A DNA stretch of 64,000 nt from Algoriphagus sp. NG3 (lineage in GTDB: Bacteria; Bacteroidota; Bacteroidia; Cytophagales; Cyclobacteriaceae). The translations under genes and the position numbers were made by a program. The DNA is taken from positions 2,542,001 through 2,606,000 of the forward strand of contig NZ_CP139421.1 of assembly GCF_034119865.1 (NCBI RefSeq). Reading direction: 5' to 3'. The notes below the pieces were generated by a model. The model had not been told where the DNA came from, made no database searches, and worked only from the letters and a program-made list of their open reading frames with translations. Positions 1 through 64,000 of this stretch are shown here, piece after piece; positions within the stretch are counted from its first letter, which is position 1, and every line of letters begins with the position of its first letter.

Positions 1-152
1 TGATTTTCAAATTTAAGGGTAAGAATACTCCGCTCATTGTTCCAGTTACCTGATTCAAATTCATCAAATGGATTGATGGCGCAGGATACCTGCAGTAAAA
101 TCGCAACTAATGGTAAAAGTTTAAGGTTAAATTTTTTCATCGATTTAGACAT
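1..152 (-). CDS. Lipoprotein, N-terminal part (continues past window start)
   Basis: The reading frame starts at 152 (MSKSMKKFNLK) or, more simply, at 140 (MKKFNLK) and runs off the left edge. A short basic N-terminus and a hydrophobic stretch lead to a lipobox-like LLQVSC, so the protein is probably a lipoprotein with Cys24 (long start) as the acylated residue. It begins 12 nt after the SusD stop, in the same direction, so it is the last visible gene of the sigma-FecR-SusC-SusD operon. Genes in this place usually encode surface glycan-binding or SusE-like lipoproteins; only about 50 residues are visible, so no family is assigned. Confidence 0.75.
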   Translation of the reverse strand, partial: MSKSMKKFNLKLLPLVAILLQVSCAINPFDEFESGNWNNERSILTLKFEN

Positions 153-164
153 TTTGGGCTGCTG

Positions 165-1658
165 TTAAAGTGATTGGTTAAGATCAATTTCAATCTGTGG
201 CAAGGGATAAAAAGCCACTTCCTCATCAGTCAAGCCCACAGCTACATCGACCAATTTATTGACTCTGTTAAACCGACGTAAATCATACATGCGGTTTCCT
301 TCAAACATCAACTCCCAGCTCCGCTCATTCCATACCGCCTCTCTGAAATCTTCTTTGGATAAGCCAGGGGCCAGATCTCCGAGACCAGCACGGTTACGGA
401 TATAGTTCACCAGTTCATAAGCCGCGGCATTAGGGCCGGCTGATTCAGCATAGATCAGGGCTACGTCAGAAAACCGAATCAAAAAAGGCTTGGTACTGGT
501 CTTATCCTGTATGTAATGGGGATCCACATACTTTCTGGAAAAACGATAAGGTATAGCTCCGGGAAAAGAAGCGATTTCTTCACCTGAATCATCATACACG
601 GTAGATACCAGCAATTCATTTCTTCTCTTGTCAGCCTCATCAAATGTGTCGTAGAATGACTCTTTAGTCTGGAAAACACTCCATCCGTCATGAGATTCGG
701 TAAAGGTCCCATCTCCATTATCCAAATAGATGGCCGCACCGGCTATGTAGGGTATAAACAATTTTGAAATCTTCGAGTAATCCCCCTCGATGATCCCACT
801 TCTGTCCATTGACATGAGGAATATGTGTTCAGGCCCTGTAGGCTGATCCACATCATAAATATCAAGCAACTTGTCATCAAATCCGTAGATATTCTGTCCG
901 CTTACCACTTCATTTGCATAATAGGCGGCACTGTCATACATGGCATCCACGTTTCTTCTACTGGCAGAATATTGGGGAACATTGTGCTGCATGGAAGAGG
1001 CTATGTGTAAGTACACTTTTGCGGCGAGTGCCTGTGCGGCCGCTTTATCCGCCCTTCCTGTTGCTCTGTTAATTTCCAATAGCTCAATTGCATTTCTGCA
1101 ATCTGCAAGAATAAGGTCAAAAACCTGATCGAGGTCTTCCGCCAGAGGAGCAGAAGTCTGATTTAGCGTACCCACAAAAGAGGTGTGAATAGGTACCCTT
1201 CCAAAATTACGGGCAAGGTTAAAATAACTCCAAGCTCTTAGAAAATGTGCTTCCCCCAAATATTTCCCCTTGGCACTTTCTTCGATTACAGAACCAGGGA
1301 TCACGTCCAGAATTGCATTGGTTCTGTTGATCGCTATATAGGCATATTTAAAGAAATTCACCAAACTGTTGTTGGTTGGGAAGTTGGCAGTCTTCCAATT
1401 GTTCAAATCCTGGGCATCAGGGCCTTCATCAGCTTTTGGGTTACATTCATCAGAGGGCATGTCACCCAGCATGAACACCGTCCTGGAATATTCCAGAAAT
1501 GTCAAGGCATCATAGGCATAACTTATTGCCGCTTCCGCATCTTCCACCGAATTGTAGAAATTGTCTTCCGAATAAAAGCCATAGGGCTCTTCGCTTAGGT
1601 CACAGGAATTGATGGATACTAGTCCAATTGTAAGTAGTATATAATGATATATTTTCAT
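165..1658 (-). CDS. SusD/RagB family nutrient-binding outer-membrane lipoprotein
   Basis: The 497-residue protein has the usual SusD length. It starts with a hydrophobic segment and a lipobox (SINSC, then DLSEEPYGF), so it should be anchored in the outer membrane facing outward. The N-terminal part has the SusD_N pattern (YDALTFLEYSR, FLRAWSYFNLARNFGRVP) with TPR-like helices, and the C-terminus carries the typical FEGNRMYDLRRFN signature. SusD proteins bind the substrate and form the lid over the SusC channel. It lies 13 nt downstream of the SusC gene and is co-transcribed. Substrate cannot be read from the sequence; no glycoside hydrolase or peptidase gene is visible next to it. Confidence 0.95.
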   Translation of the reverse strand: MKIYHYILLTIGLVSINSCDLSEEPYGFYSEDNFYNSVEDAEAAISYAYDALTFLEYSRTVFMLGDMPSDECNPKADEGPDAQDLNNWKTANFPTNNSLVNFFKYAYIAINRTNAILDVIPGSVIEESAKGKYLGEAHFLRAWSYFNLARNFGRVPIHTSFVGTLNQTSAPLAEDLDQVFDLILADCRNAIELLEINRATGRADKAAAQALAAKVYLHIASSMQHNVPQYSASRRNVDAMYDSAAYYANEVVSGQNIYGFDDKLLDIYDVDQPTGPEHIFLMSMDRSGIIEGDYSKISKLFIPYIAGAAIYLDNGDGTFTESHDGWSVFQTKESFYDTFDEADKRRNELLVSTVYDDSGEEIASFPGAIPYRFSRKYVDPHYIQDKTSTKPFLIRFSDVALIYAESAGPNAAAYELVNYIRNRAGLGDLAPGLSKEDFREAVWNERSWELMFEGNRMYDLRRFNRVNKLVDVAVGLTDEEVAFYPLPQIEIDLNQSL

Positions 1659-1671
1659 GGTTGTGTGCTTT

Positions 1672-4600
1672 TTAAAATGTTAAATTCAAACCCGCTGTCC
1701 ACTGTCGTAAACGAGGGTAACCACCCCAATATCTACCGTCTGTGCCCACTTCCGGATCATACCCATTGAATTTGGAAAATGTAAAAACATTTGCTGCATT
1801 CATGGAAAGGCGCAACCGCATGGATTTTGGCAAATCAAAATTATAGCCCATGTTAAGGTTTTGGATTCTGACGAAGGATCCATCCTCAATCCACCAATCA
1901 GAGAACTTGATCTGCCTACCGTCTTTTAAGCTTGGGTAATCATTAGTAGGATTATCGGGCGTCCATCTAAAAGGAGTGATACTAGGCTGATTAAATGCCT
2001 GGGTATTCAGTACATCGATTCCAAAAACCCCATTGACAAAAATGCTGACGTCGAATTTCTTGTAGGTCAGAGCCAGGTTCAAACTTGCCAAAAAGTCTGG
2101 ATTTGGATCACCTATGATTGTTCTGTCCTTTTCATCCACTGTACCATCCCCGTTGATATCCACATATTTAAATTCTCCTGGCTGGGCAAGATCACCTTCC
2201 AGACCAGCTTGCACACCTTCTTCCAGGGTCTGTACTATTCCATCTGTTTTATACCCGTAAAAAACATTTACAGGCTGACCGACAGCAAGTAAATTTGGAA
2301 AGCCCCTAAACTGCTCTATGCTGTTTCCTGAATATTGAAACTGCATCCCATTATTTGGATCAGTCATCAAACCTGATTCCAGCGGATTCCCAAGACTTGT
2401 AACCTCATTCCTATTCTGGAAGTAAATCAGGGTTGCATTTAAACTAAAATCCTCAGTCTGGACCAGATCACTTCCTACTGTAAGTTCTATCCCCCTGTTG
2501 GTAATGGCCCCGTTATTGATCCACATACGGTCATAGCCGGAGGAAAGCGGCAAAATTCTTTCCTGAAGGAGGTCGTTCGTGTTTTTTTGATAATAGTCAA
2601 ACGTCACATTGAGCTTGTTGCCAAAAAGTGAAAAATCCACGCCGGCATCAAATTGCCCTGTAGTCTCCCATTTCAGGTCAGGATTGGGAATACCTCCCCA
2701 AAGCACTTCAATGCCCGACTGCCCTGTTCGGCCTACTTCTATGCCTGGCCCAATGGCTGTAACCCAATTTCCGTTGCTGAAATAATTACTGACTCCGTAC
2801 CGGCTTAACGTCTGATATGGCGAAATCCCCTGATTACCTGATATACCATAACTTACCCTGAATTTAAGCTGGTCAAACAGATTCATCTGCTTGATAAAAC
2901 CTTCCTCATGAGCTTTCCAGCTCAATGCACCAGAAGGGAAAAAAGCCCATTTGTTGTTGTTCCCAAATTTGGAAGAACCATCAGATCGGGAAGTGAAGGT
3001 GATCAAATATTTCTCATCAAAGGTATAATTGAATCTAAAGATCCCGGACACCAATTCAGAAGCCACCAGCCCATTCCCTACCCGATTAAGCTCAAGGTTA
3101 CCGGCACCCAGATTCTCATTGTTCAGAGTCTCATTCACAAAATCAAAAGCGCCTAAGTTACTTGATCTGGATTCATCACTTTGGTAGGAATATCCTAAGG
3201 TGACACCGATATCATGTTTGCCGAAAACTTTGCGGTAGTTTGCGAATGTCTCGCTGACAAGCGTGGTTCCCTGCCAATTATTGATGTATGCAGCGCCGTT
3301 GTTAAATTCCCCTGCTTCAGTGTAGCGTCTAGGCTGATAAACGTCATTGATGCTATTTCCATACTTGAAGTTCAACCGGGAATTGATTGTGAGTGAAGGA
3401 ATGACCTCCCATTCCACATCCAGGAAAGACAAAAGGTCTAGGGTTTTCGATTCGTTTTTTCTGTTATCGCTAATGGCGACCGGGTGTTCAAAGTCAATGT
3501 TGTTCAACAGGTAATAATCACCGGTCTCACTATACACTGGCCAAACTGGGCTCCTCCAATAGGCCAACCCGCCATTGGCGTTTCTGTTGCCCCTAGTCAG
3601 GATATTCGAAAAGGTAATTTTCAGATTGTCCAGGACGCGGTGGCTCACGCTGAAATTTGTGTTGACCTTGGAATAATCATCCTTAACCTGTATGCCTTTA
3701 TCCGTAAAATATGCCGCGCTTATGTTAAAGCTTGTTTTTTCATTGCTGCTGGCTATGGATAGCGTAGTGTTATTTGAGATCGGAGCTTCTCTAAATACTA
3801 TTTCGTCCCATCGGGTATTGTAAGGCCATTCTCCATTGGAAAGTTCTTCCACTGAAGGGTAATATATCCCGGATGGAGATACTTCACCGATAAAAACAGG
3901 CTCAAATCCCCCATTGACGCGGGATTCATTATTCAACTGTGACATTAGCGCAGGCTCACGCCAAAGATTTAGCTTCGATGTAAATTCGGATAATGTCAGT
4001 TGCTGACGGAGACTAAAGGTAGTTTGCCCTTTTTTCGCCTTTTTCGTGGTAATCATAATTACCCCATTAGCCCCTCTGGAACCGTAAATCGCAGAAGCAG
4101 ATGCGTCTTTCAGCACTTCCACCGACTCGATATCAGCGGGATTTATCTGTTTTAATTCTCCTGCATCCCCTAAGGGAAAACCATCCACTACTACCAAAGG
4201 GGAATTGGAACCTCTCAGAGAGCTTCCTCCTCTTATCCGTACTGTAGAGCCTGCTCCTGGATCTTGGGAAGGGTTTATAATCTGTAGCCCAGCCGCACGT
4301 CCTTGTAGCACCCTTTCCACCGAATTGGCAGGAATATCCTCTACCTCTTTCATTTCAACCTGAGCCACTGAGCCGGTAAGGTCTTCTTTTTTCACCACTC
4401 CATATCCGACGACAACCACTTCATCCAGACTCTTTAGATCTTCCTGCATTACGATGGTTAGGGAAGACTGATTCGACACTGGCACCTCTTGGTTGAGGTA
4501 GCCAATAAAGGAAACCACCAAGACTGCTCCATTCTCAGGTACTTCAAGTGAAAATTCTCCGTCCAAGTTTGTCACCGTACCTACCGCAGTCCCTTTCAGG

Positions 4601-5067
4601 ATTACAGTTGCTCCTGGGATCGGAAGACCGTCTGACGCAGAAGTCACTGTGCCGGAAATAGACATTTCCCGGATAGAGACCTCTACTTTGCTCCCTAAAT
4701 CAGATGTGGAACTGACGCTGATATTATTATTGATCTGTTTGAATTTGACTTTATTTTCTTGGGCAATTTTCAGTAGTAGATCTTCTAAGGAAAGTGTCTG
4801 TTTAGTCAATGAAAAACGTTGCTCCAAAAAGCTGTCTTTGTTATCATATACAAAAACGTAAGGAGTCTCTGCTTCGAGTTTGTCAAAAAGCTGTCTGAGC
4901 TTTTCATTGTTAAAGCCTATGCTGATTTTGACGTCCCTTACGCTTTTGATGTTCTGGGCGTTGATATCTGTAGCAGCCAGTACATTAATAAAGAGAATTT
5001 GCATTATCAGCCCACATATTGAGTAGGTCAATCCCATGAGTAGTAGTTTTAGTACTCGTTTTTTCAT
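1672..5067 (-). CDS. SusC/RagA family TonB-dependent receptor with N-terminal STN domain
   Basis: The 1131-residue protein has a signal peptide, then an STN (secretin/TonB N-terminal) domain at about residues 50-115, a carboxypeptidase-regulatory-like domain at about 135-215, the SusC linker (VVVGYGVVKKEDLTGS) leading into the plug at about 215-345, and a long beta-barrel ending in an aromatic residue (NLTF). It imports ligands through the outer membrane with energy from TonB-ExbBD. The STN domain is the part that talks to FecR anti-sigma proteins, and a FecR gene and an ECF sigma gene sit directly upstream, so this is a transducer-type SusC that should induce its own operon when substrate is present. 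SusD follows after 13 nt. Confidence 0.96.
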   Translation of the reverse strand: MKKRVLKLLLMGLTYSICGLIMQILFINVLAATDINAQNIKSVRDVKISIGFNNEKLRQLFDKLEAETPYVFVYDNKDSFLEQRFSLTKQTLSLEDLLLKIAQENKVKFKQINNNISVSSTSDLGSKVEVSIREMSISGTVTSASDGLPIPGATVILKGTAVGTVTNLDGEFSLEVPENGAVLVVSFIGYLNQEVPVSNQSSLTIVMQEDLKSLDEVVVVGYGVVKKEDLTGSVAQVEMKEVEDIPANSVERVLQGRAAGLQIINPSQDPGAGSTVRIRGGSSLRGSNSPLVVVDGFPLGDAGELKQINPADIESVEVLKDASASAIYGSRGANGVIMITTKKAKKGQTTFSLRQQLTLSEFTSKLNLWREPALMSQLNNESRVNGGFEPVFIGEVSPSGIYYPSVEELSNGEWPYNTRWDEIVFREAPISNNTTLSIASSNEKTSFNISAAYFTDKGIQVKDDYSKVNTNFSVSHRVLDNLKITFSNILTRGNRNANGGLAYWRSPVWPVYSETGDYYLLNNIDFEHPVAISDNRKNESKTLDLLSFLDVEWEVIPSLTINSRLNFKYGNSINDVYQPRRYTEAGEFNNGAAYINNWQGTTLVSETFANYRKVFGKHDIGVTLGYSYQSDESRSSNLGAFDFVNETLNNENLGAGNLELNRVGNGLVASELVSGIFRFNYTFDEKYLITFTSRSDGSSKFGNNNKWAFFPSGALSWKAHEEGFIKQMNLFDQLKFRVSYGISGNQGISPYQTLSRYGVSNYFSNGNWVTAIGPGIEVGRTGQSGIEVLWGGIPNPDLKWETTGQFDAGVDFSLFGNKLNVTFDYYQKNTNDLLQERILPLSSGYDRMWINNGAITNRGIELTVGSDLVQTEDFSLNATLIYFQNRNEVTSLGNPLESGLMTDPNNGMQFQYSGNSIEQFRGFPNLLAVGQPVNVFYGYKTDGIVQTLEEGVQAGLEGDLAQPGEFKYVDINGDGTVDEKDRTIIGDPNPDFLASLNLALTYKKFDVSIFVNGVFGIDVLNTQAFNQPSITPFRWTPDNPTNDYPSLKDGRQIKFSDWWIEDGSFVRIQNLNMGYNFDLPKSMRLRLSMNAANVFTFSKFNGYDPEVGTDGRYWGGYPRLRQWTAGLNLTF

Positions 5068-5116
5068 AATTTTGGTAGGTTTATTGTTTATGTATTAGGG
5101 CAATGAATCACGCTTA

Positions 5117-5150
5117 CCGTATTGATTGGCAGATCAATACGGTTTTTTTT
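5117..5150 (+). other. Strong hairpin followed by T-tract in the FecR-SusC gap
   Basis: Inverted repeat CCGTATTGAT / ATCAATACGG with a 6-nt loop, followed on the plus strand by eight T. It has the form of an intrinsic terminator for plus-strand transcription, although the genes on both sides are on the minus strand. On the minus strand it would form a hairpin preceded by an A-tract. It may stop antisense transcription or act as an RNA processing site between FecR and SusC. Confidence 0.55.
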
Positions 5151-5168
5151 ATCATATTTATTTAGGTT

Positions 5169-6200
5169 TTAGTTGAATATTAGTGTCAATTCTTTTCCTT
5201 CTAATTCATAGGTAAAGTCTTTGTTATAGGATATTGCATCCAGGACATTGGTCAGGTATTCATTGTCGAAGGAGCCTACCAGTCGCCAATCATTTCTTGG
5301 TACACCTTCAATACTCACTTTTACTCCATACCATCGGCTTATTTCTGTTACAAAATTGCCAAGGCCCACTCCGTCAAAAATTAGTTTACCATTTTTCCAG
5401 CTCATTGCTTTCTCAAACATTTCGGGATTGCCAGCCTTGGAAAACTCCCTGAAGATCCCAAGCTGATCGGAATAGGAAACCCCGCTCTCGGGAACTATCA
5501 GCAAACCATCCGACTGCCTGTCTGAGGTCACTTTAACAGAGCCCTCCAATAGTGCAATATTTGTTTCCTGGCTTGTGACGAAAGCATCCACATTAAATTT
5601 GGTCCCTAAAACCTGCACCCTTACTTTCTCTGTTACCACAATAAAAGGTCGAACGCTGTCATGAAACACATCAAAAAATGCCTCCCCTTCCAGATACACG
5701 GTTCGGGTGGAATTATCAAAATTCTCGGGGTAGACCAGCTTACTGTCTGCATTCAGCCATACCTTCGATCCATCTGGCAACTGCGTCTGTGACTTTTGTC
5801 CTATGGGATTGTATTTCTCGATTGTTGCCACAGGCATCACCAATTCCTGCGTATCTGACACCAGATCCCTATTCATCAATATAAGAGAAACTGAAATTAA
5901 CAGGAGCAAAGAAGCTGCAATACTCCATCTAAATACCCTTGCTGAAGTTCTTGATTTGGAATTGGTGGATTTAGCTACGGTAGTCATGTACTGGCTCCAT
6001 ATTTTATCTTTTTGGAATTCATGGCTGATAAGCTTTGGGTCAACAGTGCGTTTTTCCCAATACTCCACAAGTTGATCAAAGTGATATTGGTTGTATCGGG
6101 ATTTTTTCACCCACTCCATCACTGCTTTCTTTTCGGTAAGGCTTACTTCACCGTTGAAATACCGGGTAAGTAGTGTATTTATGTCTGGTTCTTCGTCCAT
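5169..6200 (-). CDS. FecR family anti-sigma factor
   Basis: I choose the start at 6200 (MDEEPDINTLL), because the frame upstream of it would give an unlikely hydrophobic N-terminus. The resulting 343-residue protein has the usual order: an N-terminal cytoplasmic anti-sigma part with LLTRYFNGEVSLTEKKAV, one membrane segment near residues 90-110 (SIAASLLLLISVSLIL), the periplasmic FecR domain (LPDGSKVWLNADSKLVYP, GEAFFDV, VLGTKFNVDAF) and a C-terminal DUF4974/STN-like domain (ISRWYGVKVSIEG). It holds back the sigma factor encoded just upstream and passes the signal from the STN domain of the SusC encoded downstream. Confidence 0.95.
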   Translation of the reverse strand: MDEEPDINTLLTRYFNGEVSLTEKKAVMEWVKKSRYNQYHFDQLVEYWEKRTVDPKLISHEFQKDKIWSQYMTTVAKSTNSKSRTSARVFRWSIAASLLLLISVSLILMNRDLVSDTQELVMPVATIEKYNPIGQKSQTQLPDGSKVWLNADSKLVYPENFDNSTRTVYLEGEAFFDVFHDSVRPFIVVTEKVRVQVLGTKFNVDAFVTSQETNIALLEGSVKVTSDRQSDGLLIVPESGVSYSDQLGIFREFSKAGNPEMFEKAMSWKNGKLIFDGVGLGNFVTEISRWYGVKVSIEGVPRNDWRLVGSFDNEYLTNVLDAISYNKDFTYELEGKELTLIFN

Positions 6201-6346
6201 GAAGGAAATAATTCTTGCTTGTAGTAGTAAAGACAGCAGAATCAAAAAAATCCCGTAACGGGATTGCAAAAAAAAACATAAAATTCACCCAGCTACAAAT
6301 TAACTAGCTGTAAAACAGACAAATACAAATTAACTTAACGACATAC

Positions 6347-6958
6347 TTATAAAAATATGGAGAGGAATCTTTGTCGGGAAATTGAAATTACGTCCCTATG
6401 CTCTTCATAATAGACAGTCAAAGCGGCTCTAAGGTCTTTGATCGCCAATTTTAAATGAACCTCTACTGTACGCTCGGATATTTCAAGAATTTCCGCTACT
6501 TCCCTATACGACATATTCTCATCCTTTATCATTTTAAACACAAGTCGTCTTTTAGGTGGCAGTTGATGAATCACCTGATCTAGGAGTTTGCCCAAATCAG
6601 AATTTATCAAATCCTTCTCCGGATCGTTTTCTTCAGGCAAGAGATAATCGTTAATATCATCGATTTGGATATTTGCCAGTTCATCTGAGCTTGACTTTAG
6701 GGCATTTAAGGACTTGTGCTTCACCATCTTAAATAGATAACCTTCAAAATTCCTGATTTCCAGTAAATTTTCTTTCTTATGAAGCAGTTTAAGCAACACT
6801 TCAGAAACCACATCCTCAGCCAGGTCATACCTAGGCAAAAACAATAATGCAAGGTTTATCAACCGTGTATGGTAGTGATCAAAAAACTCGGAAAATGCCT
6901 TTTCATCATTTCGCTCTACTATTCGAGTGAGTAGATGTTTTAACTTAATTGGGTTCAT
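6347..6958 (-). CDS. RNA polymerase ECF-type sigma factor
   Basis: The 203-residue protein has a sigma-70 region 2 (FSEFFDHYHTRLINLALLFL, then DLAEDVVSEVLLKLL) and a region 4 helix-turn-helix (LPPKRRLVFKMIKDENMSY then REVAEILEISERTVEVHL). It has no region 1.1 or 3, which is the ECF layout. FecR follows at 6200 and then SusC/SusD, the standard cell-surface signalling arrangement in Bacteroidota, so its target is most likely the promoter of this same operon. Confidence 0.95.
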   Translation of the reverse strand: MNPIKLKHLLTRIVERNDEKAFSEFFDHYHTRLINLALLFLPRYDLAEDVVSEVLLKLLHKKENLLEIRNFEGYLFKMVKHKSLNALKSSSDELANIQIDDINDYLLPEENDPEKDLINSDLGKLLDQVIHQLPPKRRLVFKMIKDENMSYREVAEILEISERTVEVHLKLAIKDLRAALTVYYEEHRDVISISRQRFLSIFL

Positions 6959-6965
6959 TGTAATC

Positions 6966-6973
6966 CAAATCTA
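6966..6973 (-). promoter_or_regulatory. Possible Bacteroidota -7 box for the sigma gene
   Basis: Read on the minus strand this is TAGATTTG, matching the TAnnTTTG consensus of the primary Bacteroidota sigma factor. It lies only 8 nt before the ATG, so the transcript would be nearly leaderless. No TTG box at the expected -33 spacing was found, so this is tentative. Confidence 0.3.
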
Positions 6974-7700
6974 ATGATTTTATCCATTCCTTATAAATCC
7001 GCAAAATTGAAACAGAATTTTCTTTAAACTTCTTGCAAATCAAAGACAAGGATTTTTCTTATGAAAACACTCTATTAATGAGTTATTTAACATTAACCGA
7101 GAGGCTTGATTACCACTTGATTATTGATGTACAGATCGCACCCATTACATGGAACTAAACGTAGTGGGTAAATCCTTTTTCTGGAGAATACATAATAGGA
7201 GATTGGAGAATTGGGAAATTAGGAGAACCCCGTACTCCCGTCCGAATGGATTGATACGGGCGGAGTTGGCAGATTTAATAACTCGTCCGCCGTGGCGGAG
7301 CACCGGATTTTAACCCGACGTAAAAAAAGACAAAAAGGGCATTTCCCTTCCCGATATCGCTATGCTTCCCGAATCACTTTGTTCCCGAATTGCTCGGCTC
7401 TCTGGTTTGTGAATTGTCGGATTGGAAATCCTACGGTTTGAGACCGGGATTGCAAATCCCGATCAGCACAGTCAACTGTATAGTGGTCTGAGGAGACACA
7501 GACCAAGATTTTAAAGCACCAAGTTTTAATTCGATGTCCCAGCCGTTTTAACAGCTGGAATATTGATGACAATACAATATGGTAAAGTACCATAGGCAGA
7601 CTCAGTAGATGCGAGAAGATATGTCTGTGGTGGATTGTCAACATGGCAAATATTAATTAAGAATAAGAAATACTTCACTTTCCACTAACTTTCAGATCAC
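6974..7700. repeat. Gene-free stretch holding a diverged REP-like hairpin cluster
   Basis: From about 7200 to 7500 this contains diverged copies of modules seen again at 20.3-21.1 and 24.2-24.8 kb: a hairpin resembling caccggnttnaacccg(g), the block ccttcccgatatcgctatgc, and the inverted repeat GGATTGGAAATCC with its flank gaattgtcggattgg. A second short palindrome (gggattgcaaatccc) follows. Reading frames across it are products of the repeats. The part from 6974 to 7200 shows no gene or clear site. Confidence 0.6.
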
Positions 7701-7710
7701 CCCAAAGAGG

Positions 7711-7718
7711 TATTTTTG
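7711..7718 (+). promoter_or_regulatory. Possible -7 box (TATTTTTG) for the Crp/Fnr-like gene
   Basis: TATTTTTG fits the TAnnTTTG consensus and lies 18 nt before the ATG at 7737, which would give a short leader. No clear -33 TTG was found. Confidence 0.35.
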
Positions 7719-7736
7719 AGAAAGATCAGCTAAAAA

Positions 7737-8357
7737 ATGTCCATCCCAGTTCGACCAATCAATGAGTCTTATTTAGACTTTGATTTTTTTCAGTTTATTT
7801 CCACTTCTCAGTCATCAAAGTCATTAGGCATGATGCGGGAAATCACCGTAAAAAAGAATGAGTACCTGTACAACCCCTCAACGGAGCATTTATACATGTA
7901 TGAAATTCTGGAAGGCGCCGTCAAATTGGGAAGTTATACGGAGGATGGGGAAGAATTTACTTTTGATGTGCTCTTTAAAAAAGACTTTTTCGGGGATTTG
8001 AAGTATTTGAACAACCAATTCTTTGAATACTCCAAAGCCCTAATAGACACCAGGGTACGGATTTATAACCGGGATTTTTTCAAGAAAATGGTTGTTCAGA
8101 CACCTGAAGTATCCGAATGGTTTATTTCCTATCTGGTCAAACGCTGGTGTAGCACTGAGAAAAAACTAAAGAAACTCCACGAGAAAAAAGCCCAGGAAAA
8201 GCTCGTCTTTTTGAGCACTTATTTCGATTTGAACGTCAAAGATGCCAATGGCAAATCTTTTAATTTAAATGACTTGTTGACCCAAAAGGATATAGGCGAT
8301 TTAATAGGTGTGACTAGACAGACAGTGGCGAATTCCTCCAAAGTAAAACTTAAGTGA
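7737..8357 (+). CDS. Crp/Fnr family transcriptional regulator, short C-terminus
   Basis: The 206-residue protein has a cyclic-nucleotide-binding-like beta-barrel at about residues 20-125 (EILEGAVKLGSYTEDGEE, FFGDLKYL), a long dimer helix, and a winged helix-turn-helix ending in LLTQKDIGDLIGVTRQTVA. The ligand pocket lacks the RxS arginine/serine motif needed for cAMP, as is common in this phylum. The protein stops about nine residues after the recognition helix, without the usual wing, so it may be slightly truncated by a late frameshift. It is transcribed toward the TonB receptor gene 196 nt downstream and could control it. Confidence 0.85.
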   Translation: MSIPVRPINESYLDFDFFQFISTSQSSKSLGMMREITVKKNEYLYNPSTEHLYMYEILEGAVKLGSYTEDGEEFTFDVLFKKDFFGDLKYLNNQFFEYSKALIDTRVRIYNRDFFKKMVVQTPEVSEWFISYLVKRWCSTEKKLKKLHEKKAQEKLVFLSTYFDLNVKDANGKSFNLNDLLTQKDIGDLIGVTRQTVANSSKVKLK

Positions 8358-8516
8358 CACTGTCCGATGATAACTGAGTGAATTACCAGCATACGTATAA
8401 TACGCAACCTCATCAAGAAAATGAAGTTATTATTAGAATTCACTCCCCATCTGTTAACATTCTGTTACCTCTATATCGCATGTTAATTTTTAACATTTAA
8501 GCATGATGCTGAAATC

Positions 8517-8524
8517 TAGTTTTG
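8517..8524 (+). promoter_or_regulatory. Possible -7 box (TAGTTTTG) for the Oar-like receptor
   Basis: TAGTTTTG matches TAnnTTTG and lies 28 nt before the ATG at 8553. The region before it is AT-rich with a short inverted repeat (gttaatttttaac). No convincing -33 element was found. Confidence 0.4.
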
Positions 8525-8552
8525 GATAAAATTAAACCATTATCCATTGACT

Positions 8553-11500
8553 ATGAGATCAAAAAATTCTACCCACTTACTTCCAGGAATAGTACTGCTA
8601 TTCCTATTCCTTGGAATAAGCATTCAAACCTATTCCCAGGCTACCAACGCTTCTATTTCAGGAACTGTTACTGACTCAGCCGGAGAACCTCTTATCGGTG
8701 CTGCCCTGATGATCAAAAATGAACAAACCGGATTCACCGCATCTGCCATCACCAATCTCACAGGAACCTACACCGTCAATCAGCTTCCGCTGGGAACTGA
8801 TTATTCTGTTACCTGCACTTACTTAGGCTATGGCACAAAGGTGTTTACAGGGTATTCTTTCAATCAGGGCGAACGTATCAAACTGGATATTACCTTGAGT
8901 GAGGAAACTCAAAACCTAAGTGAAGTCAGCGTAACTGCCAACTCTCTAAGCAATAGCATAGACAGATTTGGAAGCTCCACCGCCGTGACCGCCAGAGATA
9001 TGTCCACACTTCCTGTAAACGGGAGAAATTTCAATTCCCTGGTGGACTTATCCCCTGTTTCCAACGGCAGTAATTTGCTTGGTCAATTGTATTCCTCCAC
9101 TAACTACACCATTGACGGAATGACCAATAGAAGTCCACTATCCAGTGGATCTACCAACAGAGGGCCTTTCTCCATCTCCATGGAAGCCATCCGTGAGTTT
9201 GAGGTAGTGACCAATGATTATGATGTGACCAATGGTCGAAGCGGCGGCGGTATCATTAGCGCAGTGACCAAAACAGGTACAAATGAGCTTCACGGTTCAG
9301 CATTTTTATTCAACAGAGCAGACTGGCTGGCTAGTAAATACGATACTAGAGGAAATGAAAGAGAAGATGAATTCTCCATCCAACAATATGGGGTGACACT
9401 TGGAGGTGCTATTATTAAAGATAAACTCCATTATTTCATTGCTTATGATGGACAACGAGATGCACGACCACTTTACATCGCTGACATCCGAACCCCAGAA
9501 GACGAAAACCGATACAATCTTTCACAGGAATCTTTGGATAGATACCTTCAGATAGGAAGAAACAAATACGGTCTTTCGGATTCGCCACAGACAGGGAGCT
9601 TTGGTAAAAAAAGATATTCCCACACTGCTTTTGCCCGGATAGATTATCAGATCAATAAATCCAATCTATTGACGATTCGAAACAACTTTTCTCGCGACTT
9701 AAACAGTCAGGGCGTTTCGGACAACAGCTCCATCAATCTATTTGAAGTCTATGGAGATCACCTATCCACAGCCAATAGCTTAATGGCTTCCCTGCGGACA
9801 GAAATCAATAATAAGCTGACCAATGAATTAAAAATTCAGTACTTATACACCCTTGACGATGGCAGACCAAATGCCCAATTGCCAAGTTCCAATATCCCAA
9901 GAGCAATCGTACAGCGAGTAGAATCCGTGGTCGATGGCGATGATGTCAATACAACGATTCAGTTGGGTGGTCAACGCTACCTACCGGAAAGATTTGAATC
10001 CAATGTTTATCAGTTGGTGAACAACCTATATTACAACAGAGGCAAAACCAACTATACCTTTGGAATGGACTTACTTCTGAATGACCTTACTTCACTTGCC
10101 ACCAGTGAGTTTAACGGAAGATTCTATTTCACCGGACTTGATAATTTCGACAATCTACAGCCCTATAGATACGCCAGAGAAGTAGCAACGGAGGACCCAA
10201 CGGTAGAACAAAGCATTTTTGGAGGCGGGATATATGCCCAGGCAGACTCTGATCTGGGAAGAGGAATGAACTTGATCCTTGGACTTCGCGGAGACTATAC
10301 CACTTACAAAAACAGCCCGACATTCAATCAGACCGTCTTTGATGAGCTGGGCCTGAGAACAGATGTGAAAACGGGTGGGTTTCAGATCCAGCCAAGATTC
10401 CAGTTTACCTGGGACATCAACGAAAAGCAACAAGATATTCTGAGAATAGGTGCTGGTATTTTCGGTTCTGCGCTGAACAACTACTCAGACGTCAACAACC
10501 TGCAGTTTGACGGAACAAAGATTTTTGCAGTAGATATCACGGGAGAAAACGTGCCTACCCCGAATTTTGAATCGTACAGAGACGATCCAAGCACAGCTCC
10601 GGGAGTGGACTTATTGAATCAGCCAGGCATCACCCCTGTAACTACCATCAATATGAACAGTGAGGACCTGAAAGTCCCTACTGTGTACAAAGGGAATGTG
10701 ATGTACAACAGAGTTATCAATAATCGCTTGAGGTTGGGCGTGAACTTCATCGCATCCATCGCCAGAAACAACTACATGTATGTGGATAGAAACATGGTGG
10801 ATCAACCTTATTTCAGACTTTCAGAAGAAGGCAATAGAGGTGTGTATGTTCCGGCAGAAACTATCAGTACTTCCAATGGAAATGCAGACTGGACCAAAGG
10901 CAGAAAAACAGACCAAATCGGAAGAGTACTGGAGCTGAACAGTGAGGGGAGAAACAATACTTATACCATGGTAATAGATGGAACCTACCGCTATTTCAGA
11001 GATGGACAGATCACTGCCAGCTACACCTGGAATGACAGTAAAGACAATACTTCCTACAATGGTAATGTGGCCAACAGTGCAACCTTGAGCCAGATGGTAG
11101 TGGATGATCCTAGAGACCTGTCCATGATGAACTATTCCAATGGACAATACAGAACGAAAGTGGTCGTCTATGGTACCTTACCTACTTTCAAAGGATTTAC
11201 CGTCGGTGTTAGATACTCCGGCATTGGAGGAACACGCTATTCTCTACGGGTGAACGGCAACGTAAACGGGGATTTTGTCAACTCCAATGACCTGGCATTT
11301 GTATTCGATCCATCTGCTCCGGGTATTTCGGAGACTTTAGCTGAAGCAATGAACAATGTCTTGGCAAACCCGGATAACCTCGCAAAAGAATATATCCGAG
11401 AAAGCCTTGGAAATGTAGCAGTTAGAAACGGTGGTGTAAATGGATACTTTGGAAACTGGGACCTGAGAGCAACCAAGAAAATATTCTTTTCAGCAGAAAA

Positions 11501-11723
11501 GAAATCAGGTTTTGAACTTGGTCTGGACATCTTCAACGTAGCCAACCTGCTAAACAAAGAATGGGGAACATCAAAAACTCTGGGCAATCAAAACTTATTG
11601 ACCATCAGAAATTTTGACCCAGAAAAGCAAGCTTATGAGTACCAAGTTAATTCAAACGTAGGTGTTACCACACCAGGCGGCACCCCATACCAATTACAAC
11701 TCTCAGGTAGAATATTCTTTTAA
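8553..11723 (+). CDS. Oar-like TonB-dependent receptor with carboxypeptidase-regulatory-like domain
   Basis: I start at ATG 8553 (MRSKNSTHLL) rather than the TTG six bases earlier. The protein of about 1056 residues has a signal peptide, a carboxypeptidase-regulatory-like domain (about 30-120; ISGTVTDSAGEPLIGAAL), a plug (DMSTLPVNGRNFNSLVDLS, YTIDGMTNRS, GGGIISAVTKTGTNELHGS) and a barrel ending in GRIFF. The order and motifs are those of Oar-type receptors, which have no SusD partner, and indeed none is nearby. The next gene is a secreted phosphodiesterase/nucleotide pyrophosphatase; the pair suggests uptake and breakdown of a phosphorylated substrate, which is inference. The Crp/Fnr-like gene upstream is the likely regulator. 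Confidence 0.92.
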   Translation: MRSKNSTHLLPGIVLLFLFLGISIQTYSQATNASISGTVTDSAGEPLIGAALMIKNEQTGFTASAITNLTGTYTVNQLPLGTDYSVTCTYLGYGTKVFTGYSFNQGERIKLDITLSEETQNLSEVSVTANSLSNSIDRFGSSTAVTARDMSTLPVNGRNFNSLVDLSPVSNGSNLLGQLYSSTNYTIDGMTNRSPLSSGSTNRGPFSISMEAIREFEVVTNDYDVTNGRSGGGIISAVTKTGTNELHGSAFLFNRADWLASKYDTRGNEREDEFSIQQYGVTLGGAIIKDKLHYFIAYDGQRDARPLYIADIRTPEDENRYNLSQESLDRYLQIGRNKYGLSDSPQTGSFGKKRYSHTAFARIDYQINKSNLLTIRNNFSRDLNSQGVSDNSSINLFEVYGDHLSTANSLMASLRTEINNKLTNELKIQYLYTLDDGRPNAQLPSSNIPRAIVQRVESVVDGDDVNTTIQLGGQRYLPERFESNVYQLVNNLYYNRGKTNYTFGMDLLLNDLTSLATSEFNGRFYFTGLDNFDNLQPYRYAREVATEDPTVEQSIFGGGIYAQADSDLGRGMNLILGLRGDYTTYKNSPTFNQTVFDELGLRTDVKTGGFQIQPRFQFTWDINEKQQDILRIGAGIFGSALNNYSDVNNLQFDGTKIFAVDITGENVPTPNFESYRDDPSTAPGVDLLNQPGITPVTTINMNSEDLKVPTVYKGNVMYNRVINNRLRLGVNFIASIARNNYMYVDRNMVDQPYFRLSEEGNRGVYVPAETISTSNGNADWTKGRKTDQIGRVLELNSEGRNNTYTMVIDGTYRYFRDGQITASYTWNDSKDNTSYNGNVANSATLSQMVVDDPRDLSMMNYSNGQYRTKVVVYGTLPTFKGFTVGVRYSGIGGTRYSLRVNGNVNGDFVNSNDLAFVFDPSAPGISETLAEAMNNVLANPDNLAKEYIRESLGNVAVRNGGVNGYFGNWDLRATKKIFFSAEKKSGFELGLDIFNVANLLNKEWGTSKTLGNQNLLTIRNFDPEKQAYEYQVNSNVGVTTPGGTPYQLQLSGRIFF

Positions 11724-11734
11724 TACTAAACGGT

Positions 11735-11765
11735 AGTCCACTGGCTCAATTAAGTGCAGTGGACT
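11735..11765 (+). terminator. Hairpin between receptor and phosphodiesterase genes
   Basis: Perfect 9-bp stem AGTCCACTG / CAGTGGACT with a 13-nt loop, followed by gctttaacttctttc, which has only a weak T-run. It may be a partial terminator or mRNA-stabilising stem between the two genes, lowering expression of the second. Confidence 0.45.
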
Positions 11766-11787
11766 GCTTTAACTTCTTTCTAACACT

Positions 11788-13149
11788 ATGCAACCAAATC
11801 GTATCAAGTCCTTAAAACCTATCCTTTTCTTCCTGGTATTTTTGGCTAGCTTTTCCTTGGCAAAAGCACAAACCAAACCTTCGGAGCATGTAATTCTTAT
11901 TTCAATTGATGGCTTCCGCCCTGACTTTTACCTTGAAGAAAAATGGCCTGCCCCCAACCTGCAGACCATGGCCAGAGAAGGCGCAAGATCATTAGGTGTT
12001 ACTGGGGTGTTTCCATCGGTTACCTACCCTTCCCATACCACAGTGATCACCGGCTTTCCTCCTTCCAAGCATGGGATTTATTACAATGCGCCATTCGAGC
12101 CGGAAGGACAAACAGGCAAATGGTACTGGGAAACAGAACTGATCCAGGTTCCCACCCTTTGGCATGCCGTAAGAGATGCCGGAATGACCAGTGCAAGCTT
12201 CCTTTGGCCTGTTTCTGTCAATGCTCCTATTGATTACAATATTCCGGAATACTGGAGCTTGGGGAACGGAGGAAGAATAGAGCCTATGCGGGACATGGAA
12301 ACCCCCAAAGGCCTGTTGGCTGAAATGGAACTTCAGGTTTTGGGAAAAATGAATGAAAAAACATTCAATGGAGATTACCTCAACAGAGAGGACAGAACAG
12401 GAGAAATGGCAGGTTATGTTTTGGAAACCTACAAACCGAACTTGACCACCATTCACCTCATTGCAGCAGACCACTTTCAGCATAGCGAAGGAAGAGAAGG
12501 TCCGATGGTGTACAAATCCATCGCTGCCATAGACCGTGCGATTGGAAAAATCATGGAAGCGGCAGACCGTGCCGGAATCGCAGATAAGACTACCTTTATC
12601 ATCACCGGTGATCATGGGTTTGTCAATACACACAGCTCCATCTCCCCAAACATCTGGCTGGTGGAAGCTGGGTTGATGGAGGATGCAAAAGACAGAGGAG
12701 ACTGGAAAGCGGCCTTTCATACCAGTGGGGCTTCGGCTTTCTTACACCTGAAGGATAAGAACGATCAGGAATCTGCTCAGCAGGTGGAGCAAATCCTTGC
12801 TGATTTACCCCCTAGCATCAAAAAGTTATTCCGAGTAGTTGATCGGGAGGAACTAGACCGTATCGGAGCTGATCCCAATGCAGTTTTGGCCTTGGCTCCG
12901 ATCCAGGGGATCTCATTTTCCGGTTCCACTAGTGGTGCAATACTAAAACCATCCAGAGGAGGTACACATGGCTATTTTCCCGATTTTGATGAGATAGAGA
13001 CAGGCTTTATTGCTTGGGGAGCGGGCATCCGGGAAAATATAGAGATACAGGAAATGGGATTGGTAGATGTAGCCCCTGTGGTGAAGTATTTACTGGATCT
13101 ATCCATTGACTTGCCCGAGAGCAATCTTTATCCCGGAATTAAAAAATAG
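11788..13149 (+). CDS. Secreted type I phosphodiesterase / nucleotide pyrophosphatase (alkaline phosphatase superfamily)
   Basis: The 453-residue protein has a signal peptide ending near AKAQ and then a full NPP-type domain. Visible metal and catalytic residues: Asp41 in ISIDGFRPD, the nucleophile Thr79 in FPSVTYPSHTT, Asp275/His276 in TGDHGF, and His394 in GGTHGYFPD. NPP enzymes cleave phosphodiester or pyrophosphate bonds of nucleotides or lipids outside the cytoplasm; a Thr nucleophile rather than Ser fits NPP rather than classical alkaline phosphatase. It follows the Oar-like receptor by 64 nt and ends at a strong terminator, so the two probably work together. The exact substrate is not determined by sequence. 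Confidence 0.93.
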   Translation: MQPNRIKSLKPILFFLVFLASFSLAKAQTKPSEHVILISIDGFRPDFYLEEKWPAPNLQTMAREGARSLGVTGVFPSVTYPSHTTVITGFPPSKHGIYYNAPFEPEGQTGKWYWETELIQVPTLWHAVRDAGMTSASFLWPVSVNAPIDYNIPEYWSLGNGGRIEPMRDMETPKGLLAEMELQVLGKMNEKTFNGDYLNREDRTGEMAGYVLETYKPNLTTIHLIAADHFQHSEGREGPMVYKSIAAIDRAIGKIMEAADRAGIADKTTFIITGDHGFVNTHSSISPNIWLVEAGLMEDAKDRGDWKAAFHTSGASAFLHLKDKNDQESAQQVEQILADLPPSIKKLFRVVDREELDRIGADPNAVLALAPIQGISFSGSTSGAILKPSRGGTHGYFPDFDEIETGFIAWGAGIRENIEIQEMGLVDVAPVVKYLLDLSIDLPESNLYPGIKK

Positions 13150-13171
13150 TTTTTTTTTAAGGCGAGCTGAT

Positions 13172-13211
13172 AAGGAGAAGTAGGAATTGCACTTCTCCTT
13201 ATTTTTTTTTA
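13172..13211 (+). terminator. Intrinsic terminator after the phosphodiesterase gene
   Basis: Perfect 10-bp stem AAGGAGAAGT / ACTTCTCCTT with a 9-nt loop, followed by an A and a run of T. It lies 22 nt after the stop codon. Confidence 0.9.
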
Positions 13212-13984
13212 AAGCCGGCACCTCATGTGTAAACAGTTTGAATCATACATATTCTGCTATGCCCTTTTTTTTCTTCACATGATCACACCTCCTATTTAGC
13301 ATAAACGAAGTCTAAAGGCTGAAGTATGAAAGCTGAAAGAAACAGGAGTCGCAGTATCCAGTCACAGTAGGCAGATTGGGTAGAAATGAAGTCAGAAAGA
13401 TGGAGGATTATGATTGAAAGATTTGATTCGATTGGAAGATTTGAAGATTGAAAAATTGGAAAATTAGGCTCTCAAATGTTTGCCTATAATCAACCCGGGA
13501 TTATATATCCAGATCCACATAAAAAACAAACAAAATCCCAACGGGGTTAGGTTGGAAGCTGTGTGACCGGGAGATGGAAGAAATGTCCGATGCCCGGTGA
13601 CGGGTACTGGTGTCTGGTCTCTGGTCTCTGGTCTCTGATGATGACCACGGAGTGGGAATGAAAGGTTACCCTGAAGGGGTAACACCCTTAATAGCCCCGG
13701 GTAAGGAAGCGATACGAAGTGAGCGGGCGAAACCCGGGGTAAAGAATGATCAATCCAATTGTCCTCGGAGCAGGGGTATTTTTTGGAAAACAGCGCGTGG
13801 TCCGGGGAGTAGCACCAAAAGCCAAACAAGGAAATTGAAAATTCAGCTTCAATTTCACTATTGGCCTGAATGGATGAGGGGCAGTATTTTTCTTCAATAC
13901 TTTTGAGGTCCCTCCTGAGGCGTGCAAAAGTATCTCCTCCTTCGGTCTAGCAAAATCTCAGTGAATCGGGATTGCAAATCCCTG
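13212..13984. other. Gene-free stretch with low-complexity and hairpin repeats
   Basis: There is no credible gene. It holds short tandem low-complexity sequence (gatttgaagattgaaaaattgg; ggtctctggtctctggtctctg) and near 13893-13931 a hairpin built from ATACTTTTG and CAAAAGTAT, a common Bacteroidota intergenic element also seen at 24915-24939. Open frames on both strands here have odd composition and no recognisable protein features. Confidence 0.6.
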
Positions 13985-14674
13985 TCAGCTATGGGGCACA
14001 GTGCCTTCCGTACGTTTCGGACGGAGGCGTACAATGCCCATTATAAAAAATCCATACTGAATGATATTAACAAAATTCCTCAGTTTCCACAAATTGGCTA
14101 TCAAGCCCGATCTAACTATAAGATCTATAAAAAAAGAACCAAAACAGTAGAAGAATATCCCGGAAAGTATCCAGAACCATGGGAAGGAAAGCAAATCCAA
14201 TTCCCTTTCTGCCATATGCAACAAAGCAAAAGCAGACAAAAAAGAAATGGAGATTAAAAACACCCCGTCTAGAACCGAGTTGGTACCAGATGCTAGGGAT
14301 GGATTCCAGTTACTGGTGTATAAAACCCAACCCTTAAATACAAATGTACTACTAAGCAACACACAAAAGATCCTTCTCAGGAGCTTGGATTTACTGTAGT
14401 GAAGAAATCCGGTACATAACCACACAAAAAAAATGGCCTCGAAAAACAGGTAGCAGTATTGAAGAATACCATGGGGTACAGGATTTCTATCAGTACTATA
14501 GACAAACCACCCATAGCCATCTACGATCGCCCCGAAAAGCAGAAAAAGAAAAAACAGGTGAAACTTAAATCCACCTGTTTTTAACTTAAAACCCGCCAAC
14601 AATAGAGGTACTAAGATTGAGCAGGTTGAGATTTCCTGAATAGGGATATTATTGATCTCCACTAGTGTCTTCAT
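13985..14674 (-). CDS. Polytopic membrane protein of unknown function
   Basis: I start at 14674 (MKTLVEINNI), which overlaps the end of the upstream gene by 26 nt. The 229-residue protein has about six or seven hydrophobic segments (for example STCSILVPLLLAGF, FHLFFLFLLFGAIVDGYGW, YCYLFFEAIFFVWLCTGFL, ISISFLSAFALLHM, FWILSGIFFYCFGSFFIDL) and a basic C-terminus. Similar membrane proteins are often found beside LytS-type kinases in this phylum, and here the kinase/regulator pair lies upstream on the same strand. No enzyme motif is seen. The 3' end runs into a repeat-containing stretch, so the last residues may not be original. Confidence 0.75.
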   Translation of the reverse strand: MKTLVEINNIPIQEISTCSILVPLLLAGFKLKTGGFKFHLFFLFLLFGAIVDGYGWFVYSTDRNPVPHGILQYCYLFFEAIFFVWLCTGFLHYSKSKLLRRIFCVLLSSTFVFKGWVLYTSNWNPSLASGTNSVLDGVFLISISFLSAFALLHMAERELDLLSFPWFWILSGIFFYCFGSFFIDLIVRSGLIANLWKLRNFVNIIQYGFFIMGIVRLRPKRTEGTVPHS

Positions 14675-15359
14675 CTGTCTTTGGAGGCCATGAATATTGG
14701 AGCACATCCTCTTGAGCGTTATCCTTACCGGCTAACTTTTTGATGTTTTGCCCAGAATCATTAACAGGTGCTAATATCACCCGAAGAGGAAAATTACCAT
14801 GCTTAAGATCATAACTAAAGAAATACCGTATGTTTTTTGGGCCCTTTTTCTCTATAAAGTCCTTTAGAACTTTTATACTGTTTTCACAATCTATAAAATA
14901 ACTAAATGGAGAAACACAATTGCCTGAATTAATATATTCCTCAACCCAGCAGCTTACCTTATAATTTGGTGCTGTTTCCTGCTTTCCTGATACATCATGT
15001 GTATAGCTTGATAATTTGGTCGATAAATCACCATCAGCAAATAAATTCTCTTTTATTTTGTTTTTAGGTATCAAGAGTTCTGCTTGTGCGGGCCTCTTAT
15101 CTTTCATATAATTTTCATCATAAGTATGATTAAAACACGGCTCGATAGCTATAAAAAAATCAGCACCATCTAAGCAATACCAGCACATTAATCCAGAGAA
15201 AGTGTCTTGAAAAATCCAATCTATGATTTTTTCAGCCTCAAATGTACCACCTGCATTTTTGTCCACTACTGGATGCCCTTTCAAATCTTTAAGATTTGAA
15301 ATTAATTCCGCAGCCTTCTCATAACTAATAGGGACTGTTTTATCTTGTAAGTTAGCCAT
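14649..15359 (-). CDS. Hypothetical protein (236 aa)
   Basis: The protein is soluble, without signal peptide or membrane segments. It is mixed alpha/beta with several Cys and aromatic residues (MCWYCLDGADFFIAIEPCF; YFIDCENSIKVLKDFIEKKG), and I do not recognise the family. It starts 12 nt after the 15372-15635 gene and overlaps the membrane protein gene downstream by 26 nt, so the three are co-transcribed, possibly with the LytTR regulator. Function unknown. Confidence 0.7.
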   Translation of the reverse strand: MANLQDKTVPISYEKAAELISNLKDLKGHPVVDKNAGGTFEAEKIIDWIFQDTFSGLMCWYCLDGADFFIAIEPCFNHTYDENYMKDKRPAQAELLIPKNKIKENLFADGDLSTKLSSYTHDVSGKQETAPNYKVSCWVEEYINSGNCVSPFSYFIDCENSIKVLKDFIEKKGPKNIRYFFSYDLKHGNFPLRVILAPVNDSGQNIKKLAGKDNAQEDVLQYSWPPKTDEDTSGDQ

Positions 15360-15371
15360 AATATATATTGT

Positions 15372-15635
15372 TTAAAGTTTAAAATGATATCCTCCTATTT
15401 CCTTTCCTCCCAAACCTAACCTTTTGGTCAGGTTAAACTCCGCCATCCGGGGGGATGAGACAGTGACAGAAAAAACAGATTTGGGTTTGCCTTTGACAAA
15501 CCAGTGAAGCAGGTATTCATCCCCAGTCTCCAGGCTGATTTCTATTTGGCCTCTTTCCAAACTTATTTCCACATCATCCAGGTATAGTACTATACTTCCA
15601 TCTTCTGAGAATGTAGATACAATCAATCTTTCCAT
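15372..15635 (-). CDS. Hypothetical small beta-rich protein
   Basis: I choose the start at 15635 (MERLIVSTFSEDG); an upstream ATG at 15683 would add 16 residues of less typical sequence. The 87-residue product is rich in beta-strand patterns (SIVLYLDDVEISLERG, YLLHWFVKGKP) and looks like a small Ig-like or jelly-roll domain without signal peptide. No known family is recognised. It lies about 105 nt downstream of the LytTR regulator on the same strand. Confidence 0.6.
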   Translation of the reverse strand: MERLIVSTFSEDGSIVLYLDDVEISLERGQIEISLETGDEYLLHWFVKGKPKSVFSVTVSSPRMAEFNLTKRLGLGGKEIGGYHFKL

Positions 15636-15740
15636 GTCACTTATCTTTCCCCAAGATTTGTGAATATCCCCTATTCTTCCCAATGAGAATTAGTAACTGG
15701 TGTAATCCGCCTAGAATATGGAGGCTCCCCGATTGCCACA

Positions 15741-16475
15741 CTACTTGAGTTGGCTCAGAAACTCCTCCTTCCTTCTTCTGGCTACATCTACTACGGTACC
15801 ATCATTTAATCTCACCTGCCCTCCTTCTCCTTTATAATATTCAGCTACATAGGCCAGGTTGATCAAATGGGAATTATGTACTCTACAGAAACTGTAATCC
15901 CCCAGCATACTCTCCACATCCTTGAGCGTTCTAGAAACAAGGATCTTCCGCTTGTCCTGAAGGAAAAACGTGGTATAGGTATTATCTGATTCGCAGCGGA
16001 TGATATCAGAAATCTCGACAAAAATATAGCCTGTAAAGGTTGGCAGAGCTACCTTGGTTTTGGCTTTGGGGCCTGTCAGGTTTGCCAATAATTGGGCAAT
16101 TCTGCTTCCTTCAGAACGGTTTTTATTCCTGTACTTATTGAGTGCGTTGTTAAATTCAATAGGATCGATAGGCTTGATCAGATAATCCACGGCAGCAAGC
16201 CGGAAGGCTTTTACCGCAAACTCTTCGTAGGAGGTAGTGAATATCAAATCGAATGGCACTTCCTTACGATGAAGTAGCCAGTCGAAGGAGGTGGCCGGTG
16301 GCACCATCACATCACAGAAGACCAAATCCGGTTTCAAACTATTACATAGCTCTTCTGCTTCCTCAAGGTCAGAGGCCACTCCTACCAATTCAATGTCGTC
16401 CTGTTGGGAGATGTGGCCAACCAAGTGCTCTTGTGCATGTTTACTGTCTTCTACAATAATGGCTCTTGTATTCAT
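15741..16475 (-). CDS. LytTR-family response regulator
   Basis: Starting at 16475 (MNTRAIIVEDS), 1 nt after the kinase stop codon, the protein has 244 residues. The receiver domain shows Glu9/Asp10, the phosphoacceptor Asp55 (DLVFCDVMVPP), TTSYEEFA and the KPI(D) lysine. The C-terminal LytTR DNA-binding domain has the usual VEISDIIRCESDNTYTTFF and FCRVHNSHLINL patterns. It is the partner of the kinase encoded immediately upstream. Possible targets include the following genes on the same strand or the divergent large secreted protein gene. Confidence 0.95.
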   Translation of the reverse strand: MNTRAIIVEDSKHAQEHLVGHISQQDDIELVGVASDLEEAEELCNSLKPDLVFCDVMVPPATSFDWLLHRKEVPFDLIFTTSYEEFAVKAFRLAAVDYLIKPIDPIEFNNALNKYRNKNRSEGSRIAQLLANLTGPKAKTKVALPTFTGYIFVEISDIIRCESDNTYTTFFLQDKRKILVSRTLKDVESMLGDYSFCRVHNSHLINLAYVAEYYKGEGGQVRLNDGTVVDVARRRKEEFLSQLK

Positions 16476-16476
16476 G

Positions 16477-17274
16477 TCATAGTTCTTTTTCGTAGGGCAT
16501 ATAGATCCGGACTTCTTTACCACCTCCATTAAGATCGCTGATTTCAAAACCAGACTGGAATCCTCTCAGCTCATTTAAGGATTGAAAGCGTTCTTCCATC
16601 AGCGTTAGGCCCATAGAGCTCTTTTTTATAAAATTGGAAAGATCCTGAGGCAATTTTTCCCTAGTCCCATCTCCGGAATTTATGATAAGGCAGCGCAGAT
16701 AGGTATCATTCTCTACCGAGACTTTCAATTCGATGGTTGCATTTGATTTAGCCCCATGCCAAACCGCATTTTCCAAAAAAGGCTGCAGAAGCATAGGGGG
16801 TATAAAAATATCAGCGGGATCAATGTCCACGGCACAGGAAAACCCAAAGCTAAAAGACTGGTTACTTCTTAACTGTTCGAGTTGCAGATAATTCCTGTTT
16901 GTCTCCAGTTCATCTTCTAAGGAAACCCAATTTTTGGCGGAGCTTTCCAATACATATCGGATCATCTGGGAAAACTTGATCAAGTACATACCAGCCTCTT
17001 TCGCATCCTGCTGCTGTATATAATGATGGATGGAATTGAGACAGTTGAAGATAAAATGAGGATTGATCTGTGCCCGAAGCGCCTTCAATTCCCCCTCGGA
17101 TTGCTTCAGCCTAAGTTCTGCCTCTCTTTTCCGAAACTCGGCTTCTCTTCGAGAACGGTAAACCACAAAAACAATGAATGCAAATGCCAATATTACCGGA
17201 AGCAGGCCTATAATCACCGCAAGCAAAAAGTCACTTTGGATCTGACACAAGGAATACACAAAAATTACCATCAC
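16477..17274 (-). CDS. LytS/YehU-type sensor histidine kinase
   Basis: The 265-residue protein has one N-terminal membrane segment (about 15-38), a short coiled coil of R/E/K residues (about 41-65), the His_kinase domain with the phosphorylated His73 in QINPHFIFNCLN, and a HATPase_c domain (PPMLLQPFLENAVWHG; GLTLMEERF). There is no large sensor domain, so the signal is probably sensed in or near the membrane or by the associated membrane protein. Its stop and the start of the LytTR regulator are 1 nt apart. Confidence 0.95.
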   Translation of the reverse strand: MMVIFVYSLCQIQSDFLLAVIIGLLPVILAFAFIVFVVYRSRREAEFRKREAELRLKQSEGELKALRAQINPHFIFNCLNSIHHYIQQQDAKEAGMYLIKFSQMIRYVLESSAKNWVSLEDELETNRNYLQLEQLRSNQSFSFGFSCAVDIDPADIFIPPMLLQPFLENAVWHGAKSNATIELKVSVENDTYLRCLIINSGDGTREKLPQDLSNFIKKSSMGLTLMEERFQSLNELRGFQSGFEISDLNGGGKEVRIYMPYEKEL

Positions 17275-17589
17275 CTATTCAAAATAAAAAGCAGAGAAAT
17301 CAAAAACACTGGTAAATCATCCAAAAAAGGACAGAAATAAACTAAGAATCAGCTATTGAATATATTAAAATTTTCAGACGAAATTAAAAAGACGAAAGAA
17401 AAATATCACTATTCTCATTTGCCCCCCAATATTGGGAGGCAAATAGCGTACTCAACCGAATACATCCAACTATCTACCAGCTACTAATTCATCCACCCCG
17501 ATCTCCAAATGAAGGCTTTTTAGAAGCTTCCTGTCATTTAGTTTTAGTGAAGCATTCCAACAAAGTTTTTTATCTAAACCTATACCCAT
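17275..17589. other. Divergent intergenic region
   Basis: This 315-bp AT-rich spacer lies between the divergent kinase and coiled-coil protein genes. It must contain both promoters, but I cannot point to a convincing -7/-33 pair, and I see no repeat or small gene. Confidence 0.4.
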
Positions 17590-20190
17590 ATGAAGGCACT
17601 AGTACTTTTACTCACATTTCTAAGCTTCACTGTAGTCAGCTATGCACAGCAAACCAGTAGAAATCTGGGATCGGTGGACTTAGCGGGAAACAAAGGATAC
17701 GTTCTTAAGGCTTCCGTCAAAAACGGAAAATTCACTTATACAATCCTTGATCAGAAAAATCCTGAAACAGAGGTTGATAGCTTCTCCCTGATCAATAACA
17801 ATTCCAGTAATTTCACAGATTTGCTCAAGAAAACCATAAGCGAAAAGAAGCTAAAATTCATTTCCCCTGAGGAATTAGAGAAGTATTACTTTTATTTTTC
17901 GAATCAGAATATTTTTTTAGAGGAAAGTGAATCTGGAAGTGATTCGATGGAGATGATCTTCAACGATTCCGTAGCTGTATTTTCATATCAGCATTCCAAC
18001 TTTACTGCTATTAAGAAGAAAGATATTTATTTTCTTCTTAATGAGATTTACCCCTCCAAGAAAATAGATTTTAAAGAATTCACAAAAAATCCTTTTGGTT
18101 ATATAAAAACAAATAGCCAAGACATAGAATTATTCGACACATCTTTCCAAGCAAAAGCGAAGAACATTTCATACCTAAAACCTAGAGCCTATAAATTTGA
18201 ATCTCTTTATAAAGCCATAAGTGATGAATATTACAAGACAGTTTCCCAAGACATTAAAGAGAAATTAATAAGTGAATTTAAAAACCTTAGTGATATAAAT
18301 AAATTAAGTGATTCTATCAATTTATTGGAAAAAAATTACAATCAAGAAAATTCTACACTAGAGAAACTAAGTAAAGAACTCAAAGAAAAAAGTGATAAAA
18401 TAACAGAGTTAAATTTAAGTGCAAGTAATAGAAAATCCCAAATTCCCAAACGATTGACAAATAAAATCATACAACTTACGAACACAAGCAGCCAAGCAGA
18501 CAACACAAATACTGAAGCTCCTGAAGAAGAGAGAGGAAATGGCACTGTTTCAACCCTAGCTGACGATAAGGATAGCATTGCAGCATACCAAATCAACCAA
18601 GACACAATTATCCGTTTAAATAATCGAAAAGCCCTTCTAATTGACCAAATTAATAGCCATAATGAATACAAATTACCTATTGATGAACCAACTACTATAT
18701 CTACCACTTCAAATAGTCATGAAAACATCAAAAGTTTTAAATCTTATTTATCAAATTTGGAATCTATAAAAACAGCCATAGACTCTTTAAGTAAAATAAA
18801 TCAGGCAATTATTAGTTTAAAATCCGAGACAGGAAATATATTAACTAAAACAGAACAGATACAATCCAAAAAAGACATACTGGAATTAGATATTTCTAGT
18901 AAAAAAATAGATTTAGAAACAAAAAAGAACAATGTAAATACAAAAATAAAAGATCAACTAAGAATATTAGTAAAAACAAACAAACATCAATTCAACGTTA
19001 AAAAAGTGGAATTTGAAATAAACAATGGTTATTTAGAAAACATAGAAGTAATAGGAAAGGCAACATTCTTTGACTTTAAAGATATATTACAGTACGACAG
19101 TACCAGAAAAATCCCGGAACTTCAACTAAAATTCATCAGTGATTTCCCGATTGGTATTTCCTCCAAAAAGGATATAGAAAGAATCGGTAACTACAGACTC
19201 TACTCCAGATTCAACAATGGCATGCATTATGAAATGAAGCTGGGGAACCTAATTTCAATTGTCAATGAAAAATTGGCAGTGGATCGTAAAGACTACTCCC
19301 CCAAGGATGGTGAACACACCTTCATTTTACCTGAACAAAATAACCCCACTTTCAAAAAGTCTGACACAAAGGAAATCCTCCAATTGAAGGTTTTTACTGA
19401 TTTTGTGGGAATTAATGATGAAAACCCCAATGGTCTGATCCAACTGGAAATAGACAAGGAGATTCCCCTATATACCAAACGGATACAGCGCCCCTACGTC
19501 TGGATACCATTTAGGTGGGCTGTACTCAATCAAGCCAATATAGGGGTATTTAATTTCTTCAAGCCTCAGTTTATCTACTCTAAAATCGAGAATAACAACA
19601 AACACCTACTAGTGAAATCCTTTACGACCGGAACCGGCAATGATGCTATAACCAAGTATGGGGTTTCGACCTTACAGCTTAAGCAATATGAGATATTCAG
19701 TGTAGGGGCAGACTTGAATGTGGTTTTGTACGATATCCCTGGAGGGAAATCAACCTTTCTTCTTAATGCGGGATTCCGCTTTGGAAGAACAGATCTGGCC
19801 TCCAATGAAGAAGAGCCGGAGGTCAATGATTTCCCGCGCGGCTTTACAAATACAATACAGCCGAGCCTGGAAGGGCTTTGGAGAATCAATGGGGACGAAC
19901 GGTTCGGAATTGAGTTTTCCTACAAAATCAACTGGTTACGTTCCGATGAATTGTTTTTCGAGCAGAAAGCGACTACCGACAAAATTGATGATTTTGCCAG
20001 TTTTGAAACTTCCAAAGAGAACAATACCCTACAAAGCTTCACCTTACTGGCCTACCTCAATGTCCAAAAAGAGAACCCGGGAAGACTTTTCTTCCGATAC
20101 AGGTATAATTCTGAGTTCTCCAATTTCGAGAACAACTATGCCCAGCTGCAATTAGGCTACACCACTTATCTCACAAGGGCAAACAAGTAG
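17590..20190 (+). CDS. Large secreted protein with coiled coil and C-terminal outer-membrane-type domain
   Basis: The 866-residue protein has a signal peptide (cleaved near VVSYAQ), an N-terminal mixed domain (about 20-215), a long Lys/Glu/Ser/Asn-rich coiled coil (about 215-470, with LEKNYNQENSTLEKLSKELK and repeated heptads), and a C-terminal region (about 480-866) with beta-strand patterns, ending as a likely beta-barrel (RLFFRYRYNSEFSN, AQLQLGYTTYLTRANK). The layout suggests an outer-membrane barrel with a long periplasmic or surface coiled-coil arm. The middle third is much more AT-rich than the ends. It is divergent from the LytS/LytTR pair. Function unknown. Confidence 0.8.
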   Translation: MKALVLLLTFLSFTVVSYAQQTSRNLGSVDLAGNKGYVLKASVKNGKFTYTILDQKNPETEVDSFSLINNNSSNFTDLLKKTISEKKLKFISPEELEKYYFYFSNQNIFLEESESGSDSMEMIFNDSVAVFSYQHSNFTAIKKKDIYFLLNEIYPSKKIDFKEFTKNPFGYIKTNSQDIELFDTSFQAKAKNISYLKPRAYKFESLYKAISDEYYKTVSQDIKEKLISEFKNLSDINKLSDSINLLEKNYNQENSTLEKLSKELKEKSDKITELNLSASNRKSQIPKRLTNKIIQLTNTSSQADNTNTEAPEEERGNGTVSTLADDKDSIAAYQINQDTIIRLNNRKALLIDQINSHNEYKLPIDEPTTISTTSNSHENIKSFKSYLSNLESIKTAIDSLSKINQAIISLKSETGNILTKTEQIQSKKDILELDISSKKIDLETKKNNVNTKIKDQLRILVKTNKHQFNVKKVEFEINNGYLENIEVIGKATFFDFKDILQYDSTRKIPELQLKFISDFPIGISSKKDIERIGNYRLYSRFNNGMHYEMKLGNLISIVNEKLAVDRKDYSPKDGEHTFILPEQNNPTFKKSDTKEILQLKVFTDFVGINDENPNGLIQLEIDKEIPLYTKRIQRPYVWIPFRWAVLNQANIGVFNFFKPQFIYSKIENNNKHLLVKSFTTGTGNDAITKYGVSTLQLKQYEIFSVGADLNVVLYDIPGGKSTFLLNAGFRFGRTDLASNEEEPEVNDFPRGFTNTIQPSLEGLWRINGDERFGIEFSYKINWLRSDELFFEQKATTDKIDDFASFETSKENNTLQSFTLLAYLNVQKENPGRLFFRYRYNSEFSNFENNYAQLQLGYTTYLTRANK

Positions 20191-20221
20191 TCAATAGCTA
20201 GGCCGCTAGAGCATAAGAAGC

Positions 20222-20240
20222 CGTTCGTGACACGAACGGG
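20222..20240. other. Perfect palindromic hairpin downstream of the coiled-coil gene
   Basis: CCGTTCGTG A CACGAACGG, a 9-bp stem with a 1-nt centre, 32 nt after the stop codon. There is no T-tract, so it is a stem-loop or binding site rather than a clear terminator. Confidence 0.5.
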
Positions 20241-20322
20241 GGCGCAATAGCGGGAGCTTTGTGCCAGCAAGATGGAGATGGGGCAGTTTTCAGTCGCAGT
20301 GGACAGTCGCAGTCAGAAAGAC

Positions 20323-21108
20323 GAATTGTAAAGTTTACCTATAAACTAAAAGCACTCAGGAGACTGCATTGACATAGGTACAAGCCTGCCTGACCGGTAG
20401 GCAGGTCAGAAAGACTTGCACCAACTAGGTGAAGACGGAGGTCGGAAACAGAGCAATGCCGTAGGCATGGCAGATGTTGTAGCACCGGGTTTCAACCCGG
20501 TGTAAAAAAGACCAAAGGCCGTTTCCCCTTCCCGATATCGCTATGCTCATCGGGACAGGCAGGACATGAGATACAGTGATAACACGAAAGCTCGTCCCGA
20601 GGAGGTGTACAGCGTTTGTGAATTGTCGGATTGGAAATCCTACAATAACAGCGCAACAATTATGGGGAGTCAAGCAGCAAGTAAAGTTTCTGTTGTAAAA
20701 TTCACCTATCATCGAAAGGCAGTCGGGAGACTGCATTATCTACCGCACAAGCCTGCCTGCTGCAGGCAGGTCTGAAGACTTGCACGAGCTGATTCTATAG
20801 AAACAGAGCAATGCCGTAGGCATGGCAGATTTTATAGCACCGGGTTTCAACCCGGTGTAAAAAAGACCAAAGGCCGTTTCCCCTCGGACATGAGATACAG
20901 TGATAACTCGAAAGTTAGTCCCGAGGAGGTCTGCAGCGTTTGTGAATTGTCGGATTGGAAATCCTACAATAACAGCGCAACAATTATCGGGAGTCGAGCA
21001 GCAAATAGATGTTGAATTGTAAAGTTCACCTATCAACTAAAGGCAGTCAGGAGACTGCATTATCCACCGCACAGGTCTGAAGACTTGCGCGAGCTGGGTG
21101 CCTTAGGC
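20323..21108. repeat. Two and a half copies of an about 310-370 bp hairpin-rich repeat unit
   Basis: The units begin near 20323, 20693 and 21013 (the last is partial), each with gtaaagttyacctat, then ggagactgcatt, a gcctgcctg/caggcagg palindrome, the hairpin atgccgtaggcat, the hairpin ACCGGGTTTCAACCCGGT, the block aaaaaagaccaaaggcc, and gaattgtcggattggaaatc. The same unit recurs at 24.2-24.8 kb and in diverged form at 7.2-7.5 kb. Frames through the repeats are not genes. The unit looks like a composite REP/BIME-type element without its own coding sequence. Confidence 0.85.
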
Positions 21109-21155
21109 ACGGACGATATTATTTACAATAACATCTTTCTCCCCCACCACCAACT

Positions 21156-21800
21156 TCACACCCTCCCCAGACACAGGGAATCGGAAAACTCCCTTCCCCC
21201 CTTTGTCTCGGTATAAAAGGAAAGGTAGATATAGAATTTTCCCTGAAGGTCACCCGACCAGGGAAACTGGACCTGCTGAAGACCTGTCTTTCTATAGTTG
21301 CCTTGGACCACTGACCACTTCCTTTTCATCCCGGGATCATACGCCACCACAAACAGCCTGTCAGACTCCTTGGCATGTCCCATAAAAGCATTGGGAGACC
21401 AGGAGACCTCAAGCAGATTACCGCTAACCCACTGAACCTGGGGACTTTCCACCCCCAAGAGATCTCCCTCGGAGGTCTTGACCTTTTCTGGATATAGCAC
21501 CGGAATTCCGCCTTCGTTCAGCACTGCTGTCTTTAGCGCCACCGACAGTGCCCGGTTGAAACCCTGACCCTGGGCGGGATTGGGCTTAGCAAAACCCAGT
21601 TCCAGCTCTGCCCTCATCGGCACCAAAAAGTCTTGCGCCAGTTTAAAAGCCGCTCTATGATATAACTGCTTCTCACTGGGCGCAACACTGCTTTTGACAG
21701 GCTTGCCTTTGATTACCAGCTTGCCCTTTCGCTTGTAGATCACCGTATTCCCCAGTTTTCCGGAGATACTGCCCAATACGTTGTTTTCAATAATCGCCAT
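21156..21800 (-). CDS. DUF6266 family protein
   Basis: The 214-residue protein starts with the family's typical N-terminus (MAIIENNVLGSISGKLGNTV, then KRKGKLVIKGKP) and has the following conserved AFKLAQDFLVPMRAELELGF region and a C-terminal beta-rich half (LLEVSWSPNAFMGHAKESDR, LFVVAYDP). DUF6266 proteins are common in Bacteroidota and some resemble phage or secretion-system structural proteins; no function is established. It has no signal peptide and stands alone between repeat clusters. Confidence 0.85.
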   Translation of the reverse strand: MAIIENNVLGSISGKLGNTVIYKRKGKLVIKGKPVKSSVAPSEKQLYHRAAFKLAQDFLVPMRAELELGFAKPNPAQGQGFNRALSVALKTAVLNEGGIPVLYPEKVKTSEGDLLGVESPQVQWVSGNLLEVSWSPNAFMGHAKESDRLFVVAYDPGMKRKWSVVQGNYRKTGLQQVQFPWSGDLQGKFYIYLSFYTETKGGREFSDSLCLGRV

Positions 21801-22115
21801 AATCTTTTGCGGTTTAATGCCCTATAGGCCGATATCAATAAATTGTTTACTACAGCTGATTCACCTTACCCTGTCCATGACCGGTACTTCTTTGGATTTG
21901 ACACGGCTTTCCTTTGGCTGGCAACTGATGCAAAGTCGAAGAAGAGTCGAAGGAAAGTCGAAGAAAAGCCGACCATAAAGACGGGAAGACCACTGTTCTG
22001 ACCTAAAAGAAAGGAAGGGGACAGGGCAGGAAATAGATCATGTGACGATCCCTTAAGTTGTACATCAATGGCAATCCCATGCAAGGAAATTGCCATGAAC
22101 TACCTTTGGAACCGA
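21801..22115. other. Gene-free spacer
   Basis: It contains a short purine-rich direct repeat (agtcgaaggaaagtcgaaga) and no credible gene; a 76-residue frame here has no protein-like features. Confidence 0.4.
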
Positions 22116-22310
22116 TCAGTAAATATAGCTTTCCACCTGGACCAAGGGAATACCTGAAAAATCGGCAAATTCCTGGACGGTGATAAACTGGTGGCGCTTC
22201 TTGTTGTAAAAATCCTTCATCTTCTGCAATAAGGAATACCCGTATCGCTCACTTCTTCCTGTGATCAGCTGCACATCCTTGGCGTAAATAACACATCTTT
22301 TTTTAAGCAT
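22116..22310 (-). CDS. Small conserved hypothetical protein (64 aa)
   Basis: This is a small basic protein with a pattern I recognise only as a recurrent Bacteroidota small protein: YAKDVQLITGRSERYGYSLL, then KKRHQFITVQEFADFSGIP. The C-terminal part looks like a short helix-turn-helix-like unit. It lies downstream of the 22391-22966 gene on the same strand (80 nt gap) and may be co-transcribed with it. Function unknown. Confidence 0.65.
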   Translation of the reverse strand: MLKKRCVIYAKDVQLITGRSERYGYSLLQKMKDFYNKKRHQFITVQEFADFSGIPLVQVESYIY

Positions 22311-22390
22311 GACTCATTTCAATTTATGTTAAACATCAATTAAATTAGGCTGAATAGCATAGCCTAAACTAGGGGGTAAATACATACTCT

Positions 22391-22966
22391 TTAATTCTTT
22401 ATTTTCTGCTGGATAATCCGCATGGTGCGCGGCGAGCAGGAGAAATAGGAAGCTATTTTAGCCTGGGAGAGGTGCTCTTCTATTCCTGGCATATAGTCCA
22501 AAAATTCCCGATAAGCATCCTCTTTTTCCATTCTCTTAATCCTGTTGCGCAGGATCAGCCGCTTGGACATCCTTTGGTTCACCTTGATGGCCAGCTGTTG
22601 TAAGTCAGGAAAATGCCGAAGCAGCAACTGTTCTAATTCCTTGCTGAGTTCGAAATACACTACATCTGAGAGGCATTGTATATATTGGTCTGTCTTTTTT
22701 TCCTTTAGATAAGAGTTCACGTCAAAGGCTAAGTCAGTAGCCTGAAAAATCTCAGCCAGCACTGGCCCTTTTTCAGTATCGTAAAATAAGCCTACAAACC
22801 CTTCCATTATATACCGGGAGGATTTCTCCACTTCTTGGATAGGCTTTAACACCTTGTTTTTTTGTGCTTTTTTGAAATCACCGTAAAGTTTGATTTTGTC
22901 ATAGCAAGCATCTAATCCCGATACCAGCTGATCTAAATCCTCTTTCATTTTTGTCAGATAGTCCAT
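22391..22966 (-). CDS. Hypothetical helical protein with C-terminal helix-turn-helix
   Basis: I choose the start at 22966 (MDYLTKMKEDLDQ); an upstream ATG would add 23 residues. The 191-residue protein is mainly alpha-helical, with a C-terminal HTH-like segment LSQAKIASYFSCSPRTMRII. The LSQ.KIA.YF..SPRTM pattern is like the DNA-binding part of Crp-type or other winged-helix regulators, but I see no cyclic-nucleotide-binding domain. Probably a DNA-binding regulator; family not recognised. A perfect inverted repeat at 23097-23125 in its upstream region could be its operator. Confidence 0.7.
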   Translation of the reverse strand: MDYLTKMKEDLDQLVSGLDACYDKIKLYGDFKKAQKNKVLKPIQEVEKSSRYIMEGFVGLFYDTEKGPVLAEIFQATDLAFDVNSYLKEKKTDQYIQCLSDVVYFELSKELEQLLLRHFPDLQQLAIKVNQRMSKRLILRNRIKRMEKEDAYREFLDYMPGIEEHLSQAKIASYFSCSPRTMRIIQQKIKN

Positions 22967-23096
22967 AGCTATTTCTGTTAAAAAACCGATTAACCTAGGT
23001 GCTGTATCAGATGATAAAAGCACCAAAAAGTCCATATAAAAACCTTAATTGGAGTATTAATTTAAGGTTAACAAATTCATAAAAACAACACGCAAT

Positions 23097-23125
23097 TTTT
23101 AGTATGAGTAAAAAACATACTAAAA
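23097..23125. promoter_or_regulatory. Inverted repeat TTTTAGTATG-N9-CATACTAAAA
   Basis: A perfect 10-bp inverted repeat with a 9-nt spacer, 131 nt upstream of the start at 22966. It could be an operator for the HTH protein encoded there, or a stem-loop. The rest of the 22967-23432 spacer holds no gene. Confidence 0.45.
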
Positions 23126-23432
23126 CACCGGAAAAATTGCCTCATTTTTAGCGATTATTTTTATGCAGCGGAAAAATCTCCTGGATTTTTTTGATTTATA
23201 TCAAAGAAATTTGAGTAATCCCCAGGGCAAAACCAGGAAAAGTAAGTAGGCTGATGAAGCCTCTTTTGGACTACCTCATCCCGGCTTGCGATGGCGCATA
23301 GCTTCCCGGGAAGAGGGAGCTAGTCAGGGCTAACGATGATGACTCGATTATGAAAAGAACTATCAGCATCCCACTACCTCACCCCATCCCTCTCCTTTAG
23401 GAGAGGGCGCTTGTCACTGCTAATTTGATATT

Positions 23433-23870
23433 ATGTATATGGACAAAATCTTCAACACTATACTGATTCTACTCTGGACCTATACGGGCCTGGACAAGCT
23501 GATCCGCTGGGATGCGAGTAGAAAGGCTTTTCATAACCAAACCTTTCCCAGTGAGCTGGCGGAGGTGCTGGCCTATGCGGTGCCGATGGTAGAGTTGCTG
23601 ATCGCCGGGCTCCTGCTCTTTTCCGTGACGCGGTGGTGGGGATATCTGGGCAGTGTCTTACTGCTGACGGTATTTATTACTTATGTGGGACTGATCTGGT
23701 CAGGGGCTTTTCCCAGGGTGCCGTGCAACTGTGCGGGGATATTGGAGAGTGTGGGATGGGCGGCCCATTTCTGGTTGAATCTGGGGTTTATTGGAGTGGC
23801 AGTGTGGGGGTTGGTGGCAAATGGTCACAGAGATGCACAGAGAAATGGGAGGAGCACGGAGATCTTATAG
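23433..23870 (+). CDS. MauE/DoxX-like integral membrane protein
   Basis: The 145-residue protein starts at 23433 or 23439 and has four predicted membrane segments. It shows the MauE-like pattern (LILLWTYTGLDKLIRW, PMVELLIAGLLLF, VGLIWSGAFPRVPCNCAG). The Cys pair in VPCNCAG is typical of the Bacteroidota MauE-like group, which in other loci lies near DUF6520 peptides, TlpA-like thioredoxins and SusC/D genes; the same set is present downstream here, although 1.9 kb of repeats separates them. A redox role in the membrane is the family-based guess. Base composition is clearly more GC-rich than its neighbours. Confidence 0.8.
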   Translation: MYMDKIFNTILILLWTYTGLDKLIRWDASRKAFHNQTFPSELAEVLAYAVPMVELLIAGLLLFSVTRWWGYLGSVLLLTVFITYVGLIWSGAFPRVPCNCAGILESVGWAAHFWLNLGFIGVAVWGLVANGHRDAQRNGRSTEIL

Positions 23871-24185
23871 GTTAAAAAAGTTAAATGTTAATAGTTAAAG
23901 GTTAAGCTGGACAGCGCAATAATAACTCAATTGATTGGTTTCCAAAATCCTATAGATAAAAATCCTGCCGTAGGTAGGCCCTGTGGGTAGCCCAGGGTTG
24001 CGTCGTGCCTCCTTACCCTGGGCAAAGGATACAGGATTCAGTCAGCTAAGTCTGGTTCAAGTCTTCAGACTTGGATCCAAAGTATTGCAGTCTCCAGACT
24101 GCCTTTCAATGATCGAATCCCTGTGTTAATAATAGCTGCTTAAAACCCAACGTCTGACTGAGAATAGCCGAGTATATGAGAAGTT

Positions 24186-24800
24186 AAAGACCATAGCAGT
24201 CTGAGGACTGCATTATCATAAGCACAAGCCTGCCTGCTGCAGGCAGGTCTGAAGACCTTGCGCGAGCTGGGAGCAAAAGTATGGAAACGTAGCAATGCCG
24301 TAGGCATGGCAGATGTTGTAGCACCGGGTTTCAACCCGGTGTAAAAAAGACCAAAGGCCATTTCCCTTCCCGATATCGCTATGCTCATCGGGACAGGCAG
24401 GACAAGTAATAGTGGTAAGACGAAGGCTCATCCCGAGGAGGTGTACAGCGTTTGTGAATTGTAAAGTTTACCTATCAACTAAAGGCAGTCAGGAGACTGC
24501 ATTATCTACCGCACAAGCCTGCCTGCTGCAGGCAGGTCTGAAGACTTGCGCGAGCTGGGAGCAAAAGTATGGAAACGTAGCAATGCCGTAGGCATGGCAG
24601 ATTTAATAGCATCGGGTTTCAACCCGGTGTAAAAAAGACCAAAAGGCCATTTCCCTCGGATAGGGGGCATAGTGATAAGACCAAGGCTTGTCCCGAGGAG
24701 GTGTACAGCGTTTGTGAATTGTCGGATTGGAAATCCTACGATAACAGCGCAACGATTATCGGGAGTCGAGCAGCAAATAGATGTTGAATTATAAAGTCAG
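24186..24800. repeat. Two more copies of the hairpin-rich repeat unit
   Basis: The units start near 24186 and 24456 and repeat the modules described at 20323-21108, including gcctgcctgctgcaggcagg, atgccgtaggcat, the GGGTTTCAACCC hairpin and attgtcggattggaaatcc. The second is nearly identical to the units around 20.9 kb. Upstream (23871-24185) there is only diverged repeat sequence. Confidence 0.85.
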
Positions 24801-24914
24801 AAAGTTGAAGTATGAAAGCTAAATGGGACGGAAATATGGAAAAGAGTCTTATATGTCTGAAGTATCAGCAACCTCTCGATTGGTGTGATTGGATAAGGGC
24901 AAGTTTACTTCTCT

Positions 24915-24939
24915 GATACTTTTGAAGAGCAAAAGTATC
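24915..24939. repeat. Hairpin GATACTTTTG-aagag-CAAAAGTATC
   Basis: A perfect 10-bp inverted repeat with a 5-nt loop. A diverged form with a longer loop is at 13893-13931. Elements of this form are frequent between genes in this phylum. Confidence 0.7.
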
Positions 24940-25164
24940 CAAAACTCTTTGCCCGAGGCTATACTTCAAATCGGACAAAGGATTGTAAAAAAAGAAAAAG
25001 GTTGTGGACCGATTTGATTTTTGAGATTTGTCTTTACCTAAAAATTGGCGGATCTCGCTCAATCCTTCGCGAGCTAGCCAATTTTCTTAACGGTTAAGAC
25101 TTCATCTCAAAAACCGTATATCCTCCATGGCGTGGCCTAGTCAAGAACTTGGGTGGTTACAATG

Positions 25165-25790
25165 AGTCAAGTGTGCGAGTAAGATAATTATGAGGGAAGA
25201 GTTGTATCGGCGTAGCGAGGTTGTGGTCCGAACAGCTGAAGTAACTGACAAATAAAACCTTCGGGTTCCAAAAAACCCACAGGTTAAAACAAAGGGCGGC
25301 TGCTGTCAAACCGCCCTACGTAGCCTAAACATGCATGAATGGCTACGAAAAAATAAGTAAATGAGCAAACGGATACTGGCGCCCGCTCAATCACTAGGAT
25401 GAAAAGCAACTAGTTCCGAAATGAAGCTAACTAAAAATAAGATTATACGCAAGAGACTGACTATAAAAATATTATGAACATCAAAAACCAACTAAATGAA
25501 GCGATTCAAAATCATTGGAGGCGTGAAAACCACAACGATTAACGCAACTACACTAACAAATCAGCACCGCTCCTTTCTAAGACTGGGAGTAGAAAGGCCA
25601 GTCCACACTCGGCGGTGCGGGGAGCGGAACCGGCTCCCAGACCTGGGCAACCCGGACGGTTCACCCGCTGATATGGGGTCCTTGGACGGATTCCTCACGA
25701 AGGATGAAGTCCTTGGAAGGGACTCCGCATCAGGGAAACTGAGTAAAATCTATGTTCAACCGGGAGGCAACTCCCACAAACGACAAGATT
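25165..25790 (+). ncRNA. Candidate structured RNA leader upstream of the DUF6520 gene
   Basis: About 620 bp without a convincing gene but with many stems in line: ccttcgggtt region, GGGCGG-n11-CCGCCC near 25295-25317, gtagcc/ggctac near 25321-25360, gggagcggaaccggctccc near 25618-25638, cctgggcaacccgg, repeated gtccttgg motifs near 25677-25715, and gggaggcaactccc just before the gene. A 22-codon frame (25474-25542, MNIKNQLNEAIQNHWRREN) lies in the middle. The GTGCGAG at the left resembles a group II intron 5' end, but no reverse transcriptase and no clear domain V are visible. It could be a cis-regulatory leader, a decayed intron, or both. Confidence 0.35.
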
Positions 25791-26087
25791 ATGAAATCAT
25801 TTAAAACCATGCTCCCGGCACTGGGATTAGTGCTCGGAGCAACCATGGCTCTGGCCATGAATGTACCGACTATGATGGCTGAAAAGACTGCCACTAAAGT
25901 GTGGACCCCGGATCCAGATCCAGCCTATGAAGAGACCAATTTCTACCGCGAGATTACAGGGGAAGTCTTAGGCAGTGATTTTCTCTGTAATGGAACATCC
26001 CAGGAATGTAGAGTTGAATTTGACAATGATAATCCTATGACAGGCCAGAAATCAATTCTGACCCCAGGAATCTATGTCGAGCAATAA
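25791..26087 (+). CDS. DUF6520 family secreted peptide
   Basis: I choose the start at 25791 (MKSFKTMLPALG); a longer frame from 25752 reads through the structured leader. The 98-residue product has a signal-peptide-like N-terminus (LPALGLVLGATMALAMN), then an acidic segment with a WTPDPDPAYEE motif and two Cys (LCNGTSQECRVEFD). DUF6520 proteins are small exported Bacteroidota proteins of unknown role; the conserved Cys pair suggests a disulfide. A strong terminator follows 11 nt after the stop. Its neighbours (MauE-like, TlpA-like, SusC/D) fit the usual setting of this family as far as I know it. Confidence 0.75.
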   Translation: MKSFKTMLPALGLVLGATMALAMNVPTMMAEKTATKVWTPDPDPAYEETNFYREITGEVLGSDFLCNGTSQECRVEFDNDNPMTGQKSILTPGIYVEQ

Positions 26088-26098
26088 GTAAATCGATA

Positions 26099-26131
26099 GA
26101 GGCTGTCCATTGTGTGGACAGCCTCTTTTGT
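26099..26131 (+). terminator. Intrinsic terminator after DUF6520 gene
   Basis: Perfect 11-bp stem GAGGCTGTCCA / TGGACAGCCTC with a 5-nt loop, followed by TTTTGTT. It separates this gene from the convergent SusD gene, whose stop codon touches the T-tract. Confidence 0.92.
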
Positions 26132-27468
26132 TAACGCTCATTTTGTTGAATGCCAGATGCGACAATCTCTTCCTGAGGAATTGGAAATACATACTTCGAG
26201 GAATTTGGTTCCAATGTGATTACCTGGCCATCCTTTATTCTATTTATAGTCACTTCATAGTTTGACTCTTGGTTAAGCCTTCTTAAATCCGGCCATCTTA
26301 ATCCCCTTCCTATAAGTTCCTTTTTCCGCTCCAAGAGAATAGTTTTCATCAAAGCTTCTCCTGTTGCTTCTATTTCCGTTAAATTTTCAGGCTTAATCCT
26401 TCTTCTTACGAGTTGGTTCAAGAATTCCCTTGCTTTTTCTTCTTCGCCGGTTCTGGCATATCCTTCTGCGGCAATCAGTTCCATTTCCCCGGTACTCAGC
26501 CCGCCAAATACCAAGACATTCCCGGTCAACCTGCCCCTATGCAAAAACATCCCGGAATCTGCTTCATCATAATAGGCAGGTAATCTAAGATCCCCCTCAG
26601 CGTATTCCTTTATCAGAACTGTATCTACAAATACCTGTGATGAATATAAATAACTTACTGTCACAGCCTCTGAATAGAAAACAGTTTCTTCTCCAAATTG
26701 GACAAACGGCCGAGTTGAGTTAACATCAATTGTATTGAAATCTTGTCTTTCGGGGTAATAGTCCAAGGCTTTTTGTGCAGACTCCGCGGCCAAAGCAAAC
26801 TCAAATATCTGCAGATACACCCTGCCCAGCATTCCAAAAGCTGAAGCTTTAGATGGCCGTGTCTTGGGTAACTGATAATCAGGAAGCAGAAGTACAGCCT
26901 CATTTAAATCCTCTATCACCTGTCTGTAGCACTTCAGTAAATTTGATCTGGTTGCAGGTTCGTTTACATCCGGACTATCTTTAAGTACAATCCCTGGCAA
27001 TTGCTCATTGCCACCTTTTTTTCTATAAGCAGGGGCAAACTGCTGCAAAAGATGGTAATAGGCATGCGCCCTATGAAATAAAGCCTCGCCGCGAAGGCTT
27101 TCTGAATAAGGCGATGCTTCCCCTAGATTATCCAGTGCCGCAAGGGCTACATTGGCATAAAACACCTGCTGATAAGGGACCGCCCAGTCGTAACTGGGCT
27201 CACCCTGAAAGGTATCATCCAGCCATAGGTAGGCTCCCATCTCGGAATCACTTAATGAGGCTACACCTGCCTCAGTGGCAAAGAACTCATCCCCTGAGTG
27301 AATCGTCAACACCGGTTGCTTATTGAATACATTGATATTGTCCAACAAGCTTCTTATATCTTCAACAGATGATGGTACCACCATACTGTCGTTAGGCTTT
27401 GGGTCTAGGTAATCCGTGCATCCCACACCCCAAAGCAGTATAAAACTTAAGATTATTCTATTTTTCAT
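26131..27468 (-). CDS. SusD/RagB family lipoprotein
   Basis: The 445-residue protein has a lipobox (WGVGC, then TDYLDPKPN) and the SusD fold markers (LRGEALFHRAHAYYHLLQQF in the N-terminal helices; LIGRGLRWPDLRRLN near the C-terminus; YVFPIPQEEI at the end). It binds substrate at the cell surface together with the SusC encoded upstream (27734-30952). The 265-bp gap from SusC to SusD is unusually long for such a pair and holds a C-run and a ccggtaggcagg hairpin piece, so SusD may have its own promoter. Confidence 0.95.
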   Translation of the reverse strand: MKNRIILSFILLWGVGCTDYLDPKPNDSMVVPSSVEDIRSLLDNINVFNKQPVLTIHSGDEFFATEAGVASLSDSEMGAYLWLDDTFQGEPSYDWAVPYQQVFYANVALAALDNLGEASPYSESLRGEALFHRAHAYYHLLQQFAPAYRKKGGNEQLPGIVLKDSPDVNEPATRSNLLKCYRQVIEDLNEAVLLLPDYQLPKTRPSKASAFGMLGRVYLQIFEFALAAESAQKALDYYPERQDFNTIDVNSTRPFVQFGEETVFYSEAVTVSYLYSSQVFVDTVLIKEYAEGDLRLPAYYDEADSGMFLHRGRLTGNVLVFGGLSTGEMELIAAEGYARTGEEEKAREFLNQLVRRRIKPENLTEIEATGEALMKTILLERKKELIGRGLRWPDLRRLNQESNYEVTINRIKDGQVITLEPNSSKYVFPIPQEEIVASGIQQNER

Positions 27469-27733
27469 GTGTTTATATTTTGATTTTAGTGCCCCCCCCC
27501 ATTAGTCGGGGCGGGCTATGGAATCTCGCATTTAGCATAATAATTCCTGTGTATGTCGTTTTCGGCATGACTACCTGTCCGGTAGGCAGGTTCAATTTCA
27601 TTTTTTAGAAAAAAGGGTGCTGTAAAACCCGGAAGTCTTACAGCCCGGCCGGGGTTTTGGATTTGATGGAGGTAACCACTCCTCCCCTTTATGAAGAAAG
27701 CTAAATCCGGCCGCCCTTTTGTGAAATACTGAT

Positions 27734-30700
27734 TTAAAACCCTAGCTGAATGCCGATAGCCAGGCTTTTCCGTGGTTTAGCCCATCCAAAATCAGGATCC
27801 AGATCTGTGTCTGTAGCTGTCCACAGCAACCCTAGGTTATTTGCATAAAGAAATACTTCCGCTTTGTCAAACCCTGACAAAAACCCGTTCTGCTTATTGG
27901 GTACGCTATAGCCTATCCTGACATCCTGCAGACGAACATGTCCTCCCTTTTCTACTAGAATTTCACTGTTGCGGTAAAAGGTATCCCGAAAGCTGTCCCT
28001 GGCATCAGGCATGGAAGGTACTTGGGTAATACGCTCATCCCCCGGCTCCTGCCATCTCAGTGAATAATCACTATGTCCTCCTCTGCCCATCATTATGGAA
28101 CTGTATTGTACAGAGGATCTCTTGAAGAAATAGCCAAAGCGGTAACTGATATTGGCTGAAACACTGATTCCCTTATAGGAAAAAGTATTTCTAAAAGCCC
28201 CAAAGGTAGTGGGTCTGGCAGGACCATGGTAAACAATACTCTCCATGTTGGCTTCATTCACAAGGGTACGATAATCTTCGGATGCCTCTCCATCAAGCCG
28301 CCCCATAGGTGACCCGGTTTCAGGATTCAGACCCGCCCACGGAAGGCTGTAAACGCCAAACAACGGCCTGCCCACCACCGGGAAATAAGTACCGCCCTGA
28401 CCTGAACTGCTATAGTTCAACAGATTGCCAACCGAGGTTTCCATATAGTATTCTGTCACTTCCTCCTTCAAGCCAGAGAGTAAAAGCACCGACGTCCAGC
28501 CGAAACCACCGGTCAGGTTCCTGCTCTCCAGCTGAAGGTCATAACCTTTGGTCCTTGTCGAGGCTGTATTGCCCATGAAGGTCTGGATCCCCGAACTAGG
28601 AGCAAATGGTGTCTGCCCTATCAGATCTATGCCATCCTTGATATAGAACTCCAATGTTCCTGAAACCCGGCCGTTTCTGCTTTCCATATCCAATCCAAGA
28701 TTGGTGATTTTGATCCGCTCCCAACGCAATTCCTTATTCGGCGGATTGATTATCTGTGCATAGGGAAGCTGGGTCAGGAAATTATTTGAAATAATCTGCG
28801 CAGTCGTGTAAGCAGAAAGACTTCTGTCCACATTGCCATTATAGCCATAGGATAGTCGGAGTTTTACATAAGGCAAACTCTCCCACCGGTAGAAATCCTC
28901 TTCACTTAAAGTCCAGCCTACCCCGGCAGACCATAAGGGTACTGAACGCTGGTTGGCATCCACCCCGAACAGATTGGAGGCGTCCTTCCTAGCGCTGAAG
29001 GTCAATAGATATCTGTTGTGATAACTCAGCGAGGCATTTGCAAACAGGGAATAAAACCTGTCAGTGCCCCCACTTACACCATCCACATTGGGTATGACCG
29101 CGGTGGCCGTAGGACTGTTGGACTGGGGAAAGCGGCTTTTGTAATCCACCAGCTGGATCGAAGCCCGGTCCGGTACATAGCCATAGTATCTGAAAGCTTT
29201 GGACTGGAAGCCCAAGCTTTTCAGCTCAGTACCCGCCAGAGAGGTCAGTTCCCACTTGTTTGCCCAGCTAAGAGAATAGTCCAGCATAGCTCGGGCAGAA
29301 TGGCTTTGTGAGGCAGAATTGTTCCGGTCCAGGATTCCCCCCGCAGGAATATTTCTGATCAGATTACCGTTCTCATCAAATTCAGTAAAAAGGTTCACCA
29401 GTTCACGGGCGAAGTAGGTTTCCCTCTCATATTCGGTCTCAGTCGATCCCTTCATCTGCCAGTACTGATACAGCGCCTTGAAGTGCAGACCATCGACAAT
29501 CCTGTAGTCCGTGCCCAGATTTAGCCGAAGCTCATCCTGCTCGGTGACTGAAGGACTTCTTCCTATCTCTTCCAAGGGAACATAACGCCAGTCAAGCAGT
29601 CCCATGGACTCTGCCTCCCGTTTGAAACTATTGCTAAACCGGTTCGTCAACTCCAGTGGAGAACCGTTCGCATCCGCAAGTCTGGCGTAGGGATACATGG
29701 ACTGGGTGGAAGTAAAGAAAAGGTCTCCGGGGCCGGCATTCTGGTCCACTTGCTTGGTTTTTACCCCATACAGCCCCATCTGTACGCTTAGCCTGTCATT
29801 TAAGAACCTGAAATCATTCTTCACGTTCAGGGTGATCCGATTATTGGAATTCCCCACTTCCCCCATCCTTTGCTTATCATATCCGAGAGATACCAGGTAG
29901 TTGTGGGCTGAAGATCCACCTGACAATCCCAAGCTGTACTGCTGGTTCAGCTGTGGACGGTAAAGGTACTCCTGCAGGTCCTTTCGCAGATCATAGCCTC
30001 TAAAGGCAGCTATTCTTGCCGCCGCTTCCTGTTCGCTGATCAGTCCTTCCCGCTGCTGATAGCGTGTCTCCACCACCGGGGTTACTGCCGGATTAGAAGC
30101 ACTGGCAAGTGTGCTGTTGTAATACCCTGTGGCAAACAACTGCTCTTCCATATCGATAAACTCGTTTACAGTCAAGGAGGGCTGTAAGTATGGGTCAGCC
30201 TGTTCAATCCAGTTGGCGTTGGCGGTCAAGCTTACCTTCAGGGGTTGCCCAAGTTTGCCCGTATTGGTAGTGATCACGATCACCCCGTTTCCTGCCCTTG
30301 CTCCCCAGATAGAGGCCGCTGCGGCATCTCGCAGTACCGTGATACTGGCCACATCATTCGGGTTGATGTCATCCAGGCTGCCATCGTAGGGAAAATTATC
30401 GATCACAATCAAGGGCTGTGAATACCTGCCCAAAGTACTTCTCCCACGGATAGCTATGGGATCACGGCCCACATCACCTGAGCGGTTCAGTATCAGCCCT
30501 GAAGTCACATCTTCCAAACGGTCTATCAGATTGGTGCTCACCCTCCTGTTTATCAGCTCCTCATCAAGGGAAACAAAAGACCCGGAGGCCCTTTCTTTTG
30601 GTATCTCCTGGTATCCGGTGGCCAGGATGTCCACCCCGCCCAAATCAATATTCACAGATTGCATTTCTAAAACCAAAGGCGATGAGCCCGCATTATCCAA

Positions 30701-30952
30701 TGACAAATCCAATGGGCGGTAACCCATAAACCGCACAATAATCCTTTTGGGACCAGTCGGTACATCCAGTGAAAATCCAGCTGTCTCATCAGCAATGACA
30801 GACACCGTATCCGGATAGACAGTGAGCATGGCCCCACTGAGAGGTTCTTTGGTAGTGGCATCCACTACCTTTCCTGATATAGATACATTTTGTGCATATG
30901 CAGTCCCGATCAGACCATAGCAACACAGCAATAGGAAAAAAAAACTTCTCAT
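27734..30952 (-). CDS. SusC/RagA family TonB-dependent receptor (no STN domain)
   Basis: The 1072-residue protein has a signal peptide (IGTAYAQ), a carboxypeptidase-regulatory-like domain (about 22-105; ISGKVVDATTKEPLSGAML), the linker (VDILATGYQEIPKERASGSF), a plug with IRGRSTLGRYSQPLIVIDN and VLRDAAAASIWGARAGNGVI, and a barrel. It lacks an STN domain, so unlike the 1672-5067 protein it should not signal to FecR. Its ATG overlaps the stop of the TlpA-like gene by 4 nt (ATGA), so the two are translationally coupled. The set TlpA-like - SusC - SusD suggests uptake of a protein- or thiol-related substrate, which is inference. Confidence 0.95.
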   Translation of the reverse strand: MRSFFFLLLCCYGLIGTAYAQNVSISGKVVDATTKEPLSGAMLTVYPDTVSVIADETAGFSLDVPTGPKRIIVRFMGYRPLDLSLDNAGSSPLVLEMQSVNIDLGGVDILATGYQEIPKERASGSFVSLDEELINRRVSTNLIDRLEDVTSGLILNRSGDVGRDPIAIRGRSTLGRYSQPLIVIDNFPYDGSLDDINPNDVASITVLRDAAAASIWGARAGNGVIVITTNTGKLGQPLKVSLTANANWIEQADPYLQPSLTVNEFIDMEEQLFATGYYNSTLASASNPAVTPVVETRYQQREGLISEQEAAARIAAFRGYDLRKDLQEYLYRPQLNQQYSLGLSGGSSAHNYLVSLGYDKQRMGEVGNSNNRITLNVKNDFRFLNDRLSVQMGLYGVKTKQVDQNAGPGDLFFTSTQSMYPYARLADANGSPLELTNRFSNSFKREAESMGLLDWRYVPLEEIGRSPSVTEQDELRLNLGTDYRIVDGLHFKALYQYWQMKGSTETEYERETYFARELVNLFTEFDENGNLIRNIPAGGILDRNNSASQSHSARAMLDYSLSWANKWELTSLAGTELKSLGFQSKAFRYYGYVPDRASIQLVDYKSRFPQSNSPTATAVIPNVDGVSGGTDRFYSLFANASLSYHNRYLLTFSARKDASNLFGVDANQRSVPLWSAGVGWTLSEEDFYRWESLPYVKLRLSYGYNGNVDRSLSAYTTAQIISNNFLTQLPYAQIINPPNKELRWERIKITNLGLDMESRNGRVSGTLEFYIKDGIDLIGQTPFAPSSGIQTFMGNTASTRTKGYDLQLESRNLTGGFGWTSVLLLSGLKEEVTEYYMETSVGNLLNYSSSGQGGTYFPVVGRPLFGVYSLPWAGLNPETGSPMGRLDGEASEDYRTLVNEANMESIVYHGPARPTTFGAFRNTFSYKGISVSANISYRFGYFFKRSSVQYSSIMMGRGGHSDYSLRWQEPGDERITQVPSMPDARDSFRDTFYRNSEILVEKGGHVRLQDVRIGYSVPNKQNGFLSGFDKAEVFLYANNLGLLWTATDTDLDPDFGWAKPRKSLAIGIQLGF

Positions 30953-32361
30953 GGTGCCAATAGGTTAGGTTCAGAGATTTTCCTCATGACCAATACCGGG
31001 ATTTCCTCTTCCCGTCTGACCAAATCCAAGCCGTTCTCTTTCAGGGCTGTCCTGAGACTTTCAGGATCCGATAGCCTTACATTCAGCTTTAAATCAATAG
31101 GATAATCGATTCCTGTCCTGTCAACCAGTGGTTCAGGCTTGTTTGACCAGAACATGGCATTCATATGGTAAACAAATCCTTCCAGGGGATAATTGGTCAT
31201 CTCTACTTTACCGCCCCCTACCTTGTAGTCACGTTTTTCTCCTATGGATCTGGGGTATGGTTTTCCCTCCGCCTGTACAATGGCATAGACCATTTTCTTC
31301 TTCTTTTCTACTGAGGCTTCTATATGTGGGAAAAATCGTTTCAGATCTTCCCTCATCAGCTGGTATGCATTCACATGGGGTGGAGCGATCAGTTCATATC
31401 CAAAGACATGGGTTCCTTCCGCTTTCCACTCGTCATAATCGAGTCCCATCTTTTCAGTAATGAGCTCATCGGGGTCAAAACCTATCCTGTCTATGCGGTT
31501 CCTGCCAAAGTAATCGATCAGGTTACGCTCAGAATAGGCCAGCTGGTAATAGTAGATCAGCTCCATATTGACAATGCGGATATGGCTCATGCCCTTAAAA
31601 TTCTGGATCAGTGATCCGGTCACCCCCGGTATATAGCCTGTCATGGCAGACTGGTACCAGATATTCTTGTTTTTCAGCTGGGGGCTCCCCGAAATCAACC
31701 TATCTCCCTTGGGAAGCTGTATATCAGTATCTTCTTTCGTGCGGAAAAGTACCTTTCCATCCTCCAGCAAGGCCGTGAGATTGGCTTCGGTGAGATCTTC
31801 CTGACCTGTAATGGCTATGATTTTTCCCTCCCTGTCCAGAATCACGATATGCGGTATCACCACATGTGGAAATGATTTTCTGAGACTGGGCTCGTTCACG
31901 ATAAGAGGTAGGTCTATTCCTTCCAAAAAAGAGTATCCATCAAGTAAATCCACGATGGGTTTCTCTGGAAAAACCGTAATGGGCAGCACAGCGATCCTGT
32001 CCCCATACTTCTTCTGTATGGCATCCATCTCCGGCAGCGAGGCGATACTTGCCGTGCAGGTCGGTGCCCAGAATTCCAGAATGACATACTTGCCCCGGTA
32101 ATCATCCAGCCTGAGCTTATCAGAATCGTGGTGAAGAACCTCTGTGAACTCGATCCCCTCAGGAATCCGATCCCCGATGGACAAAGTATCGGAGCGGGTC
32201 TCCCCGCCCCGATGGGTGCCTCCTTGTTCAGTGGAGACTTGGGGACTAGACCTATGAAGAAAATCCGCCCCGGGTGAATCAGCAACTTGTGCCAGTAGTG
32301 TGCTTGTGGGAATCCCGATGGCTATCGGGACCACTAAGCAGATGAGTATTAATTTTTTCAT
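30949..32361 (-). CDS. Thioredoxin-like TlpA-family protein fused to a DUF3738-like C-terminal domain
   Basis: The 470-residue protein has a signal peptide (about 1-25), a TlpA/AhpC-type thioredoxin fold (about 65-205; YRGKYVILEFWAPTCTASI) and a C-terminal part (about 230-465) that matches the DUF3738 pattern: EPLVDRTGIDYPIDLKL, then LRTALKENGLDLVRREEEIP. The active site reads CTAS instead of CxxC, so the resolving Cys is Ser; it could form mixed disulfides but not act as a normal dithiol reductase. The gene overlaps SusC by 4 nt and leads the operon. It likely works in the periplasm on redox handling linked to what SusC/D import. Confidence 0.85.
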   Translation of the reverse strand: MKKLILICLVVPIAIGIPTSTLLAQVADSPGADFLHRSSPQVSTEQGGTHRGGETRSDTLSIGDRIPEGIEFTEVLHHDSDKLRLDDYRGKYVILEFWAPTCTASIASLPEMDAIQKKYGDRIAVLPITVFPEKPIVDLLDGYSFLEGIDLPLIVNEPSLRKSFPHVVIPHIVILDREGKIIAITGQEDLTEANLTALLEDGKVLFRTKEDTDIQLPKGDRLISGSPQLKNKNIWYQSAMTGYIPGVTGSLIQNFKGMSHIRIVNMELIYYYQLAYSERNLIDYFGRNRIDRIGFDPDELITEKMGLDYDEWKAEGTHVFGYELIAPPHVNAYQLMREDLKRFFPHIEASVEKKKKMVYAIVQAEGKPYPRSIGEKRDYKVGGGKVEMTNYPLEGFVYHMNAMFWSNKPEPLVDRTGIDYPIDLKLNVRLSDPESLRTALKENGLDLVRREEEIPVLVMRKISEPNLLAP

Positions 32362-33319
32362 GAGATTTATAATTGTTTTTTAATGGCCTCATGGAATGCC
32401 TTCAACTGAGATAGAATTAGACATAGCTATCCTGCTTCAGGCATTTCATGTGCTTTTTGTTTTAAGCTGGCGGTTCGACGGGCTCACCGACCGAAGACCG
32501 AAGACCGAAGACGGAAGTGAGTCAGTGCTCAGTCTGGAATTCTGAGTCATTTCGAACGGAGCCTGCGGAGAGAGAAATCTCAGTCACAGTCATCAGTCGC
32601 AGTGGGCAGAAGGGAAAGTCTGAAATCTGAAGTCAGAAATCTGAAAGCCTATCGACCTTCCGCCAATAATCAAACCTCTTGACTCTCGATTCTTGACTCT
32701 AACCTCTCGGCTCTAGCCTCTCCCCTCTTGCTACTTGATACCTGCTACTTGATACTTCCCACAAGACATAGTAATCCCACCTTGCCCCAACCGAGCAACC
32801 AGCAATTTTTTAACTAATAACTAAATGATGTCAGCTCTACCAGCTATTCTGAGCTTGCTGACGTGAGTGTGCAGTAACCGATCTGCTCAGGGATGTGCAC
32901 CTCCCCTTTCACGGCCTTAAAAATGAATCCTCAAATCGGATTCTTGGGCTTCAGGGGATACAGGCGATCTGATGCAATAATGCCCTGTCCCTCTGGGAAT
33001 AGATTAATAGGTAGAGAGCTTGAGTGACCGAAATAGAAAACAGAAAGAAAATCCACCCCGATTCCCGTTTCAAGCGAAGCAACATTATAGGAATAAGATG
33101 TAGTCAATTCTAGCTGCATTTAAATCAGATCTTTAGGACACTCATTGTCAATCATTAAGAACTAGCTGAAAACTACAGCTATAAATTCTCTGGTAAATGG
33201 TGTATATTACTCCTCATAAGCAGGTCAAAACTGCTTTATCCAAAAATGCAAGTAATTTATCCGGTAAAAAACCACTCTCTGTGGTATCTTACCACAAGAC
33301 AAATTTTTATATTTCAATC
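32362..33319. other. Gene-free stretch at the left edge of the accessory island
   Basis: It contains short tandem motifs (gaccgaagaccgaagaccgaag; tctgaagtcagaaatctgaa) and low-complexity ctc-rich text, as in other decayed spacers of this window. A 62-residue minus-strand frame (32931-33119) has no recognisable features. From about 33100 on, composition changes to the AT-rich island style. Confidence 0.5.
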
Positions 33320-33769
33320 ATGAGCGAAGTAAAAAAAGATAGAGATTTTATCCATCATGGGAATAATGTGAAAAGATTCAGAGAAATGATGGGAATCAAA
33401 CAATATGCATTGGCTGAGGACTGCGAATGGAGCCAACAACAGATGTCTAAATTGGAGAATTCTGAGATCATAGAGGATGAGCTTTTAGAAAAAATCGCAG
33501 AAAAATTAGGCGTTACTGCTGAATTCATCAAAAATTTTGATCCGGACAAAGCCATATGTAATATTCAAACCCATATAACTTACAACGATCACGCTGTAAA
33601 TTCAAGTCAACATAATAGACCGCACATTGAACATCATCCAGTAGATCAAATGGTCAAGCTTCTAGAAAAATATCTTCAGGATGATCAGAAAAAGACAGCC
33701 CAAATAGAATCACTGACTAAGACGGTGATGGATTTGGCTGAAGAGGTTAAGAGGATGAAAGGGAAGTGA
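33320..33769 (+). CDS. XRE-family helix-turn-helix regulator
   Basis: I start at 33320 (MSEVKKDRDF); a longer frame reaches back to 33197 but its extra residues are not protein-like. The 149-residue protein has a Cro/CI-type HTH at about 16-72 (VKRFREMMGIKQYALAEDC, SQQQMSKLENSEI, LGVTAEFIKNF), a His/Asn-rich linker, and a C-terminal coiled coil (about 107-146; MVKLLEKYLQDDQKKTAQIE). Proteins of this form are common at the start of Bacteroidota accessory regions. It could control the DUF3892 gene and the methyltransferase operon that follow, perhaps through the palindrome at 33845-33862. Confidence 0.88.
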   Translation: MSEVKKDRDFIHHGNNVKRFREMMGIKQYALAEDCEWSQQQMSKLENSEIIEDELLEKIAEKLGVTAEFIKNFDPDKAICNIQTHITYNDHAVNSSQHNRPHIEHHPVDQMVKLLEKYLQDDQKKTAQIESLTKTVMDLAEEVKRMKGK

Positions 33770-33840
33770 ATTCCTAGGTATTACTGATCATTTTCTCCTG
33801 AAATTTTAGAAATAAGCCATTAAATGCCCTGTTTTGGTCA

Positions 33841-33866
33841 AAAAATACCTTGTACAGGGTATTTTT
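33841..33866. promoter_or_regulatory. Long palindrome AAAAATACCttgtacagGGTATTTTT
   Basis: The 26-bp near-perfect palindrome has the core ATACCTTGTACAGGGTAT (33845-33862), with a T-run on the right. It can act as an intrinsic terminator after the XRE gene or as an operator before the DUF3892 gene. The same 18-bp core occurs, once as a perfect palindrome, in the dispersed repeat at 50891-50908 and 63586-63603. Confidence 0.65.
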
Positions 33867-33914
33867 TTTGTTCTGAGGATTACCTTACTTGGGATAAACC
33901 AAAATAACAAAACT

Positions 33915-34202
33915 ATGGCTAGTTCCATTGAAATACTATGCATCAACAAAGATGATCGACAAAACCCGCAGGAGAGAATCACTCATATAGGAGGAAAAAA
34001 TTCTCCAACTGAAAGATGGAAACTGGGTTTGGATGAAGCAATCAGGTCAATAGAAAATGGGAAATACTCATTTTATGTCAACCAAGGGGGGAGTAGAGTT
34101 GATGTGATCGTGTCCAAAAGCAAATCAGGCAGAAAATACCTAAAAACCAGCAATGACGGAGAGGAACCAAATAATCTACTCAGTTTGCCTGAATGCCCCT
34201 AA
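33915..34202 (+). CDS. DUF3892 domain protein
   Basis: I choose the start at 33915 (MASSIEILCINKDDRQN). The 95-residue protein is almost entirely a DUF3892 domain (CINKDDRQNPQERITHIGG, then AIRSIENGKYSFYVN). The family is small, widespread and of unknown function, often found near mobile or defence genes. It sits between the XRE regulator and the methyltransferase operon, 139 nt before the latter. Confidence 0.85.
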   Translation: MASSIEILCINKDDRQNPQERITHIGGKNSPTERWKLGLDEAIRSIENGKYSFYVNQGGSRVDVIVSKSKSGRKYLKTSNDGEEPNNLLSLPECP

Positions 34203-34341
34203 CTACTCAACAGGCTATATGGAAATAAGAGAATAGTTTAATTTTGAGACTATTTATATCATTTAGGACGCTATTCCATGCCATGGCCTAGAACTTGTAT
34301 CAAGGGTTTTTTAGGTTAGATTTAAGAGTATTTTTGAAAAT

Positions 34342-35400
34342 ATGAAAAAATTAAAAGCTGTTGATTTCTTCTGTTCCGGTGGCGGGATGAGCTACGGAAT
34401 ACAACAATCTGGAATTCAAATCCTTGCCGGAATTGATTTTGATGACTCATGCCGGGAAACTTATGAAGCCAATATTGAGGGTGCCGAGTTTATTCACGCT
34501 GATGTATTCGATTTATCCGAAAATGACCTTGAAGAAAGGCTTTCACTAAAAAAAAATGATGATGATCTGATCTTGATTGGCTGCAGTCCATGTCAATTTT
34601 GGAGTATTATTAATACCGATAAATCAAAATCTGCTAAATCAAAGAATCTATTGGTCGAGTTTTCTCGCTTCGTAAAATATTTTCGCCCGGGCTACGTAGT
34701 TGTTGAAAATGTTCCTGGAGTATTACGAAGGAAAGACGAAAGTGGTTTAACTGAATTCATAGAATGGTTAAAAACCAATGGATATGAAAATCCACATTTC
34801 AAGGTTCATAATGTAAATGATTTTGGCGTTCCCCAGAATAGAAAACGTTTCACATTAATTGCTTCGAGGATATCAGAGAAAGAAGTTAAGCCTTTGGAGG
34901 CATTGGGGCCAAAATCTGTAGTAAGAGATGTTTTAGGAGAATCAAAAGGTTTTCAGAAAATTGAAGCGGGTCATAAGGATGATTCTGGCTTTCTTCATTC
35001 AGTTCCTAAAATAAGCGAGGTCAACAAAAGGAGATTAAAAAAAGTCAGTAAAAACGGCGGAAACAGATCAGGTTTTTCCAATGATCCAGAACTACAACTA
35101 AAATGCTTTATTGGTAAAGATAATTCCTTCAAAGATACATTTGGTCGTCTATGGTGGGATAGACCAGCACCAACAATCACAACAAAATTCTTGAGTATTT
35201 CAAATGGCCGGTTTGTCCATCCAGAAGAAGATCGCGCTCTTTCTATCAGGGAGGGTGCTGCGTTACAGTCATTTCCTTTAACTTATCATTTTAAAGGTAC
35301 AAGCCTCACTAAAATAGCGCGTATGATTGGAAATGCAGTGCCTCCAAAATATGCAAGTGCTATCGGAAAGGCAATAATTCAAAATCACAAATGGACTTAA
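34342..35400 (+). CDS. DNA (cytosine-5) methyltransferase
   Basis: The 352-residue enzyme has the C5-methyltransferase motifs in order: motif I (VDFFCSGGGMSYG), motif IV with catalytic Cys84 (IGCSPCQFWS), motif VI (VVVENVPGVLRR), motif VIII (FGVPQNRKRFTLIAS), a target-recognition region (about 200-285) and motif X (ARMIGNAVPPKYA). It looks complete and active. It lies at the head of a tight three-gene operon, overlapping the next gene by 10 nt. No restriction endonuclease is recognisable in the operon, so the partner role must lie in the double-ATPase and receiver-like proteins. The target sequence cannot be read off. Confidence 0.95.
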   Translation: MKKLKAVDFFCSGGGMSYGIQQSGIQILAGIDFDDSCRETYEANIEGAEFIHADVFDLSENDLEERLSLKKNDDDLILIGCSPCQFWSIINTDKSKSAKSKNLLVEFSRFVKYFRPGYVVVENVPGVLRRKDESGLTEFIEWLKTNGYENPHFKVHNVNDFGVPQNRKRFTLIASRISEKEVKPLEALGPKSVVRDVLGESKGFQKIEAGHKDDSGFLHSVPKISEVNKRRLKKVSKNGGNRSGFSNDPELQLKCFIGKDNSFKDTFGRLWWDRPAPTITTKFLSISNGRFVHPEEDRALSIREGAALQSFPLTYHFKGTSLTKIARMIGNAVPPKYASAIGKAIIQNHKWT

Positions 35401-37496
35401 ATTTTTCAATATCTCCGCGTATACTTTCGCATCTCGGAGAGGATCTTATAAAAAATGAAAGCATTGCATTGTTTGAGCTGATAAAAAACTCATATGATGC
35501 TTGTTCAAAATATTGTATTGTTGATTTCCATTTTCAAAATGGGAAGCTGATTAAACTTACGATTGAGGATGATGGATTTGGAATGAGTAAAGAGATCATT
35601 GAAACAGCATGGCTAGTTATTGGGACAGATAATAAGCACAAAAAAATTGAACGTAATGAGTGTGGAAGAATTCCTCTAGGTGAAAAAGGGATAGGAAGAT
35701 TAAGCATTCATAAATTAGGAAATAGCATTAAATTAATTTCTAAAACGGCTGCAGACAAAGAAATTGAACTATCTATAGACTGGAATAACCTCTATACCGC
35801 TAAAGAAATTAATGATTTCTACATCAATTTAATTGTTAATGATAACCCTACAACATTTATAAAATCAACAGGGACAAAAATAATAATTGAAGATTTAAGG
35901 TCACATTGGGATAGAAGACAACTTCGTGAAGTTTATAGAAATATCACCTCTCTGAATAGCCCATTTTCTGACGGAAATGATTCATTTCATGTTTTGGTTG
36001 AAAGTAACACCAAAGTTTTTGAAGGGTTGCCAAATTTCGAAGATATAAAAAACAATGCTTTATATTTTGGGAGTTGCAAAATGAGAGGAGGGGAAATAGT
36101 AGAATTTAAATATGAATTTAAGCCTTGGAGTAATCTTGACAAAGTCGATTCTGGAAGAATTATCAAACTAGAAGATTTACGCACAGAAGATAAAATTATT
36201 AAGAAATGGAATTCGGAAATCAGAAAATTTGAAGACATTGACCTAAATGAAAGTAAAGTAGGCACAATAGAATTTGACATTATAATTTTCGATACTGATG
36301 CACAAATTTTTAGCTACATTAATACTGAAAAATCTGCCTTAAAAACTTACTTAAGAGAAAATGGAGGCGTAAGAGTGTATAGGGATGGGGTGAGAGTTTA
36401 CAATTATGGTGAAAGGGACAATGATTGGCTAGGTATTGACTTAAAAAGAGTCCATAGAGTAGGCGGAAATGTTAGTAATAATATAGTTATTGGATCAGTA
36501 AAAATCAATAGAGACTCTAGCTCTGGCCTTATCGAAAAAACAAATAGAGAGGGATTTATAGAGAATGAACACTATTTTGACTTTGTTGAAGCTATTAACT
36601 ATGCCCTTTCATTAATTGTAAGAGAGAGAAATATAGATAAAAGTTTATTAACAACTTTATATAAAAAACATCGTTCTGTTGAGCCAGTCCTATCAGACTT
36701 AAATGAAGTAATGAGCCTTGTTGAGAATAAAGTTGATAATAGCGAAGGTGTTAAGGATGAAATTTTGAAATATTTATATCGTGTTAATGATCAATATAAG
36801 GAAGTCAAGGAGGTACTTATAAAAAGTGCAAATGCAGGTCTCAATCTTGGAATTGTTATACATGAATTAGATAAATTGATTGCTGAACTTACTGGATGTA
36901 TTGAAAGAAATGATAAAGACAAGGCAATTAGAATTTCTTTATCGCTGGAGAAAATTATTCGGGGGTATTCGGCAATGCTTAAAAAATCAGATATTCAACT
37001 ACAACCTTTAAGTGAAATCATTTCAATTGCTTTAGATAATTATGAATTTAGATTTTTAGATCACTCAGTAAATATTATTTCCAATTGGAAAGACTCAGAC
37101 CTTAAAGCTTATTTGGCAAAAGCAGAATCAATTTCAGTTCTTACAAATTTACTGGATAATGCTATCTTTTGGCTAAGCTATGCTAAGAAATCGAAAAGAT
37201 ATATATCTATCTACATTACCAATGAAATTGAAGGATATAATTCGATTATAGTATCAGATAACGGCCCTGGATTCAGTTTGCCGTTAGACGTGGCTGTAGA
37301 GCCATTTCAAACTGGAAAGCCACATAATATTGGTTCTGGGTTGGGCCTACATGTAGCTAAAGAAATGATGGTAGCGATGAAAGGTAAATTATTATTAATA
37401 TCTGATGAAAATGAGATTGATTTCCCAAAGCCTATTAAGGATAATAATGTCACTAAAGCAATTGTTGCTCTCTGTTTTCCAAAAGAAAAAAAATAA
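35391..37496 (+). CDS. Protein with two GHKL ATPase domains: MORC/HSP90-like plus histidine-kinase-like
   Basis: The 701-residue protein starts with a GHKL ATPase of MORC/HSP90 type: N-box LFELIKNSYDA (27-37), EDDGFGM (59-65), GEKGIGRLS (97-105). A middle region follows (about 200-440). The C-terminal half resembles a histidine kinase: helix with GIVIHELDKLI (candidate phospho-His491) and a HATPase_c domain (LTNLLDNAIFWL near 583, DNGPGF near 623, GSGLGLHVAKEMM near 648). GHKL/MORC-like ATPases in restriction-modification operons are described by Iyer, Abhiman and Aravind; the extra kinase half is notable. It overlaps the methyltransferase by 10 nt and is followed 9 nt later by a receiver-like gene, its likely phospho-partner. 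Confidence 0.88.
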   Translation: MDLNFSISPRILSHLGEDLIKNESIALFELIKNSYDACSKYCIVDFHFQNGKLIKLTIEDDGFGMSKEIIETAWLVIGTDNKHKKIERNECGRIPLGEKGIGRLSIHKLGNSIKLISKTAADKEIELSIDWNNLYTAKEINDFYINLIVNDNPTTFIKSTGTKIIIEDLRSHWDRRQLREVYRNITSLNSPFSDGNDSFHVLVESNTKVFEGLPNFEDIKNNALYFGSCKMRGGEIVEFKYEFKPWSNLDKVDSGRIIKLEDLRTEDKIIKKWNSEIRKFEDIDLNESKVGTIEFDIIIFDTDAQIFSYINTEKSALKTYLRENGGVRVYRDGVRVYNYGERDNDWLGIDLKRVHRVGGNVSNNIVIGSVKINRDSSSGLIEKTNREGFIENEHYFDFVEAINYALSLIVRERNIDKSLLTTLYKKHRSVEPVLSDLNEVMSLVENKVDNSEGVKDEILKYLYRVNDQYKEVKEVLIKSANAGLNLGIVIHELDKLIAELTGCIERNDKDKAIRISLSLEKIIRGYSAMLKKSDIQLQPLSEIISIALDNYEFRFLDHSVNIISNWKDSDLKAYLAKAESISVLTNLLDNAIFWLSYAKKSKRYISIYITNEIEGYNSIIVSDNGPGFSLPLDVAVEPFQTGKPHNIGSGLGLHVAKEMMVAMKGKLLLISDENEIDFPKPIKDNNVTKAIVALCFPKEKK

Positions 37497-37505
37497 TAGA
37501 AAAGT

Positions 37506-38822
37506 ATGTTACATGAGTTTATAACTAGCGCATTAATTATCGATGACTCTGAAAGCGAGACTACGAATCTAATAGATTATCTTGAAGAAAAAGACATATG
37601 GGTTAAACATTACACTCCCAAACTTCTTGATATTTTCACAAAAAATAAAAAACCGTTCAATAATCGAAAATTAATTTTTCTTGATTTATATCTCGAAAAT
37701 AAAAGTTCTTTAGAAGATAATATTTCAAAAATTAGAGGGTACTTTAAAAATATACTTGGCAATGAATTTGGAACATATGGAATTGTTTTATGGACAAAAC
37801 ACATTGAAGAATTCGATGAATTTAAGAAAAGAATATACAAGACAGCAAATAAGTATTCTTCCCCACTTTTTGTAATTCCCTTGGAAAAGAATGGATATTT
37901 AAACAAAGGAAGCTTTGAAGGTATACTTGAAGATTTAGAAGACAAATTACTTAAAGACGTTTCTTCCTCATTTTTTGTAGAATGGAATAAGGCAGTAAAA
38001 AAAGGATCTGACAACACAATAACTACTTTATACAATTTATTTGAATCAAATGAGAAAAAAGATAAAAATTTAGAAGCTATTCTATATTTGCTAGCCTTAA
38101 ATTTTACAGGTATACCAATAAATAGTACATCAAGCTATAATGTTCAAAAAGACTTGGTTAAATCATTAATGGACACACTTCAATTTGAAATATCTAACTC
38201 TTATAAAGAAATAATTAACCTATTTAAAGTTGCAAAAAAACTAGAATTCAACGAAGTAGTTACAGAAAAAAATAAAATATTCTCAAAGCTTAATTCATTA
38301 TTATTACTAGATTTTCAAAATCTTTCTCAAGACTCCCCTATACCTGGAAATATATATGAGATTTCTGACCAAACTTCTCCTCTTTATATAAAGGAAATTA
38401 CTTATAAAAAAAAGACTGAAGATCTAGATACTCATACAACTTTTAAAGATTTAAAAAAACGTAGAGTTTGCATAGAAATTACTCCTCCTTGTGATTTCGC
38501 TCTAAATAAAAAACAATCCCTATCTAGAATTGTAGGAGGAATTCAAATGGATTACGATAAGGATATTTTGAAAGGGAACAATAGTCCTTTTAAAACAGAT
38601 AATTATTACACATTTTTATATCCTATTAATGTAAATGGTTTTACAGAACCTCAAATGATAGTTTTTGATTTTTATAGATTTCAAACAGTAAATGAAAAAG
38701 AATTGAAAGATAATTCAAAGTATAAGATAATAATAAAAGCGAAGGACAAACTTTTTGCAGATGTTCTTCAGAAGTTCTCATCGCATACCGCAAGATTGGG
38801 AATCGCTGCTTTATATCCATAA
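37506..38822 (+). CDS. Response-regulator-like protein with large unknown C-terminal region
   Basis: The 438-residue protein begins with a receiver-like domain: acidic pair Asp13/Asp14 (ALIIDDSESE), phosphoacceptor candidate Asp60 (LIFLDLYLEN), Thr97 (GIVLWTKH). About residues 120-320 are helical and unassigned. The last part has a Cys-containing motif VCIEITPPCDFALNKKQ with SRIVGGIQMDYD, a pattern I associate with proteins next to such ATPases but cannot name. There is no obvious DNA-binding or nuclease motif. Being 9 nt downstream of the double-GHKL gene, it probably receives a phosphate from it and acts as output or switch of the module. Confidence 0.8.
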   Translation: MLHEFITSALIIDDSESETTNLIDYLEEKDIWVKHYTPKLLDIFTKNKKPFNNRKLIFLDLYLENKSSLEDNISKIRGYFKNILGNEFGTYGIVLWTKHIEEFDEFKKRIYKTANKYSSPLFVIPLEKNGYLNKGSFEGILEDLEDKLLKDVSSSFFVEWNKAVKKGSDNTITTLYNLFESNEKKDKNLEAILYLLALNFTGIPINSTSSYNVQKDLVKSLMDTLQFEISNSYKEIINLFKVAKKLEFNEVVTEKNKIFSKLNSLLLLDFQNLSQDSPIPGNIYEISDQTSPLYIKEITYKKKTEDLDTHTTFKDLKKRRVCIEITPPCDFALNKKQSLSRIVGGIQMDYDKDILKGNNSPFKTDNYYTFLYPINVNGFTEPQMIVFDFYRFQTVNEKELKDNSKYKIIIKAKDKLFADVLQKFSSHTARLGIAALYP

Positions 38823-38854
38823 TATTTTACTTATAGATTAAAGGGAAAAATCCA

Positions 38855-38891
38855 TTTAAAACAGCCCTTAAACTGAACTGGCTCTTTCCTA
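38855..38891. repeat. 37-bp direct repeat, copy 1 (end of a lost DUF3883 gene)
   Basis: Nearly identical to 44200-44237 (one substitution, one indel), in the same orientation. In the second copy it is the 3' end and stop codon of a DUF3883 gene fragment read on the minus strand. Here only that end remains. The two copies bracket 5.3 kb of defence-like genes. Confidence 0.85.
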
Positions 38892-38973
38892 TTTATGATG
38901 TTCAAAAGCCCTTATATACTAGACCCTAGTAATATAGTATAAGAAGAAGTCACAATGGTATTTTCTTAATTAG

Positions 38974-39549
38974 TTATTTTATTCTTTTCAGCTTTTCATC
39001 AATTATTTTTATTTCACTCATCACCTGTTGAACTGTAGATTTAAGTGTCACGGGATCCAATGGTTGTTGTACATGGGCCGCCGTATGAGCAATTTCACCT
39101 CTGCTTGTTCCAAAAGAAGTAATTGTGTTTAGCCAAGTTACGTCGATTTCTGAATACTCAAAACCTATTGGGAGTAAAATTGATAAGATATTATCTTCTT
39201 TAATACCATGATTATGTCTTAGAGAATAAATAAATGTCGAAAGTGCATTATTAACTCTTGTCTCGATATTCTGCTCAGTGATTTTAGATTCATGAAAAGA
39301 GACTAAGGAAAGTAAAACATTACTTTTAGTTCTGTGGTTCTTCCACTTATTAAAAGCATCTTTGGCCTTCGATTCAGAAGTTTCTTCAAAATAAGCCTCC
39401 ACTTCAGCATGTACTAAAAGTAAATATGCACGTATGTCATCTTGTTCCTTCTTGGTATAGTTACCTGTTGGGTTTGTAGCGGGCAAATACAATAATTCAA
39501 TAGCCTTGACCCGATTCTCAAGCTTAATATATCTACGAGAATTAGCCAT
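38974..39549 (-). CDS. HEPN-domain protein of the MAE_28990/MAE_18760 type
   Basis: The 191-residue helical protein carries the RNase-type HEPN motif R-x4-H in TSRGEIAHTAAH (about 150-160) after a helix containing ITSFG. The layout and C-terminal helices fit the RiboL-PSP-HEPN group. HEPN proteins with this motif are often toxins that cut RNA. It begins 5 nt after the DUF262 gene, so the two form one operon; in other genomes DUF262 and this HEPN type are also neighbours. A defence or toxin role is likely but not proven. Confidence 0.8.
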   Translation of the reverse strand: MANSRRYIKLENRVKAIELLYLPATNPTGNYTKKEQDDIRAYLLLVHAEVEAYFEETSESKAKDAFNKWKNHRTKSNVLLSLVSFHESKITEQNIETRVNNALSTFIYSLRHNHGIKEDNILSILLPIGFEYSEIDVTWLNTITSFGTSRGEIAHTAAHVQQPLDPVTLKSTVQQVMSEIKIIDEKLKRIK

Positions 39550-39554
39550 GGGAC

Positions 39555-40733
39555 CTATTGATTGAATTTTGGAATATTTATTGTAAACTCAGTGATTTGA
39601 TCAAGTGCATTGCCCCATTCTGAGTATCGTTTATGTGTAGGTTGTAAATTCTTTGTAGATGTTTCAAATGAATTTAGAAACTCGACATCATGGACACATA
39701 ATTCAACAAACCTTTGTCTAATTGTTTCACCATGTTCACGCAAAGCTTCTCGAGTAGATAAGTTTGAAAAATAGTAAACCATTATATCGAATACAGCACG
39801 ATTGAACCTTCCTTGATAAGATCCATCTTTCCATTTTCGAAAAGCATTATCTCCCCATATTTCATAGGTAAAGTCAATGGCATTATTGAGTTCTTGTGCG
39901 TCTGCTTGTATTTGATCTCTATTTACAGACCATGAATTGTTTAAAATTTGAACCGTAGTATCAAAGAATTTTTTAAGATTGCCAGTATAGTCCTCTGCAT
40001 AATATTTAAATGCAAAATATCTAATAACCAATTCTACATCTCGCATTCTATAATCTGGCTTCTTAATGTTTAATATTCTCTTAATTTGCTCACTTTCGAC
40101 GGAAAAATCATCTGTAAAGTCGATAAATTTGCCAGGATGTAAAGCCTGTCTCAACTCTTGAGGTGCTAGTGGTAAGCTGCCAGTATTAAGCCTTAAAAAC
40201 ACATTGTATAAAAACTCTTCATTTGGCCAGTTCTTGATTACAATAGTTCGTATTGACTGGTTTTCTATTGCAGTTGCAAAGTCTTCCAAGTCTGGACTAT
40301 CATCTAGATCAACGAACGATAGATTATTTAAAATAGCTAATGAATCCAAGCTGGAAAGTTTTAATCTTGGGAATTCATTATCATTAACTTGAGAAAAGAA
40401 CTGTCTAATACTTATTAGTCTTTGCTTACCATCAATCACAATATATGTTCCTTTTTTCTCTTTCCTTTCGGCTAAAATGATCTGTGGGATTGGTAACCCT
40501 AATATAAGCGATTCAATAAATCGACTTTTTCTTGGTCCTGTCCAGGCCTCACGTCTCTGAAACTTGGGATCAAGATCAATATTTCCTTTATTCATTTGGT
40601 TAACAATAGTATCTGTTGTCCAGTCCGTTCCCCAAATTACTGCTTGACGGAGGTCTTCAAGTTTAACGACTACATCATCTTCATTTTCTTGACCTGTATT
40701 GTCCATTTCATCGAATATATTCATTTGATTCAT
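39555..40733 (-). CDS. DUF262 (GmrSD N-terminal-like, ParB-fold) protein
   Basis: The 392-residue protein has the DUF262 core in the N-terminal half: DLDPKFQRREAWTGPRKSR, FIESLILGLPIPQIIL, and the nucleotide-binding signature YIVIDGKQRLISIRQFF (about 95-111). The C-terminal part is helical (about 210-390) and has no HNH DUF1524 domain, which would be present in GmrS-D fusions; the nuclease function may instead come from the HEPN partner encoded 5 nt downstream. DUF262 proteins hydrolyse NTPs and sense modified DNA in type IV restriction; here its partner suggests RNA cleavage. Confidence 0.88.
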   Translation of the reverse strand: MNQMNIFDEMDNTGQENEDDVVVKLEDLRQAVIWGTDWTTDTIVNQMNKGNIDLDPKFQRREAWTGPRKSRFIESLILGLPIPQIILAERKEKKGTYIVIDGKQRLISIRQFFSQVNDNEFPRLKLSSLDSLAILNNLSFVDLDDSPDLEDFATAIENQSIRTIVIKNWPNEEFLYNVFLRLNTGSLPLAPQELRQALHPGKFIDFTDDFSVESEQIKRILNIKKPDYRMRDVELVIRYFAFKYYAEDYTGNLKKFFDTTVQILNNSWSVNRDQIQADAQELNNAIDFTYEIWGDNAFRKWKDGSYQGRFNRAVFDIMVYYFSNLSTREALREHGETIRQRFVELCVHDVEFLNSFETSTKNLQPTHKRYSEWGNALDQITEFTINIPKFNQ

Positions 40734-40937
40734 TTTAGTTAGTATGTTTTTTAACCTTGATTAGCTTCAATTTCTGGAGTTGTATGTTTCAATCAAAGTG
40801 AAAGAAATAATAAAGTATGCTTCTGAGGAACTCTCTATATTTGGAGGAATCTACGCTTTATCTTTTAAGTGGCTCAATTTGTAATTCAATCATTTTATAC
40901 AGTTAGACGAAAGAAATGTAAGGAATTTTCAGCTGAT

Positions 40938-41762
40938 TCAATACCATTTAAAGTATTTCAAAGAAGGTGGACTGCTTTTACTTCCTTTTGTTTGGTTACA
41001 ACTCCTACATAACAGTTGTAAATTAGACACATCATTTAGCCCTCCTTCGGCTAGAGACACCATATGGTCATAATGCCGTTCGGCATTGGAATGAAGTAAG
41101 CTTGAAATATCTTTCAAGCAAATAGTACACTTCCCTTTATCCCTAAAGAAAACAGCATCCTTTGCCCATTGTGGTATGCGGGCTCTTTTAAGTGTTCCCT
41201 TAGAAGTGAAAAGCGACCCAATATCAATATCAGAATCCTCATCGAGATACAATTCCAGATTTCCTGCTACTAGATAATTAAAATCACTCATTAACCTCCT
41301 ATTGTTAAAAATAACATAAAAAACCTCATCAGCTATTCGATTAACCACTTCCTCAAAATAGCCAGTGATGAGCAACTCTTCATAATATTCCTCCAAATCG
41401 GAAAATTCGGGATCTGATTTACCATCTAAAAACTCCTCAAAAGACCAATCCAATTCAAACACAGAAAAGGCACTGTCAATGTAAGGACGAAACTTGAAGT
41501 ACGAATTTAACTTACAGCATTTCCAATCATACTCATCATAAGTCGTCATGTCCTCATGAAGAAAATCACCGATCACAGATCTGCAAAAATGATGAAGAGC
41601 ACTTTCTTTCTGATAAGCAAGAAAAACACTACTGCCCATATATTCCCGAAAATTGGATAAAAAGCCAATTGTATCTGCGTCACCAGTCAATATGTTTGAA
41701 ATGATATTTGAATAGTAGTAAGTACTAAAGAAATTGTTCTCGAAAATCTCCGAATTTTTCAT
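40938..41762 (-). CDS. HNH endonuclease with acidic helical N-terminal domain
   Basis: The 274-residue protein has a C-terminal HNH/ββα-metal domain (about 205-265): FFRDKGKCTICLKDI, RHYDHMVSLAEGG, NLQLLCRSCNQTKGSK, with the paired CxxC zinc ligands and the His-Asn-His catalytic set. The first 200 residues are acidic, helix-rich and unrecognised; they could be a sensing domain. Its ATG shares one base with the stop codon of the upstream cyclase-like gene (TGATG), so translation is coupled. This pairing suggests that the nuclease is the effector of a nucleotide signal made by its neighbour, which is inference. Confidence 0.85.
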   Translation of the reverse strand: MKNSEIFENNFFSTYYYSNIISNILTGDADTIGFLSNFREYMGSSVFLAYQKESALHHFCRSVIGDFLHEDMTTYDEYDWKCCKLNSYFKFRPYIDSAFSVFELDWSFEEFLDGKSDPEFSDLEEYYEELLITGYFEEVVNRIADEVFYVIFNNRRLMSDFNYLVAGNLELYLDEDSDIDIGSLFTSKGTLKRARIPQWAKDAVFFRDKGKCTICLKDISSLLHSNAERHYDHMVSLAEGGLNDVSNLQLLCRSCNQTKGSKSSPPSLKYFKWY

Positions 41763-42511
41763 CAGATAGAATTTTTGAAACCCCTTAAAAATTCAATTGT
41801 GTTTTTTAACTTTTCCTCCGTCCTAGGGTCTAAAGGACCTTTGTTATAGTTTTCAAAGTTATCTCTTATTCCTTTGCTCCAATTATTAAACGCTTCATCA
41901 TTTAAACCACCTTTAACAAGAATGAATGCAAATTCCTTTACCTTCCACACCCCATTCTTATAGGGAATGAAATATGGAATACACCATGGTTCTAGAAATG
42001 TTTCAGGATTTTCACCAATACCTTCTAGAAAGCCAATAATTGAATGATCTACAACTGTTCCTGCCCAATTTTGCGATTCTGCTTTTTCGTAAGCTGAGAT
42101 AAGCCCCCTGCCAAATACAGAGTTAATATTATAATTCCTGCCCTTACCATTCAAATATGAGAAGTCAACTGCTTCTAATTCTCCATGTACGATTGCTCCT
42201 CTGGCAGGGAAAAAATAACCATTTGTTCTCCAGTTGAAAATATAAGAAACCTCAAGAATTTCTTTCAAAGAATCGACACTGTCATCTTCTGTCCAGAATA
42301 TGATTGTATCCGAGAAATTGATGCAATTAATATTACTTTCTTCTAAGTCAGCAATTATACCGTGTGGGGCATCAGTTGTTTTTTCTTTGGCAATGGCCTG
42401 CTCAATTTCTCTAAAAATATTTCCCATCCCTCTCTTCTGAGCCAGGATATCATTTTTTTCAATGAATTGCCGAAAGCCGAGGTAGTCAAAATATGCGATG
42501 AATTTCTTCAT
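41762..42511 (-). CDS. Class III nucleotidyl-cyclase-like protein (Pycsar PycC-like candidate)
   Basis: The 249-residue protein reads like a stand-alone class III cyclase homology domain: first metal Asp9 in AYFDYLGFRQF, second Asp68 in INFSDTIIFW, the GxxxG strand RGAIVHGEL (104-112), and the late motif VFGRGLISAYEKAE (132-145). This order (DxLGF - FSD - RG...GE - G.G...AYE) is that of short prokaryotic cyclases including Pycsar uridylate/cytidylate cyclases. The Asn-Arg transition-state pair of purine cyclases is not obvious. No membrane or sensor domain is fused. It is translationally coupled to the HNH nuclease gene. Alternative: a degenerate cyclase fold without activity. Confidence 0.65.
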   Translation of the reverse strand: MKKFIAYFDYLGFRQFIEKNDILAQKRGMGNIFREIEQAIAKEKTTDAPHGIIADLEESNINCINFSDTIIFWTEDDSVDSLKEILEVSYIFNWRTNGYFFPARGAIVHGELEAVDFSYLNGKGRNYNINSVFGRGLISAYEKAESQNWAGTVVDHSIIGFLEGIGENPETFLEPWCIPYFIPYKNGVWKVKEFAFILVKGGLNDEAFNNWSKGIRDNFENYNKGPLDPRTEEKLKNTIEFLRGFKNSI

Positions 42512-42587
42512 AATATTTAAAGTTTAGAAAGCCTAATTGATATTAGAAAAATTAACTAATCAATTCTTATGAGATCATATAAAACCA

Positions 42588-43523
42588 CTACAGGGGTATT
42601 TGCCTCACCAATTTCGAAAACGTATCCCTGAATTTAATAGAATAAGTGACCAGCCAATCCAGTGCCTCATTTACTTTTTGAGGATCTGAAAAGTCAGTTG
42701 GATGTAACAAAACGATTACTTTGTCCCTGTTCATTGGATTTGGATTCCAATCCAATACATGCCCAATTGACGCTTCTATTTCCTCTTTCTTGCTTTCCAA
42801 ATATGGAAGCATTGTATCGGCGATCTTATTGCTTATATATACTCTGACTCCTACGGTATTCACATCTGTATTACATGTGTTTGAGATATGGATGTAGGAT
42901 TTGCCCAAGCTGATATCGAACCAATATTGAGGACGCGGAGTCTGAAGGGAGGGAATCTTCTTGGTTTGGGCTAGTTTATCCTTAAACCTATTCCAAAAGT
43001 CAAATTGAAATTTTCTATTTTCAGATAGCTCATCTGATGATTTTGATCTTGCTGCCTGCCTTACTGCTTGGTTGGGTCTACTGATCACATTAAACCTAAG
43101 TGCCGGATTACTTTGATCAATCTGCCATAGTTCTACTTGCACTCCGAAAATTGAAATTTCGTCAGAGGTATGGTCATTGAGCCAGTCTAGCGCTTTCTTG
43201 TGTTCTTCTGTAAAGTCAGTAGCAATCCATATAATAGTGGAGGCATCCAAGACCGAAGCATAGGTAATTGCTTTTCCGAGATGATCATGATTAGTCTTTT
43301 CAAGCTGGTTCTCAATGATCACATATTTATCTGTCCCGGTATCTTTTGCCAAAATATCAGCTGCATATGGTCCACAACGAACCTCCATATTCTCTACCTC
43401 AAGCTCTAATCCTATAGCTTCATTCAATGCATGGATATTAGTAGCAAGCCAAGGCGTAAAATCCCTTGCTTCGCTTTGCCATTTTATTCGTGCCGCTACA
43501 GTTTTTAGTATTCCTAGTTCCAT
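42588..43523 (-). CDS. DUF4268 protein with PD-(D/E)xK-like N-terminal domain
   Basis: The 311-residue protein has an N-terminal nuclease-like fold with Asp56 (CGPYAADILAKD) and ExQ at 71-73 (VIIENQLEKTNHDHLGKAI), the pattern of DNA-repair/restriction-type PD-(D/E)xK domains, then a C-terminal DUF4268 domain (FWNRFKDKL, ISNKIADTMLPYLESKK). Such proteins are frequent in defence islands but their role is unknown; they may be nuclease relatives lacking activity. It lies 76 nt upstream of the cyclase-like gene on the same strand, so it may belong to the same transcript. Confidence 0.82.
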   Translation of the reverse strand: MELGILKTVAARIKWQSEARDFTPWLATNIHALNEAIGLELEVENMEVRCGPYAADILAKDTGTDKYVIIENQLEKTNHDHLGKAITYASVLDASTIIWIATDFTEEHKKALDWLNDHTSDEISIFGVQVELWQIDQSNPALRFNVISRPNQAVRQAARSKSSDELSENRKFQFDFWNRFKDKLAQTKKIPSLQTPRPQYWFDISLGKSYIHISNTCNTDVNTVGVRVYISNKIADTMLPYLESKKEEIEASIGHVLDWNPNPMNRDKVIVLLHPTDFSDPQKVNEALDWLVTYSIKFRDTFSKLVRQIPL

Positions 43524-43531
43524 ATCTATCC

Positions 43532-44149
43532 CTATTTCATAAAAGTGTTATCGATAAAAAACAGAAGCTCCTGATTCGCTTCCATAAAAGTTCTGTTTAA
43601 AATATTCTTAGCTGTGATATATCCTCCTGTATTTGATTTGGAAGCTACCTTTGCGATTTCCTTGGTGAATTTTTGTTCCTGATTTTCTCTGTAATCATAA
43701 ATATTCACACTGTATCCGGTGAGTGCGTTCCACTTACCTTCCGGAATTATCCCCCATGCAAAACTACCTCCTATGCTTCCTATCCCGACTTTAATATCAG
43801 CTCCAAAAGCAGCGTGAAAGGCAGCGATCCCTACTTTGATTGTAATCCGATTTTTGACTGGGTCTTTAAAATATGAACTGCTCTCCAGCAAATTTACTCT
43901 AGCAGATGGATAAGTTCTCTTAATGAATTCCTGCAAACGGAGTACAGTTTCTTCTGGAGAACATTCTACTTTACTGTTCTTAGTAAGGAGTCTACCATCA
44001 AAAATTACTATATCAATTTCTTGGTTTTCCAGAAAACCAACCCTTGATGTTATCAGCTGGTCCTTAGGACACCAGACATATAGCTTTTGTGAAAACGCCT
44101 CAAAAGAGATTAGAAATAGGACAATAACTAAGTAGTATTTCCTGATCAT
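43532..44149 (-). CDS. Secreted hypothetical protein (205 aa)
   Basis: It has a signal peptide (VIVLFLISFEAFSQ) and a mature part of mixed alpha/beta with YVWCPKDQLITSRVGFLENQ, INIYDYRE-like segments and a conserved-looking SIGGSFAWGI. I do not recognise a domain. It lies 8 nt upstream of the DUF4268 gene on the same strand. A periplasmic protein in a defence-like operon is unusual; it may be an unrelated passenger. Confidence 0.7.
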   Translation of the reverse strand: MIRKYYLVIVLFLISFEAFSQKLYVWCPKDQLITSRVGFLENQEIDIVIFDGRLLTKNSKVECSPEETVLRLQEFIKRTYPSARVNLLESSSYFKDPVKNRITIKVGIAAFHAAFGADIKVGIGSIGGSFAWGIIPEGKWNALTGYSVNIYDYRENQEQKFTKEIAKVASKSNTGGYITAKNILNRTFMEANQELLFFIDNTFMK

Positions 44150-44199
44150 AGTGATTTGATTCTATGCGATTAATTGTTCTTTAAACATTGTGATAGCAC

Positions 44200-44237
44200 T
44201 TTAAAACCAGCCCTTAAACTGAACTGGTTCTTTCCTA
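44200..44237. repeat. 38-bp direct repeat, copy 2
   Basis: Same orientation as 38855-38891 and nearly identical. It is the 3' end of the DUF3883 fragment at 44201-44460 and includes its stop codon. Confidence 0.85.
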
Positions 44238-44460
44238 CAAAAAGAATCGAAATCCCCATTTACAGTAAATAATTTAGGTGATTTAGCAAAGTCAAATACC
44301 CGGTAGAGGTGGTAACTATCATTATTTACTTTAGAAAACTGATACTCATTGGAAGAAAAAAAGATCGGAGTTTCTTTAGCCAGTTTTGTTGTCCTTACCT
44401 CAATAAACTTGTCGGTTCCATTTGGATTGTGGGAAAGGATATCAAAGCATGAATATGTCT
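44201..44460 (-). pseudogene. C-terminal fragment of a DUF3883 (NO VEIN-type) protein
   Basis: Reading the minus strand gives an open frame of about 85 residues without start codon: CFDILSHNPNGTDKFIEVRT, then TPIFFSSNEYQFSK, YHLYRVFDFAKSPKLF and PVQFKGWF before the stop. This is the typical end of a DUF3883 domain (FIEVKTT... NE... YxLYRVF). Such domains occur at the end of large helicase/nuclease proteins in defence islands. The rest has been lost, with the junction near the end of the acetyltransferase gene. Confidence 0.8.
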
Positions 44461-45131
44461 GGATCTTCTAAATCAATTTTATTCAGTTTTTTGTTAATAA
44501 CACTCGGGTTAATGAACAATAAATCATCAATCCCTTTTACCTTTTCAAACCCCATGCTCTGGTAATATTTAGAAAGGTTAATCATAGCTAGTTTTTCATT
44601 TGTTTCAAATTGCTCTAGGGAAAGTTGTTCTTTCCCCTCAGAATAAATATCATGTTCAAATTGCAAAGGAAATGACTTCAAAAAGAACAAAGCGCAAGAG
44701 GAGGAGTAATGAAAAATAATATCTTTAATTGCTTTTAAAGCAAGCTGACGCCCTCTATATTTTGGGAAAATCTTTACGGATTGAATAAAACAAATATTGC
44801 TATTGCAAAAAGTCCATTTATATTTATCCTGTATGGCTTCGTTTAATTCTAAAGTTTCAGAATCAATCACCTTGAAAATATTGTCTGCCAAATATGCAGA
44901 ATGGCCATCCAGAATGTCAAATGTGGATAGGCTTGAATCCATAGCCTCATCCAAGTAAATCATCATAAAGTTGATTTCACCTATTTCATCAACTACTTTC
45001 TCATAATCGTCGACGAGATTAATTTTTTGAAGATGCTCTTTTAAATATCTGCTATGTTCATAACAGCCAAGACCAGATTTAAAAGAATAACTAAATTCAA
45101 CTGAGTAATTACTAAGATCTTTCATCTTCAA
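44442..45131 (-). CDS. GNAT-like acetyltransferase fold protein
   Basis: The 229-residue protein contains a likely GNAT motif A (ICFIQSVKIFPKYRGRQLAL, with KYRGRQLA as the acyl-CoA pyrophosphate loop) and a motif B-like end (YYQSMGFEKVKG). The N-terminal half is not assigned. It overlaps the 85-residue gene by 4 nt and stands third or fourth in the EcoRII-type restriction-modification operon. Substrate unknown; it may modify a protein or small molecule and be a passenger in the operon. Confidence 0.65.
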   Translation of the reverse strand: MKMKDLSNYSVEFSYSFKSGLGCYEHSRYLKEHLQKINLVDDYEKVVDEIGEINFMMIYLDEAMDSSLSTFDILDGHSAYLADNIFKVIDSETLELNEAIQDKYKWTFCNSNICFIQSVKIFPKYRGRQLALKAIKDIIFHYSSSCALFFLKSFPLQFEHDIYSEGKEQLSLEQFETNEKLAMINLSKYYQSMGFEKVKGIDDLLFINPSVINKKLNKIDLEDPDIFML

Positions 45132-45385
45132 ATATGGCTTAAACCCTTTAACTCAAAAATACAATATCTCACTTTACTATTATCAACCATCTTAATTACT
45201 ACATCAGCTGGCAAATGCGGGGGATTACTGGCCAAAATAATTTGTACAATCTGTCCATCAACAAGTTTTATGACCTTGTCGGATTTGATTTCACCAACAT
45301 GAAACCTCAGTGGAAAAAACATTAGTTCCTCTAACTCTTTGGCCGAATAATTCCACGGATGTTTTAATATCGGATTTTTATCCAT
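45128..45385 (-). CDS. Small hypothetical protein in the restriction-modification operon (85 aa)
   Basis: The protein has a beta-rich pattern (MFFPLRFHVGEIKSDKVIKL, VDGQIVQIILASNPPHLPAD) and no membrane segment. Family not recognised. It starts 27 nt after the restriction-enzyme stop codon and overlaps the acetyltransferase gene by 4 nt (ATGA), so it is translated with them. Confidence 0.65.
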   Translation of the reverse strand: MDKNPILKHPWNYSAKELEELMFFPLRFHVGEIKSDKVIKLVDGQIVQIILASNPPHLPADVVIKMVDNSKVRYCIFELKGLSHI

Positions 45386-45412
45386 TTCAACTATAATTTA
45401 GTAATTGAACAA

Positions 45413-46618
45413 TCATTGTTTCACTCTAACCAAACTGATAAAATCCTCCAAACAAATCAGTTCCTTCTGCTGAACTTCAGAATAAGTCGGAGAAATGGAT
45501 TTAGGAATTACCAATTGGACAGCCTGAGCTCTCATCTCATCCGTCTGATTTTTACTGATAGCCGGTTCGAGGGTTACTAGGTGCTTTGGGTTTATCCGAT
45601 CTGCTTCCGGAATTATCTGCCTCCAGCGATCTTTGGCAGTAGTTTTTAGACCCAGCATGGTTAACCGTTCCGTTGGAAAAGTGGTGTCAAAATATTCTGC
45701 TATTCCAGGAAAAAGAAAGTCAGGTTTGTTATTTCGTTCGGTCTTGACCCCTTTTGAATAATTGATATCATTTTGATCAAATATGACGGCAAGGTGATTT
45801 TCAAAAGCATATCCTGCCCTGGATTTTCTTTTGTTCTGAACACTTAAAGAAAAGCTGATAAAATCGTCCACATCCAGACCATCCTGTCCAAAACCAGTTC
45901 TTAGTTTCTCTTGGACCGAATGCTTTTCAAAAGTTCTGAATAACTTCTCTTCCCACATCATCCATGAAATTAAAGCTTCATCAGGTGCCTCTATCGCTGA
46001 TACTTGATCTTTAAAAGTGTTCCGGGCATACTCACTAAATATGAATGTTGAGGGAAGCTTTACTCCAAATCTACCTAGCATATCATTTAGATAATCCGGT
46101 TCCTCTTCCTCAATCTCCAGCCCTAATGAAGAAACTATTAATTTCCCGGCAAAGCCTAGATCAGATTTCTGGTCTCCATATTCTTTGACCACAAATTTCC
46201 TTTCAGATTCTTCTAATCCAAAAAGCCATAATAGCTGACTTTCATGGGTAGAGTCCTTCGGGCAGATGATCACCAATAATTTATCATCTGTGGTTTTTGC
46301 TATAATAACCATGTCCCCTTCCTGAGCCATTCGCATAGGATTATTGGTACTATAATACAATCGAAACTCTGTCCTCAGAGGATGGTTTTCTCTAGCATCA
46401 TACCAAGTCAAATGACCAGATTCAGATTCTTCTTTATTTTCCTCATCTGTCAGATATAAAAAATCAGTATCAAAGGTAATTCTATTAGGCCCAAAGATTT
46501 CCCGGAAACCAACTACCCCATTGAATTCATGTTGATTTGAGATTTCGGGCTGAGCTTCCACTGCGCTTAATCGCTTTGCTCCTGCAGCTACAAAAAATTT
46601 AGACAGCGGATTTGACAT
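45413..46618 (-). CDS. EcoRII-type type II restriction endonuclease
   Basis: The 401-residue enzyme has an N-terminal effector domain (about 1-200; [19 protein letters not shown]) and a C-terminal catalytic domain of EcoRII-C type: [65 protein letters not shown]. The [10 protein letters not shown] block includes the catalytic Lys of the PD-(D/E)xK fold. EcoRII recognises CCWGG and needs two sites; the same target is probable here but not shown. Its start overlaps the methyltransferase end by 20 nt. Confidence 0.92.
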
Positions 46619-47825
46619 GCTTTAATTCTTCTATTTTAAAAGTTTCAATAATTGATCTTCCAACATCCTCCATCAATGGCTGAACTACAGAATTGCCAAA
46701 TTGCCTGTAGGCCTGTGTATCGGAAACATAGTTAGGTATTACAAATGCTTCTGGATATCCCTGAAGTCTGGCACACTCTCTGGGAGTAAGACGACGGGGA
46801 TTTTTGCCCTCCTGAGGAATCAGGATTTCCGAACCGTCCTTATAGTATCTGGCACTGAGAGTCCTAGACACCCCGTCAAAATTCACCAAGCCATAGCCAA
46901 AGCCATTGCCTGCTGCTTTGTGCTTCTGGGCATACTTTTGCAGGTAATCCCAAAGTTTATCGGATAAGGTGTATTTCTCATCCACATCCTTTTCCAAAAT
47001 ATCCTCGACAACCATGGGGGGATTATCCGGCATTTCCGGAAATGAGAAATTCTCCTTCCCGTGAAAAACTTTCTTATCAAAACCAACGATCACAATACGC
47101 TCTCTATGCTGTGGCGCATAATACTTCCCATCCAATACCCGATAGTGGATATTATAACCCAGCTCTCTCAGCGTCTCAGAAATAATCTTAAAGGTCTTTC
47201 CCTTGTCATGGGAAACGAGATTCTTCACATTTTCCAGAAGGAACGCTTTTGGTCTTTTATGCTTTAGAATCCGGGCTATATCAAAAAACAATGTCCCTTG
47301 AGTTTCATCCAAGAAGCCGTGCGTTCTTCCCAAAGAATTCTTCTTTGATACTCCTGCAATAGAAAATGGCTGGCAAGGGAACCCTCCTACCAAAATATCG
47401 TGGTCTGGGATTTCCTTCTCGTCTATTTTGGTAATGTCCCCAAAAGGCACTTCCCCAAAGTTGGCTTCGTAAGTCTTTTGGGCGTAATGATTCCACTCGC
47501 TGGTGAATACACATTTGCCACCTAAATTCTGAAATGCCATTCTGAACCCTCCTATTCCCGCAAAGAGATCAATAAATTTGAAAGTTGGGTTTTCAGGCGG
47601 AGGGAAAGGAATATCCCATTTGATAGGTAAATAACCCTGATACCAAGGCTCGGCTACTGAATCCAAAACTGATTCTGCATATTCACTAGCGCTATGCTGA
47701 TAATACTTAGAAGCCCCGTTTTCGGCTCCATGTAAAAAGTGGGTCAAATAGGCCAATCCGGATTGTTCTGGCTTTTTGATGTCTATCTTTAACTTCTTTT
47801 TTAATTCCGAATACTTAACTGGCAT
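46599..47825 (-). CDS. DNA (cytosine-5) methyltransferase of the Dcm/M.EcoRII type
   Basis: The 408-residue enzyme carries an N-terminal extension (about 1-85) and then the C5-methyltransferase motifs: [18 protein letters not shown] (I), [12 protein letters not shown] with the catalytic Cys (IV, near 155), LLENVKNLV (VI), [13 protein letters not shown] (VIII) and [12 protein letters not shown] (X). It is paired with the EcoRII-type endonuclease encoded downstream (20-nt overlap), so it protects the same site, probably by methylating the inner cytosine of CCWGG. It is distinct from the enzyme at 34342-35400. Confidence 0.95.
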
Positions 47826-48479
47826 TTTGCGCTACTTCTGTGAATACTATAAATCGATCAAATATATTGAATTCTCTTTAGGGAATAGCACTTGTTTCAT
47901 CAGTTCACTAAGAAAAGACACAAGTTGTCGTTTCTCAAACATTTTAAAAGACCACGCTATGAATAGTCATTTAAGTAGCTGCTGGGTGGGATAGTAACAC
48001 TCAATAACTAAAAAATCTGTTTAAGCACAGGAGAATCAAGACTTTATATAGGGTGTTTTCTGGTTGAAATACGAAAATTACCCACATTTTAATGCGAATA
48101 GGAAAGGAATAATTAGGCGTTGGAGATGGACGGTGGCGAGATGACTGATTAGTCGCTGTTTAGGATTATTGTTGCTCCTGTCCTGCGCTGGGCTCAATAG
48201 ATCAAGTATCAAGAAGAAAATAATAATTAAAACACAAGTAGCCTGTCCAGATGGATGGAATAGTTATGAGTTAGTAGCACTAGTATGGGTGATCACGCTG
48301 GAGCGGATATAAAACCTTCACACGTTTAAGCACAAAAGTTAATGAATTTGTGAATTACAACTATCTCATAATCAAACAACAATCAAGTGCCACCCGTGTA
48401 CAAGAGTTTCAAGAATATGATGAAACGAACTTAGTAAAAGTTATTTGAATCAAATCTTACTGCATTTTTTTTTAGTATT
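47826..48479. other. Gene-free spacer
   Basis: This 650-bp AT-rich stretch lies upstream of the restriction-modification operon. I see no credible gene, hairpin repeat or clear promoter in it. Confidence 0.4.
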
Positions 48480-49481
48480 TTAGTTTATGGGTTTAAATAA
48501 TTGACCAAAAATCCTTAAATCCAAATTTACTCCAAATATAAATCCGACGTCCCATTCTTTAATCAAGTCATTGCTAATATCTCCTTTAAAAACTTCATTA
48601 CCAAAGTCAAAATCATCATATCCTGCTATCGCATTTCTTCTGCCAAAATGTGCACCGATGGCAACACTTCCACCCCGAGCAAAATCAAATTGAATTCCAC
48701 CAATAAAATTTTCAAATTGATTTTCATCTATTTTTGTTCCTATTAAAATACCGAACCTATCAGGACTAAATAATCCACCTGATGGCGGAAACAAAAATGA
48801 CCTTCCCTTTGGGTAAAAGACAGCATTTAAACTGACTATGCCTCTCGTGTTTTGGTCATCCGCAATTAAGGTTACCTGCCCATCAGAATTGGTTGAAGTT
48901 TTAATATTTGAGGGATTAGTTAGGGTAGTCATAAATAGCCCCGTAGAAATGCTAACATGAAAAGTTTTAGCAACATTAATTTTCTTGTCGAGAATCGTCA
49001 TGTCTTCTTCACCTTCCTTGATCTTTGTCACTGTTATATTAAAATCGTCTGTAAACGGACCAATAATAGCATAAGAATATTCAACGATTTTTGGTTTTAC
49101 TTCTTCAGACTCATCTTCTTCAGATTTATCCAACTCATTTAAAGTGTCATTTTGTATGTTAAAAGTGGGTTTATATTCTCCTCTGAATGAATATTTAAAC
49201 TTAGTTGTCTCTAATGTTTCCGAATTAGTTAATAAATGCAACCTATAAGAATATTTTTCTGTTGCCGTGGTCGGCACTCCAGTTTCAATTAAACTACCAC
49301 CTTCATCTATAAAAATATGAACTATATTATCTTTAATAAAGATATTTCTTTTTGAATCATAATATTTCCCAAAATCATACTCTGTTAGCACATAATCTCG
49401 ATATTCCTGATAAGTTGGTTTTTGAGAAAATGCTTTTAAACTAAATAATAAAAATACAACGAATAAAATTATGTGTTTCAT
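48480..49481 (-). CDS. Secreted protein with probable outer-membrane beta-barrel
   Basis: The 333-residue protein has a signal peptide (LLFSLKAFSQ), an N-terminal beta-rich half with an acidic patch (NELDKSEEDESEEVKPK) and a C-terminal half with alternating strands (TFHVSISTGLFMTTLTN, FENFIGGIQFDFARGG, WDVGFIFGVNLDLRIFG), consistent with a small barrel. No family is named. It is transcribed downstream of the astacin-like gene (27-nt gap), so the two are probably co-expressed. Confidence 0.72.
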   Translation of the reverse strand: MKHIILFVVFLLFSLKAFSQKPTYQEYRDYVLTEYDFGKYYDSKRNIFIKDNIVHIFIDEGGSLIETGVPTTATEKYSYRLHLLTNSETLETTKFKYSFRGEYKPTFNIQNDTLNELDKSEEDESEEVKPKIVEYSYAIIGPFTDDFNITVTKIKEGEEDMTILDKKINVAKTFHVSISTGLFMTTLTNPSNIKTSTNSDGQVTLIADDQNTRGIVSLNAVFYPKGRSFLFPPSGGLFSPDRFGILIGTKIDENQFENFIGGIQFDFARGGSVAIGAHFGRRNAIAGYDDFDFGNEVFKGDISNDLIKEWDVGFIFGVNLDLRIFGQLFKPIN

Positions 49482-49508
49482 GATTTACAATTGTTAAGTG
49501 GTTAATTT

Positions 49509-50339
49509 TTATTTTACATCATAGACCATATTTATGGTTTTAATATCAGTTTTACTCATTCCATTTCTTTGTCCGACAATAGTAGCAGATGTAGCAGGGG
49601 GAACTTTTAAACTTATGGTTTTTTTTCCATTAATAGAGAATGCTTTATCTCTATAATGCATAATTGAATTATAATCATATTCATCAATATCATTTCCTGA
49701 ATAACCTCTATCTACATATCTTTTAAAATTATGCCTACTTTTTTCTTTGATATTACTAAATTCAATTGAAATATATTTATCTCTATCTGTGCGAGATTGC
49801 TCATGATAAAAACCACTAGCATGGAGAATTTCGTGAATTATACTTCCATATGAGCATTTTCCAATATTAATATTTTGCTTATACCCTTGTTTTCCAACCC
49901 AAGAAGAACATCCTTCAGATTTAGCAAAATAAACATAATCAATCTCATTAGATCTCGGAACTATGTTAAGGTTGGTATTTAAATTAATGTAATCTATGGC
50001 TTTATTAATCTCTATTTTTTTTGAATGTCCTTCTTGGATTTCATAAGGGATTGTAGCTTTCTCCCATAATTTCCCTACACCTATAATTCCTGCTAGACCA
50101 GCTTGCTCAAAATCTTCTTCAGTACCTACAATTATATCTCCTTCAATTATTGCTAAACTATCAACCAATTCGACTGTTAGCTCAATTGGATCGTGAGTAA
50201 ATGACATTTGAATTTTAAATGCCTTGAAACTACTTGATTTTTGATTGACATTATGATACTCATCTGGAAGTATTTCTTTGTCATTACAAGATGAAATAGA
50301 CAATAATAAATATGCTAGTATTACCAAATTAGTTTTCAT
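49509..50339 (-). CDS. Astacin-like (M12A) zinc metalloprotease lipoprotein
   Basis: The 276-residue protein has a lipobox (LLLSISSC) and a protease domain with the full astacin zinc motif HEILHASGFYHEQSRTDRD (HExxHxxGxxHE) and the Met-turn YNSIMHYRD. The N-terminal 70 residues may be a propeptide. Astacins are secreted endopeptidases; in bacteria they can be scavenging enzymes or toxins toward neighbours. A likely barrel protein is encoded 27 nt downstream. Confidence 0.92.
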   Translation of the reverse strand: MKTNLVILAYLLLSISSCNDKEILPDEYHNVNQKSSSFKAFKIQMSFTHDPIELTVELVDSLAIIEGDIIVGTEEDFEQAGLAGIIGVGKLWEKATIPYEIQEGHSKKIEINKAIDYINLNTNLNIVPRSNEIDYVYFAKSEGCSSWVGKQGYKQNINIGKCSYGSIIHEILHASGFYHEQSRTDRDKYISIEFSNIKEKSRHNFKRYVDRGYSGNDIDEYDYNSIMHYRDKAFSINGKKTISLKVPPATSATIVGQRNGMSKTDIKTINMVYDVK

Positions 50340-51237
50340 GACACGACATTTTGTTGAGTAATTATAAAATTAAAAATCATTATGATAAATATTCAAAAAC
50401 AATCGAATAACTATAACTTAGTAATTCTTTCCAATTTTTAACATTTAATTAACTTTCTTGGCGCGATAGTAGCCACAATCCCTCATTTTTGTGACGATTT
50501 AATTCCTGCCTAAAGCATCGAAGTCTATTCCAGGCCGCCACAACTCAGCAATACTTTCTCAAGGTCTGAAGTACTTTTTTAAATTATCCTGACAAATCGC
50601 AACCAGCTTATAGTTCGGGTTTTGGTTGCCAAATTAAAAGATTGAAGGATCATTAAGTTGGCCTCTCAACTTCACCCCTCCCCGAGACACTTGGCTTCCG
50701 AATTTTATAGGCTCTCGGGATTTAAATATCGGGGGGCTCTTAAAATAGGAGGTGGCTACGCCATCATTACATCATCAGATTCAGAAATAAATGGTTTCCG
50801 GATTTAAGCCCAGAAGAATACTTTAAAAGTCGGCTGTTCGTTTTCTGCTAAAAGACCTATGTAAGAAAGGGAATAAAACGATGGAAAAACATACCCTATA
50901 CAGGGTATATTTCACTGATAAGCAGGGAATTATTTGCGTTTTTTACTAAAATCCGGTGAAAATGGATGCCTCCCGGGCAGGAGAGAAAAATATCGGTACT
51001 TAGGATCGTTGGGGATGGCTGTGGTGTATGCAGTGGGATGTGCTATGGACTTATGGCAAGTCCGAGCCATAATGATGGTTTTCACCTCACCTCCTATTGG
51101 GTAGCCTTATGGTGACGTAGCCTAACCCGACATAAATTGTCATACTATGGGTAAGAATGTCTTTTTTAGAACTTTGCAACCAGTACTTTTAGACACATAT
51201 CATGTGAAACCAAAACCTTTACTTAAAATAATGGCAA
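50340..51237. other. Repeat-rich gene-free stretch
   Basis: It contains no credible gene. Its right part (50795-51105) is a copy of a dispersed repeat listed separately. Before it lies a tccggatttaagcccaga hairpin form and the diverged block ctctcgggatttaaatatcggg. Confidence 0.55.
50795..51105 (+). repeat. About 310-bp dispersed repeat with central palindrome, copy 1
   Basis: Near-identical to 63490-63795, and in its core also like 59800-59925. Order of parts: a ggatttaagcccagaaga start, gttttctgctaaaagaccta, gtaagaaagggaataaaacg, the near-palindrome ATACCCTATACAGGGTAT (50891-50908), then gataagcagggaattatttg and ttttttactaaaatccggtg, and a tail with gtgtatgcagtgggatgtgc. No reading frame spans it. 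Confidence 0.85.
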
Positions 51238-51732
51238 ATGGAGACGAATGACCCAACTAATGTAATTCTGCAAAGAATAATATCCTTATCCCAGCGTGAG
51301 CTGCAATCTTTTCAAAATAGCGTGGATGAAGCCACAAAGACCTCCCAGACTTATCTTATACTGTCCACTTTTATCTTCACTGTCATAATGGGCCTATTTG
51401 GCACTAATAATGACAATAAGTACATCTCGGTCGTATTAGTAGGTTTGTTTCTCTTGACAGGTTATTCCGCCTGCCTCCTCATAAAGAATCTATATCACAA
51501 GAAAACATTATCCATATTGGATCGAAATACTCTTGAAAAATTGCGATCTTTTAATGAGGTAGAGACCTTAGAGTTTGAGTTAAATCTGACTATTGATAAA
51601 TCTGAATCTCTCGCTGATATTTTAAAGAAGAAGTATGAAAGGCTTTTTCAAGTAGCGATTCATTTAGCCATCAGTCTAGGTGTGTCTATCGGTATAGTGA
51701 TTTGGGCATTAATTCTGGAAGGTAAATTATAA
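51238..51732 (+). CDS. Small membrane protein with coiled-coil flank (164 aa)
   Basis: It has three hydrophobic segments (TYLILSTFIFTVIMGLFG, YISVVLVGLFLLTGYSACLL, AIHLAISLGVSIGIVIWALI) with a charged cytoplasmic-type helix before the first and a longer one (about 95-140) before the last. The form recalls SLATT-like or Pycsar/CBASS-type membrane effectors, but no specific motif proves that. It is a single plus-strand gene in a mostly minus-strand region. Confidence 0.7.
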   Translation: METNDPTNVILQRIISLSQRELQSFQNSVDEATKTSQTYLILSTFIFTVIMGLFGTNNDNKYISVVLVGLFLLTGYSACLLIKNLYHKKTLSILDRNTLEKLRSFNEVETLEFELNLTIDKSESLADILKKKYERLFQVAIHLAISLGVSIGIVIWALILEGKL

Positions 51733-51766
51733 GAAACCCGCTAAAATTCTGTTTGGATTTTATTAA

Positions 51767-52426
51767 TTACCAATCATCAGTTAGCTGCTTAGCGAAATAG
51801 GGCTCCAGACCATTTAAGAAATTGTAGGCGTTCAGATCAAGTTCATCAAGCAAGAAGCTGCGGTTTACCTGTGCTATAGTCTCCCGTTTCTTTGGCTTTT
51901 TGATTTCCTCGTATTGATTATACAGGCTAATGAGTTGCTTTATCGGAATTTCAGTTGTTACTATTCCGAGGCTGGGATTGGCTTGGAGTTCTGCCCGAAG
52001 ATTGTCGATGGTCGCACGGATTTTATTGTCCTTGCATTCAATTTTAAGGGTATGGTAAGTCAAATAAGTGTTAGCGGATTTTTGATTCCCAAAAAATCTA
52101 TAGTACACGTCAGATGTAATGCTGAATATGCCCTTGACAATCACCAAACCATTATCCGGGTCAGCCACATCAATGACTGACTTGGCACTTTTATAATAAT
52201 CACTTACATACCTCAATGCTATTCCATACAATGTCTTCTGATCGGCATCAAACTCATGCACGCTCTGGTAAGTAACTTCTCCGTTTTGAAAAGGAAAATC
52301 AGGAAGTTGCAAAATATCGGGAATAGTGACCGATGAACCTGAGGGATACATATTGTCGCCTTGCGCAAAGGATGAATTTCCTATTCCAAGAAAAGAAATA
52401 ATAAAGTAGAGTATTGTTGATTTCAT
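51767..52426 (-). CDS. DUF4468 domain secreted protein
   Basis: The 219-residue protein has a signal peptide (GIGNSSFAQ) followed by a DUF4468 (TBP-like fold) domain: EFDADQKTLYGIALRYVSDY, VIDVADPDNGLVIVKGIF, YLTYHTLKIECKDNKIRATI. Such proteins are periplasmic and of unknown function in Bacteroidota. It is convergent with the 51238-51732 gene. Confidence 0.78.
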   Translation of the reverse strand: MKSTILYFIISFLGIGNSSFAQGDNMYPSGSSVTIPDILQLPDFPFQNGEVTYQSVHEFDADQKTLYGIALRYVSDYYKSAKSVIDVADPDNGLVIVKGIFSITSDVYYRFFGNQKSANTYLTYHTLKIECKDNKIRATIDNLRAELQANPSLGIVTTEIPIKQLISLYNQYEEIKKPKKRETIAQVNRSFLLDELDLNAYNFLNGLEPYFAKQLTDDW

Positions 52427-53041
52427 AAAGAGCTATTTACTCCTTTAACTTAGGCATTTTTCACCTAATTTGAACCCGAGTTCAGGATTATAAAATCAAG
52501 ATCAACGCGAACCATCAATTTCCCAATTGGCAGGGATAGATCGCATTGACCTTTCAGTTCTTTTGCCCCCGAAATAATCGGGACAGGCTTTGGGCCAATG
52601 GGGATGGAACAACTACCTCTACCCATATGGATAATTTTAAGGTATTTTCCTCTTGTTCTTTTGGCTTGGGCCAAAAGAACCAAAAGCCCAAGACGCCAGC
52701 AAAGCTTCCCCCCCCAGACCAGCCGCCTGGCTCGCTGCTGCGTCATTCCTCCCCGCCCTAAACACGAGCTTATGTGCTATTTGAGAAGCTATGATAGACC
52801 TAGTGGTATTCTCCTGCTATTGGTGTAGTTTTTCTTTTTTGGAATGGGCTAAAGCCACATTCCAATTGATGGCGGAGATTTCCTGCCGCTTCTAATCTGG
52901 AAATGAAAACCCATCAATTCCCTCCTGCTTCAGCTGGAGGGAGGTCAATCCCCATCGGCAGATGCTTTCCGGCTTTAGCCGCCTCACACATCTCTGAATA
53001 GTTGGGAGCCGTGTTTGATTATTAATTCATCATACTCTTCA
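52427..53041. repeat. Gene-free stretch with dispersed hairpin repeats
   Basis: It contains the module gttcttttggcttgggcc with its inverted partner, agacgccagcaaagctt, gcctggctcgctgctgcgtc and cacgagcttatgtgc (copy 1 of 3; others at 55530-55710 and 58090-58205), the block cgaaataatcgggacaggc, and an element ggaatgggctaaagccacat with attccaattga that recurs near 58460 and 63985. Frames through it are not genes. Confidence 0.75.
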
Positions 53042-53212
53042 TTAAATGTTTTTCTGCGTTCTTTTGCCTCCGAAATAATCGAGACAGGCATTGGTATGAA
53101 ATGCTTTTATCCCACTATCAAGATGGTACCTTTCAATGAATTTATCCAGTTTCAATAGACTCTCCATGTTTTCGAGTTCTTGGAATTGGGTCTTTACTGT
53201 GTAGTTCTGCAT
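53042..53212 (-). pseudogene. Small gene interrupted by a cgaaataatcgggacaggc-type repeat
   Basis: The minus strand gives a protein-like start, MQNYTVKTQFQELENMESLL and KLDKFIERYHLDSG, which runs into the repeat block (53051-53090) and stops. In another frame after the repeat a protein-like end continues (KTFNEEYDELIIKHGSQLF) to about 52990. This suggests one small gene of some 75-80 codons disrupted by insertion of the repeat. Family unknown; it lies upstream of nothing on this strand and 87 nt after the STAS-like gene. Confidence 0.4.
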
Positions 53213-53298
53213 AGTGGAAAAATAGGCAAGTCAGGAGGCATAAAAAAAGCGCTAATCTTACGGATTGCGCTTTTCTGATCATTTCATTGCCTTGATTA

Positions 53299-53646
53299 TT
53301 ATAATTGCATCAAGTAGTCTTCGTATTTTTTATCATCCTCGAAGGTGAGCCACTTTACAAAACGGAAACCGGGTTGCTTTTCTTTTCCAAGCGATTTTTT
53401 GACCAATTCAAGCATCTCATTTACCTGAGAACCTACATTGAGAAATGAAACATCCACGCCTTTGGAAGAAAGGCTGTTTTGAATCACTAACAATTCATGT
53501 GCTGCTGTACGGGAAAGAAAATCAATCTTCGCAAAATCAACCTTTACCGTCTGTACCTCTCCTGTAAACTGGAAAAATGTACGAACTGCCGCTCTGGACT
53601 TAATCGAATCCAGTCCACTGAAATCTATATGCTTAAATCTTTCCAT
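53299..53646 (-). CDS. STAS-like domain protein (DUF4325-like)
   Basis: The 115-residue protein has a STAS-like fold pattern: strand VQTVKVDFAKIDFLSRTAAH, helix LLVIQNSLSSKG, strand VDVSFLNVG. Such domains pair with HATPase proteins as anti-anti-sigma-like partners. The ATPase encoded 17 nt upstream is its natural partner. In the middle of the domain Ser/Thr residues (FLSRTAA) occur where anti-sigma antagonists are phosphorylated, so phosphorylation by the ATPase is possible. Confidence 0.78.
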   Translation of the reverse strand: MERFKHIDFSGLDSIKSRAAVRTFFQFTGEVQTVKVDFAKIDFLSRTAAHELLVIQNSLSSKGVDVSFLNVGSQVNEMLELVKKSLGKEKQPGFRFVKWLTFEDDKKYEDYLMQL

Positions 53647-53663
53647 ACCTAGTTGATTTACGA

Positions 53664-54560
53664 TTATTCCACATGATCAGACCAATTAAAATCTGTCCGG
53701 AAATTACCTACAGGAATTCTGACCAAGATAATTATTCCTTTAGAATCAATTCCAAAATTGGACAATTCTTCATTGATTAACAAGGCATTACCTGTTAAAT
53801 AAACAAAACTGCCTCCCAGTCCCTGGGTCAAAATCTTTCTTGAAGTAGCGACACCAAACCCTCTATCCTCAGCCACATGCTTTGTAGATCTACCTTTTAC
53901 GGCTGAATCTACCGCTGTTCTATGATCAGTAATATGGCTAAAATCCCTTTCTCCTATATAATTCTGATAGGAACCCAGCAGTCCCACTCCTCTATCAGCC
54001 AAACATATATCCATAAAACCATTTTCCCTATAATACTGAAACGCAAGATAGCCGAACTTATGTTTCGAATGTTCTACAATATTATCAGTCAATTCTGACA
54101 GCATATAAGAGATGGCAGTAAAGTAATTAGTAGGCAATTGAGTGATTCTTCTGATTGCCGCAAATACATGAGACAAGAGCTTTTCTCTAATTGAAGGATG
54201 GTCTCCGGTAGAAGACGTACCAAATTTTATTATGGGAATATAAGTTCTTAGTAAATAAGAATTCAAGATTGTCTCCCACTCATCTTCACTTGCTGGCGAA
54301 AGGCATTTCGGAAATTTAATAGTTTCCAAATATGAATTCATACCCCCGATATTGTCCAACTGTGGAAATTCAGCAATGAGAGAAGCATAGTGAACTGCCA
54401 GCAATGGAGGGGTAAAGTTCATCCTACTGAAGTCCAATGTTTTCAAATTAGTATTAAAGCTCCTCATTGAGCGATTTAAATGAAGCAACTGCATACCAAT
54501 ATGCGTATTCCACTCAAATTGAGGGCTAAAAGAATCTGAAGGTCTTTCCTTATGTTCCAA
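53664..54560 (-). CDS. HATPase_c (RsbW/anti-sigma-kinase-like) protein
   Basis: The 298-residue protein has a GHKL ATPase domain in its second half: N-box YMLSELTDNIVEHSKHKFGY (about 153-172), DICLADRGVGLLGSY (about 190-204), RGFGVATSRKILTQGLGG (G2 region, about 238-255). The N-terminal 140 residues are unassigned. It stands between the HNH nuclease gene (24 nt upstream) and the STAS-like gene (17 nt downstream), the arrangement of a partner-switching pair attached to a nuclease. Confidence 0.85.
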   Translation of the reverse strand: MEHKERPSDSFSPQFEWNTHIGMQLLHLNRSMRSFNTNLKTLDFSRMNFTPPLLAVHYASLIAEFPQLDNIGGMNSYLETIKFPKCLSPASEDEWETILNSYLLRTYIPIIKFGTSSTGDHPSIREKLLSHVFAAIRRITQLPTNYFTAISYMLSELTDNIVEHSKHKFGYLAFQYYRENGFMDICLADRGVGLLGSYQNYIGERDFSHITDHRTAVDSAVKGRSTKHVAEDRGFGVATSRKILTQGLGGSFVYLTGNALLINEELSNFGIDSKGIIILVRIPVGNFRTDFNWSDHVE

Positions 54561-54584
54561 AACTCATTTCACTAATGTCAGTAT

Positions 54585-55418
54585 TTATGAAATCAACCCC
54601 CTCAAATCGCCCACACTCAGCGTATCCATGCCCCGATGCAGCATTCGATGACAATTGGAACAGACCAGAGCCAGATCGTCCAGCAGGGTTTCCTGGATTC
54701 CATCGTATTGATAGAGCGGAGTCTGGTGGTGGCATTCGATAAAGCCCTTGCCCAGATCGCCGTATTTGACCTGGAAGTTGAAGTCGCAGGATTCGCAGTC
54801 CAGTGCCCCGTATTTTTTGAGGTGCTGGGTTTTCTTGGCTAGTACTAGCCTAGTGTCTCTTTCTTTGTATTTATGAAGTCTGTAAAGCACTTTTCCTTCC
54901 CGGAACTCCAGTTGTTCCTCCTCTACTTCTTCGGGGAGCTCGTAGAGTTTTAAGCTCAGCTGTGGGTTTGCCGCCGCCGCCCTGATCGTGTTGGCGATAT
55001 TCCTTAATTCCGTCCTCTTGTCCTGAAATTCCTCAAACACGACCTTTTCCAGCTTCCCTCCTCCTTTCAGCCCTTTGCCATGGTAACCGGGGTCTATGGC
55101 CAGTAAATTCCCCAGTTTCATTGCCGCACCGTTTGCATTGCGGAAGCGGGCTTCATCAGGTCTTACTTGAAATATGGGTAGCCTGTTCGGCACTTCGGAA
55201 AGTTCTATAATTGCCGGGTTGGAATGGTTGATCTGACCTGGCTCCAGCTGAAAGTACAGGTCCAGCGCAAGGATAATTTCATGTGTATATAATTGATTTT
55301 TAAAGGACACATGGAATCTCGCACCACTTATAATCATTCCCGTGTGTGAGGTTTCCTCGTGCTCGATTTCATCCCTGTGCCATTTTGGGTTTCGCTGTGC
55401 CGGTGTTTTTTCTTCCAT
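54585..55418 (-). CDS. HNH endonuclease (McrA-like C-terminal domain)
   Basis: I start at 55418 (MEEKTPAQRNP), because sequence further upstream belongs to a dispersed repeat. The 277-residue protein has an N-terminal beta-rich domain (about 25-110; ISGARFHVSFKNQLYTHEII), a middle segment, and a C-terminal HNH domain: DCESCDFNFQVKYGDLGKGF, IECHHQTPLYQ, LALVCSNCHRMLH. The pattern of CxxC, CHH and CxxCH is like McrA-type enzymes that cut modified DNA. It leads an operon with the HATPase and STAS-like genes. Confidence 0.85.
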   Translation of the reverse strand: MEEKTPAQRNPKWHRDEIEHEETSHTGMIISGARFHVSFKNQLYTHEIILALDLYFQLEPGQINHSNPAIIELSEVPNRLPIFQVRPDEARFRNANGAAMKLGNLLAIDPGYHGKGLKGGGKLEKVVFEEFQDKRTELRNIANTIRAAAANPQLSLKLYELPEEVEEEQLEFREGKVLYRLHKYKERDTRLVLAKKTQHLKKYGALDCESCDFNFQVKYGDLGKGFIECHHQTPLYQYDGIQETLLDDLALVCSNCHRMLHRGMDTLSVGDLRGLIS

Positions 55419-55893
55419 TTGGTTTAGCCAAACTAATGAATTCTGGGGTATTCCCAAGGGTTATAGGTTCTGGGATGAGTGTTGGGGCAGAAAATTTGCT
55501 CCCTCCCCACCCTTTTAACCCTTTTTGATAGCTTTGAGGTGTTTTTTTCTTGTTCTTTTGGCTTAGCCCAAAAGAACCAAAAACCCAAGACGCCAGCAAA
55601 GCTACCACCGCACTTACCAGCCGCCTGGCTCGCTGCTGCGTCATTCCTGCCCGCCCTAAACACGAGCTTATGTGTTATTTGATTAGCTCTGATAGAGAGT
55701 GGTATCACCTACTATAGGTACAATAAGACCAAGTCGGATACTTTTACGGAGGGAAGTTTATGAGGGTTGAGGAGAGGATTTGGGAAGTGAGGTTGGGAAA
55801 AGTATGAACTCTATACGGATTAGCCTGACAGCCTCTGACAGTGATTACATAAATATTGAGGTTCTGGTTTTCTTTACAGCATGAATTATCAGA
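55419..55893. repeat. Gene-free stretch with dispersed hairpin repeat copy 2
   Basis: From about 55530 to 55710 it repeats the ttcttttggcttagcccaaa module with agaaccaaaaacccaagacg and gcctggctcgctgctgcgtc, nearly identical to 52650-52790. The core forms the palindrome TTCTTTTGG-cttagc-CCAAAAGAA. Confidence 0.8.
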
Positions 55894-56115
55894 ATGAACT
55901 ACCGCTACCGGGATGCCCATAATTACAAGGAGTTTGGCTCGGTGGTGTTTTCTAATCCTGCTGGCGTGACCGTGGAAGAAGCTAGGGCCCTACTCCTTCC
56001 GAAGTTGATTTCTGAGGAGTTTTTTGTTCCTGATGAGTGGGGGCTGACAAGGTTACATTAGCAGAGTGGTTTGTGAAGACACAAACCACGGCTGGGTGGC
56101 ATGAGTTTGAGGAAA
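55894..56115 (+). pseudogene. Broken copy A of a small gene (MNYRYRDAHNYKEFG family)
   Basis: Opens with MNYRYRDAHNYKEFGSVVFS, then NPAGVTVEEARALLLPKLIS and EEFFVPDEWGLTRLH, ending at a stop at 56059-56061. Directly after comes the inverted repeat GTGGTTTGTG-aaga-CACAAACCAC and a remnant of the original C-terminal coding sequence (tggcatgagtttgagga). Comparison with copies B-D shows that the intact protein had about 100 residues and an acidic C-terminus (EFEETDEEVTDGREIGEFL). Family name unknown. Confidence 0.75.
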
Positions 56116-56145
56116 TCTATCAGAAAATCGATATATCGCTAATTT

Positions 56146-56754
56146 TTAAATTAAAACCTTCCATTCCCCTGCCTTTGTTGATCCAACCCGGATTATTTTA
56201 TTCTCGCTTTTCAAGTTACTGATGTGATATTCGACCCCTCTTCTTGTCAAGCCCGTCATCAACTGTAACTCTTTCGATGTAATCTTGGGATTTGATTTCA
56301 TGGCATTTAGGATTATCTCCACAGTTTCTTCCACAGTTTCTTCCACAGTTTCTTCCACAGTTTCTTCCACAGTCCTGTGGAGAACAACTGAAAACATCCC
56401 TTCTGTTTTGAACACAGGTTCCGGAAGCTTTGCGGACTTCATCAGATCCCTAATGCGGACAATACCGGAGCCTACTTGCTCTACCATGTGGATACGGACG
56501 AACAAACCAAAAATCAACGGATTACGACTATGGCTTTTGGTACCAAAATCGACCAATGAGATTGCGCTGGTCAATCCACCCGGATTGCTGATCTCCACAC
56601 GATCTTTGAATAGCTCAACTGTTATTTTAGCTCCCTTGTCGTAATAGTCTCGGTGGGAGAGCGCATTAATGATAGCCTCTTTCAAAGCCGTTTCGGGAAT
56701 CTCCCATATTTCCTTTCTAGGCCCACTCCCTTCAATAGGAAAAGCTTCAATTAC
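56146..56754 (-). pseudogene. C-terminal part of a RecG-like / AlbA_2-type ATP-binding regulator
   Basis: The open frame runs from 56754 (just after a stop at 56755-56757) to 56146, with the first usable ATG at 56685. It encodes the end of a family with an N-terminal Schlafen/AlbA_2 domain, here missing: KEAIINALSHRDYYDKGAKI, VEISNPGGL, FVRIHMVEQVGSGIVRIRD, then a Thr-Val-Glu-Glu tandem repeat and a winged helix (ITSKELQLMTGLTRRGVEYH). The N-terminal half is gone, so it is probably nonfunctional. Confidence 0.82.
56321..56368. repeat. 12-bp tandem repeat, four units
   Basis: Four exact units of acagtttcttcc, encoding (TVEE)n on the minus strand inside the RecG-like fragment. Linkers of this kind are typical for the family and vary in copy number through slippage. 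Confidence 0.95.
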
Positions 56755-57078
56755 CTACAAATTATCCGCCATGAAAGTGTATTGTGTGGCTCAGGTAGAA
56801 ATTACCACGTCAGACACAAGTTAGCGCAAAACCTTAGAAATCTTCAAAAATCATATTGCAAAACAAAAAGTAGGGTTTTTTCTGTCCTTTTGGCTCCGAA
56901 AAAATCGGGACAGGCTTTGACGCCCTCCTGAGGCGGGCAGGGAAAAGTCAAGACGCCAGGCTACCCGCACGACCCCTTCACTAAAACGGTCCACAAGACT
57001 GTTTCTTAAAGCTCGGCCCTCCTGCGAGCTGACACAAGCCAGCCGCCTTGCTCGCTTGCTCCAGACAATTTGAATACA
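56755..57078. repeat. Repeat-bearing spacer
   Basis: It holds the cgaaaaaatcgggacaggct block and pieces of the tcaagacgccaggct / cctgcgagctgacacaagcc module, all diverged. No gene is seen. Confidence 0.5.
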
Positions 57079-57414
57079 CTACTCCTCCCGGATGTAGTAA
57101 ATTGAGCCAAACGTAGTTTGCTTTTGGACATAGTAAATAGTAGCGCCTTCTTCTACGTCCAGCCCTGATCCGAAGACCTGAATGATCTCTTCATCTTCAT
57201 TAACCACCGTCAATCGGCAAGGCTTATCCACACTTCCCAACCTGAATTGTAATAACGCCCCCTTAGCCCATCCTAGTTCATGCTTTTTTGCCAGTACTCC
57301 CCTATGGACTTTGGTTTGATAATTGAGATTAAATAGAATGTAAGCCGTCCCAATGCAGCACAGAACTAGAATAACTACTCCCCACTTTGGTAAATTCAGA
57401 GATTCCATAAACAA
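57079..57414 (-). CDS. Small membrane-anchored hypothetical protein (111 aa)
   Basis: It has one N-terminal membrane segment (WGVVILVLCCIGTAYILF, about 11-28) followed by a beta-rich soluble part (LLQFRLGSVDKPCRLTVVNE, GATIYYVQKQTTFGSIYYI). No known domain. It is isolated between repeats; the start may be the second ATG (MESLNLPKWG, 57408). Confidence 0.6.
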   Translation of the reverse strand: MFMESLNLPKWGVVILVLCCIGTAYILFNLNYQTKVHRGVLAKKHELGWAKGALLQFRLGSVDKPCRLTVVNEDEEIIQVFGSGLDVEEGATIYYVQKQTTFGSIYYIREE

Positions 57415-57523
57415 TACTATTCATTCACCTATTAAAATAAATAAAAAAATTAACAAATCATCAGAATGACTGTATCACTCTAGCATTTAGTCCAATACAC
57501 TTAAATTAACATTATAAGCATTA

Positions 57524-57894
57524 ATGAACTACCGCTACCGGGATGCCCATAACTACAAGGAGTTTGGCTCGGTGGTGTTTTCTAATCCTGCGGGAATGAC
57601 TGTGGAAGAGGCCAGCGCCAAAAAAGTTTACTGGACTTTTTCTTAGCGCTCGGTTTGCTTCACAGCCACCCACAACCTGGCCCCTCGCTAAAATGATCCA
57701 AAGGGATCATTTCTTAGCGCTCGGTCCTCCCTGATGAATGGGGACTACCCAGGCTGCATGCCTCGCCCTATGATCCGGCTGTGGATCATGAGTGGCATGA
57801 GTTTGAAGAGTTTGAGGAGACGGATGAGGTGGTTACGGATGGAAGGGAGATTGGGGAGTTTTTGGAGGGGGTGGAGAAGGGGGATGAAGTGTAG
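57524..57894 (+). pseudogene. Broken copy B of the small gene, split by a hairpin insert
   Basis: Begins as copy A (MNYRYRDAHNYKEFGSVVFS, NPAGMTVEEASA), is then interrupted near 57620 by about 110 bp containing the hairpin AAATGATCC-aaag-GGATCATTT and flanking ttagcgctcgg sequences, and resumes near 57730 with PDEWGLPRLHASPYDPAVDH, EWHEFEEFEETDEVV and TDGREIGEFLEGVEKGDEV before the stop at 57892-57894. It gives the best view of the complete protein: small, acidic, no signal peptide. The block of about 14 residues with KLISEEFF is missing. Confidence 0.8.
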
Positions 57895-58260
57895 AATATT
57901 CTTGCCACAGTAAATAAATTGTGCCTTCATTGACAATTGACAATCTTTTTGGTTGTTTTTCATCTTGTTCTCTTGCCTTGACGCAATTGGGATTGAGCGT
58001 AAATAAAATGTCGAGGCGGAAAGATGGGTTGTTATATTTTGTTGATTCTCAATTTCTCCATTTACCCATATGGATAATGTTTAGGTGATTTTCTCCGTTC
58101 TTTTGGCTTAGCCCAAAAGAACCAAAAGGCCAAGACGCCAGCAAACTTCCGCAGCGCAATCCAGCCGCACCCTCGTGCTGCGTCATTCCTACCCGCCCAC
58201 ACATTAAACTAGAGTGTTAATTCGGTATTGTCTTGTCTAAGCAATAAGATGCTCTACTTC
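57895..58260. repeat. Gene-free stretch with dispersed hairpin repeat copy 3
   Basis: At 58090-58205 it has the ttcttttggcttagcccaaa module again with aaggccaagacgccagcaaa and gtgctgcgtcattcctaccc. A minus-strand frame across 57745-57963 is only the complement of copy B. Confidence 0.7.
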
Positions 58261-58447
58261 AGTCCAAGCTGATCTCGGAGGAGTTTTTTGTTCCTGATGA
58301 GGGGGGCTACCCAGACTGCATGCCTCTCCCTATGATCCGGCTGTGGATCATGAGTGGCATGAGTTTGAGGAATTTGAATTGACGGATGAAGAGGTTACGG
58401 ATAGAAGGGAGATTGGGGAGTTTTTGGCTAAAGCCTGGGAGGTATAG
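58261..58447 (+). pseudogene. Broken copy C of the small gene
   Basis: Lacks the N-terminal part. It keeps sequence for KLISEEFFVPDE, then a 1-bp deletion (gatgaggggggctaccc against gatgaatggggactaccc in copy B) shifts the frame; the remaining DNA still resembles the end of the gene, down to ttttggctaaagcctgggag and a TAG. It is followed by the ggaatgggctaaagccacat repeat. Confidence 0.75.
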
Positions 58448-58644
58448 CAATCCTTTTATTGGAATGGGCTAAAGCCACATTCCAATTGATTGGTCGATCG
58501 ATTCTGGTGGTTATCTCTTTATTTGAATAGGTAAAGCCACAGACCGATTGATTGCGAAGGGTCTCGAATGATAAGTTAATAGATAGATTGCAAAATACTG
58601 AGTTTATGACTGTCAACCCACTAGGGGCTATCCTTTGGAATACT
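58448..58644. repeat. ggaatgggctaaagccacat repeat and spacer
   Basis: Two forms of the element lie in tandem (58457-58490 and a diverged one near 58515-58545). The same element follows copy D at the right edge of the window and occurs at 52840. Confidence 0.65.
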
Positions 58645-59016
58645 TTAATTTGATTTTCCTACCTCTCTTTCTATTTGATCCAGTGTTTTCTCTGCCAGAT
58701 TCATACTTGCGACCAAGTCATTCAGTTCAATCAACCCAAATCTATACAGATTAACTTTTTCATCAAGAATCCTCCATGCAATTACATGCTTTCGATACTT
58801 ATCATCCGGCTTGACAAATCCAACAAACGCTATGCAAACAGCAGCAATAGTTCCAAACGTTCTCGACACATTACTCTCATCAGATGACGCAGCTATTGTA
58901 GAGGCAAGGACTCCACCTATGCCAAATAAGTAATGGCAAATTGTAAAAGCCCAAAATGTTATAAACCAGCCATCAAGTCTTTTCTTCACTGATCTAGGTA
59001 TTGGTTTCTCTTCCAT
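58645..59016 (-). CDS. Small membrane protein (123 aa)
   Basis: It has two hydrophobic segments (ITFWAFTICHYLFGIGGVLA and FGTIAAVCIAFVGFV) and a C-terminal helical part (about 85-120; VNLYRFGLIELNDLVASMNL). It resembles the SLATT-type layout of two membrane helices plus a coiled helix but no family can be claimed. It shares the N-terminal MEE start and orientation with the next upstream gene (59155-59475). Confidence 0.65.
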   Translation of the reverse strand: MEEKPIPRSVKKRLDGWFITFWAFTICHYLFGIGGVLASTIAASSDESNVSRTFGTIAAVCIAFVGFVKPDDKYRKHVIAWRILDEKVNLYRFGLIELNDLVASMNLAEKTLDQIEREVGKSN

Positions 59017-59154
59017 AATTATGATAATTTAATTTGTATATACACATTACTATAAAACTCTTTAGCCTAACTGGATAAATGCAATTAAAAGTTGAATTTC
59101 ACTGACAATACTAACACTTCTCGTAATGTCCAACACGTCATTATGACCTGTTGC

Positions 59155-59475
59155 TTAAGAGTTCACTGAATTCTTATCCGGATCCATTTGATCTTGAGGC
59201 TTATCAGATCCTACTGGTTCTGAATTCTCAGCCATTTTTGAGATAATTCTTATTATCAATGGGCTTGCGCTTAGAATAGCATTAAACAAATTATTACTTA
59301 CGACTTTGCTCGCAGATTTTTCTGGTATTTGGTTCATTAAATCAACCACCACTTTATCCAACTTCCTGTCAGCTTGCCTGGCATAGTACCAGCTAAACAG
59401 CCATGTTAAAACCCCACCTAAAACAACACCTATCGCAGTAGAAAGAATTGTTGTGTAGTCCATATACTCTTCCAT
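59155..59475 (-). CDS. Small single-span membrane protein (106 aa)
   Basis: It has one N-terminal membrane segment (STAIGVVLGGVLTWLFSWYY) followed by a cytoplasmic helical part and an acidic, Asp/Pro-rich tail. Unknown family; it lies 138 nt upstream of the 58645-59016 gene and may be co-transcribed. Confidence 0.6.
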   Translation of the reverse strand: MEEYMDYTTILSTAIGVVLGGVLTWLFSWYYARQADRKLDKVVVDLMNQIPEKSASKVVSNNLFNAILSASPLIIRIISKMAENSEPVGSDKPQDQMDPDKNSVNS

Positions 59476-60782
59476 AATTATGTTTAGATTTTACTATCCC
59501 ATCTTTAGGTTTTTACTGAGTTTTACTAGTAATTTCATGTTTATCAGTGGCATTTTCTGAAAAATATCACTTTAATCCCTAGTTAATCCAATCTATCCTC
59601 TGGGTCCTTTAAAATAATGTTACCGGTCCATATAAATATTCTTTGTTTACTCTTTAAGTAGTTATAGGTAATTGAAAGGATTTATGGCTTGGGTATTTAT
59701 ATGGTTCTGGTTTTAAGGCCGGAAGAACAATGAAAGTTATCTGTCAGTGTTTCCTCACCTTTTCTGTTGCGGCACAAATCCGGTAAATGATAAGTACAAT
59801 TTATGGCAAATACTAAAGAAAACCCATACCATGTAAAAGATATATTTCGCTGATAAGCAGGGAATTATTTGCATTTTTTACTAAAATCCGGTGAAATCGG
59901 TGCCTTCCCGTCTGGGTGTATTAAAATTATCGTTGGGACAGGGTTGAATTTGTAATTCAACCCTTCTATTCTTGCCAATTTGCAATTGGCATTCTTACCT
60001 CACCCCTCTCCCGATATCGTGTTGCTTCCGGAATCACTTCGTTCCCGAATCGCTTTGCTCTCGGGATTGAAATCTCAGGATTGAACTATCGGGAGCGATC
60101 GGCTCTGCTATCATTTTACTATCTGATCAGAATAAAGTGGGTTCCGGATTTAAGCCCGGACGGGTGTTCTACCTACTCCCATCCTCCTCCTTGAAGAGGA
60201 GGCGATAGGCTTTGCTATCATCCAGCTATCGGAATCAAAAGGTGTTTGGTGGTTTCCGGATTTAAGCCCGGATAGGTGATAAAAGTTGGCTGTTCTACCT
60301 CACCCCATCCTCCTCCTGAAAGAGGAGGCGATTGGCAGCGGTAACTGATAGTTTTCAGTATCTAAAAGACATCTGCAATAAAAGGAAAAAAATGACACCA
60401 TCCCATCACGCAGGCTGGCTACTTCGCTAAAATGACCCAAAGGGATCATTTTTTAACGCCTGCCTTGCCGGTAGGCAGGCTCGGCCCTCCTTAAAAATGC
60501 CCGCCGCGGCGGGCATTTTCTGAACAGTCGATCCTAGGGTGTTTTTCATGAAAATGGGAGGAAATGTGAGGGAAATGCGGTGTTTGTCGGTCTGTCAGTG
60601 GAATTTTACACATAAGGTTGGACACATTCTTACCATAGCATAAATTTAGTCTTTTTTCTTAGGCTGTAAGTTTATAAAAATTCGAGGACGTTTTTTTGAA
60701 GGACGATTTAGACTAAAATCACAAATGCCTATTCTTCAAAATGAATATTGAAGAATAGGCCATTCGTTTGAATATGAAGTTC
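59476..60782. repeat. Long gene-free stretch made of dispersed repeats
   Basis: From left to right: a diverged third copy of the palindrome repeat (about 59800-59925, with gataagcagggaattatttg but a broken palindrome), cccgatatcgtgttgcttcc modules, two TCCGG-atttaag-CCCGGA hairpins (60142-60160, 60254-60272) with tandem tcctcctnnaagaggaggcg hairpins, and near 60425-60460 the AAATGA(T/C)CC-aaag-GGATCATTT hairpin seen inside pseudogene copy B. Near 60480-60520 lies a cctgccttgccggtaggcag palindrome and cccgccgcggcggg. No gene is credible. Confidence 0.75.
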
Positions 60783-61403
60783 CTAAAATCTAGATTTAAT
60801 ACCCATATTTAAATTGCCCATTGTACCTAGGCCAAATTCAACAAACAAACCAAAATTTTTCACAGGGTAATATGTCACACCAGTTAAGATCCCCATGTTA
60901 TAACTAATATCTTCATCTCTTTTAAAAAACGAATAATCAATACGGTCTTCCGGCAAGTTACTTCGTTCAAACTCTTCAGTGACTTTATTAAAAACCGCAC
61001 CACCCAAATACGTTAAGTAAATATCCCATTTCTCCGATTTCATTTTCCCTTGCATAAAATTTTCATTTATAAAAGAGGTGATGTAGAATGTCCCCCTTAT
61101 TCCTACTGGAAAAAAATCCTGTTTATAGGAATATATCCTTCCACCAGAAGGCGTGGCCGCAGGAAATAGATAGCTTCTATTTTGATATCCCAGATAAACT
61201 CCAGCACTAAAAAAACTACTGATCTTGTAGTCAATCGTCAATTCTGTGTAGAGACTATTATTTCCTTGAACGAACCTATGGGCATTTACTGTGGTACCTA
61301 CTCCAAGGATCCAATTTTTCTGTGGATTAGACTCTAAAGTCTGACCAGATAGCGTACCGCTAATAACAAAGCTAACGATCAATAGGTATATTATTCGTCT
61401 CAT
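60783..61403 (-). CDS. Outer-membrane beta-barrel protein
   Basis: I choose the start at 61403 (MRRIIYLLIVSFVISGTLSG), a normal signal peptide; the ATG shares one base with the TGA of the upstream gene (TGATG). The 206-residue protein has alternating strand patterns (YKISSFFSAGVYLGYQNRSY, IYSYKQDFFPVGIRGTFYI, FGLFVEFGLGTMGNLNMGIK), like small OmpW/porin-type barrels. It is translationally coupled to the lipoprotein gene that now has a nonsense codon. Confidence 0.8.
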   Translation of the reverse strand: MRRIIYLLIVSFVISGTLSGQTLESNPQKNWILGVGTTVNAHRFVQGNNSLYTELTIDYKISSFFSAGVYLGYQNRSYLFPAATPSGGRIYSYKQDFFPVGIRGTFYITSFINENFMQGKMKSEKWDIYLTYLGGAVFNKVTEEFERSNLPEDRIDYSFFKRDEDISYNMGILTGVTYYPVKNFGLFVEFGLGTMGNLNMGIKSRF

Positions 61404-62449
61404 CAGAAGATCATTCCCATTTTCCATTGAATTTTTCCTGTGTTATATAAATCACCAATATTGTCAGTTTTCAAAACCGCCGCATACCCTAAATCCTGAT
61501 CATCTGTCTTAATTGTATACGTGAAAGACATTGCTGGCGATGTTTCTGTCGCAGGGTAATTTATAGTTATAGGGGTGCTGGTTGATCCCCCGTCAGATTC
61601 TGTCCAATGTAGAATAACATAGTCGCCTACAGACGGAGCCCAAGTACAAATATTTGTACCTACTGAATGCCATCTCTGATTTTTAAGTTTATCCCTTTTT
61701 ATTTGTGGATATGAGTAATTCAATAAATTTGGAATACCTGGGGAGAATGCGCGTAACTCTAATTCTACTTTTCCTCTAACCCAACTCTCAATTGATCCTA
61801 GGTCAGGGACCATAATTTGACTAACGTATAAGGTTCCATTTCCAAATGCTGAAATTTTTAAATAACGACCTTCATCCTCTTTATTTAATGATACAAAATC
61901 TGTATTTCCAACTCTTTCATTAGGACTAATCACCCATATTTCATTCTGCATTGCAAATTCTTCAGAAATCATAAAATCCAGCTCCTGTAGTTCAACTTTA
62001 TCATTAAGGATATACCCTGGGTATTCCCTAATTGCTTCGTCAGGAGTAGGGAAAACGACTATGGGGTCTTTTGATCCTAATATTCATTCAGCTTTAAGCT
62101 CTTCATAAAATGGAATGAATATTTGTGGATAAATATCTTGACTCTGAAATTCATCTATAATCCTTTTGGAAAACCCCACTGCTTTTGACTTAGAGTTGAC
62201 ATTCTTTTCCAGAAGAACATCAATTAATACATTATAATCTCCGTCAAACTGCTTTTCGATTTCGCCATATAAAAATTCTTTGAAGTTTTTATTAAGACGG
62301 TTTTCATTTAAAACGAAATGACCTAAATCGTTGAATTTTGTAGCTTCTACAGCTAAAGCTTCTACAGGATCAACATCGTTAAGCTCATTTGATTGGCAAG
62401 AAAAGAACATCAAACAGCCAATTACCAGAAAATTTAAAGGTTTTTTCAT
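61403..62449 (-). pseudogene. Secreted lipoprotein gene interrupted by one in-frame TGA
   Basis: Two open frames, 62449-62084 and the one reaching 61403, are in the same frame and separated by a single TGA (62084-62086). Between them the frame stays open and protein-like (ILGSKDPIVVFPTPDEAIRE, YPGYILNDKVELQELDF) into MISEEFAMQNEIWVISPNER. Together they make a 348-residue lipoprotein (lipobox MFFSC) of a Bacteroidota family that I recognise by the IFIPFYEEL ... PIVVF ... DEEFA-type ... WVIS order but cannot name. The TGA is probably a nonsense mutation (a GGA codon would fit) or a sequence error. Confidence 0.8.
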
Positions 62450-62850
62450 AAAATAATTTTAATAAAAGTTGAAATAATGATATCAAGGGTAAATATAGGA
62501 ATTAGTTCAAAAAATTAAAACTAGAATTTCATTTTTTAGATAAAAAATAATTCTCACTAGTGCTCACCAGCTCTGATTTTTGATTGGTTTGAATAGGACT
62601 ATACGTCATGATTCCCATTTAATCCTTACAATATGGCTAAATTCATAAAAATAGCACATCAATAGGGAGTTGTGGGAAAAAGCTCCTTAGCTTAAAACTT
62701 GCTTATCGGTTCAGTAACGAAGTAGTAGTCTTGAGTAGAGATATGTGATTACTGAGGAGGGGGAGAGGGTGGTCTAAAAAATTCCGCAGGAAATGTAAAA
62801 ACTGAACCAGTTTTTGTTAGATTCGTTTGGTAAAGAAAAAGGAGGATGCT
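62450..62850. other. Spacer with a small hairpin
   Basis: It contains no gene. At 62796-62815 lies AAAAACTG-aac-CAGTTTTT, an 8-bp inverted repeat with T-run that could end transcription or precede the small frame at 62851. Confidence 0.5.
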
Positions 62851-62967
62851 ATGAGTGACAAGGACTTTGCAAAATTGATGGAAATTGCCAAAGAAAGGAT
62901 TGAGGCAGCAAACTATACTCACACCAGTTCAGAGCAGGGGACAATTATTGCTACAGATATTCCCTAG
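62851..62967 (+). CDS. Possible small protein (38 aa) with a strong Shine-Dalgarno sequence
   Basis: ATG at 62851, preceded 6 nt upstream by aggagg, which is unusual in this window, where genes generally lack such sites. The product begins MSDKDFAKLMEIAKERIEAA and ends TIIATDIP. It is short and could be a real small protein, or the beginning of a gene whose remainder is gone. No family is recognised. Confidence 0.35.
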   Translation: MSDKDFAKLMEIAKERIEAANYTHTSSEQGTIIATDIP

Positions 62968-62999
62968 TCGCCCTACCAGTACCCCACAGCAACAGTAAG

Positions 63000-63489
63000 C
63001 GACTATTACGGTCTTTTTATTTTCTTTCCACAATTTCAATTCCTGTATGGTGCGATTGAGAGCCCGTCACCCCTCTCGGTGTAGTCAATACCTCGTGTTG
63101 ACTGGGTGGGATTTGTAATTCCATCCTACTATTCTTATCAATTTGCAAATGGCTTTCTTGACCTCACCCCACCCCTCTCCTGAAGAGAGAGGGCGCTTTT
63201 TTAGTACTATCATCCAGATATCAGAATCAAAAGGTGTTTGATGGTTTCCGGATTTAAGCCCGGATGGACACAATAGAAGTTGGCTGTAACTATTACTTAC
63301 TTACTTGTTTTGGAAATAGACTTGTAGCGATAATTAAAGGGATGCTGAAATTTTTTGATTACATAAATTTTATAAAACACACACGTTGATCCAATCATCA
63401 TTTAGAGTTTGGCAGTGAATGCTTTAAATTAGGTTATTCCTAACCAGTAGGTGGCGGACTCGTTAGCCCGGCTAGCTTTATTAGAAAGA
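63000..63489. repeat. Gene-free stretch with dispersed repeats
   Basis: It holds the cctcaccccacccctctcct / gaagagagagggcgc hairpin, the ggtttccggatttaagcccg hairpin (63244-63264) and the preceding atcagaatcaaaaggtgttt block, also present at 60231-60272. A 62-residue minus-strand frame is made of these repeats. Confidence 0.7.
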
Positions 63490-63795
63490 GTTCTAGGTTT
63501 AAGCCCAGAAGAATGCTCTAAAAGTTGGCTTGTCGTTTTCTACTAAAAGACCTATGTAAGAAAGGGAATAAAACGATGAAAAAACATACCCTGTACAGGG
63601 TATATTTCGCTGATAAGCAGGGAATTATTTGCATTTTTTACTAAAATCCGGTAAAAATCGGTACCCTTCCGGGAAGGAAAGAAAATAGCGGCTCTTGGGG
63701 ATGTTAGGGATGGCTGTAGTGTATGCAGTGGGATGTGCTATGGACTAATGGCAAGTTCGAGCCATAAATGATGATTTTCACCTCACCTCCTATCG
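63490..63795 (+). repeat. About 310-bp dispersed repeat with central palindrome, copy 2
   Basis: Matches 50795-51105 over its whole length. The central element is a perfect 18-bp palindrome ATACCCTGTACAGGGTAT (63586-63603). On its right it joins directly to pseudogene copy D. Confidence 0.88.
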
Positions 63796-63796
63796 A

Positions 63797-63979
63797 GTTG
63801 ATTTCTGAGGAGTTTTTTGTTCCTGATGAGGGGGGCTGACAGGATTACATGAGGAGTGGTTTGTGAAGACACAAACCACGGCTGGGTGACATGACTTTGA
63901 GGAGTTTGAGGAGACGGATGAGGAGGCTACGGATGGAAGGGAGATTGGGGTGTTTTTGGCTAAAGCCTGGGAGGTATAG
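63797..63979 (+). pseudogene. Broken copy D of the small gene
   Basis: Starts inside the gene (LISEEFFVPDE), has the same gaggggggct deletion as copy C and the same GTGGTTTGTG-aaga-CACAAACCAC hairpin insert as copy A, and ends with ttttggctaaagcctgggag and TAG. The ggaatggg repeat follows at the window end. Confidence 0.78.
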
Positions 63980-64000
63980 CAATCCTTTTATTGGAATGGG

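Follow-up and report, generated by a model that had tools for sequence, protein, structure and literature searches.

Two overlapping genes in the 64 000-nucleotide stretch of Algoriphagus sp. NG3 DNA analysed here (the window) may form a two-gene defence cassette, with a class III cyclase-fold protein as the gate of an HNH DNA-cutting effector, a reading to which a probability of about 0.37 was assigned. Its computed basis was the cyclase fold, the metal aspartates, the HNH residues and the overlap of the genes, together with the retention of the block in a second species and its location in a defence island.

Arrangement of the two genes

The upstream gene (41762-42511, minus strand) was called as an ORF of 249 aa and encodes a class III nucleotidyl-cyclase-fold protein of an unassigned subfamily. 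The downstream gene (40938-41762, minus strand), also an ORF call, encodes an HNH nuclease of 274 aa (PF01844/PF14279). At the junction, ...ATCTGATGAAAA, the stop codon TGA and the start codon ATG share one base (TGATG, 41760-41764, minus strand), which is consistent with translational coupling of the two genes. No dedicated promoter stood out beyond chance, 8 promoter-like sites being counted against a shuffled mean of 10.6.

Upstream, a gene for a PDC-S11 candidate defence protein with DUF4268 (42588-43523, minus strand; Pfam, PADLOC) ends 76 bases before the cyclase-fold gene; it was treated as a neighbour only, and no membership of the pair is claimed for it. EcoRII-C and C5-methylase genes lie farther upstream (Pfam, PADLOC). 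Directly downstream of the pair and on the same strand (38974-40733), a gene for a GmrSD_N protein (PADLOC NsnA, E 4.8e-74) begins 204 bases past the HNH gene and is followed by one for a RiboL-PSP HEPN protein. Given these GmrSD_N, HEPN, PDC-S11, EcoRII-C and C5-methylase neighbours, the defence-island setting is sound. The original prediction had named both this setting and the stop/start overlap, and both were borne out.

The cyclase-fold protein

An AlphaFold model of the 249-aa protein was obtained with a pLDDT of 95.4, and its fold matches were to the class III nucleotidyl cyclase catalytic domain. Judged from this model, membership of a class III cyclase-fold subfamily is real, as had been proposed. 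The structure route resolved the fold where the Pfam, PADLOC, NCBIfam and PDB sequence routes gave nothing: no Pfam family was assigned (the PF00211 cut-off was not reached and DUF2652 was also unmatched), no PADLOC family matched at E<=1, NCBIfam did not reveal the fold, and neither did single-sequence or profile searches of the PDB. When the profile of the closer family alignment (A3) was compared by hhalign with the canonical class III cyclase encoded in this genome, only the first motif was aligned (probability 1.4, E 0.036). Matches in PHROGs were weak and to uncharacterised families only (phrog_23933, E 0.0083); a distant relative of the cyclase (L002) matched a PHROGs family of no known function at E 1e-16.

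Relatives of the 249-aa protein numbered 147 at E<=0.001. A wider profile search, for which an alignment of seven divergent family members served as query, gave 735 proteins, and the UniRef name 'Guanylate cyclase domain-containing' was carried by 6 among the 120 matches listed. In an alignment of 48 superfamily members, PF00211 was the most frequent of the weak Pfam matches (9/48 at E<=0.1, best 0.004), and a sister-subfamily profile built without the window protein recovered the window cyclase gene at E 5.1e-16. In one genome (G204; L029, 1120-2289) a cyclase-like region lies within a longer ORF of 389 aa, possibly a fusion.

The class III motifs and motif order that had been predicted (FDYLGF, INFSD, RGAIVHGE and FGRGLISAYEKAE) are all present in the protein. 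Residues D9, G12, N65-F66-S67-D68-T69, R104-G105 and G134 were invariant among 36 aligned sequences including that of the window, and D9, G12, F13, S67, D68 and G134 were kept in 48/48 sequences at superfamily level, so the motifs are not a product of chance. The putative metal aspartates, D9 and D68, assigned by motif order and not by superposition, were found in 48/48 superfamily sequences and in all 61 sequences of A3. Position 104 was K or R in 48/48 and 61/61, and position 185 was K in 47/48 superfamily sequences, with R in the remaining one.

The canonical class III motif is G..VN.A..R, and the class III cyclase encoded in this genome (L086) shows it too. In a gap-free sequence register, not a superposition, the class III Asn position corresponds to residue 138, which was I or V in 48/48 and 61/61, and the Arg position to residue 142, which was Arg in 0/48 and 1/61. 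Residue 143 was K or R in 49/61 members of A3, so that a shift of the register by one residue could restore a basic residue at the Arg position. On this register the active site of the family seems to depart from the textbook class III one and, because the transition-state positions are filled by other residues, cyclase activity of the 249-aa protein itself is something that we infer. Between the window and A. oliviformis the cyclase gene had a dN/dS of 0.049 at a dS of 1.9, near saturation.

The HNH protein

The partner had been described as an HNH nuclease with an acidic N-terminal domain, and this description held. The HNH assignment exceeded the Pfam cut-off (PF01844, 39.9 bits versus 21.4), the domain being located at the C terminus (about residues 193-274) with two CxxC pairs. 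Residues D232, H233, N247, C252, C255, N256 and K259 are conserved, and D232, H233, N247 and N256 were invariant among 44 aligned sequences. The N-terminal domain (residues about 1-190) contains 36 D/E versus 13 K/R and is almost wholly helical in the predicted model (pLDDT 87.4 for the full protein). Searches of Pfam, PADLOC and NCBIfam returned nuclease domains only, and no cyclic-nucleotide-binding domain was recognised. Fold matches in the PDB were confined to the HNH part, the search having effectively covered residues 193-274; within that coverage of the fold search, and outside the HNH part by Pfam, no SAVED domain was matched. The dN/dS of the HNH gene was 0.110 at a dS of 0.9 (window versus A. 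oliviformis).

A hotspot shared by three species

A block containing both genes (window 40883-42512, minus strand) is common to A. oliviformis, with 79.6% identity over 1637 columns; it begins one base ahead of the start codon of the cyclase gene and extends to 55 bases past the HNH stop codon. The two genes overlap by four bases in A. oliviformis, where PDC-S36 precedes them and a C5 methylase follows, as against PDC-S11 and GmrSD/HEPN in the window. The pair stayed together while its neighbours turned over.

In the 20 kb downstream of the A. oliviformis pair, stretches matched window 22147-33759, the majority in the same order. The 246 bases just before the A. oliviformis cyclase gene, the 3' end of the PDC-S36 gene, matched window 44203-44448; a PDC-S36 (NOV_C) remnant is present there (44204-44452), comprising the last 83 residues and 77% identical to the gene adjoining the A. 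oliviformis cyclase. For the 20 kb farther upstream, no nucleotide match within the window was found. That the A. oliviformis block lies between unrelated flanks, and hence had moved as a unit, was considered and dropped, since the flank matches place it in the same hotspot; a joint move of the two genes to a new site is therefore unsupported.

In A. boritolerans the hotspot carries an intact cyclase gene (83%) with no HNH gene beside it, between flanks that matched window 32998-38822 and 45140-47873 (72-74%), and full-length HNH was not found in that genome. The hotspot (window 22147-47873) is common to the three species, and the cargo between the matching flanks differs. The GmrSD_N and HEPN genes of the window (38974-40733) were absent from the compared A. 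boritolerans stretch. The set conserved there from window 34342-38822 consists of a C5 methylase, a 701-aa protein with a weak PADLOC REase_II match and a 438-aa neighbour of no convincing family.

Distribution of the two families

Among 72 Algoriphagus genomes, the cyclase was found in 3, full-length HNH in 2 and the HNH part only in 2 further; both genomes with full-length HNH, the window's own and that of A. oliviformis, are among the 3 with the cyclase. An HNH gene stood next to the cyclase at 2 of the 20 first-round cyclase loci, a sample that includes one distant relative and the window's own locus, the latter being one of the two positives. For 3 of 49 HNH clusters, the longest contig was equal in size to that of a cyclase among the 120 listed, the matching being done by eye and many contigs being short; both genes probably lie on one metagenome contig, 14320 bases long (P0002 and P0124). 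In 395 phylum-wide genomes, HNH matches besides the window's own covered mainly the nuclease part, with one weak N-terminal match (G342).

HNH relatives were found at 8 loci in viral contigs, 7 of them matching over most of the protein, and no cyclase-profile match at E<=1 was obtained at these 8 loci; no cyclase-family member was confirmed in viral contigs. On plasmids, HNH relatives were found in 6 records, with no cyclase matched beside them (annotated regions read for 3/6 records), and no cyclase-family member was found. The viral relatives L066-L071 were read as lacking a cyclase, and neighbours of L070 and L071 as DNA methylases. Two Rhizobium plasmid relatives (L062 and L063) are apparently interrupted near the HNH part.

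The coupled pair named in the original prediction was thus recovered in the window and in A. oliviformis, and the co-occurrence expected of other genomes failed to appear as a general pairing, at 2/20 cyclase loci (the window's own included) and 3/49 HNH clusters. The HNH protein is a lineage-restricted nuclease partner of the cyclase-fold subfamily, and in neither family is pairing the usual state.

A single conserved partner for the cyclase family was sought among its neighbours and not found; the neighbours vary. At several loci they were candidate defence or nuclease genes, namely GIY-YIG, just above cut-off, with Nmad2 (L006), DruF/DruL-like genes (L007), PDC-S54 (L011), PDC-S54 with GmrSD (L012), PDC-M62A/B with an ATPase plus HNH (L013) and GIY-YIG (L016). 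At L010, L014, L015 and L017-L020, where one or two neighbours were scanned, matches were weak, of other kinds or absent, and included HEPN_Apea and nSTAND3, both below cut-off, TPR, helicase and M48 peptidase; the neighbourhoods of L008 and L009 were judged by eye only. A gene for a TIR protein (PADLOC TIR-TM, 250.8 bits) comes 79 bases after that of the distant relative (L002/L085). These neighbourhoods, taken as raw counts, suggest that the cyclase-family gene is defence-linked and exchangeable, but nucleases abound in defence islands generally.

At L085 (6143-8663) the TIR gene is followed by a short, apparently membrane-bound protein, near an apparent recombinase and integrase. A relative 57% identical to the window cyclase (L005, 3806-8034) was read as lying between apparent sufC/sufD and sufS genes; suf being a housekeeping operon, this placement is odd for a defence gene. 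Another relative (L083) also lies apparently among housekeeping genes.

Proposed mechanism and alternatives

In the cassette, the HNH protein would be the DNA-cutting effector and the cyclase-fold protein would gate it, most likely through a nucleotide that is made or bound. The cyclase-fold protein would be catalytically active and make a (cyclic) nucleotide, the HNH protein would sense this product or the cyclase itself through its acidic, helical N-terminal domain, and phage infection would be the trigger. As the HNH family also exists without the cyclase, that N-terminal domain probably serves independently in sensing or targeting, and the cyclase would be a lineage-specific added control over the HNH protein.

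The cassette was weighed with three rivals, the figures for which overlap in part with its own, and was ranked first, ahead in turn of independent cargo, a nucleotide-binding protein that is not a cyclase, and Panoptes-like restraint. Counted against it were the A. boritolerans cyclase without HNH, the 18/20 cyclase loci without HNH, the viral and plasmid HNH relatives without a cyclase match, the position of the A. oliviformis block in the same hotspot and the apparent suf-operon placement of L005. Much of this is shared by the view that the two genes are independent hotspot cargo that forms a compact operon in one lineage, with the HNH protein an autonomous nuclease that carries a sensor domain and the cyclase a solo or accessory gene beside many systems. 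Such an arrangement is quite possible, if short of even odds, and was held only slightly less probable than the cassette: the two families mostly occur apart, a hotspot with the cyclase and no HNH exists in A. boritolerans, both pairs of named species occupy one hotspot, and the cyclase has varied partners (PDC-M62A/B, PDC-S54, GmrSD, DruF/DruL, GIY-YIG and PDC-S36) besides the apparent suf operon. The overlap of the genes in both species and the keeping of the block while the neighbours changed argue the other way, as does the presence of the cyclase in both genus genomes with full-length HNH (n=2, one being the window's own).

Also counted against the cassette were the lack of a recognised cyclic-nucleotide-binding or SAVED domain in the HNH protein, the N-terminal fold of which was barely covered, and the transition-state Asn and Arg, which by sequence register are apparently not conserved. 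The latter would fit a pseudo-enzyme that binds nucleotides, or an enzyme with a different chemistry, serving to scaffold or sense nucleotides and giving no cyclic signal; the I/V at the Asn position (48/48 and 61/61), the near absence of Arg at the Arg position (0/48 and 1/61) and the lack of a Pfam match fit this. It was nevertheless held unlikely; on the other side, the metal aspartates and the basic residue at 104 are kept throughout (48/48 and 61/61), the dN/dS of the cyclase gene is low, and the register, made by sequence and not by superposition, leaves K/R at residue 143 in 49/61. Least probable of the readings was an antitoxin-like or Panoptes-like one, in which the cyclase-fold protein constitutively restrains the HNH protein by product or contact and phage depletion of product or protein releases the nuclease. 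Repression of 2TM-beta by the mCpol product (PMC12657230) offers a precedent, and the regulator gene lies upstream of and overlaps the nuclease gene; yet mCpol is Cas10-related, and the viral and plasmid loci found tolerate HNH relatives with no cyclase alongside, so the HNH family does not need such restraint.

Beyond the cassette itself, a hitherto unassigned Bacteroidota subfamily with the class III cyclase fold and an atypical active site might be an exchangeable regulator of defence nucleases, here controlling an HNH DNase via a nucleotide product; this wider proposal is a doubtful one, ranking below the pseudo-enzyme. If true, it would add to class III cyclase defence a branch with nuclease effectors, separate from Pycsar, CBASS and Panoptes. 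Should the pair work as the cassette supposes, the control that class III cyclases exert in phage defence would reach the destruction of DNA besides membrane and NAD effectors, and hundreds of mostly unnamed proteins (147 close, 735 wider) would gain a testable function. If not, the cyclase subfamily remains conserved and often defence-linked, with an active site seemingly off the textbook.

Relation to known systems

PADLOC v2 includes Pycsar cyclase models, and Pycsar cyclases produce cCMP or cUMP when phage infects. Of the Pycsar features tested, a curated-model match and the effector type were both lacking in the window pair, with no PADLOC match at E<=1 and only HNH domains recognised in the partner. 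The predicted likeness to PycC held for the fold and the metal aspartates, and an assignment to Pycsar is not supported. No report of a class III cyclase and HNH defence pair was found in the titles and abstract openings of the open-licence papers searched.

In Pycsar, an enzyme of class III fold that has two metal aspartates is paired with a PycTM or PycTIR effector (PMC11224242). The window pair resembles Pycsar in the class III cyclase fold, the two putative metal aspartates, the small soluble single-domain enzyme, the defence setting and the adjacent putative effector. It differs in having an HNH partner with no recognised cyclic-nucleotide-binding domain and no TM or TIR match, in the spacing of the aspartates (59 residues versus 44 in EaPycC and AnPycC; PMC11224242) and in that the pair is not conserved across the window cyclase family.

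Compared with class III adenylyl/guanylyl cyclases (PF00211), the window protein falls below Pfam thresholds and has extra C-terminal helices, and the transition-state Asn/Arg positions appear not to be kept in its family (sequence register). Uncharacterised bacterial class III-like proteins, DUF2652 and related, have been recognised, many of them from Bacteroidetes, and E/K and H/R residues are listed for them (PMC4886424). The window protein is like these soluble proteins but has no Pfam DUF2652 match.

In contrast to CBASS enzymes, the window enzyme is modelled as a class III cyclase fold and not a CD-NTase, and it has no PADLOC match; unlike Cap5 (HNH-SAVED), its partner has the HNH domain at the C terminus and an acidic helical domain at the N terminus. 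The diadenylate cyclase reported with DefensePredictor belongs to a CBASS-like system and not to the window family (PMC13092281). With Panoptes, the window pair shares the plan of a two-gene module of nucleotide cyclase and effector, whereas mCpol (PMC12657230) is related to Cas10 and has a di-glycine di-aspartate site, and the effector that its product represses, 2TM-beta, is a membrane protein.
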